DNA from: Candidatus Gastranaerophilales bacterium
GTDB lineage: Bacteria > Cyanobacteriota > Vampirovibrionia > Gastranaerophilales > Gastranaerophilaceae
Reading direction: 5' to 3'
NCBI GenBank assembly: GCA_947589705.1
Contig: CANQCO010000013.1
Coordinates: forward strand, 1 to 32,131
Length of the DNA stretch: 32,131 nt
This document shows, in pieces, positions 1 to 32,131 of this stretch (within the stretch, counting starts at the first letter, position 1; each line of letters starts with the position of its first letter). A program made the translations under genes and the position numbers. The notes beneath the pieces were generated by a model. The model ran no database searches. It saw nothing but the letters and a program-made list of their open reading frames with translations, and was not told where the DNA came from.

Positions 1-219
1 ATAATATTATTACCTATTTAGTAATTAAGGACAAATTTTTTTATTTCAAGTTCCGCATATTTTTTTTAATCTATATCGTAAGTAAGAATTTAACGGAAAT
101 TGTAAATTTAAATTAAGAAATAAAACTATACAAAAACTTAAATATATTTGAAATCATGCCCGATTTAATATATCCTTTTCATGTATAAAGACCTTTTATT
201 GAGTGTAGAGGCGGGAAAA
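1..219. other. AT-rich leader upstream of the min operon
   Basis: This stretch is very AT-rich and has no open reading frame I can support. It probably contains the promoter of the min operon, but I could not find a -35/-10 pair with convincing spacing, so none is called. Confidence 0.4.
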
Positions 220-1239
220 ATGATTATGGAACAATATACCGAAGAAAATACATATGTTGTGGATTTAGGAGAAATTAATTCAGCTGCGGATATAATTTTT
301 AATTTAAGTTCACTACTTGATAACAGTGAGGCAAGAAATAAAAAAATATGCTTAAAACTTGGAAATGTAGATTTAAATCAGGCTCAAATATTAAGCATAA
401 AATCATTAATTAACGGTATAAATTCAATATTATCAAGCATAGATACGAAATCTGCCGAAACGGAAAAAGTAGCATTATCATTGGGAATTATAGTTTCAAA
501 TGTATCACCCGAAAATATAACGGAGGTAAATCCTGAAGTTCCTTATAAAACGGCAGAAGAGTTTAAAAATGAAACTCATACCGAAGTTCAAGAAGAGATA
601 AAGGAAACGGAAGTTCAAGAACATAATGAAAATCGGGAAATATCAACTAATGAACCCGTAAATACCGAAATTGCAGTAGAAAATATACAAAATACAACGG
701 AAGAACAAGTTCCAACGGAAGATAAAACTCAATTACAAGATGAACTTGAAGTAATATTCGGGTCAGACCCTGCAAAAACAAGCATATTTAATATGGAAAT
801 ACCTGAAGATTTATATGAAGAAAAAGAAGGTATAACGGATATTATAGTTCCGGAGCAGGAATACACCAAAGAAGATATAGAACTGGAATCATTCCCGACA
901 AAATATATAAAACAAACAATAAGGTCAGGGCAGGTTATAAATTATGAAGGCAATATAGTAATAATTGGCGACTGCCACCCCGGATGCGAAATAAGTGCAT
1001 TCGGTGATATAACTGTATGGGGAGTATTAAGCGGAATAGCGCATGCCGGCTCAGCGGGCAATCAAAAAGCAAGAGTGCGGGCATTAAAAATGAACGCAAT
1101 CCAATTAAGAATAGCAAATTGTTATTCAAGAAGACCTGATTCATTAAACACGGTATATATAGAAAAAACGAATTCTTTCACACCGGAAGAAGCGAGAATA
1201 ATAAACGGTGAAATAGTAGTATTTAAAATAAACGATTAA
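220..1239 (+). CDS. minC: Septum site-determining protein MinC
   Basis: MinC inhibits FtsZ polymerisation away from mid-cell and is brought to the membrane by MinD. The C-terminal part (from about codon 240 of the longest frame) is a typical MinC beta-helix domain: the run RSGQVINYEGNIVIIGD, then HPGCEISAFGDITVWG, then a GxxHAGxxGNxxAR segment. The N-terminal ~100 residues fit the divergent MinC N domain. Between them lies an unusually long, Glu/Thr-rich linker (about 120 residues), making the protein about 340 aa against roughly 230 in E. coli. The longest frame begins at 181, but that ATG has no ribosome site; ATG 220 follows GAGG with an 8-nt gap and is the preferred start. The gene is 12 bp upstream of minD, in the same operon. 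Confidence 0.9.
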   Translation: MIMEQYTEENTYVVDLGEINSAADIIFNLSSLLDNSEARNKKICLKLGNVDLNQAQILSIKSLINGINSILSSIDTKSAETEKVALSLGIIVSNVSPENITEVNPEVPYKTAEEFKNETHTEVQEEIKETEVQEHNENREISTNEPVNTEIAVENIQNTTEEQVPTEDKTQLQDELEVIFGSDPAKTSIFNMEIPEDLYEEKEGITDIIVPEQEYTKEDIELESFPTKYIKQTIRSGQVINYEGNIVIIGDCHPGCEISAFGDITVWGVLSGIAHAGSAGNQKARVRALKMNAIQLRIANCYSRRPDSLNTVYIEKTNSFTPEEARIINGEIVVFKIND

Positions 1240-1251
1240 GGAGCGGATTAG

Positions 1252-2073
1252 ATGGCAGGGAGAGTAATAGTAATCACATCCGGAAAAGGCGGGGTAGGAA
1301 AAACCACAACCAGCGCCAATATCGGAACAGCACTTGCTAAAAACGGACATAGTGTTGTTCTCGTTGATACGGATATAGGATTAAGAAATCTTGATTTACT
1401 TTTAGGATTAGAAAATAGAATTGTATACACACTTGTAGATGTAGTGGAAGAAAGATGCAAATTAAAACAAGCACTTGTAAAAGATAAGAAAAATCCTAAT
1501 TTATGCTTGCTTGCAGCTGCACAGACAAGAGATAAATCTTCTGTAAGTGCAGAGCAGTTAAAGAAAATAACGGATAAACTAAAGAAAGATTATGATTTTA
1601 TATTGGTAGATTGCCCCGCAGGAATAGAGCAAGGGTTTCAAACAGCAATAGCAGGAGCTTCAGAAGCTATCGTTGTAACAACTCCCGAAATGTCTGCCGT
1701 TCGTGATGCAGATAGAATTATCGGTCTGTTAGAAGCAGCAGAAGGCATTGAAAGCTATAAACTGTTAATAAACAGAGTAAGACCAAATATGATTAAATCA
1801 AATGATATGATGAGTGTAGAAGATGTAGAAAATATTTTATCTTGTCAAAAAATCGGAGTTATCCCTGAAGATACAGGTATTATAACTTCAACAAACAGGG
1901 GTGAACCTATTGTTAATAATGAAAAATCACTTGCAGGTAAGGCATATATAAATGTAGCAAGAAGAATTAACGGGGAAGAAGTTCCTTTCTTAGATATTGA
2001 TGAGCCTAAAGACTTAGTCGGGAAATTAAAAAAATTCCTTTCAGGCTTAGGAAAACACGGAAAGGAGCAATAA
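1252..2073 (+). CDS. minD: Septum site-determining ATPase MinD
   Basis: MinD is a ParA/Mrp-class membrane ATPase that dimerises on ATP, binds the membrane through a C-terminal amphipathic helix, recruits MinC and is stimulated by MinE. The deviant Walker A motif GKGGVGKT is at residues 11-18, the Switch/A' DTDIGLRNLD follows at about 40-49, and Walker B is ILVDCPAG near residue 120. The last residues (VGKLKKFLSGLGKHGK) form the expected amphipathic membrane-targeting helix. Length 273 aa is normal. An AAGGAG ribosome site precedes the ATG with good spacing. The stop codon is immediately followed by the minE start, so translation of the two is probably coupled. Confidence 0.97.
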   Translation: MAGRVIVITSGKGGVGKTTTSANIGTALAKNGHSVVLVDTDIGLRNLDLLLGLENRIVYTLVDVVEERCKLKQALVKDKKNPNLCLLAAAQTRDKSSVSAEQLKKITDKLKKDYDFILVDCPAGIEQGFQTAIAGASEAIVVTTPEMSAVRDADRIIGLLEAAEGIESYKLLINRVRPNMIKSNDMMSVEDVENILSCQKIGVIPEDTGIITSTNRGEPIVNNEKSLAGKAYINVARRINGEEVPFLDIDEPKDLVGKLKKFLSGLGKHGKEQ

Positions 2074-2604
2074 ATGAAAACACTTTTTGCAGATATATAT
2101 AATAAAATAAGAGAATTATTTCAGCTTGAAAAATCAGAAAATACAAGCGAAACAGCAACGAACAGACTTCAAGTCATTTTAATGCACGACAGAACTAAAC
2201 TTGACCCGCTTATTATGAATAAAATGAGAGAAGAACTGATTGATGTCTTTTCAAAATATGTAGTTATTGACAAAGAACAGCTTGAAATCGGACTTAAAAA
2301 TGAAGGCGATGCGGTTGCTCTTATGTTAAACATTCCTGTAGTAAGAGCAAAAACAGAAGAAGAACTTAACGAAATAAGAAAAAAATTACAGGAAGAAGAA
2401 GAAAAAGTTGATGACTCGGAAGATGATGAAGATGAAGATAAATCTGATGATAATGAAGAAAATAAATCAGATGAAGAATCAGAATCTGAAGAAACTGTAG
2501 AAGATGAAATAATAGAAGAAGAAATTATTGAAGAAGAATCTTCTGAAGAATCCGATTCAACAATTGAAGAAGAAACACCAATCGAAACATTAGAAAATGA
2601 ATAA
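2074..2604 (+). CDS. minE: MinE topological specificity factor with long acidic C-terminal extension
   Basis: MinE stimulates MinD ATPase and drives Min oscillation. The anti-MinCD segment and fold are visible: NRLQVILMHDRTKLDP at about residues 30-45, followed by a MinE dimerisation domain with EELIDVFSKYVVID and LEIGLKNEGDAVALMLNIPV. The family is usually 80-100 aa; this protein is 176 aa. About 75 extra residues at the C terminus are almost all Glu, Asp and Ser with few other residues. The extension is in frame and ends in two tandem stop codons, just before a terminator. It starts directly after the minD stop with AAAGGAG upstream. The function of the tail is unknown. Confidence 0.9.
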   Translation: MKTLFADIYNKIRELFQLEKSENTSETATNRLQVILMHDRTKLDPLIMNKMREELIDVFSKYVVIDKEQLEIGLKNEGDAVALMLNIPVVRAKTEEELNEIRKKLQEEEEKVDDSEDDEDEDKSDDNEENKSDEESESEETVEDEIIEEEIIEEESSEESDSTIEEETPIETLENE

Positions 2605-2623
2605 TAAAAATATAATTATAAAG

Positions 2624-2656
2624 AAATAGGATATTAATTTAATGTCCTATTTTTTT
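2624..2656 (+). terminator. Rho-independent terminator of the min operon
   Basis: AAATAGGATATTAA pairs with TTAATGTCCTATTT (one G-T wobble) and is followed by a T-run, 20 bp after the minE stop. Confidence 0.85.
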
Positions 2657-2759
2657 ATAATATTACCGCTCCTGCCATCTGAACATCACCAATTATGGCA
2701 ATTAAGAGTAATATTAAAACAAATGTATACCAGATAATCTTTTTTAATTTTTTATTCAT
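2655..2759 (-). CDS. Possible 34-aa single-pass membrane peptide
   Basis: A 34-codon frame reads as a basic start (MNKKLKK), a hydrophobic segment of about 16 residues, and a short tail ending VQMAGAVIL. This is the pattern of a small inner-membrane peptide. AGGA abuts the ATG with no spacer, which is poor for a ribosome site, and a TATACT -10-like box lies 8 bp upstream of the ATG, which would give a nearly leaderless mRNA. The stop codon lies inside the T-run of the minE terminator. I do not recognise a family. It could be a chance frame in AT-rich DNA. Confidence 0.3.
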   Translation of the reverse strand: MNKKLKKIIWYTFVLILLLIAIIGDVQMAGAVIL

Positions 2760-2854
2760 TCCTATATAGTATATCGTTTTTTTTATTTAGTAAATATACT
2801 TTTGTAATCTATACGACTACATACAAACATTTATTAGTATTTAAAAATAATACT

Positions 2855-3076
2855 ATGGAAAATGAAAATAAAAAATTACAAAATTTCGGAAGAAATATAG
2901 CAAAATACAGAAAACAAAAGAAGTTAACACAAAATCAACTGGCAGAACTTCTTGATATAACAAGAGAGCACCTTGCAAAAATAGAAACCGCTAAAAGGGG
3001 TATAAGTATAAACTTGTTGTTTAGATTAAGTGATACTCTTGAAGTAGCAGAAAAAGAATTTTTTAATTTTGATTAG
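2855..3076 (+). CDS. Small XRE-family HTH transcriptional regulator
   Basis: This 73-aa protein is almost entirely one Cro/C1-type helix-turn-helix: FGRNIAKYRKQKKLTQNQLAELL for helices 1-2, then DITREHLAKIETAKRGIS for the recognition helix, and a last helix LLFRLSDTLEVAEKEFF. There is no other domain. No clear Shine-Dalgarno sequence precedes the ATG. It lies between the min terminator and the tRNA, on the chromosome side of the element border, so it may belong to the host or be a relic of an earlier insertion. Its target is unknown. Confidence 0.8.
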   Translation: MENENKKLQNFGRNIAKYRKQKKLTQNQLAELLDITREHLAKIETAKRGISINLLFRLSDTLEVAEKEFFNFD

Positions 3077-3157
3077 TAAACAAAATATAGGGTTGATTTT
3101 TTAATTTCAGCATTTAATAATTTAAGTGTGAAGCGAGTTTGCTTTATCAAGAAAATT

Positions 3158-3255
3158 TAATATCGCGGGATACTCTGCCGAGAAAAATGATTGAGTATCA
3201 TTTTTCGAGAGGTAAGCCTGGTACAGGTTGCGGGAGTATACTCAAAAAAATTGAA
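3158..3255 (+). other. Structured leader with tRNA-like fragments upstream of tRNA-fMet
   Basis: The 14-mer TAATATCGCGGGAT at 3158-3171 recurs at 3256-3269, where it starts the tRNA gene, and AGCCTGGTA also occurs in both. The 98-bp interval can fold into a three-way junction: ATACTC (3170-3175) with GAGTAT (3234-3239), a perfect 10-bp hairpin GAAAAATGAT/ATCATTTTTC (3182-3206), and AGCCTG-GTA-CAGGTT (3215-3229). GGTTGCGGGA (3226-3235) is complementary to the tRNA 3' end (3328-3337). It may be a pre-tRNA leader, a small RNA, or debris from an earlier insertion. Confidence 0.3.
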
Positions 3256-3261
3256 TAATAT

Positions 3262-3341
<80 letters not shown>

Positions 3342-3346
3342 AAAAT

Positions 3347-3380
3347 AAAGGCTTTTAGAGATTTCTGAAAGTCTTTTTTT
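3347..3380 (+). terminator. Terminator downstream of tRNA-fMet, supplied by the element
   Basis: AAAGGCTTTTAG pairs with CTGAAAGTCTTT (two G-T wobbles) around a 6-nt loop, followed by a T-run. The tRNA's likely original terminator is now at 26122-26146, on the far side of the element. Confidence 0.75.
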
Positions 3381-3401
3381 ATGCTAAAATGAGCAAAAGT
3401 C

Positions 3402-3415
3402 GCAAAAAAGTTGCA
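3402..3415 (+). repeat. Left subterminal repeat, candidate integrase arm site
   Basis: GCAAAAAAGTTGCA, 60 bp inside attL, is repeated exactly and in the same orientation at 25918-25931 inside attR. In both places AGTCGCA occurs just before or overlapping it. Short repeats near both ends are typical of arm-type binding sites of tyrosine recombinases or their accessory proteins. Confidence 0.5.
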
Positions 3416-3435
3416 TTTTTATTTTAGGAGTATGA

Positions 3436-4833
3436 ATGAACAACCCCGAAATTGATTTTTTGAAAAACAAAACATATATTGGAATTTTTTATTTACCTGA
3501 CGATAAAGAAGTAATGGGGCAATTAATTTACCAAAAGAATAGTAATTTTGAGTTAAAATTATTCTCTGATTTCCCCTTAGACAAAGAGAAAGAAACAGCG
3601 ATTCCATTCATATACGGCAAAATTTATGATGAACAATATGAGACATATTTTATAAGTTTAAAAGACTGTCAGTTATTTATAAATTCTTTAGGTAGCTATG
3701 GTTATCAGTATCAAGTATTTTTTGATGTTGCATTATTTTCAAGACATCGTACTTTTGATTTTTCAAAAGATTCTATCAAGAGTATCAGTTTATTTTATAG
3801 TAATTGGAATGAATTTTGTTATCCTCAAGGATTTAAATCACATGCGCCATACATAAACAAAATGCTATCTTTTAGAGTTAAACCTGGTTTAAGAATCACC
3901 TTTAATCAGAATATATCAAGTCATTATTTACCAGAAAAGGGAATATTTGATTCAATATTTTGTTCTTCAAAGTTAAGCAATGAAGAAAAAAGTCTTATAG
4001 AAAAGCAATTAGAACAAACATTGGTTCCATATAAAGATAAAATAGGAATTAAAATACCTGACAAACATGATTGGCTTATTAATATTAATACTGTACGAAA
4101 TATTGAAGGTTTGTACCCAATAATTTATGATATTAAATCTTTATTAACCTGTTTAACATATGATTTTAGTACAAATATTGATAAAATAAGAATAGTATCA
4201 AACAATGGTGAAGAAAAATACGATTCTTCTTTCTTTATGCTGAAACATATTCATATAAGTGAAAGACGCTCTTTTTACCATCATCAATCAGCACCTTTTA
4301 AATTAAATACATTTACACAAAATGAATGGGCCACTATATTTAAGCATTTATTTAATAACAAAAATAAATTAAATAAATATTTCTTTATATTACTGCAAAA
4401 TCATGCAGATAAAGTTATTACGGAATTTAGTCTAACAAATTATTTAACCTGTATTGATGCAATAGGCAATAGTAAAAAATACGGCAAAATTAAATATGAA
4501 CTAGTCTTATCCAATTTTGTTTCTGAATTAAAAAAAGATGATAAAAATAAATTATTAAATTTATTCAGAAAAGAACTAAAATTTGTTAAAGTAAAAAATG
4601 AACAAAAGAAGAAATCATGGGGACTTATAGGTTTAAAAATATCAGAATTACGTGCATTAACAGTTCATTTTAATGATAAAAACACTGAAGCGGATATGTC
4701 CAAATGTATAGAAATATATAGGGTATTAGAGCTAATAATTATAGATTACATTTTTGAATGTTTACAAATAGAAAAAGAAAAGCGTGTTAAATACAAAGAA
4801 CATTACATATCTCAAATATTAAGAGATTGCTAA
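3436..4833 (+). CDS. ApeA-like HEPN-domain anti-phage protein
   Basis: The N terminus (residues 12-75: YIGIFYLPDDKEVMGQLIY, then a strand-rich FELKLFSDFP stretch) matches the ApeA N-terminal domain, whose members begin with a W/F-x-LPD motif followed by beta strands. The C-terminal ~130 residues are a helical HEPN domain with the RNase motif R-x4-H (R406-ALTV-H411). Length 465 aa is in the usual range. ApeA proteins are single-gene abortive-infection factors thought to act as RNases, so the inferred job is cleavage of host or phage RNA on infection. TAGGAG precedes the ATG by 5 nt. It lies between attL and the integrase gene and ends 2 bp from it, convergently, a typical cargo position. Confidence 0.75.
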   Translation: MNNPEIDFLKNKTYIGIFYLPDDKEVMGQLIYQKNSNFELKLFSDFPLDKEKETAIPFIYGKIYDEQYETYFISLKDCQLFINSLGSYGYQYQVFFDVALFSRHRTFDFSKDSIKSISLFYSNWNEFCYPQGFKSHAPYINKMLSFRVKPGLRITFNQNISSHYLPEKGIFDSIFCSSKLSNEEKSLIEKQLEQTLVPYKDKIGIKIPDKHDWLININTVRNIEGLYPIIYDIKSLLTCLTYDFSTNIDKIRIVSNNGEEKYDSSFFMLKHIHISERRSFYHHQSAPFKLNTFTQNEWATIFKHLFNNKNKLNKYFFILLQNHADKVITEFSLTNYLTCIDAIGNSKKYGKIKYELVLSNFVSELKKDDKNKLLNLFRKELKFVKVKNEQKKKSWGLIGLKISELRALTVHFNDKNTEADMSKCIEIYRVLELIIIDYIFECLQIEKEKRVKYKEHYISQILRDC

Positions 4834-4835
4834 AT

Positions 4836-5951
4836 CTATGTTCCAAATCTTCTGGCATTTTCTTGCGGTTCAATGGTTTGGTTTACTATGCTGTTCAACA
4901 AGTTTACACATTTGTCATTAACTTCCGGCAATAAGTGGGTGTATAAATCCATTGTCATAGTTATTGACGAATGTCCAAGCTGGTGTTGAACATACTTCAT
5001 CGGGGCGCCGTTTGCAAGAAGAAGGCTTGCGTATGTATGCCTTAGGTCGTGGAATCTTATTCTATCAATACCGGCCCTGTTTAATGCAGGAAGAAATCTG
5101 CGTTTCATCATATTTTCTGCACTTTGATAATTACCCTCATTGTTTGGAAAAACAAGATTGTTCTCACCTTTAGGGCAAGCCATACGCCATTCTCTTAAAA
5201 CTTTTGCCAATTCATCAGACATATCTATTACCCTTATTTTACCTGTTTTCGGCGTCCCGAGTGTACCGTGAGTGTAGTTTTTATCAATAGTAATCTTTTT
5301 GGTAATCCAATTTATCGAATCCCAAGTGAGTGCAAAAAGTTCACCCTGTCTCATGCCGGTAAATAACGCAGTAAACAAAAGGGGGAAGAAGTCGGGATAA
5401 ACTTGTTTTGTCTTTGATAATAACGCTTGTACTTCTTCTGTACATAATGCACGAATCTTTTTGTTCTTAACTTCTTTTAGAGATTTAATGCGCACAAGAG
5501 GATTTCTTACTGTAATATCGCTATCAATCATAAAATTGTAAATTGCACTTATGAATTTAATGTACTTGTTTACCGTGGCATTTGCTCTACCTACGTCCTG
5601 CATTTGTTTCATAAATTCTTTGATAAGTATCGGGCTGATTTCATTGATATTCAAATCCCCAAAGAATGGGACAATGATGTTATTTAAGTAACCCTCATAA
5701 GTTTTATATGTTGAAGGTTTGCAGTTTGTGCTTGCGTGAAGCCTGAGATATAATTCGCCTGCCTCTTTGACGTTTGTCTTTTTGTTTATGGGGTTTATAC
5801 CTTTATTTAATTCTTCATAATGCTTTACTAATGCTCTTTCAGCTTCATCTCTGGTGTTAAAGCCTTTTTTAATCTTTCTTTTGCCTTTAAGGTCTTTATA
5901 ATCGTATTCCCACTTGTTTGTTTTCTTGTTTTGTCTAACTGCTTTTATCAT
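4836..5951 (-). CDS. Tyrosine-type site-specific integrase
   Basis: Integrase that recombines the element with the tRNA-fMet site. The N-terminal ~50 residues are an arm-binding type domain (GKRKIKKGFNTRDEAERAL), residues 60-155 are a SAM-like core-binding domain, and the catalytic domain carries R201 (TGMRQGEL), K235 (TPKTGK), H301 and R304 (HDLRHTYAS), H327 (LGHSSIT) and the nucleophile Y337 (DLYTH). All six residues are present, so the enzyme is probably active. 371 aa is typical of phage and ICE Tn916/lambda-type integrases. AAGGAG lies 9 nt before the ATG. It is transcribed towards attL, and the excisionase-like gene is just upstream. Confidence 0.96.
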   Translation of the reverse strand: MIKAVRQNKKTNKWEYDYKDLKGKRKIKKGFNTRDEAERALVKHYEELNKGINPINKKTNVKEAGELYLRLHASTNCKPSTYKTYEGYLNNIIVPFFGDLNINEISPILIKEFMKQMQDVGRANATVNKYIKFISAIYNFMIDSDITVRNPLVRIKSLKEVKNKKIRALCTEEVQALLSKTKQVYPDFFPLLFTALFTGMRQGELFALTWDSINWITKKITIDKNYTHGTLGTPKTGKIRVIDMSDELAKVLREWRMACPKGENNLVFPNNEGNYQSAENMMKRRFLPALNRAGIDRIRFHDLRHTYASLLLANGAPMKYVQHQLGHSSITMTMDLYTHLLPEVNDKCVNLLNSIVNQTIEPQENARRFGT

Positions 5952-6005
5952 TGTTTTTTGCTCCTTATTATAATTTTAACGTGTTACTTAGCTCTTGCGA
6001 GCCTG

Positions 6006-6023
6006 TTTGCATACTTTTGCAAA
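6006..6023. promoter_or_regulatory. Dyad TTTGCA-N6-TGCAAA upstream of the integrase gene
   Basis: The perfect 6-bp arms resemble the TTGCA...TGCAA pattern of the subterminal repeats when those are read on the other strand. It may be a binding site through which integrase or excisionase controls int. Confidence 0.35.
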
Positions 6024-6061
6024 TGTGAATTTTACGGAACGGCTAGAAACTTAGGTCATTT

Positions 6062-6229
6062 TTATTCAGAGTTCACCGTATGTTGTTTTATATATTCTTG
6101 AATGTAATCCTCGTCAAACTTAAGTCCTCCAAGTTTGATATAGTTTATTCTTTTTTGATGTACCCACCTATATAGTGTTGATTCCGATATTTTCAGCACT
6201 TCTGCTGTCTCTTTTACTGTTAATAACAT
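6062..6229 (-). CDS. Excisionase/AlpA-like small HTH protein
   Basis: A 55-aa frame reads MLLTVKETAEVLKISESTLY then RWVHQKRINYIKLGG, LKFDEDYIQEYIKQH. This is the MerR-like HTH_17 fold of excisionases: helix-turn-helix TAEVLKISESTLYRWV, then a wing with the K-LGG turn and a closing helix. Such proteins bend DNA at attachment sites during excision and often regulate the integrase gene. AGAAGG lies about 5 nt before the ATG. It is followed downstream by the integrase on the same strand, with 110 bp between. Confidence 0.85.
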   Translation of the reverse strand: MLLTVKETAEVLKISESTLYRWVHQKRINYIKLGGLKFDEDYIQEYIKQHTVNSE

Positions 6230-6242
6230 TTTTACCTTCTTT

Positions 6243-6427
6243 CGTAATTTGTAGTAATTATTAACGTAATTATAAAAATATTGTTATAACTGCGTTTTAA
6301 GTGTTTTTAATTTTTTATTACGAAATTACGAAAAATTTTATTAAAAATTTTGTAATATCGTAATTTCGTAGTTTTTAGTCTGAAAGTATTGTTATATAAG
6401 CGTTTGGTTAATTACGATAAAATTACG
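6243..6427. repeat. AATTACG iteron-like array with 13-bp inverted repeat
   Basis: The heptamer AATTACG or its complement CGTAATT occurs at 6243-6249, 6265-6271, 6324-6330, 6359-6365, 6410-6416 and 6421-6427. Within it, TACGAAATTACGA (6319-6331) and TCGTAATTTCGTA (6358-6370) form a perfect 13-bp inverted repeat with a very AT-rich spacer. It sits between the excisionase and primase genes, so a replication origin for the primase or a regulator-binding array is likely. Confidence 0.55.
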
Positions 6428-6428
6428 C

Positions 6429-9374
6429 TTAAATTACTTCTCCCGCTCTATCTTGCGAATATTGCGTTTGAGTTTTTTTATCCCTTTGATGTTCTTGCTC
6501 ACTCAGTTCTTCCTGATACTTTTGCAATTCATTAAGGACATAAAGCAGTTTTGCATTGTCTTCCGGTACTTTAATAATTAGTGCTCTTGGAGAATGGCCT
6601 TTTCTAAAGTATTTATTGTTGTATTCAATGTCGGGTTCTTTTGTAGCTTGTGTTCTGATGTCTTTTGCACTCGGTATCGGAACTCCGGTTTCTTCTGATT
6701 GTTTGAATTCTTTGCTAAATAGCGGATGTACACCATCAACATATATTGAAATCTCATTCTTTTTTGGATTAAAAATATATTCGCTGCCGTACTGAATCTT
6801 ATTGCTTCTAGCAAGTATCAAAAATATTGCCATAAATTTTTCAAAACAATCTTCTGTATGTGTAATGTCTTGATATGACTTTATGTAACTTTCAAGACTT
6901 TGGTTTAGTGTTTGTATTTCTTTTCCACCTTTAAAGTCTTTACTGAAATTTGATACCTGATACAAAATATCCATTCCGCACATAGCAATAGCAATGTTAT
7001 TAACACATCTTAAGTCAAGATTCGAGTTGTTTTTTAGTACAATTTTTGTGTTATTATCTAACATTTTCAGAATAGTGTCTTTATCTGGATACCATTTCAG
7101 TATTTTAGGCAGAAGACAAGAAAGGTACTTTTCTCTGATTTGATTAATTTTACTTGCTTCTTCAGGGCTGAAATCCTTTTTATAAAATTCGGTATACATT
7201 AGCCTTGTTGCAGTTTGCGGATTGTGATGAGCCCTATCATTGCTTGCAAAATTCAACGTTGCATTAACTGCACGAACATCCTGTTCTTTGCCATAACCTG
7301 TCATTCTTTTTCTAGAATTTCTGTCATACACGGCTTTTGTAGTAGGCTCAAAGTTTTTGCGCATGTATCCTTCTACTTCGGCATATAAAATAGGAATATT
7401 TTTGTAGTATTCCATATTGTGCAATAGATTCATTGCGGTGTCATTTCCGCTACTTAAAAACCTTGTATTGAATCCAAATAAATAAGCTATAGTAATTAAC
7501 AAATTGCTTTTACCACTTGCTGCTTCACCGTACATGAAGTTTACGGGGAATCCCATTGTTTTACTAAAAATAATATCTACGAATGGACTCATAATAGCAG
7601 TACCCAAAGTTAAAAGCGGCTCAACCTTATTACCGTATGTGCGAATTGTGTTAACAAATACACACTTTGCAACAAGTTCTTCTATTGAGGTTGATGTTGC
7701 AGAAAACTCTTTTATAAGCTCATCATTCTTGTTTTGTTCAACAAATTCTGAATAAGATATTTCAGGAATATAAAGTTCGGGAGCATACATATCCCTATCG
7801 GTTTTTAACGTAAATGAGTTATTGTAATCAAGTTGAATTATGCCTTTTGAATTTGCCATTGGGGTTAATATATTTCCGTTTTTTAAATCAACCGCTGCAT
7901 TTTTATATATCCAAAAAGGATTGTCATTATGAAATATTAAAGAAGGATTTTTGAAAATATTCAGTTCTTCCGGTATATTGCTTAATTCATCAAGCAGAAT
8001 ATTTTTAAGTTCAGTATCTTTTAAGCAATGCAGATGAATCCCGCCTTCTTTTAATACATCGTGCAGATTTTTTAAATCCAATAATTCTTTTTGAGATAAA
8101 ATTATCGGCTTTGTTGTTTTGTTTCCAATATTTGTAACAATTTCCAATTGATATTCCTGATGATTTTCAAAACTATAAGTATTCAGTACAACCGTTTTTG
8201 TTACATTTAAAGTAAAGTTTGATTTCTTCACAAATGTTAATTTACCAGGACCTGCATCTGAATTTGGGTCATATTTTACATAGTAATAACAACCTTTATA
8301 AGGATATATTCCCCTTTCAAAGAACTCCATTATTGCCTTATGTTCTGGTTTTACATCAACTGTAATTGGCATATCAAGCTTAATGTTTGTTCTTCTAAGA
8401 TATAATTTTAAAATAGAATTTGGCGAGAGTTTAATACTATCTTCCACAATATTTTCAGAGATTCCGTGTTCTTGAATATATTTATGTAAATCTGTAAAAT
8501 CATTGATATAACAACGAATTCCATTTAGTTTACCTAGATTGAGGGTATGAAATACTAACGGAATTTCCTGTTCTATTTTTTGTGCAGCCTTTTTCCCAGG
8601 AATATCATTATCCATGCATATTATTATTTTTTCGAATTTACTCAGATATTCAATATGAGGTTTAAGTACTTTTGCAGTATTACCTTCTCCATTAGAATTC
8701 GTCAATATCTGGTAGGAATCTTGTAAGTTAAACTTTTTTAAATAATCATAAGCAGCATAGCCATCCTTATACCCAGCACAGATTAAAGCATTTTTCGGAT
8801 TTTCAGGATTATTTATTTTTGATAAACACTTTTCAGGATTATCCGCATACCCTTTTGTTTTAGTTAAAAATTTAAATTTTCCCTTATTATTCTCAGGAAC
8901 ACGGATTTCGTAACCTGTAATAGTGCCGTCAAGCGCAGTCATTGGTAACATATAAACGTCATTTTCTTTATCATATCCAATAGAACACTCTTTTATAGTT
9001 TCATCAGTTATACCGATATTTTCTTTTACAAGTTTTAATCTATCTTTATTTTTAAGTAAATCAGCATTGTAGTTTTTGAAATTATTTTTATCATACTTAG
9101 CATTATTTACTTTTTGGTATATTTCTTTTTTGACTTTTTGGGAATCAACAATTTCCTGTGCTAATCGTTTTCCGTGCTCATTATCAACACAAGCCCCACA
9201 GAAGAATCCCTTTGTAGGATTGAAATGTAGATTATCACCTTTTGTGTCTCCGCCTTCTGCTCTACAATATCCGCAGGGCCCTTGATATTGATTTGTACCT
9301 GTCTTTTTGAGAGGGTACCCATTGGCCCTCTCAACCTCATCGATTGTAAATTCTCCGTTACTATAGTAATTCAT
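6429..9374 (-). CDS. Primase-helicase: zinc finger, Toprim and DUF927-like ATPase
   Basis: A 981-aa replication protein of the element. A four-cysteine zinc ribbon (C34, C37, C59, C62) resembles the CHC2 finger of DnaG-type primases. A Toprim domain spans about residues 195-275; the DxD motif is clear (ICMDNDIPGKK, near 254), but the first acidic motif is altered (CAGYKDG where EG is expected). The C-terminal half is a DUF927-like helicase with Walker A GEAASGKS at about 616-623, a Walker B-like ILYAEVEGY, and LNFASND as a sensor-type motif. Such fusions initiate replication in phages, plasmids and satellites. GGAG precedes the ATG by 6 nt. It overlaps the upstream gene by 14 bp, so the two are co-transcribed. 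Confidence 0.85.
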   Translation of the reverse strand: MNYYSNGEFTIDEVERANGYPLKKTGTNQYQGPCGYCRAEGGDTKGDNLHFNPTKGFFCGACVDNEHGKRLAQEIVDSQKVKKEIYQKVNNAKYDKNNFKNYNADLLKNKDRLKLVKENIGITDETIKECSIGYDKENDVYMLPMTALDGTITGYEIRVPENNKGKFKFLTKTKGYADNPEKCLSKINNPENPKNALICAGYKDGYAAYDYLKKFNLQDSYQILTNSNGEGNTAKVLKPHIEYLSKFEKIIICMDNDIPGKKAAQKIEQEIPLVFHTLNLGKLNGIRCYINDFTDLHKYIQEHGISENIVEDSIKLSPNSILKLYLRRTNIKLDMPITVDVKPEHKAIMEFFERGIYPYKGCYYYVKYDPNSDAGPGKLTFVKKSNFTLNVTKTVVLNTYSFENHQEYQLEIVTNIGNKTTKPIILSQKELLDLKNLHDVLKEGGIHLHCLKDTELKNILLDELSNIPEELNIFKNPSLIFHNDNPFWIYKNAAVDLKNGNILTPMANSKGIIQLDYNNSFTLKTDRDMYAPELYIPEISYSEFVEQNKNDELIKEFSATSTSIEELVAKCVFVNTIRTYGNKVEPLLTLGTAIMSPFVDIIFSKTMGFPVNFMYGEAASGKSNLLITIAYLFGFNTRFLSSGNDTAMNLLHNMEYYKNIPILYAEVEGYMRKNFEPTTKAVYDRNSRKRMTGYGKEQDVRAVNATLNFASNDRAHHNPQTATRLMYTEFYKKDFSPEEASKINQIREKYLSCLLPKILKWYPDKDTILKMLDNNTKIVLKNNSNLDLRCVNNIAIAMCGMDILYQVSNFSKDFKGGKEIQTLNQSLESYIKSYQDITHTEDCFEKFMAIFLILARSNKIQYGSEYIFNPKKNEISIYVDGVHPLFSKEFKQSEETGVPIPSAKDIRTQATKEPDIEYNNKYFRKGHSPRALIIKVPEDNAKLLYVLNELQKYQEELSEQEHQRDKKTQTQYSQDRAGEVI

Positions 9375-9756
9375 TATTATCTCCTTCTGATTTTTCTAAT
9401 TCATCTTCCAATCTTGCTTCTAAATATTCACCAAAATCCTTGTAATCCGAGTACTGTTTTACCATCTCTGCTTCAAGTTCTATTGCGTGTGTATCGTTAT
9501 AATTGCTAGTAGGTCTTGAACAACACGCAATTTCATGAATTTCCGGGTTAAAAATTAATGTTCCATACTCTAGGTTTAAGTCCTTGACATTTTCTAAACC
9601 CTTTTTGCAAATTACTTTTTCTAATTCTTCTAGTGCTTCTTGTCTGCAATACGGGCAACTGAAATACACAAGATTGTTGTAAATGTCTACCCTAGGTTGT
9701 TGGTCTAAAAAATCTACCAAATTTTCTGTAGTTAACACATTTCTAAACTTAGCCAT
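9361..9756 (-). CDS. Hypothetical protein with paired cysteines, in operon with the primase
   Basis: I do not recognise this 131-aa protein. It has CPYC at about residue 34, further cysteines at ICKK and ACCS, and an acidic C-terminal helix rich in Glu. The cysteines could bind zinc. It has a strong ribosome site (AAAGGAG, 6 nt before the ATG) and its 3' end overlaps the primase start by 14 bp, so a role in replication or its control is likely. Confidence 0.7.
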   Translation of the reverse strand: MAKFRNVLTTENLVDFLDQQPRVDIYNNLVYFSCPYCRQEALEELEKVICKKGLENVKDLNLEYGTLIFNPEIHEIACCSRPTSNYNDTHAIELEAEMVKQYSDYKDFGEYLEARLEDELEKSEGDNNELL

Positions 9757-9789
9757 AATTTTCTCCTTTCTTTTGGCATCGCTACTAAC

Positions 9790-9805
9790 TCGTAAAATTT
9801 TACGA
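9790..9805. promoter_or_regulatory. 16-bp palindrome, candidate operator
   Basis: TCGTAAAATTTTACGA is perfectly palindromic and lies 34 bp upstream of the ATG of the 131-aa gene that leads the primase operon. It shares the TTACG element with the array at 6243-6427, so one regulator may bind both. Confidence 0.45.
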
Positions 9806-9858
9806 ACATCTCTTTATACAAATTTCAATGTGAGGAATCTGTGCTTGAACTCGTGATT

Positions 9859-10251
9859 TTATTTCCACGAGGTTATAACATAATCTGCAGGGATAACTGA
9901 AAGATTTATTCTATACCCAAATTCCTCTTTTATGATAATGTCTTCTTTGATACCAGCTTTTCTGAAAGCTTTACGAATTTCATAAATAATATGCCTTTCA
10001 TACTCAGTTGCAGTTCCGCTTTCTTTATCGATAGGGCATACAATATGAGCTTTGTATACATTTTCTGCGAGTTTCCAAAGAACTTCATATGGAGTAAGCG
10101 TTAAAGGGACTTCTATTCCTTTGTAAATGCACACTCTAACATTCTCTGTCCACCGCAAGTACAAAGCTTTCTTAATTACATACTCCATGCCAAAGACATC
10201 AATCTCATGTTCTGTTCTGCTACATTCTAAAATACCGATTTTGTATCTCAT
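9859..10251 (-). CDS. Stand-alone PhoB/OmpR-type winged-helix regulator
   Basis: The chosen start is ATG 10251, preceded by AGAAAGGA with a 7-nt gap; the frame continues upstream to 10347 without support. The 130-aa protein matches the C-terminal DNA-binding domain of OmpR/PhoB regulators: the VCIYKGIEVPLTLTPYEVLWKLAE stretch for the entry sheet and helix 1, then YERHIIYEIRKAFRKAG as recognition helix, and IIKEEFGYRINL for the beta wing. There is no receiver domain, so it is not a normal response regulator. It probably controls element genes such as the primase operon 100 bp downstream. Confidence 0.65.
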   Translation of the reverse strand: MRYKIGILECSRTEHEIDVFGMEYVIKKALYLRWTENVRVCIYKGIEVPLTLTPYEVLWKLAENVYKAHIVCPIDKESGTATEYERHIIYEIRKAFRKAGIKEDIIIKEEFGYRINLSVIPADYVITSWK

Positions 10252-10592
10252 AAAATTTTCCTTTCTGGTGTTTGCCACCATTTCTATGGTAACGAGATCT
10301 AGCCAACCGTGCACGCATGATCTAATGTACAAAAGGATTTCAAGCAAAATTGATCCAAGATTAAAGTTTCACACCCAGAAAAATTTTGATTATAAATATT
10401 TTGAAACAATATAATATTCGGTCTTTGCACTTAGTTTTAACAGAAATTCCTACTTTTAAAAAAGGGCGCCGAAACTAAAAGAAAGAGAGGTTTTGGCACA
10501 CTTATTGAAAAATAACCGTACATAATTATTTAAAATGAATAAATTGGTATATTTTAGACAAAGTAAACGAATAAATAACAAATATAAAACAA

Positions 10593-10618
10593 TATACGCT
10601 TATATTTATAAGCGTATA
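10593..10618. promoter_or_regulatory. 26-bp perfect palindrome
   Basis: Arms of 12 bp (TATACGCTTATA and TATAAGCGTATA) flank a TT centre. It may be an operator. It overlaps the first copy of the 31-bp repeat described next. Confidence 0.5.
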
Positions 10619-10629
10619 ACTAGCTGATT
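10599..10629 (+). repeat. 31-bp repeat, copy 1
   Basis: CTTATATTTATA, six variable bases (AGCGTA), then TAACTAGCTGATT. The two outer blocks are identical in copy 2 (14785-14815); only the central six bases differ. Confidence 0.65.
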
Positions 10630-10767
10630 CTTTGGTTCATGGTGTCCTCATATTCCTATGTCCGGATTTGGCATATTCTTAGTTTAAACTGCTTATATAA
10701 ATAAAATAACACTAAGAAACGCTAACTTGTTTATGCTATATTGGAGAAAATATCAGGAGTAATTGCA

Positions 10768-12612
10768 ATGATTAATTATGTAAAAGATTTAAAAATATCA
10801 CAAATATTTTCAATTGATGATAAAACAATGTACCAAATCCCAAAGTATCAAAGGAAATATACATGGGGGCAAAATGAATGGAATTTACTCTTTAACGATA
10901 TTATTGAAAATAACGATGGTTATTTCCTTGGATCCTCAATAACAGTAAGTACAAATAATAATTTATTAGGTAATAGAGTTGCTGAAGTTATAGATGGTCA
11001 ACAAAGATTAACAACTTTGTCTATTGCGTTTGCTGCCCTTTACTCTAAAATTGCAGAATTTAAACAAGACTTGAATGAAGATGAACTCAATGATTTAATC
11101 AATATTAAAAAAGCATTAGCGATTAAAAATGAGGATAGTAAATATATCCCAAGGTTAGAATTACAAATACAAGATTATAATAGAAATGATTATAATTCAC
11201 TTTTATTTGAATGTAATATAATTGATTCCAACATAAAAAAGAAACCAAATGCCGGGAATAGAAAAATTTATAAAGCATTTAGATTTTTTGATAAACTAAT
11301 AACCAATTTTTTGAATAATGATGAATTTGAAGATAATAATTTAAAATCAAATAATACAGTTACAACTTTATTTAATTTGGTTAACAGATTTAAGAATGCA
11401 ATTATTGTTTTTATACAGGTCGATTCACATCAAGATGCATACATGCTATTTGAATCACTTAATAATAGGGGTGTCCCATTAACTGCTATAGATTTAATGC
11501 AAAATTTGCTGATATCAATTTCTGACAAGGATAACAAATCTGAAGATTGTTACAATAATTGGATTGAAATAAAAAATAACATAAGTGACGAATATTCAAT
11601 TCAAGAAAGATTTTTTAGGCAATATTACAATGCCTTCAGAGAGGAACTAAATAAACCGTTTATGAATGATAATCAGTCAAAAATGTTTCCTCTTGCATAC
11701 TTAGCAACCAAAACAACATTGATGAATATTTATCAAAAATTAATTGAAAGAGATTACGAGAAATTTATTGAAGATATGATGCAAGCATCAAAAGTTTATG
11801 CTGAATTGATTAATAATACTGATGAGAAGCCCTCTTATGCAAATAATTTGCTTGACTTATCAAGAATTCAAGGGGCGCCATCATATTTGCTATTATTATA
11901 TTTATTTTTAGAAAAAGAAAATTTATCTTGGGAAATATCCTTTGAAGAAGAAATTAAAAAGATTATAGATTTATTAACTTTGTTCTTCGTTAGAAGAAAC
12001 CTTACCGATATACCAAATACTCGTAGTTTAACAACATTATTTATGAACATTATAGATAATATAAAAAATCAAAAAAATCTAAGAATTTATGATGTCATAC
12101 GAAATAAATTGATAGAAGTTTCCGCATCTGATGAAGACTTTTTAAATAAATTACAAGATTCAATATATGACATTAATAAAGACGCTGCAAGATATATATT
12201 ATGTTCATTAGAAACAAAACATCAAACAAAAGAAATTTATACTGATTTGTGGCAAAGAGATGAACATAATAATTATGTATGGACTATTGAACATATATTC
12301 CCAGAAGGTGAAAATATTCCAAAAACATGGGTAGATATGATTGCCGACGGCGACATAAATAAAGCAAATGAATATAGAGACTTATATGTTCACACTGTAG
12401 GCAATTTAACTGTGTCGGGTTACAATTCATCGTTGAGCAATAAATCATTTGGAGATAAGAAGAATCGACAAAAAGATGGGAAATATGTTGGTTATAAAAA
12501 TGGTTTATATTTAAATGAAGATGTTGTAATTCAAGATAAGTGGACTATTGATTTGATTAAACAAAGAACAAAAAAATTATCTAATGAAGCTTTAGAATTA
12601 TTTAAGTTTTAA
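10768..12612 (+). CDS. GmrSD-like DUF262/DUF1524 nuclease (type IV restriction-like)
   Basis: The chosen start is ATG 10768, preceded by AGGAG with an 8-nt gap; the frame could begin at TTG 10741. The N-terminal DUF262 domain has YQIPKYQRKYTWGQNEW and the NTP-binding/hydrolysis motif D76-GQQR (VIDGQQRLTTL). The C-terminal DUF1524 domain is an HNH-type nuclease: TIEHIFPEG with H509, followed by GNLTVSGYNSSLSNKSF and a K-rich DKKNRQ. This is the fused GmrS-GmrD arrangement, 614 aa. Relatives such as GmrSD attack glucosylated phage DNA, and other DUF262 proteins act on other modifications; the target here is not known. The AbiH-like gene follows after 22 bp. Confidence 0.85.
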   Translation: MINYVKDLKISQIFSIDDKTMYQIPKYQRKYTWGQNEWNLLFNDIIENNDGYFLGSSITVSTNNNLLGNRVAEVIDGQQRLTTLSIAFAALYSKIAEFKQDLNEDELNDLINIKKALAIKNEDSKYIPRLELQIQDYNRNDYNSLLFECNIIDSNIKKKPNAGNRKIYKAFRFFDKLITNFLNNDEFEDNNLKSNNTVTTLFNLVNRFKNAIIVFIQVDSHQDAYMLFESLNNRGVPLTAIDLMQNLLISISDKDNKSEDCYNNWIEIKNNISDEYSIQERFFRQYYNAFREELNKPFMNDNQSKMFPLAYLATKTTLMNIYQKLIERDYEKFIEDMMQASKVYAELINNTDEKPSYANNLLDLSRIQGAPSYLLLLYLFLEKENLSWEISFEEEIKKIIDLLTLFFVRRNLTDIPNTRSLTTLFMNIIDNIKNQKNLRIYDVIRNKLIEVSASDEDFLNKLQDSIYDINKDAARYILCSLETKHQTKEIYTDLWQRDEHNNYVWTIEHIFPEGENIPKTWVDMIADGDINKANEYRDLYVHTVGNLTVSGYNSSLSNKSFGDKKNRQKDGKYVGYKNGLYLNEDVVIQDKWTIDLIKQRTKKLSNEALELFKF

Positions 12613-12634
12613 GTAGTAGCTATGGTGGTGTACT

Positions 12635-13750
12635 ATGAATATTTTAATTATAGGAAATGGATTTGATTTAGCACACGGTTTAAAAACCAAATATAATGAT
12701 TTCTTAGATTATTGTAGAAATCAATATTACAATCGTTGTCTTACTTATATGCCAACAAATGTATTTTTTACAAATATGTGGATTAGGCATTTTATAAATA
12801 TTCATAATTGTAAGGGTGAAAACTGGATTGATTTAGAACAAGAAATTTATAATATTTTAATACATACAACAAATCTTCCTATTATTAAAAACAAAGACTG
12901 TCATCAAATATTTACCATAAATTTTAAAGATGATTCTTTTAATTTTTATAATATCAATCATTATCTAAGCGAACCTTTTGCTAAAGGTTTTCTTGAAACA
13001 GGGTATACTCGTTGTGATGAGCATAATAATATAAATTATCAAATCTACTTTGCTTCATCACGAGGTTTCATTGATTATTTATATGAACAGTTAAGAGAAT
13101 TTACAAAAATATTTCAAGAATATTTAATAAGTGAAGTGTTGTCAAAGTTAGATAATGTACATAAATATCAATTATCACTAAAAGCAATTGGAGTAAATAA
13201 AGGTGATAAAGATGTACATGTATTAAGTTTTAACTATACTGATACGTGCAAAAGATTATACGACCAGAAATTTAATACTTATTGTGATATGAATATTAAA
13301 CCTGTTTATGTTCATGGTGAAGTTAGCACTAATAATGAATGTAATCTTGTATTAGGTACTCGTACAATTGACCACTTTAATGGTTTAATTTCTGCAGATT
13401 TTAATGTCTTTCAAAAACATAACCAAAGACATAAATATGGAACAATAGAACCATACCAAGATTTGTTAAGGAAAATCAAAAAAACTAAATCAACACCAAT
13501 TTTTCACATAATAGGTCATTCTCTTGATAGTTCAGATCATAACATTTTAAAGCATATTCTTCGCGCTAATAATGATTCAATAATTTATATTTACTATTTT
13601 GATGAATCTAATCAAGAAAAATTAATGCATAATATTAATGAAATAATCGGAGAAGAAGAAGTTATGGAAAAAGTCCGATTTATATACCAACACGACGAAA
13701 AACGAGGAATTTTAAGACCACAAAAGGAATCTAATTTAGTTAAAACTTAG
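12635..13750 (+). CDS. AbiH-family abortive infection protein
   Basis: The start MNILIIGNGFDLAHGLKTKY followed by NDFLDYC is the AbiH signature (GNGFDL-x2-GL-x-T-x-Y-x2-F), a nucleotide-binding-like beta-turn. The C-terminal motif HIIGHSLDSSDHNIL is also conserved in the family. The middle contains VLSFNYTDTCKRLY, as in AbiH. 371 aa is the usual length. AbiH was described as a lactococcal abortive-infection protein; its molecular action is not established. It follows the GmrSD-like gene by 22 bp and probably shares its promoter. Confidence 0.85.
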   Translation: MNILIIGNGFDLAHGLKTKYNDFLDYCRNQYYNRCLTYMPTNVFFTNMWIRHFINIHNCKGENWIDLEQEIYNILIHTTNLPIIKNKDCHQIFTINFKDDSFNFYNINHYLSEPFAKGFLETGYTRCDEHNNINYQIYFASSRGFIDYLYEQLREFTKIFQEYLISEVLSKLDNVHKYQLSLKAIGVNKGDKDVHVLSFNYTDTCKRLYDQKFNTYCDMNIKPVYVHGEVSTNNECNLVLGTRTIDHFNGLISADFNVFQKHNQRHKYGTIEPYQDLLRKIKKTKSTPIFHIIGHSLDSSDHNILKHILRANNDSIIYIYYFDESNQEKLMHNINEIIGEEEVMEKVRFIYQHDEKRGILRPQKESNLVKT

Positions 13751-13848
13751 TTTTTATGTCTTAACATATTCCGAAGTTAAAACTATTAATTCAGAATTTT
13801 ATTATCAGAAGAAGAATGTACAAATTATTCTATTTAAACAATACAGGA

Positions 13849-13953
13849 ATGAGTTATAATTGTTTGAAAAATAAACAGGATACCAAAGATGGTCATTTTG
13901 TTCCTAAATTTTATCTTAAAAGTTTTTTAGATAAAAATAATAGTTTATATTAA
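13849..13953 (+). pseudogene. N-terminal fragment of a DUF4238-like protein
   Basis: A 34-codon frame reads MSYNCLKNKQDTKDGHFVPK followed by FYLKSFLDKNNSLY and a stop. The H-[FY]-VPxFYL-x2-F motif is the start of DUF4238 proteins, which are normally some 250-350 aa and often sit in defence islands. The remainder is missing and I could not find it in another frame, so this looks like a gene remnant left after a deletion or cassette exchange. Confidence 0.5.
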
Positions 13954-14001
13954 CAAAAAAAATACAAATTGTTATAAATTTGGAAACTACAATTGGAAGC
14001 A

Positions 14002-14619
14002 TTATAACAATAGAAGTTTATTAAGCTCGGCTATTATTTGTGGAAAATATTTTCTCAAAATACTGTCTGCTTTTTGTGCAGCATCTAATTTACTTATAAA
14101 AGATTTATTCGGATTTTGCAATGTTTGTCCGGCTTCGATAAAATAAATTGCATCCTTCAGCTCTGAGTAATAATGTTGCTCCTCTGGGGTGAGAAATACT
14201 TTCGCACTCATTTGTTCAATAGTATTTTTAGTATGTTCATAAATTATTTTTACATATTCATCCGCTTGGCTGTTTTGTGTTTTGAAAGATTTATCTTGGC
14301 TATTGTAGTCACTAGATTGATTATAATCTTGCTCATTGTATTGTATCGGATTTGTTAATCCGCTTTGAAAAGAATTATTATATTGAGTTTGATAAACTTG
14401 AGGTTGCTGTATGTATGTTCGGTTTAGTGGTGTAACATACTGGCTTGGCATTTTATTTTGAATAATACCGCAAGCTGCTTGATGATATATTTTTGCTGTT
14501 TCAAGTTCCAGGTTATTATTAATTCTTTGTTGTTCAATTTGATGACGCTGAGCATTAAGCATTTTTTCGTTTTCAATTTTTTCTAGTTCAATCTGTAATC
14601 TATTTTTTGGTCTATTCAT
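14002..14619 (-). CDS. Hypothetical protein with coiled coil and Gln/Asn-rich middle
   Basis: No family recognised. Residues 1-50 are a charged, Gln-rich helix likely to form a coiled coil. Residues 60-120 are low in complexity and rich in Gln, Asn, Tyr and Ser (QQPQVYQTQYNNSFQSG). The C-terminal ~90 residues are helical, with LTPEEQHYYSELKDAIYFIE. 205 aa, with no signal peptide or membrane segment. AAAGG lies close to the ATG. The Tyr/Gln-rich middle suggests a disordered linker between two helical parts. It is alone on its strand, downstream of the defence genes. Confidence 0.7.
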   Translation of the reverse strand: MNRPKNRLQIELEKIENEKMLNAQRHQIEQQRINNNLELETAKIYHQAACGIIQNKMPSQYVTPLNRTYIQQPQVYQTQYNNSFQSGLTNPIQYNEQDYNQSSDYNSQDKSFKTQNSQADEYVKIIYEHTKNTIEQMSAKVFLTPEEQHYYSELKDAIYFIEAGQTLQNPNKSFISKLDAAQKADSILRKYFPQIIAELNKLLLL

Positions 14620-14784
14620 ATCCTTTACCTGCTTATTTGTAATTAGTGTCCTTTCTACATTTATTATTTACTATGTGCACATGACTTTCAACCCCATCTA
14701 TAAAATTTGTAAAGCAGATATAACAATAATTGGCAGATTTTTGGTGCGCTAAAACGCAATATAATTAAATTAAAATCGATATTA

Positions 14785-14815
14785 CTTATATTTATATATG
14801 CGTAACTAGCTGATT
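14785..14815 (+). repeat. 31-bp repeat, copy 2
   Basis: Same outer blocks as copy 1 (CTTATATTTATA and TAACTAGCTGATT) and same orientation, with centre TATGCG instead of AGCGTA. The two copies enclose 4.2 kb carrying the GmrSD-like, AbiH-like, DUF4238-fragment and Gln/Asn-rich genes. Confidence 0.65.
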
Positions 14816-14849
14816 TATGGGAATATATTTACGGTATCTTACTTTTATT

Positions 14850-15065
14850 TTAATCAAAAAGCGAATGCTCAATTTTAGCGATAAGATTTGCAACTTGCTT
14901 TAATGCAAAATAATATTCTAAGTTATCCTGCATTTGTAATTCATCATCACATATACATGAATCCGAAGCTAATGCCCCTAATCTTGCTAAACACTTGACC
15001 TTTAATAAAAGGTGTCCCACTTCCCTTAGTTTTTCTTCCTGTTCTTCATTCTTAACTTCTACCAT
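14850..15065 (-). CDS. Small hypothetical helical protein
   Basis: The chosen start is ATG 15065, preceded by AAAGGAGG with a 4-nt gap; the open frame reaches 15146 without other support. The 71-aa product is acidic and helical (EEQEEKLREVGHLLLKVKCL) and has Cys residues in DSCICDD. The last part (YYFALKQVANLIAKIEHSLFD) is another amphipathic helix. No family recognised. The very strong ribosome site argues that it is translated. It is divergent from the large sigma-like gene, so a regulatory role is possible. Confidence 0.65.
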   Translation of the reverse strand: MVEVKNEEQEEKLREVGHLLLKVKCLARLGALASDSCICDDELQMQDNLEYYFALKQVANLIAKIEHSLFD

Positions 15066-15228
15066 TTTTCCTCCTTTAAAATTGCATAAAAACAATTTTA
15101 TCGAGAAAGAATTTACATATAAGCAAGCAACATAAAACATTTGCAAAAGTTAGTATTAACCACTAATCGTTGTTACAAAGAGATAAAGTATTAATTTTAT
15201 GATAGAATGAAACAAACTAGGAGTGTGA

Positions 15229-18200
15229 ATGGTTTATCAGAATTTAAGTATAGAAAATTTGATTTCGACCAAAATCTTTGATAATAAACCGAGTATTAAA
15301 GAGATAATAAATTTCATTGCCACGACTAATTCCGACTTAATGGATAATGATAGAGAATTTTGCTATTTGTTTGATGCAATTGCACTTAATAATGGTTATA
15401 CCGAACAAACCTTGCCTCCATATTGGAGTATTGGTAGGGAAATATTTAGGTATAAAAAAGAAAATAATTTATCTGCTAAAGAAAAGACAAATCAAATATC
15501 ACTGTCAATAAAATTACTAGATTTAAAAAAATATAATATAAAAATTGCTAATTCAAGTGGTAAGAAAATTTCTACGGCAAGAATTATTGATGCAATTTGG
15601 AACAATTATAATTATGCTTTTGAAAATGACAGGTTGCTTGTAAAAGTATTTGACTGTATTGCAATAAATAATGGGTATAAGTCTGAAGAATTGCCTAAGT
15701 ATTGGAATATTATTAGAGCAGCATTTGATTATAAGAAAGACAAAGAACTGATAAAACAAAATAAAACAGTTAATTATACAATTAATGAATCAAATAAGGG
15801 TATTCCGATTGATTATAGAGTTCTTGAAGTTAGCGTTGATAAACTTGATATTGAACAAAAACTTAAAAATAAATTAACGAGTATAGGTTTAAAATCTATA
15901 AATGACATATTATCTGTTAATTCAGAATTTTACAAAGAAAATCATATTAATGAGTTTAAAAAAGCTGAAATATATGCAACATTGACTAAATATAATATTA
16001 AATCGGATATAAAATATATTCCCTCTGTTATTACACTTCCGGATATTTATTTTAAAAATTTGGATAAAATTTTTGATGCTGAAATAATGCAAATTTTGGA
16101 TAAATATCGTATTAGAAATGTTGGTTTATTAGCTAACAAATTTCCTGACATCCTTATCAACGATGAACAGCTCATGGAGAACCCAAAAGTATTTGAATAC
16201 ATAGATAAAATAACAAATATACTAAACAAATATGGAATTAGTGACTGTCCTATTAATTTATCAGCATTTCAAATAGAAGATTTGAATAAATTAACTACGG
16301 ATGAATTATTAGAAATTAATTATGCAGATAAAATTATAGAATGTATAAACCAAGCATTTTGTGGATTATCAATAAAAGAGCAAGATGTTTTATCGGCTCG
16401 TAATGGTTTGTATAACGAATTTAAAGCCAAATTTAAAAATATTCCTGATGAGATTTTATCGACTATAGATTCTATGTTTTCTGATGACAATATTGAATAT
16501 AAACAAACTCCTGAAAAGAAAAATCTATTTGTTGAAAATAAAAAATACACCCTAGATGAAATCGGTCAAGAATTTGGAGTTACAAGAGAAAGAATTAGAC
16601 AAATAGAAGATAAAGCATTGAAAAATTTCAACAAAGGTTTTCAAGACCTATTCCAGAAATACTATGAAGCTTTATCTCAATTATTTTCAGATAAGCGAAA
16701 ATATTTAATAATTAAAGAATTCGACAAACTTTTAAAATATAAATCTCTAATAGATGTTATATGTAAAACATATGAAAATATACCTTTTTATATTGATTTT
16801 TCTATTGGATTAATCATTAAAGAAGGAATTGTTCTAGAAGATTTATTAGATGATGATTCGGTAGCAACTGATTTAAAAGTTAAAATAGAAAAATTTGTTT
16901 ATAAAGATTTTATCAAAATTAATAACCATAGAATCAAGAATACAAAAAATGATATTTTAATTTACTTTTTAAGAACTCATTGCAGAAAAGGCATAAAATT
17001 CAACGATTTTCAGAATTTATATATGGATTTTCTGATAAGCAATGGATTGAACGATAGAGATGACTTACTTTATTTTGATAATACTCTATACAATAAATTA
17101 TCTGTAATGGATTGCCTATTATTATCTCCAGGAAAGTTTCTCAGATATTATGATGTAGAATTAGCTAAAGATTTAGTAAAAAAACTAGATTTATCAAGTT
17201 ATAAGGATATTGAAATTTCAAGCCGTAAATTATATTTAGAAAATCTGGAATTAATGCAAGAATATGAAATAGAAAATGAATATGAATTGCATAATCTTTT
17301 AAAGAAACATTTGCACAATAATTACATAGATTTTTCTCGTATGCCAATTATAAACTTCGGCACACCAAATCGAGATAAGCAAATGGAAGATTTATTATAT
17401 CAATTATCCCCTATTAAAAGTCGTGATTTTGCTTTGGCATATGAAGATAAATATGGTATAGATACAAAAAACTTTATAGCAAACTATGCAAAATCAATAA
17501 ACAAATATTTAATTAACGGATATTATGTTATTCACACTGAAAATTTAAATAATGAACATTTAGAGATTTTGAAAAATAAATTAACTGAGAACTTTTATTG
17601 GAAAGAAGATTTAGAAAATATTTATATATCCTTGTTTAAGGATGGTAATTTAAAAAATTTAAATGCACAAAATATAAAATTACTAAATTATACAATGGCA
17701 AGTAGTTGTATATATTCTGATAAATTTAATTCTTTAGCTGATTGTGTTGAACATATTATATTAAGCGGTAATACCTTTAATTTGAATATTCAAAACAAAT
17801 TTAGGAGCTTAGCTGCTTTTTATCAAGTATTCTCAAAACTTAGAAATAATATGGATATTATAGAATTCGACAATGGTAATTATATTAATTTTAAAAAATT
17901 AGAATCTGTTGGACTTAATAAAAATGATTTATACGAATATCAAAATAAAGTTATTAATTATATTGAAGATAAATATTTTACAGTTATTTCACTTAAGAAT
18001 GACGGTTTAAAATATGATAAATTAGATAAATTAGGATTTGATGAATATTTTTATTCTTCAATTCTTATAAACAACCCCTCAATTCAATATAGAAAAATTC
18101 AAAATACATATTTGATGAAAAAGGGAGAAGAACAGTTTGAACTAAGTGATTTTCTAATATACATAATGGGAAAACTTAGAAAAATTGATATTTATGATTT

Positions 18201-18342
18201 ATGTGATTATATAAAAACACAATATGGTCTTGATATAAATCGATACAAAATAGTAGCAATCACCAAAGAATGTAGTTTGTATTACAATCAAATTACAGAA
18301 AAAGTATACATAGATTATGATGAATTTTATAATGAAATATAA
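15229..18342 (+). CDS. Large protein with alpha-CTD-like and split sigma-70 region 4 domains
   Basis: First gene of a three-gene operon, 1037 aa. Two N-terminal repeats (about 21-85 and 111-175) share FD-x-IA-x-NNGY, then LP-x-YW-x-I and YKK. Segments at about 195-250 and 277-335 resemble the helix-hairpin-helix of the RNA polymerase alpha C-terminal domain (LKNKLTSIGLKSINDIL). A sigma-70 region 4 follows: region 4.1-like LSIKEQDVLSARNGL (about 379-395), an insertion of about 45 residues, and a canonical region 4.2 helix-turn-helix, TLDEIGQEFGVTRERIRQIE (about 441-460). The remaining ~570 residues are helical and unrecognised. It is presumably a DNA- or RNA-polymerase-binding protein. AGGAG lies 5 nt before the ATG. 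The ParB-like gene follows after 15 bp. Confidence 0.7.
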   Translation: MVYQNLSIENLISTKIFDNKPSIKEIINFIATTNSDLMDNDREFCYLFDAIALNNGYTEQTLPPYWSIGREIFRYKKENNLSAKEKTNQISLSIKLLDLKKYNIKIANSSGKKISTARIIDAIWNNYNYAFENDRLLVKVFDCIAINNGYKSEELPKYWNIIRAAFDYKKDKELIKQNKTVNYTINESNKGIPIDYRVLEVSVDKLDIEQKLKNKLTSIGLKSINDILSVNSEFYKENHINEFKKAEIYATLTKYNIKSDIKYIPSVITLPDIYFKNLDKIFDAEIMQILDKYRIRNVGLLANKFPDILINDEQLMENPKVFEYIDKITNILNKYGISDCPINLSAFQIEDLNKLTTDELLEINYADKIIECINQAFCGLSIKEQDVLSARNGLYNEFKAKFKNIPDEILSTIDSMFSDDNIEYKQTPEKKNLFVENKKYTLDEIGQEFGVTRERIRQIEDKALKNFNKGFQDLFQKYYEALSQLFSDKRKYLIIKEFDKLLKYKSLIDVICKTYENIPFYIDFSIGLIIKEGIVLEDLLDDDSVATDLKVKIEKFVYKDFIKINNHRIKNTKNDILIYFLRTHCRKGIKFNDFQNLYMDFLISNGLNDRDDLLYFDNTLYNKLSVMDCLLLSPGKFLRYYDVELAKDLVKKLDLSSYKDIEISSRKLYLENLELMQEYEIENEYELHNLLKKHLHNNYIDFSRMPIINFGTPNRDKQMEDLLYQLSPIKSRDFALAYEDKYGIDTKNFIANYAKSINKYLINGYYVIHTENLNNEHLEILKNKLTENFYWKEDLENIYISLFKDGNLKNLNAQNIKLLNYTMASSCIYSDKFNSLADCVEHIILSGNTFNLNIQNKFRSLAAFYQVFSKLRNNMDIIEFDNGNYINFKKLESVGLNKNDLYEYQNKVINYIEDKYFTVISLKNDGLKYDKLDKLGFDEYFYSSILINNPSIQYRKIQNTYLMKKGEEQFELSDFLIYIMGKLRKIDIYDLCDYIKTQYGLDINRYKIVAITKECSLYYNQITEKVYIDYDEFYNEI

Positions 18343-18357
18343 TATCGGAGGTATTAA

Positions 18358-19593
18358 ATGATTATTAACGACTTACTAAAAGAAGGTGTTGAAAAGAATT
18401 ATGTTATCAAAACAGATCAGCGTAAAAAATTAACAATTGAAGGACAGCCAATAGTTTATGATGTATATAAAATTGACTTAAATGCATTGTATTACAACGA
18501 TAAAAACGATAGAATTGCAACATGGATTAGTAAATATAAAGCAGAACATAATAATGAGGAATTTAATACCAACGATAGAGAAAATTACAACAACATAATT
18601 CAAGAATTTATAGTTGATAGTAATCAAGGGGCAATTGATAGAACCCAATCCAATATTGATTTAATAGGACAACAAGAACCAGGAGTAGTGTTAAATGACG
18701 GCAGAATAATTGATGGTAATAGGCGCTATACTTGTTTAAGAAGACTTAAAGAACACAATGCAATGGCTAACGGATATTTTGAAGCCATAATATTAAACTA
18801 TGATTTAAAGCATAATGAAAAACAAATAAAAATGCTCGAGTTATCTATTCAGCTAGGAGAAGATACAAAAGTAGATTATAACCCTATTGATAGATTAGTT
18901 GGTATTTATAACGATTTAATCGATAAAAAACTTTTAACAGTAAAAGAGTATGCTGATGCAACAAACGAAAAAACTTCTGAAATTGAAAAGAAGATAGAAT
19001 TAGCAAATTTAATGGTTGATTACTTGGATTATATCAATGCTCCTTTGCAGTTCTATATTGCTCGTGAAAACGATATTGAAGGTCCTTTACATGAAATATT
19101 AAGAGCTTTACATAAATGTAAAACCGAAGAAGAAGCAGATAATGTAAAGCAAATATTATTTCATGAATTGTTAATGCGACCAGAAGGCGATATGACAAGA
19201 TATATAAGGAAAACAGCTGATAATCTTGTATCTTCAAAACATGCTGAAACATTTATAGAAGAAACTTTTGAATGTATTGAAGAAACTCAAAAAGAGTTGC
19301 TTGCCCCTGAAAACCAAAATTTAGATAAAAAAGAATTAATCAACAAGGTTCGAAACAACAGTAATGTTAAAGAAAAAATGCAAAAAAGCAGAACAAAAAT
19401 AATTGAGAAAAATGATAGAGAAAAAATTATAAATGAACCGGTTGAACTTTTAAATAAAAGTATTGATATTGTTGAGCATATAGATACAAATATCTTCAAA
19501 AAATTATCTGATGACCAATTAGACGATGTTAAACAATCTTTATCAAGATTAGAAAATATTGTTAATAACATAAGAGTATCATTAGAGGACTAA
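18358..19593 (+). CDS. ParB-like (ParB/sulfiredoxin fold) protein with C-terminal coiled coil
   Basis: Second gene of the operon, 411 aa. The motif LNDGRIIDGNRRYTCLRRL (about residues 112-130) is the ParB/Srx catalytic-type loop, as in ParB CTPases and DndB/DGQHR-like proteins. After it comes a helical domain with SIQLGEDTKVDYNPIDRL, which resembles the HTH segment following the ParB box. The C-terminal 90 residues are a charged coiled coil. ParB-fold proteins bind or hydrolyse nucleotides and often act as DNA-loaded clamps or sensors; that role here is inferred. CGGAGG precedes the ATG. Its stop lies 1 bp before the next start, so it is translationally coupled to the PLD-SNF2 gene. Confidence 0.75.
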   Translation: MIINDLLKEGVEKNYVIKTDQRKKLTIEGQPIVYDVYKIDLNALYYNDKNDRIATWISKYKAEHNNEEFNTNDRENYNNIIQEFIVDSNQGAIDRTQSNIDLIGQQEPGVVLNDGRIIDGNRRYTCLRRLKEHNAMANGYFEAIILNYDLKHNEKQIKMLELSIQLGEDTKVDYNPIDRLVGIYNDLIDKKLLTVKEYADATNEKTSEIEKKIELANLMVDYLDYINAPLQFYIARENDIEGPLHEILRALHKCKTEEEADNVKQILFHELLMRPEGDMTRYIRKTADNLVSSKHAETFIEETFECIEETQKELLAPENQNLDKKELINKVRNNSNVKEKMQKSRTKIIEKNDREKIINEPVELLNKSIDIVEHIDTNIFKKLSDDQLDDVKQSLSRLENIVNNIRVSLED

Positions 19594-19594
19594 T

Positions 19595-22144
19595 ATGTTT
19601 AAACAAATTCCTCTAAAACCTGTATATTATGCACGAGAAAACAATATACTAAAAGAATTTTATATACCTGTTATGAAAGATTCTATTGTATATGATAGGG
19701 CTAGTGCGTATTTTTCAGCCAAAGCCTTATGTGATTGTGCTGAGGGAATTGAATACGTTGCACTTAATAAAGGACAAATACGTATTATTTTATCAGAAGA
19801 TATAGAGGAAGATGATTTTAAGAAAATCAAACTTGGATATGACTTAAAAGCTAAATTAAATCAAGGATTGATTTCGAAACTTGAGCTAATTGAAAAAACA
19901 GAGGATAATATTAGAATTTATTCTAATCTCGCATATTTAATTGCAGAAGGTCTTGTTGATATAAAAATCGCATTTATGCGAAAGGGTACTTTCCATTACA
20001 AATTCGGAGTATATGTTGATGCTGAAGGGAATGAAATAACCTCATGTGGCTCTGATAATTTAACAGATGCAGCTATACACAGAAATGGTGAATCTTTTGA
20101 TATTACTTGTAGTTGGCTCTGTTCAGAATTTGATTATGGGAAAATTGCAAATAATAAAGAAAAATTTGAAAATTTATGGAATAACAAAGATACAGAAGCG
20201 ATTGTATTAAAAGTAGATGATGTTGTTTTAAAAGAAATTATAAAATATAACAAAGGTAAATTATTTATGGATAATGCTTTTCTTAAAGAGAATTGTTTTA
20301 TATTAGACTATGAAAATGAAAGATTAATTGGTATAAATAAACTTGAACAAAATATAGAGTTTAATGTCTTCAATAAAATACATCTTAGAAGGTTTGTCGA
20401 AAGTTGTGTTGGTAATAAAGTGGCATTCAAAGAAAATTTAACATATGTTGATTTCGAAAAAATTATTAATTTGTTTAAAAATAAACTTCCTAATGTTTCT
20501 TTGTTTACAACGGCTTCTCTTGATGAATATATTACTAGTAAACAGATGTACTTAAATGATAGAAAAGATTTAGGTATTCAAATAAAATTAAAAGATGATT
20601 TATGTAAAAATGAACTAGAAAAATACAGATTAATCCTAGCAAAAACAATGACTCGTCAATTAAGAGAACAACAGTTATGGGATTCTTTTTATATGTGTAA
20701 AATGAAGAAATGCAGCAACTTTTCTGTTCCTGGTTCCGGTAAAACATCTGCTGTACTCGGTGTTTTTGCATTCTTACAAGATTGCGGGAATGTAGATAAA
20801 GTTGTAGTTATCTGCCCTAAAAATGCATTTGAATCTTGGAAAAATGAGTTTAATATATGTTTTAAGGATAAGCAAGAGTTAAAATGTTTTGATGTTCAAA
20901 GTAATATTCCTTCTCAACAAAAGCATTACATTTTGAATTATGATTATAAAAAATACAACTTATTTCTTTTTAACTATGAATCTTTAAATTCTTATAAACA
21001 GGAAATTAAAGGACTTGTTAAAAATGGAACATTGCTTGTTTATGATGAAGTCCACAAAGCAAAAGGAATTAATGGAGAACGTGCTACAAATTCAATAGAA
21101 ATTGCTAGAGATGCAAATTATGTAATAACTATGACAGGGACACCGATTCCTAATTCATACTTAGATATTTATAACAATTTGCATATTTTATATCCGAACG
21201 AATACGATAGTTTCTTTGGTTTCAAGGAACAACTTTTGAAAAATCCAAATGAATCCGAAAGGAATCTGATAAATGACAGAATTAAGCCATTTTATTGCAG
21301 AACTTCAAAGGAACAGTTATGCGTACCTCCAGCAAATCAAGATATATTCTACTTAGAAGATGCAACAAGTAATGAAAATAGAGCTGCTGAAATATTATAT
21401 TCTAAGTATCAAAGAAATAAATTTGCACTAATAATTAGGCTTCTACAGTTAGAATCTTGTCCTGAATTATTATTAGAGAAATTGGATTTTAGCGAATTTA
21501 GAGATATTTTAGATATTTCAATAGAACCTGATGAATTAGATTATTCTGATGCCTCAAGTGAACTTAAGGATATTGTTCAAAACATTGAAACAACTGTAAA
21601 AACGAAAAAATGTATTCAATTGGTACAAAATTTATATAATGCAAATAAACCTGTTATTATTTGGACTTTATTTAGAAAATCAATTTCAAATTTAAGAACA
21701 TTGCTTAATGAGATTGGTATTCCTTCAGAAGAAATTACAGGTGGAACATCAATGGAAGATAGGAAAATAATATTAGATAAATTCTTAAATAATGAAATTA
21801 AAGTATTAATTACTAACCCTCAAACTCTTGCAGAATCGGTGTCTTTACATTCAATATGCCATGATGCTATTTATTATGAGTATAGCTATAACTTGGTTCA
21901 TTTATTGCAATCTAAAGATAGAATTCACCGTTTAGGATTACCGAATAATCAATACACTCAATATTACTATTTGCAAACATTATTTAAAATTAATGATATT
22001 GATTACTCATTAGATGAAATGATATATGACCGTTTAAAATTAAAAGAACATATAATGCTGGAAGCCGTTGATGATGGCAAACTTGAAAGAGTCTTTACAG
22101 AACAAGAAGATATTGATGCTATATTCAAAAAATTAAATATCTAA
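19595..22144 (+). CDS. PLD-domain SNF2-family helicase
   Basis: Third gene of the operon, 849 aa. The N-terminal ~200 residues resemble a phospholipase D-type nuclease domain: FHYKFGVYVD (near 131-140, H-x-K with the Asp one residue later than in the usual HKD) and GSDNLTDAA (near 152). A superfamily 2 helicase of SNF2 type follows: Walker A PGSGKTS (about 377-383), DEVH (about 483-486), TGTPIPNS (near 514), and the helicase C part with ITGGTSMEDR and SKDRIHRLG (motif VI, near 772). Family knowledge suggests DNA translocation coupled to nuclease action. The end overlaps the convergent Sau3AI-like gene by 12 bp. GAGG in the preceding coding end supplies the ribosome site. Confidence 0.85.
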   Translation: MFKQIPLKPVYYARENNILKEFYIPVMKDSIVYDRASAYFSAKALCDCAEGIEYVALNKGQIRIILSEDIEEDDFKKIKLGYDLKAKLNQGLISKLELIEKTEDNIRIYSNLAYLIAEGLVDIKIAFMRKGTFHYKFGVYVDAEGNEITSCGSDNLTDAAIHRNGESFDITCSWLCSEFDYGKIANNKEKFENLWNNKDTEAIVLKVDDVVLKEIIKYNKGKLFMDNAFLKENCFILDYENERLIGINKLEQNIEFNVFNKIHLRRFVESCVGNKVAFKENLTYVDFEKIINLFKNKLPNVSLFTTASLDEYITSKQMYLNDRKDLGIQIKLKDDLCKNELEKYRLILAKTMTRQLREQQLWDSFYMCKMKKCSNFSVPGSGKTSAVLGVFAFLQDCGNVDKVVVICPKNAFESWKNEFNICFKDKQELKCFDVQSNIPSQQKHYILNYDYKKYNLFLFNYESLNSYKQEIKGLVKNGTLLVYDEVHKAKGINGERATNSIEIARDANYVITMTGTPIPNSYLDIYNNLHILYPNEYDSFFGFKEQLLKNPNESERNLINDRIKPFYCRTSKEQLCVPPANQDIFYLEDATSNENRAAEILYSKYQRNKFALIIRLLQLESCPELLLEKLDFSEFRDILDISIEPDELDYSDASSELKDIVQNIETTVKTKKCIQLVQNLYNANKPVIIWTLFRKSISNLRTLLNEIGIPSEEITGGTSMEDRKIILDKFLNNEIKVLITNPQTLAESVSLHSICHDAIYYEYSYNLVHLLQSKDRIHRLGLPNNQYTQYYYLQTLFKINDIDYSLDEMIYDRLKLKEHIMLEAVDDGKLERVFTEQEDIDAIFKKLNI

Positions 22145-23497
22145 AACTTGTTCCAATACATACTTATTATTCAACCAAAAGCATTGTTTTGTTAATTCTC
22201 TGCCATCGGGGAGTTCGTAAGTATCAGCCTTATTTTGCCCGTGTGGTCTTACGTGACTTACTTTGTTAAAAGATTGTCCCGGCAAATTATTAAAATCACG
22301 TCCGTTTTTATTTGTTATTTTAACGCCTTCTTTAATTACATTAACTGTTTCAGCCCATACTTTATGGACTTCTTCAATGTCGGCTACCGGCATGTTCCAA
22401 AATTTCACATTATCTAAGTATAATTCGTTATTTTTATCAAACTTGAATATGATAAACATAAATTTTGTAGAAGAAAACAGGTTATACATAAATGAATCTT
22501 CCCATTCTTCTTTAATAATTTCAGTAAATTTAAAAGTCGGGAAAGACATACTCTCTTTGATTTTCTTGTTTCCATACTCAATTCGTATCGTTTTAGGAAC
22601 TATATTTGCTTTCTTAAATTCTTCTGTCGCTGCAATATTTCCTTTTATACCCAAAATAGAAGCGATAATTCTTTCATTAACATTTTTCATTGCAGGATTT
22701 AATTTGAATTCTCTGATTAATTCCTTCTGAGATTTACCAAAATATGGTTTAATTTTTCCAATAATATAATTTTCAAAACCTTGTTTTTCAAGTTGTTTTT
22801 CGTTATCAATTATTGATTCTTCTTTTTCTTGATTCAAGACATAATTATTCAGAATATATGTCATGTAAGATTGTTTAAGAGAATATGCTCTTTGATTAGC
22901 TTTGATAGTATTAAAAGGTTGTGGTCTTAAATCTTTTTCTCCTCCAGCTCCTTTTCTGCAAGCTCCAAGATATAGGGTATCTCCTTCTGATAATTCATGA
23001 GCTTTACCTTCTCTTATTTTTTTAACAATCTTTTCCCAATCCTGTTTAATAACAATCAAATCTTTTTCAGGATATTCATATAAAAGAGTTTCTAATATTT
23101 TAAAATCAGTAACGGGTACATCTTTGAAATATTCATAGTACATCAATAAAAGTGTTTTGTTCTTATGCCAAAAGCTACTATTTTCAAAAGAATTATTAAC
23201 TTCTGTCATATAATCAATGATGTTTAAAACAAGTCTTTCCTTTGCTACATATTTATTCGACTTATTTTTTATGCACGGGGTAACTTTTAATTCAACGCCT
23301 AATTCATTAAAATCAGCTTCTGCTCGGCTGTTGACTTTTCTTTCAAACCAACATTCTTCAAACATTTGCCCAATGTTACCTTTATTTTTAGCGGTTCCAA
23401 GTCTTCCTGTCGTGTCAATTTGACCAAAAGGAATGTCAATAGCTTCTTTAGACCTTTTTAATAATTCCGCTTTAGAATTGTAACGTTTTTCTTGCAT
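22133..23497 (-). CDS. Sau3AI/MutH-type restriction endonuclease (expected GATC)
   Basis: 454 aa from ATG 23497, which follows GGGGTGG by 5 nt; a GTG at 23506 is the alternative. The N-terminal part carries the MutH/Sau3AI catalytic pattern D62 ... E69-L-K71 within ADFNELGVELKVTP, after the conserved KGNIGQMFEECWF segment. The C-terminal half is expected to be the second, inactive MutH-like domain found in Sau3AI, which is also about 490 aa. Enzymes of this family cut at GATC. The gene is divergent from the methyltransferase, with 51 bp between the two starts, so they share a promoter region. GATC as target is inferred from family and from the rarity of GATC in this window. Confidence 0.85.
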   Translation of the reverse strand: MQEKRYNSKAELLKRSKEAIDIPFGQIDTTGRLGTAKNKGNIGQMFEECWFERKVNSRAEADFNELGVELKVTPCIKNKSNKYVAKERLVLNIIDYMTEVNNSFENSSFWHKNKTLLLMYYEYFKDVPVTDFKILETLLYEYPEKDLIVIKQDWEKIVKKIREGKAHELSEGDTLYLGACRKGAGGEKDLRPQPFNTIKANQRAYSLKQSYMTYILNNYVLNQEKEESIIDNEKQLEKQGFENYIIGKIKPYFGKSQKELIREFKLNPAMKNVNERIIASILGIKGNIAATEEFKKANIVPKTIRIEYGNKKIKESMSFPTFKFTEIIKEEWEDSFMYNLFSSTKFMFIIFKFDKNNELYLDNVKFWNMPVADIEEVHKVWAETVNVIKEGVKITNKNGRDFNNLPGQSFNKVSHVRPHGQNKADTYELPDGRELTKQCFWLNNKYVLEQVLDI

Positions 23498-23548
23498 AGT
23501 TACCACCCCATTAATTTTATGGTAACATAATAATGGAGTAATACAAGA

Positions 23549-24823
23549 ATGTTAAGTCGTGGGAAGAAAATAAGAGTAGTTGAATTATTTGCCGGTGTAG
23601 GAGGTTTCAGGGTAGGCCTTGAAAGAAGCTCTGATTTATTTGAAACAATCTGGGCAAATCAATGGGAACCGGGAAGAAAATCTCAATACGCATATGATTG
23701 CTATGCTAAAAATTTTGGTAAAAATCATAATTGTATAAATGAAGATATAGCATTAGTTAAAGACCAAATACCTGAGCATGACTTACTTGTTGGTGGTTTT
23801 CCATGTCAGGATTACTCTGTTGCAAGAACAGGTGCTAAAGGTATTCAAGGCAAAAAAGGTGCTTTATGGTGGGATATAAGAGATATAGTCGAAGCTAAAA
23901 GGCCTAAATATATACTACTTGAAAACGTAGATCGCTTATTAAAATCTCCTGCAAAACAAAGGGGGAGAGACTTCGGTATTATTCTAAGATGTTTATCTGA
24001 CTTAGGTTATGCAATAGAATGGCGTGTTATAAATGCCGCTGAATATGGTTGTGCACAGAGACGCCGTAGAACATTCATTTTTGCGGTAAATGAATCAACT
24101 GATTTTTATAATCATTTAGCAAATGAAGATAAGTTTAATATCATAACTCAAAATGGCTTCTTTGCCGGAGAATTCTTAGTTGATAAGACAAACTTAAGTA
24201 TAAACAATATTGATATTTACACAATATCAAAAGATAAGTACAAAACATTAGATGTATTCTCTGATAAGTTTGCAGCTAAGTTCTGCAATTCAGGTGTTTG
24301 TGTAAATGGGAAAGCATACACAATGGAAACAACACCAATTATGCAAGCTCCAAAAACATTGAATGAGATATGTGAAAAGGGCCCAGTTGATAAAAGATTT
24401 TTCTTAAATGGTAGTACAGAAAAATGGCAATATTTAAAAGGTGCTAAGCGCGAAGAAAGACGGCGTCCCAATGGCGAAATCTATTACTACACAGAAGGTT
24501 CAATGTCTTTCCCTGATAGAATGGATTTGCCAAGCAGAACAATGCTCACAAGTGAATCTTCTTTAAATAGAAGTACGCACGTTATTATTGATAAATTATC
24601 ACAACATTTAAGATTATTAACTCCAACCGAATGCGAAAGACTTAACGGCTTTAAAGATGGTTGGACAGATACAGGAATGCCTGAAAAGTTTAGATACTTT
24701 GTTATGGGTAATGCTCTTGTCGTTCCTTTGATTGAAAGAATGGGCTCACGAATATTAACAATCGCATCTTCTCAGAGTTTTTATAATATAGAACTTAAAA
24801 AGCAAATGGCTTTATGTTCTTAA
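23549..24823 (+). CDS. C5 cytosine DNA methyltransferase, partner of the Sau3AI-like enzyme
   Basis: All main motifs of m5C methyltransferases are present: I VVELFAGVGGFRVGL, IV GGFPCQDYS with catalytic C86, VI LLENVDRLL, VIII QRRRRTF, and X VMGNALVVPLIERM near the C terminus. Length 424 aa is close to M.Sau3AI. It transfers a methyl group from AdoMet to a cytosine, presumably in GATC, and protects host DNA from the neighbouring endonuclease. The start has GGAG about 10 nt upstream. The target-recognition region lies between motifs VIII and IX, residues 190-330. Confidence 0.93.
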   Translation: MLSRGKKIRVVELFAGVGGFRVGLERSSDLFETIWANQWEPGRKSQYAYDCYAKNFGKNHNCINEDIALVKDQIPEHDLLVGGFPCQDYSVARTGAKGIQGKKGALWWDIRDIVEAKRPKYILLENVDRLLKSPAKQRGRDFGIILRCLSDLGYAIEWRVINAAEYGCAQRRRRTFIFAVNESTDFYNHLANEDKFNIITQNGFFAGEFLVDKTNLSINNIDIYTISKDKYKTLDVFSDKFAAKFCNSGVCVNGKAYTMETTPIMQAPKTLNEICEKGPVDKRFFLNGSTEKWQYLKGAKREERRRPNGEIYYYTEGSMSFPDRMDLPSRTMLTSESSLNRSTHVIIDKLSQHLRLLTPTECERLNGFKDGWTDTGMPEKFRYFVMGNALVVPLIERMGSRILTIASSQSFYNIELKKQMALCS

Positions 24824-24865
24824 ATCATGATAATATCAATCCCTGTATACTATATAGCACTTTTA

Positions 24866-25654
24866 TTATTTGCATATTTTATTATTTGTAATTTTACTGT
24901 ATTTGTACTGTTGGTCAAATGGAGCAACACCACTGCCGTTTTGAAATTTTTTCATGATTTCAGCAAACGTACATTCATGCTCAATTAATGCTATGACATA
25001 TACATGTGTTAAGCATGTGTTTAAACGACCTGATTTATGTTTCCATTCTTTACCTTGTTTCAACGAATACTTGCAATCTTCATTTTGTGCAATAAGGTCA
25101 TTATAAGCCAAATATGGAATAATATTAGCTCCTTGAATTTTTTTGTTGATGAGTATACCAAGTTCTTTAAATAACTCAGAATCAGGAGCGTACTCATAAT
25201 ATTCAAATTCTAATGTCCCTGAGTCCTTTTTATCTTTTCTTATGTCATTTTCATAAAAATAATCTTCGTATGAAAAACTCTTGCTTATTTTTTTAGAATC
25301 ATACATATATGCCATTCGTATAAATATTGTCGCTAATGCAGACATATCAAACCCAAGTTCTTTAAATGTAAATAAATCATCCCATACTTCTGAAAAAGCT
25401 TTTGTTTCTATTGGTTCACCATTCTCAAGTGTGAGTACTGGATAAAAGTCATTTTTATTATTTGTGGAAACAGACTCTTTCCCCGGATAAACTATATACA
25501 GTTTTTCTCCTGTATCAAATTTTTTTAGCAAAAGTTCTCTTCGGAGTTGGTTGAAATCAAGTCCCTCTCTATCTAAGCTATTAAAATTATCAATATTAAA
25601 TTTTTGTTTTTTTTTCCAGTCTTTTTTTAAATCATGAACATATAATTTTTCCAT
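24866..25654 (-). CDS. Hypothetical protein next to the restriction-modification genes
   Basis: 262 aa from ATG 25654, with TAGGA 8 nt upstream; the open frame extends to 25717 only with a weak TTG start. I recognise no family. The N terminus is basic (LYVHDLKKDWKKKQKF). The middle has acidic and aromatic stretches (FEYYEYAPDSELFKELG), and the C terminus contains CLTHVYVIALIEHECTFAEI and GSGVAPFDQQYKYSKI. No signal peptide or membrane segment. It is convergent to the methyltransferase and is the last gene before attR, so it is cargo of the element; it may be a third component of the restriction system or an unrelated defence gene. Confidence 0.7.
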   Translation of the reverse strand: MEKLYVHDLKKDWKKKQKFNIDNFNSLDREGLDFNQLRRELLLKKFDTGEKLYIVYPGKESVSTNNKNDFYPVLTLENGEPIETKAFSEVWDDLFTFKELGFDMSALATIFIRMAYMYDSKKISKSFSYEDYFYENDIRKDKKDSGTLEFEYYEYAPDSELFKELGILINKKIQGANIIPYLAYNDLIAQNEDCKYSLKQGKEWKHKSGRLNTCLTHVYVIALIEHECTFAEIMKKFQNGSGVAPFDQQYKYSKITNNKICK

Positions 25655-26073
25655 ATTAACATTCCTACAAAAATTTAAGTAGGCTTCATTGTATGTTGAA
25701 AAGCAATACAAAGTCAAGAATTTATAAAGACAATATTATTTGTTATTTAGTTTACAGGTATAATTAGTTGTAATTTTTCATATCGCGATAAGTTGAAAAT
25801 TTACGGAATTTTTCTGTGGCTCAGAATTAGGGTGGCTGTTTATGTTTTTGTCCCCTCCCCGCCCCTCAAAAGTGGCGTTTAGTGGACACATATAAAGGAG
25901 GAAGTCGCATTTGGGTTGCAAAAAAGTTGCAAAAATTCTGGAAAATAGTGAAAAACTCTGATAAAAAATGAGAATATAAAATAGGCTGAAACTCATGTGG
26001 TGTAATCATTCGTGATAAATTCTGATAAATTATGGTTACAAGTGAAAACCCTTGCAAATAGGGCTTTTATAGA
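25655..26073. other. Gene-free right end of the element
   Basis: 419 bp with no supportable gene. It contains the palindrome TATCGCGATA at about 25784, a C-rich tract of three CCCC runs (25852-25865), an AAAGGAGG not followed by a proper start codon (25894-25901), and the candidate arm site (25918-25931). This is the usual make-up of a recombination end. Confidence 0.5.
25918..25931 (+). repeat. Right subterminal repeat, candidate integrase arm site
   Basis: GCAAAAAAGTTGCA, identical to 3402-3415, 142 bp inside attR. AGTCGCA lies just upstream, as at the left end. Confidence 0.5.
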
Positions 26074-26121
26074 CTCATAACCCGAAGGTCAGTGGTTCAA
26101 ATCCACTTCCCGCAACCATTT
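26074..26121 (+). repeat. attR: right 48-bp copy of the attachment repeat (3' half of tRNA-fMet)
   Basis: Carries the 3' part of tRNA-fMet from the anticodon loop to CCATTT, with no 5' half upstream (the preceding sequence is GGGCTTTTATAGA). It marks the original chromosomal end of the tRNA gene. Confidence 0.93.
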
Positions 26122-26146
26122 TCCTTCCATTTCGGAAGGATTTTTT
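26122..26146 (+). terminator. Rho-independent terminator, probably the original tRNA-fMet terminator
   Basis: TCCTTCC pairs with GGAAGGA around ATTTC and is followed by six T. It directly follows the displaced tRNA 3' end. Confidence 0.85.
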
Positions 26147-26206
26147 ATTTAGAAGTTACTTATACAGGCTCAATCGCATCACATCAGTTCTGCGTTTCGC
26201 TTTGTA

Positions 26207-26230
26207 AAATCCAACTCCCGCAACCATTTT
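26207..26230 (+). repeat. Degraded second copy of the tRNA-fMet 3' end
   Basis: A 24-bp stretch ending ACTCCCGCAACCATTTT matches the attR tRNA 3' end at 22 of 24 positions, 108 bp further right. It is probably the scar of an older element that used the same site. Confidence 0.65.
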
Positions 26231-26279
26231 AATAAATTGACTGCCGAAATACATCATGAAACCAATTTTATAATATATA

Positions 26280-27698
26280 TTAAAATCTAAAATATATAAA
26301 AGGGTTAAAACTTGATGATGCCAATGCAGAAACTGACAATATAAATATGAATAACAACCATAGATTAACGGTAATTTTTCCGAATTTGCTTTTTACCTCC
26401 AAAATTTCTTTAAATATAGGAACAGAACATAATATAGCAGTTACAAATACTATTATTTGCGGAGTATCAATATAATAAGAAGGCATATATATAACATCCG
26501 AAGTATAAGTTTGGAGTTTACCAAATAAACCCAATATATAATTATGTGCATAATTTATATCAGGAGATCTGAATATAACAAATCCTATTATTACAACAAA
26601 TATTAAATATATATGTTGAAAAGTTTTAAAAAATATATTTTTATATTTCAACTCAATGTCTTTTATGTTTATTAATTTTTCAATTATAATAAAAAATCCG
26701 TTATATAATCCCCAAATAATATATGTCCAATTAGCCCCATGCCAGATACCTGTTATGAGAAAAACCAAAAATAAATTCAGACATGTTCTTCTTATCCCTT
26801 TTTTGTTACCGCCTAAAGGAATATATAAATATTCTTTAAAAAAGGTTGATAAAGAGATATGCCATCTCCTCCAAAAATCCGTTATTGAACGAGATATATA
26901 AGGATAGTTAAAGTTTTCCATAAACTTAAATCCAAAAATTAACCCCAAACCTATAGCCATATCGGAATATCCGCTAAAATCGAAATATATTTGAAATGTA
27001 AATGCAATTCCTCCCAGCCAGGAAATAAAAGGATTTAATAATTCAGGCGGCTGAATAAATATTTTATCGGCAATTTCACCTAAAATATTTGCTATAAGCA
27101 TTTTTTTAGCTAATCCGATAATAAATCTTTTTATTCCAAGGTTTACATTTTCAAAATTTATTTCTCTTGAATTTATTTGTTCGGAAATATCATGGTATTT
27201 TATTATAGGGCCTGCAACCAACTGTGGAAACAAACATATATATAATGCCAAATTATATAAATTCTTTTCCGATTTTGATACACCTTTATAGACATCTAAT
27301 AAATATGATATTGCTTGAAAAGTATAAAAAGATATTCCAAGAGGTAAAACTATATTTGATATATGTATATCCGCATGAAAAATATTATTTATATTATTAA
27401 TTATGAAATTGAAATATTTATAATAAATTAAAATCCCCAAATCTAAAAATAATGTTAATATTAAAAACAACTTTTTATACTTACCAAATCTATTTTCCAC
27501 TCCTATTAAAATTGCCCCGATATAGTTAATTAACACTATTAAAAATAAAAGAGGAAGGTATTCGGGCGCTCCGATTGCATAAAACACAATGCTTGCAAAT
27601 AAAAGTATATGATTATGAAATCTGTTGTTAGATAACAGTATTAATATTAATACAATTGGTAAAAATATAAATAAAAAACTTGTTGAACTAAATAGCAT
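26280..27698 (-). CDS. MBOAT-family O-acyltransferase (AlgI-like)
   Basis: 472-aa polytopic membrane protein with about ten hydrophobic segments. The MBOAT motifs are present: RRWHISLSTFFKEYLYIPLGGN (H280) and GIWHGANWTYIIWGLYNG, where H320 is the likely catalytic histidine. The AlgI-type region YFDFSGYSDMAIGLG is also clear. AlgI/PatA-like proteins pass acetyl groups across the membrane for O-acetylation of exopolysaccharide or cell-wall glycans. AAGGA precedes the ATG, and the start overlaps the end of the AlgX/AlgJ-like gene by 11 bp, so the two are coupled. Confidence 0.92.
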   Translation of the reverse strand: MLFSSTSFLFIFLPIVLILILLSNNRFHNHILLFASIVFYAIGAPEYLPLLFLIVLINYIGAILIGVENRFGKYKKLFLILTLFLDLGILIYYKYFNFIINNINNIFHADIHISNIVLPLGISFYTFQAISYLLDVYKGVSKSEKNLYNLALYICLFPQLVAGPIIKYHDISEQINSREINFENVNLGIKRFIIGLAKKMLIANILGEIADKIFIQPPELLNPFISWLGGIAFTFQIYFDFSGYSDMAIGLGLIFGFKFMENFNYPYISRSITDFWRRWHISLSTFFKEYLYIPLGGNKKGIRRTCLNLFLVFLITGIWHGANWTYIIWGLYNGFFIIIEKLINIKDIELKYKNIFFKTFQHIYLIFVVIIGFVIFRSPDINYAHNYILGLFGKLQTYTSDVIYMPSYYIDTPQIIVFVTAILCSVPIFKEILEVKSKFGKITVNLWLLFIFILSVSALASSSFNPFIYFRF

Positions 27699-28896
27699 TT
27701 ACTCGTCCTTCGTTAATACTTTTTTCATATTCACTGATAAACTCCAGCCAAGGAACATCAAAAAGAATAACTACAATATCAGGATTATATTTATTTACGA
27801 ATTCATCAATTCTGGCCAAATCAAAATATAAATCGGATCTTCTAACCTCAATTTCAGGATAATTTAACCTCATCTTAATAACATCTTGAAATGTTTGAGC
27901 AAAGAAATCTTTTATATTTTCCGAAAACGAACTTCCGCATATTAAAACTGTTTTTTTATATCCGTTTGGATTATGAAAAACATCAGTTTTATTTACTTTA
28001 TCTCTTTTAATAATTATATTCGGGTTGTTTAATTCATAATATTTATAGCTGATATCTAATAATTTTTCAAAATTAACATTTAATACTCCCAAATTTTCAC
28101 CCTTAAAAAAGTTCAGCATTTCAAGGTTTATCCCGGGATAAGAACCTTCTTCTATAAATTCTGCATAATTACTGTATGAAATTTTAAAATCATTTTCTTT
28201 TGCGATCTCAAGCCCTTTATAATCTTTTTTAATATAATTTATAAAATATTTATATGTTAAATAAGCACCATAATCAGTCCAATGCATATCAGTTTTGTAA
28301 AAAACAAACTTATCTTTATTTTTTAATAAAATATCTTTACTGTATAAAATATCATAATTATTTTTCTCTTTAATATAATCAATTAGTTTATCAAATTTAT
28401 CCTCCGATACTTTATATAAATGCATTTTATCTGCATAAATAATGTTTTGTGAAGGGCTTACTAACATATATATTTTAATATTTTTTTTATGAGAATATTG
28501 TGTCAATCTTTTTATATAACGGGAATACAGTTCATAATCTTCTTTATTAAACAGTTTAAAAGCATTATCACTTCTGCGTTTTATAAAAGCAAAATTATCA
28601 TCTCCTATATAAGCAGAATCATTTCTATAATGAACAGATATATAATAATTAATATTTGAATAAAATCTGATTAAAGCATTCCTAAAATTCAGTCTGTCAC
28701 TAAACCATAACTCAAAATCACGGTAAAAATCAGCATTTATTCTGCCGTCTGTCATAATTGGTATAAATTTATTAAGGGGTCTTTTTTCATATTTTGGTAT
28801 TTCATTATTATTTATTTTAATAAAAAACCCGGAAGGGATTAACAATAAAACAAAAAAAATAAAAACAAAAACAATATCACAAACAGATTTTTTCAT
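27688..28896 (-). CDS. AlgX/AlgJ-like SGNH O-acetyltransferase accessory protein
   Basis: 402 aa with an N-terminal signal anchor (IVFVFIFFVLLLIPSGFF). The catalytic-type motif DMHWTDYGAY (D203, H205) is that of the AlgJ/AlgX (DHHW) family. A C-terminal GSSFSENI carries the likely serine of the SGNH triad. These proteins act outside the membrane with an MBOAT partner, accepting the acetyl group and placing it on a polysaccharide. It is the first gene of a two-gene operon with the MBOAT gene. The upstream region is shared with the divergent SGNH hydrolase gene. Confidence 0.85.
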   Translation of the reverse strand: MKKSVCDIVFVFIFFVLLLIPSGFFIKINNNEIPKYEKRPLNKFIPIMTDGRINADFYRDFELWFSDRLNFRNALIRFYSNINYYISVHYRNDSAYIGDDNFAFIKRRSDNAFKLFNKEDYELYSRYIKRLTQYSHKKNIKIYMLVSPSQNIIYADKMHLYKVSEDKFDKLIDYIKEKNNYDILYSKDILLKNKDKFVFYKTDMHWTDYGAYLTYKYFINYIKKDYKGLEIAKENDFKISYSNYAEFIEEGSYPGINLEMLNFFKGENLGVLNVNFEKLLDISYKYYELNNPNIIIKRDKVNKTDVFHNPNGYKKTVLICGSSFSENIKDFFAQTFQDVIKMRLNYPEIEVRRSDLYFDLARIDEFVNKYNPDIVVILFDVPWLEFISEYEKSINEGRVNAI

Positions 28897-29052
28897 AATT
28901 ACTTTAATTACTTATTAAATTACTATAAAATTATATCATTAAATACTTTACTTTGTATCACAGGTAAAAACTTAAAAATTTCCCATTACAATATTTTTAA
29001 AATATAATTAGTTATAAAAAGTAATACAAAAAACGAAAGATAAGGAATTTAC

Positions 29053-29724
29053 ATGAAAAAAAGTTTTATCAATATTCTAATTTTTATATTTACTTTTATG
29101 CTTGGTGCTGTTTTTGTAACAAATATGGCAAAAGAATATAAAAAAGAACCGATAAAAATAGCATTTTTTGGTGATTCCATAACCGAATTCGGCTGGAGTG
29201 AAAAAAACGGTTATGTAAGATTAACAGTTCAAGGATTACAAAAAAAAGGAATAAATGTAATACCGATACCTGCAGGTATACACGGTAATACAACTCAAGA
29301 TTTACTTCAAAGAATGGATAAAGATATAATAGAAAAACACCCTGACATTATTATAATTTTATGCGGAATTAATGATATTTTTAAATCAGAATGGGGGTTA
29401 GATACTTATAAAGCAAATATGACAAATATAATTGAAAAAGCCTTAAAAAATAATATAAAAGTAAATTTATTGACAATAATAAATACAGAAGGTTCATCAT
29501 ACAATTTTAATCAAAAAGCAAATGAATATAATAAAGTTTTATATGAAATAGCACAAAAAGAAAAAATAAATTTAATTGATATAAATTCTGTTTTAACTAA
29601 AAAAGCAAAGGAAACAGGGAAAAATCCCGAAAAAGATTTTATATATACATATGATGGAGTTCATTTAAATAATATCGGAAACCGTATACTTGCAGATGTT
29701 TTAATAAATAAAATTAAAATATAA
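29053..29724 (+). CDS. Exported SGNH/GDSL-family hydrolase
   Basis: 223 aa with an N-terminal hydrophobic segment (INILIFIFTFMLGAVFV) that is a signal anchor or signal peptide. Block I is FFGDSITEFGW with nucleophile S42, block III is GINDIF, and block V is YDGVHLNNIGN with D201 and H204. This is the lysophospholipase L1/acetylesterase-like group. Next to an O-acetylation pair, a deacetylase or acyl-transfer role on the same glycan is plausible but not shown. AAGGA lies 6 nt before the ATG. Confidence 0.88.
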   Translation: MKKSFINILIFIFTFMLGAVFVTNMAKEYKKEPIKIAFFGDSITEFGWSEKNGYVRLTVQGLQKKGINVIPIPAGIHGNTTQDLLQRMDKDIIEKHPDIIIILCGINDIFKSEWGLDTYKANMTNIIEKALKNNIKVNLLTIINTEGSSYNFNQKANEYNKVLYEIAQKEKINLIDINSVLTKKAKETGKNPEKDFIYTYDGVHLNNIGNRILADVLINKIKI

Positions 29725-29754
29725 TCTAGTGTCGCAACATTACGCTTGCTCCTC

Positions 29755-29832
29755 GCAACCGTAAAGTTGCTCACCTTTTCAATAAGCCACTCGCAAATTT
29801 TTACTCACACCTTCGACTTATCGTAAAAATTT
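29755..29832. repeat. Intergenic inverted repeats
   Basis: GCAAC/GTTGC (29755-29770) and a perfect 10-bp inverted repeat AAATTTTTAC/GTAAAAATTT (29795-29804 and 29823-29832) lie between the SGNH hydrolase and protease genes. The sequence is richer in GC than its surroundings and may be a dispersed repeat or a weak terminator. Confidence 0.4.
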
Positions 29833-29883
29833 ACTCGGACAATTTTAATAAAAGATGTGTTATTACAGATTAAGTTTGGAAAT

Positions 29884-31029
29884 ATGAAAAAATACTTTAT
29901 TTTAATAATTATTCTTGTTATATCCTGTATTTCTTGCGTGAAAGCAGAAATAAAAAGGGAATTTTCTGCAAACAAAATATATGAGGATAATGTTTCTTCA
30001 GTCTTATATGTAGAAACCCAAGATACTACTGGCGGCGGGATAATACTTGATGAAGAAGGAACATTTGCAACCTGTTTTCATATAATAGCGAATGCTGATT
30101 ATATTAAAGTAAAAACACATGAAGGCAGAGAATATAAAGTAACGGGATATAAATATATAAATCCTAATGATGATATAGCCATACTGACAATACGAAGCAA
30201 TAAGAAGTTTATTCCGATAAAATACAAAAAAGAAAATAACATAAAAGTCGGAGATAATGTATACACAATTTCAAATCCGCAAGGATTGCAATTTGTATTT
30301 TCATCTGGAATGATAAATCAAATAACAAAAGAATTAATTCAATTTTCCGCCCCATCGTCATCCGGTTCAAGCGGAGGCGCATTATTAGATAATGAAGGAT
30401 ATTTAATCGGAATGATAACAGCCCAATACAATCCTTCAAATACGCAAAACATAAACTTTGCAAGCAAAACTTCATATTTTTTACCTTATATTAATAAGAA
30501 GAAAAAAGTTAATTCCAAAAATTTAATCTGGACTGATTTTATTGCAGAAAATTCAACGGAAAAAGAGCTTAAAACATTCATAGCTTATGCCATTGCTGAA
30601 GATAATACAAATATGCTGTTTAAATATTTAAAACACTATATTAACCCTATAGATGTTCCTTCCGATGATTATGCACTATACGGGACAATGGCTCTTAGCT
30701 GTTATATGGAAAATTACGGAGAAAATATCAATCTTATTGATGAAGCAATAAAATGGTATGCACTGGCAATAAATTCAAATAAAAATCCCGAAATTGCTTT
30801 ATACGGGATTATAAATGCATCTATGATAAAGCGAGATTTAGAACTTACAGACGAATATATGAAACATTTAAAAAAATATCCCAAAAGTTATAAACATCTT
30901 AATAAAAGTTTTAAGCAAGTCGACATGTGTAAACATGATGATTTAAAATGCATTGAAAAAGTAAGGAATAATATATTTAACTATTTAACAGAACTTACCC
31001 AAAATACTTATTTCAAGGACGGGAAATAA
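29884..31029 (+). CDS. Secreted trypsin-like serine protease (HtrA/DegP-type fold) with helical C terminus
   Basis: 381 aa from ATG 29884 (the frame may extend to GTG 29857, but GGA just before the ATG and the signal peptide support the later start). The signal peptide is MKKYFILIIILVISCISC, with a cysteine that could be a lipobox. The catalytic triad reads H66 (ATCFHIIANA), D96 or D97 (NPNDDIAIL) and S163 (SGSSGGALLD). No PDZ domain follows; the C-terminal 170 residues are helical and TPR/Sel1-like (ALYGTMALSCYMENYGENIN). It probably acts in the cell envelope. The TPR gene follows after 2 bp. Confidence 0.88.
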   Translation: MKKYFILIIILVISCISCVKAEIKREFSANKIYEDNVSSVLYVETQDTTGGGIILDEEGTFATCFHIIANADYIKVKTHEGREYKVTGYKYINPNDDIAILTIRSNKKFIPIKYKKENNIKVGDNVYTISNPQGLQFVFSSGMINQITKELIQFSAPSSSGSSGGALLDNEGYLIGMITAQYNPSNTQNINFASKTSYFLPYINKKKKVNSKNLIWTDFIAENSTEKELKTFIAYAIAEDNTNMLFKYLKHYINPIDVPSDDYALYGTMALSCYMENYGENINLIDEAIKWYALAINSNKNPEIALYGIINASMIKRDLELTDEYMKHLKKYPKSYKHLNKSFKQVDMCKHDDLKCIEKVRNNIFNYLTELTQNTYFKDGK

Positions 31030-31031
31030 AT

Positions 31032-31610
31032 ATGAAAAAATTTTTTATTATATCAGTTTTAATAATAACATTTATTTGCACTCAATTAACCTCCTCGGCA
31101 AAAGACTCTTACGGCACTTACTTTAAAAAAGGAGAAAAAGCCTTAGCTGAACAAGAATACACAAAAGCGATAAATGAATTAACAAAAGCTTTAAATTTAG
31201 CAAGTAAAAATTCCGATGTAAAAGAAGATTTAATAAATGCCTATATTTTAAGAGGAGATAAAAATAAAGATAAGGAATACGGAAAATCCGCCAATGATTA
31301 TAGAAGTGCATTATTTTATATTGAATTTTTTATTCCCGAAAATACAAAAGATATAACGAAAACAATACTTGAATATGTTAAAAATCAACTGGAAAATAGT
31401 TTAAAACACTTATCATATAAAAAATCTCCTCAAGAAAGTTATTATTACGGATATCTTTTAGAATCCGCAGGTGAATATGCCGCTGCCGGCTATGAATACA
31501 TACAAGCATCAAAAGATAAAAAATTATATGAAAAATGCAATAAAGGCATTGAAAGAATAATTAAAAAACTTGGTTTTAAGAATATAAATATAATAAAAAA
31601 GACCTCATAA
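31032..31610 (+). CDS. Exported TPR-repeat protein
   Basis: 192 aa with a signal peptide (FFIISVLIITFICTQLTSSA). Mature residues 30-70 hold a clear tetratricopeptide repeat (GTYFKKGEKALAEQEYTKAI, then NELTKALNLA), and a second repeat-like unit lies at about 130-160 (YYYGYLLESAGEYAAAGYEY). TPR proteins mediate protein contacts. It is in operon with the protease gene, with a 2-bp gap, so a joint envelope role is likely. The stop codon lies in the loop of the next terminator. Confidence 0.82.
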   Translation: MKKFFIISVLIITFICTQLTSSAKDSYGTYFKKGEKALAEQEYTKAINELTKALNLASKNSDVKEDLINAYILRGDKNKDKEYGKSANDYRSALFYIEFFIPENTKDITKTILEYVKNQLENSLKHLSYKKSPQESYYYGYLLESAGEYAAAGYEYIQASKDKKLYEKCNKGIERIIKKLGFKNINIIKKTS

Positions 31611-31625
31611 TTGAGGTCTTTTTTT
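31595..31625. terminator. Bidirectional terminator between the TPR gene and pckA
   Basis: AAAAAAGACCTC pairs with GAGGTCTTTTTT around ATAATT, with T-runs in both directions. It serves the two convergent genes. Confidence 0.9.
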
Positions 31626-31640
31626 ATTGTGTTTAAAGTT

Positions 31641-32131
31641 CTAAACTCTGCATTTTGGTTTAGGACCTGCGTTAACGATTTCAGCAGGCATATTAGGATA
31701 TTTAGCCTTAAAGTTATCTTCAAACATTTGAGCAAGTTTATTTGCTGATTCGTCATAAGCATTTTTATCAGCCCACATACCTCTGGCATCAAGCATTTCA
31801 TCAGGAACATTGGGGCAAGATGCGGGATAGTCAACATTAAATACATCGTGATGTTTAAATTCTATGTTATCAAATGAGCCGTTTAATGCTGCAGTTACCA
31901 TAGCTCTTGTGTAGCTTAATTTCATACGTTTAGCGCCTGATGCAGCACTTCCGCCTGCCCAGCCTGTATTAACAAGGTAAACTTTAGTTCCGTATTTATC
32001 AAGTTTGTCGCCTAACATTTTAGCGTAAACTGAAGCATCCATCGGCATAAAGGGTTCGCCGAATAAGGTTGAGAATGTCGGCTGAGGTTCCGTTACACCA
32101 CGTTCCGTTCCTGCCAATTTAGATGTAAAGC
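31641..32131 (-). CDS. pckA: Phosphoenolpyruvate carboxykinase (ATP), C-terminal part
   Basis: The gene enters from the right edge, so only the last ~163 residues are visible and the start is outside the window. FTSKLAGTERGVTEPQPTF, then STLFGEPFMPM and LVNTGWAGG are diagnostic for ATP-dependent PEPCK. The enzyme converts oxaloacetate and ATP to phosphoenolpyruvate, CO2 and ADP (gluconeogenesis, or in reverse in fermenting bacteria). The ATP-binding kinase motifs are upstream and not visible. The protein ends at PKCRV before TAG. A methionine-like start at TTG 32117 is internal, not real. Confidence 0.95.
   Translation of the reverse strand, partial: FTSKLAGTERGVTEPQPTFSTLFGEPFMPMDASVYAKMLGDKLDKYGTKVYLVNTGWAGGSAASGAKRMKLSYTRAMVTAALNGSFDNIEFKHHDVFNVDYPASCPNVPDEMLDARGMWADKNAYDESANKLAQMFEDNFKAKYPNMPAEIVNAGPKPKCRV

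Follow-up and report, generated by a model that had tools for sequence, protein, structure and literature searches.

The five genes at positions 15229 to 24823 of the 32,131-nucleotide window (the whole stretch of Candidatus Gastranaerophilales DNA that was analyzed) form, with a probability that we place at roughly 60%, one GATC-directed restriction-modification system on a mobile element, in which a large sigma-region-4 protein (g1), a ParB-like protein (g2), and a PLD-SNF2 motor (g3) would act with a Sau3AI-type endonuclease and a C5 methyltransferase. Judged from sequence, what is conserved at the center of the system is the ParB-SNF2 pair; the set appears to be an ATP-dependent restriction-modification system of a known kind in a form not found described in open-licence papers. 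Gene order, recurrence, fusions of the endonuclease recognition domain (the reader) to g1, readers that lack the nuclease domain, and the occurrence of GATC-type methyltransferases from two families that are not related all point to this assignment.

Results

The locus and its mobile element

The genes g1 (15229–18342, 1037 aa), g2 (18358–19593, 411 aa), and g3 (19595–22144, 849 aa) are all on the forward strand, separated by gaps of 15 bp and 1 bp, and g3 overlaps by 12 bp, tail-to-tail, the endonuclease gene on the reverse strand (22133–23506, 457 aa), from which the forward-strand methyltransferase gene (23549–24823, 424 aa) starts divergently with 42 bp between the called starts. This is the layout given in the initial annotation, a tight trio with a convergent Sau3AI-type endonuclease and a divergent C5 methyltransferase, and all five reading frames lie where it had placed them; the restriction and methyltransferase genes sit outside the trio's operon in the window. 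All five are carried by a 22.8-kb element inserted in tRNA-Met (3262–3338, by ARAGORN), the 3' part of which forms an attL-like repeat (3294–3341, forward strand) that is an exact 48-bp copy of the attR-like repeat at the element's right end (26074–26121, forward strand). The element has its own tyrosine integrase (4836–5951, reverse strand; Phage_integrase, 9e-30) and also encodes GmrSD and AbiH, and a MinD-like gene (1252–2073) lies outside it. Scarcity of GATC was considered as a mark of the element and rejected: ten further contig stretches from this genome give an observed/expected ratio of 0.16, five relatives give 0.14 to 0.39, and because the scarcity is genus-wide it is no evidence in the window.

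The encoded proteins

The endonuclease is well above its family cut-off (NCBIfam restrict_Sau3AI, NF040973, 569.7 bits versus 300; E = 5.4e-171), also matches MutH in Pfam (6.1e-34) and the Sau3AI structure 4pxg in the PDB (1.1e-86), and combines an N-terminal nuclease domain, in which the catalytic D...ELK (D...ExK type) is intact, with a C-terminal recognition/effector domain (approximately 22139–22795). The methyltransferase (DNA_methylase, 6.3e-64) is a C5 enzyme, probably of the Sau3AI-partner type, and its product is predicted to be GAT-m5C; with the methyltransferase that accompanies a plain Sau3AI in Priestia, the window's enzyme shares 51% identity overall and 38% across the target region. 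Vsr genes, which are consistent with m5C, occur near some members of the clusters described below.

The g3 protein carries an N-terminal PLD (HKD-type) nuclease domain (approximately 19595–20254) fused to a SNF2 motor, in agreement with its first description as PLD-SNF2. Pfam reports the SNF2-related domain (SNF2-rel_dom, 5.7e-17), Helicase_C (1e-9), and PLDc_2 (3.9e-4, under its cut-off), PADLOC matches PbeA at 7.1e-64, mainly the PbeA N-terminus (residues 2–220), and the HKD and motor motifs are recognizable (HxK...GSxN, PGSGKT, DEVHK, and QSKDRIHR). The nuclease of SauUSI is also of the PLD class.

The g2 protein contains the motifs DGNRR (residues 119–123) and LELSIQ...NPID, and its description as ParB-like is borne out by profile comparison but not by Pfam. 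With a profile built from 23 g2 sequences, hhalign gives an in-register alignment to four chromosomal ParB proteins at a probability of 83% and a pairwise E of 8.7e-6. The likeness spans the N-domain and the HTH and places the GxRR and E-x-x-x-Q motifs in register; by comparison, three unrelated profiles reach 0.2 to 0.5% and GmrSD reaches 4%. The Pfam ParB_N model (PF02195), on the other hand, has no match at E ≤ 10 anywhere in the genome from which the window comes, and the other Pfam ParB models are weak (ddrB-ParB in 8 of 14 members, best 0.0025; HTH_ParB in 2 of 14, best 1.8e-4). A PDB profile search did not recognize ParB, the best chain being 8ugc_A (FD15, 0.0016, C-terminal part).

In g1, the sigma-region-4 element that had been proposed is present (Sigma70_r4, 2.5e-9) and confined to residues 438–465 (16540–16623), and the alpha-CTD proposed alongside it was abandoned, since Pfam reports no domain of that kind at E ≤ 0.1. 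The C-terminal domain of g1 (approximately 17542–18315) is found elsewhere fused to Sau3AI-type reader domains, and matches one such fusion in Priestia at 2.7e-22.

Recurrence of the ParB-SNF2 pair and its partners

Clustering of g2 loci at 80% identity, with short duplicate loci excluded, gave 31 clusters, in 29 of which a SNF2 gene adjoins g2; L013/L044 (G324, without SNF2) and L043 (a broken copy, G517) were excluded from the cluster breakdown, and G535 (E 1.1e-4, a 4026-aa frame) is outside the fetched loci. In 12 of the 29 ParB-SNF2 clusters, either a g1-family gene lies directly upstream or a reader in that place carries the C-terminal domain of g1, so that the trio does recur as had been supposed, but as a unit it narrows to the ParB-SNF2 pair. 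The Sau3AI-type C-terminal domain is carried by 10 of the 29, and for each of these 10 the fetched stretch also contains a C5 methyltransferase (in L041 split over two frames). Fusions of reader and g1 occur in 4 of the 29 clusters (L078, L005/L119, L118, and L038): that of L078 is 1311 aa long (Sau3AI, 2.5e-114; g1, 6.7e-38), that of L118 is 11 kb off and inverted, and those of L005, L118, and L038 are short proteins in which nothing significantly matches the helix region of g1. Single operons are found in L078, in L036 (Sau3AI-g1-ParB-SNF2, with dcm divergent), and in L038, where a mollicute-like genome that uses code 4 packs dcm, reader/g1 fusion, ParB, and PLD-SNF2 into a compact operon with no Sau3AI nuclease domain. 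L038 had seemed a decayed locus under table 11, a view rejected on its open frames under code 4; its fusion has no match among plasmids. Because the set recurs, the five-gene association is more than chance, and chance neighborhood was rejected on the fusions. The adjacency of trio and restriction pair in the initial annotation is real, but the fusions (4/29) and the single operons make the pair a probable part of the system and not a mere neighbor.

A PLD domain is present in 12 of 13 GATC-type clusters and in none of the 16 others, although the Fisher value of 2.5e-7 overstates independence because the PLD/GATC label needs four changes, two of them forced, on the motor tree. Three further g1 clusters have D12 m6A methyltransferases in place of C5, and the best PDB match of the two tested is DpnM (4.2e-64 and 6e-78), which is a GATC enzyme; the kind of methyltransferase thus varies among g1 relatives, being m5C or m6A (DpnM/Dam-type). 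The link to GATC methylation suggested at the outset is indicated by the reader domains and by these C5 or DpnM-type methyltransferases. Five g1-ParB-SNF2 clusters (three enterococcal plasmid, two mollicute-like) show in the fetched stretch no reader, no PLD domain, and no C5, D12, or type III methyltransferase profile match, and in L009 type I HsdR and S genes are immediately upstream instead. Related ParB-SNF2 pairs also adjoin BglII-like, BanI/DpnII-like, and type III restriction genes, where the BanI/DpnII-like label comes from Pfam (5.4e-8 and 6.6e-6) and the PDB search gave repeat proteins only.

All seven plasmid records with at least 80% of g3 covered at one place fall within the 20 of 72,556 records that match the Sau3AI type; the seven come from four genera-level groups, and the Exiguobacterium genes for g3 and the Sau3AI type are at least 11 kb apart. 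In total g3 matches 191 plasmid records, most without a g2 match, and g2 matches 66, of which 15 were inspected. Among 48 Sau3AI-positive genomes, 3 have g2 at the locus, and most Sau3AI genes are without ParB-SNF2. The window's g3 as a single query found nothing in viral contigs and alignment-based queries did match there; 4 of the 22 viral loci (L071–L074, the weakest) lack g2, and no g1 relatives were found in these contigs.

Comparison with known systems

As a set, the trio matches no named system in a PADLOC scan of the 17 window proteins, as the initial annotation had expected. The endonuclease, and probably the methyltransferase, belong to the family of the Sau3AI system, which in its classical form is a two-gene, ATP-independent system, whereas here they are joined to g1, ParB, and SNF2-PLD, and relatives keep the recognition half only. 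The set was not found described in open-licence papers, and PMC12839542, PMC5512222, and PMC4260502 describe other systems in their accessible parts. In CglI/NgoAVII, according to the accessible text of PMC4267653, a methyltransferase and a nuclease are accompanied by an SF2-type ATPase as a protein of its own, on which site-specific cleavage depends, but the system has a DEAD-family N-protein and an R-protein and acts at GCCGC, as described there without ParB, Sau3AI-type reader, or g1; CglI is called a PLD endonuclease in the portion of PMC6459918 available. SauUSI, in the available part of PMC7913695, likewise combines a nuclease with a helicase-like ATPase in a single protein in which target recognition triggers translocation, but it reads methylated targets through a domain of its own and has no ParB. 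MORC/paraMORC neighborhoods share a C5 methyltransferase, Vsr, an SF2 helicase, and an HKD nuclease, but are built on GHKL ATPases, none of which was matched here, and ParB is never mentioned in PMC2292703.

Its protein matches show the set to be none of Pbe, DISARM, and MZA. In PADLOC, g3 is best matched by the N-terminal part of PbeA, which is a PLD/HKD-SF2 protein, but PbeABCD requires PbeB, PbeC (a CxC ABC ATPase), PbeD (DndE), and phosphorothioation (PMC6459918 and PMC10853773, accessible parts), and PADLOC matched neither PbeB, the PbeC ABC ATPase, PbeD/DndE, nor Dnd or SspABCD phosphorothioation genes in the 17 proteins scanned from the window. For the GmrSD protein, the SspE models (1.6e-23) rank behind Orf5 and HEC-06. 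MzaA of the MZA system is likewise large and has a sigma-region-4 helix, but its likeness to g1 covers only about 30 residues, g1 scores 40.6 bits against the MzaA cut-off of 800, and no other Mza component was matched. For DISARM, PADLOC did not find drmA, drmB, and drmC beside a methyltransferase; the motor matches DrmD (best 1.5e-7) and DrmA (0.003), the C5 methyltransferase matches DrmMII, and nothing else does.

Discussion

In a single GATC-directed system, the methyltransferase would protect host GATC sites as predicted m5C, and the Sau3AI-type reader together with g1 would detect unmethylated GATC on entering DNA. The ParB-like g2 would then bridge the reader to the SNF2 motor, perhaps as a clamp, or load the motor, which would travel along the DNA until its PLD domain cuts, an intact Sau3AI adding a direct cut, and the outcome may be an antiphage function. 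SauUSI (PMC7913695) and CglI (PMC4267653) are precedents. Against a single system speak the five g1-ParB-SNF2 clusters in which the fetched stretch shows neither reader nor PLD domain nor a match to the methyltransferase profiles, the absence of the trio beside most Sau3AI genes, the plasmid matches of g3 that mostly come without g2, the position of the window's restriction and methyltransferase genes outside the operon of the trio, the remote and inverted fusion of L118, and the failure of ParB_N to match g2. A wider proposal, which we hold tentatively and below even odds, is that ParB-SNF2 is a general plug-in restriction motor beside a swappable recognition module (a nuclease-free Sau3AI half, BglII-like, BanI/DpnII-like, type III Res, or g1), with a ParB-type nucleotide-switched clamp relaying the signal to the SNF2 motor. 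Simple type II specificity would in this way be converted to ATP-dependent long-range restriction, and a dead restriction enzyme would become a methylation-sensitive reader.

The trio could instead be a post-restriction accessory, in which Sau3AI cuts or nicks and ParB-SNF2-PLD takes the ends or the stalled enzyme and then degrades the DNA, or limits host restriction accidents. Full-length Sau3AI with D...ELK intact in the window, L036, L078, and L008, and full-length by profile in L082, would suit such a role, but 5 of the 10 reader clusters (L038, L041, L005, L006/L118, and L007) combine PLD-SNF2 with a clustered reader that lacks the Sau3AI nuclease domain. Such a reader would leave the trio nothing to work on, unless the cut came from some other enzyme, as it might in L005 from a second, complete Sau3AI pair; we consider the accessory role unlikely. 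It is more doubtful still that the trio targets modified or hemimethylated GATC, or needs modification for activity, on the pattern of PbeABCD, whose archaeal motif is GATC and whose activity depends on phosphorothioation according to the accessible part of PMC6459918. The PbeA-type PLD domain (7.1e-64) is consistent with that pattern, but Sau3AI cutting is stopped by GAT-m5C (PMC10305163, accessible part), and the methyltransferases of g1 relatives differ in kind, m5C or m6A. Two independent systems sharing a defense island would accord with GmrSD and AbiH in the same element and with the many Sau3AI genes that lack the trio, but the single operons, and the 4 of 29 clusters in which reader and g1 are fused, make this quite improbable. 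Finally, g1 might regulate transcription of the cassette while ParB-SNF2 helps to maintain the element, as the sigma-region-4 helix, the ParB-like g2, and the mobile setting might suggest; we hold this to be the least probable of the four alternatives, given that the fusions of L005, L118, and L038 lack a significant helix-region match and that no ParA-type gene was matched within the element.

The reader-only systems, such as those of Priestia megaterium and Lactiplantibacillus plantarum, pose the sharp question of whether restriction may be directed by an enzyme without its nuclease domain. If the assignment to one GATC-directed system is true, it would provide a route by which a stand-alone type II restriction enzyme becomes a motor-driven system, would tie ParB-type proteins to the restriction of foreign DNA, and would account for plasmid and prophage genes annotated as "hypothetical", "ParB N-terminal domain", or "SNF2-related".

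Results

The five open reading frames of the module lie as the initial annotation described, gaps and overlap included: an operon of a sigma-4-helix protein (g1), a ParB-like protein (g2) and a PLD-SNF2 protein (g3) runs tail-to-tail into a Sau3AI-type endonuclease gene divergent from a C5 methyltransferase gene. Domain searches bear out the sigma-4 label of g1 (sigma-70 region 4 helix, 28 residues, 2.5e-9) but not its alpha-CTD label, confirm SNF2, helicase C and PLD domains in g3, and identify the endonuclease as MutH-like and the methyltransferase as C5-type. The endonuclease belongs to the Sau3AI family by NCBIfam (569.7 bits against a cut-off of 300), and its best PDB match is Sau3AI itself (4pxg, 1.1e-86). 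Pfam ParB_N does not recover g2, but comparison of its profile with four chromosomal ParB proteins suggests a ParB nature (83% probability, pairwise E 8.7e-6, across the N-domain and HTH; three unrelated control profiles gave 0.2-0.5% and GmrSD 4%), with DGNRR aligned opposite GERR and LELSIQ...NPID opposite LLENIQREDLTPIE.

The view that the trio matches no named system held in the PADLOC comparison, in which g2 had a weak Csm2 match alone (0.018), g1 matched the MzaA helix alone, and g3 matched best the N-terminus of PbeA (7.1e-64). According to PMC10853773, PbeA combines an HKD endoDNase and an SF2 helicase in one protein and is accompanied by a CxC ABC ATPase and a DndE cognate; the remaining Pbe proteins were unmatched among the 17 window proteins scanned. 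A search of open-licence literature found no account of this gene set.

Among the fetched loci, which were gathered by similarity and hence are not a random sample, SNF2 adjoins g2 in 29 of 31 clusters (g2 at 80% identity); of the other two, L013/L044 is weakly related to ParB and the L043 copy is broken. The trio does recur elsewhere, since g1-ParB-SNF2 sets are found among these 29. Ten of the 29 carry a Sau3AI-type C-terminal domain, three g1 with a D12 m6A methyltransferase, five g1 only, two type III mod-res, and six a BanI/DpnII-like protein together with both a C5 methyltransferase and a protein with a NO VEIN domain; three distant clusters have a NO VEIN domain (L065, with no match in the single protein scanned, and L066 and L068, both with an N4/N6-class methyltransferase). 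Directly before ParB-SNF2, L066 (6865-7326, 1.7e-6) and L082, one of the ten Sau3AI-type clusters (4614-5237, 6.5e-15), encode BglII-family (PF09195) proteins, another restriction family occupying this slot. L080 has an additional C5/N6 methyltransferase ~7 kb from ParB. In L019-L023 and L047-L056, carried by plasmids from lactic acid bacteria or enterococci or by viral contigs, type III mod-res leads directly into ParB-SNF2, some copies being broken. Prophage-type cassettes (L024, L057, L058, L060, L062-L064, L067) comprise a C5 methyltransferase, a BanI/DpnII-like protein, ParB, SNF2, a NO VEIN protein and sometimes Vsr.

The restriction pair had been placed beside the trio; the adjacency stands, but fusions and operons in relatives indicate, at the level of gene architecture, that the pair is part of the ParB-SNF2 system. 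A single 1311-aa ORF in L078 matches both full Sau3AI (45%, 2.5e-114) and g1 (6.7e-38) by blastp and is followed by ParB and PLD-SNF2, with the methyltransferase divergent; in L036, one strand carries Sau3AI, g1, ParB and PLD-SNF2 in succession, again with a divergent methyltransferase. The C-terminal half of Sau3AI, the putative reader, forms one protein with the C-terminal domain of g1 in Priestia (L005, 2.2e-53 and 3.4e-40 for the respective parts; L119, 1.2e-53 and 6e-39) and Exiguobacterium (L118, 9e-27 and 1.9e-33), and in L038 (code 4) the genes for methyltransferase, reader-g1 fusion (7.5e-18 and 9.5e-8), ParB and PLD-SNF2 abut or overlap; no fusion protein of Priestia, Exiguobacterium or L038 belonged to the training sets. 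The C-terminal half stands alone as a 247-aa protein in L007 (PDB 2reu, 3.6e-42) and lies just before ParB in L041/L042 (7.7e-32 in L041), where in each genome the methyltransferase is split between frames of 70 and 328 aa and may be broken. A solitary 218-aa domain of this kind also occurs on an Enterococcus faecalis plasmid (L117:9019-9675), with neither ParB nor SNF2 annotated in the surrounding 18.6 kb.

Five of the ten reader clusters have a reader without the Sau3AI nuclease domain (L038, L041, L005, L006/L118, L007), and all five have PLD; L005 has a separate full Sau3AI pair in addition, and L082 keeps the nuclease domain and lacks PLD. PLD is present in 12 of 13 GATC-type clusters against 0 of 16 others (Fisher 2.5e-7), although on a tree of 27 motors the PLD/GATC label needs four changes (bootstrap 3-5; two forced), so that the independent evidence amounts to a few switches. 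HxK...GSxN is retained in 12/12 PLD copies. Allowing for minor differences, the motor motifs can be recognised in every one of the 27 motors.

Seven C5 enzymes from GATC-type clusters share 43-52% identity with the window methyltransferase, as does the partner of a plain Priestia Sau3AI (51%), compared with 23-28% for three prophage-type C5 enzymes. For a Sau3AI homolog in Metamycoplasma hominis, restriction tests contributed to the inference that its partner enzyme makes GAT-m5C (PMC10305163). Of the three D12 clusters (L079, L040 and L080), the m6A methyltransferases of L079 and L040 were compared with the PDB, and both match DpnM best. GATC is scarce in the window (10 observed, 73 expected), and we rejected this as a sign of the module because other contigs of the genome (observed/expected 0.16) show it too, as do five relatives of the genus (0.14-0.39), in which g2 had no match.

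The module is rare and patchily spread. Two metagenome bins of Gastranaerophilales and a third labelled as Bacilli contain close relatives of g3 (98, 94 and 89%), and g2 was found in 2 of 386 sampled genomes of the phylum, namely the window's own and a weak match (1.8e-9). Other samples gave 10/392 (one doubtful, one broken), 9/395 (overlapping with the 392-genome sample), 3/43 and 2/160. Plasmid records matched g3 in 191 cases, g2 in 66 and g1 in 52, so many g3 matches are motors without g2. Seven plasmid records have one place covering at least 80% of g3 (Priestia 2, Exiguobacterium 2, Lactiplantibacillus 3), all within the 20 of 72,556 with a Sau3AI-type match, and on the two Exiguobacterium plasmids the two matches are at least 11 kb apart. 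In the window, a 48 bp exact repeat of the 3' part of tRNA-Met (3294-3341, again at 26074-26121) and an integrase (4836-5951) place the module within an integrated element of ~22.8 kb (3294-26121), which also carries the defence-like genes GmrSD (10741-12612) and AbiH (12635-13750). A 981-aa protein (6429-9374, minus strand), which matches Toprim weakly, adjoins a 131-aa ORF without matches.

Discussion

Among 392 sampled genomes, g2 lies at the same place as Sau3AI in only 3 of the 48 with a Sau3AI match (G388, G601, G664), and the trio is therefore an optional elaboration. Also weighing against a reader-dependent system, five g1-ParB-SNF2 clusters have, in the fetched stretch, no reader, no PLD and no methyltransferase match to the C5, D12 and type III profiles used for scoring. 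Type I HsdR and S genes lie just upstream in L009, a methyltransferase lies ~13 kb from ParB in L018 (an E. casseliflavus plasmid), and none is annotated within ~54 of the 62.7 kb of L010 (pBE5_2), whose annotation table is incomplete. These five clusters may be remnants or may serve another function.

The best reading of the GATC-type module is that methylation would mark self DNA and that the Sau3AI-type reader together with g1 would find unmethylated GATC. For the steps after recognition, we infer that ParB would join the reader to the SNF2-PLD motor-nuclease, which would move along the DNA and then cut. There is precedent in SauUSI, in which target recognition activates ATPase and translocation (PMC7913695), and in CglI/NgoAVII, in which cleavage requires a separate ATPase (PMC4267653).
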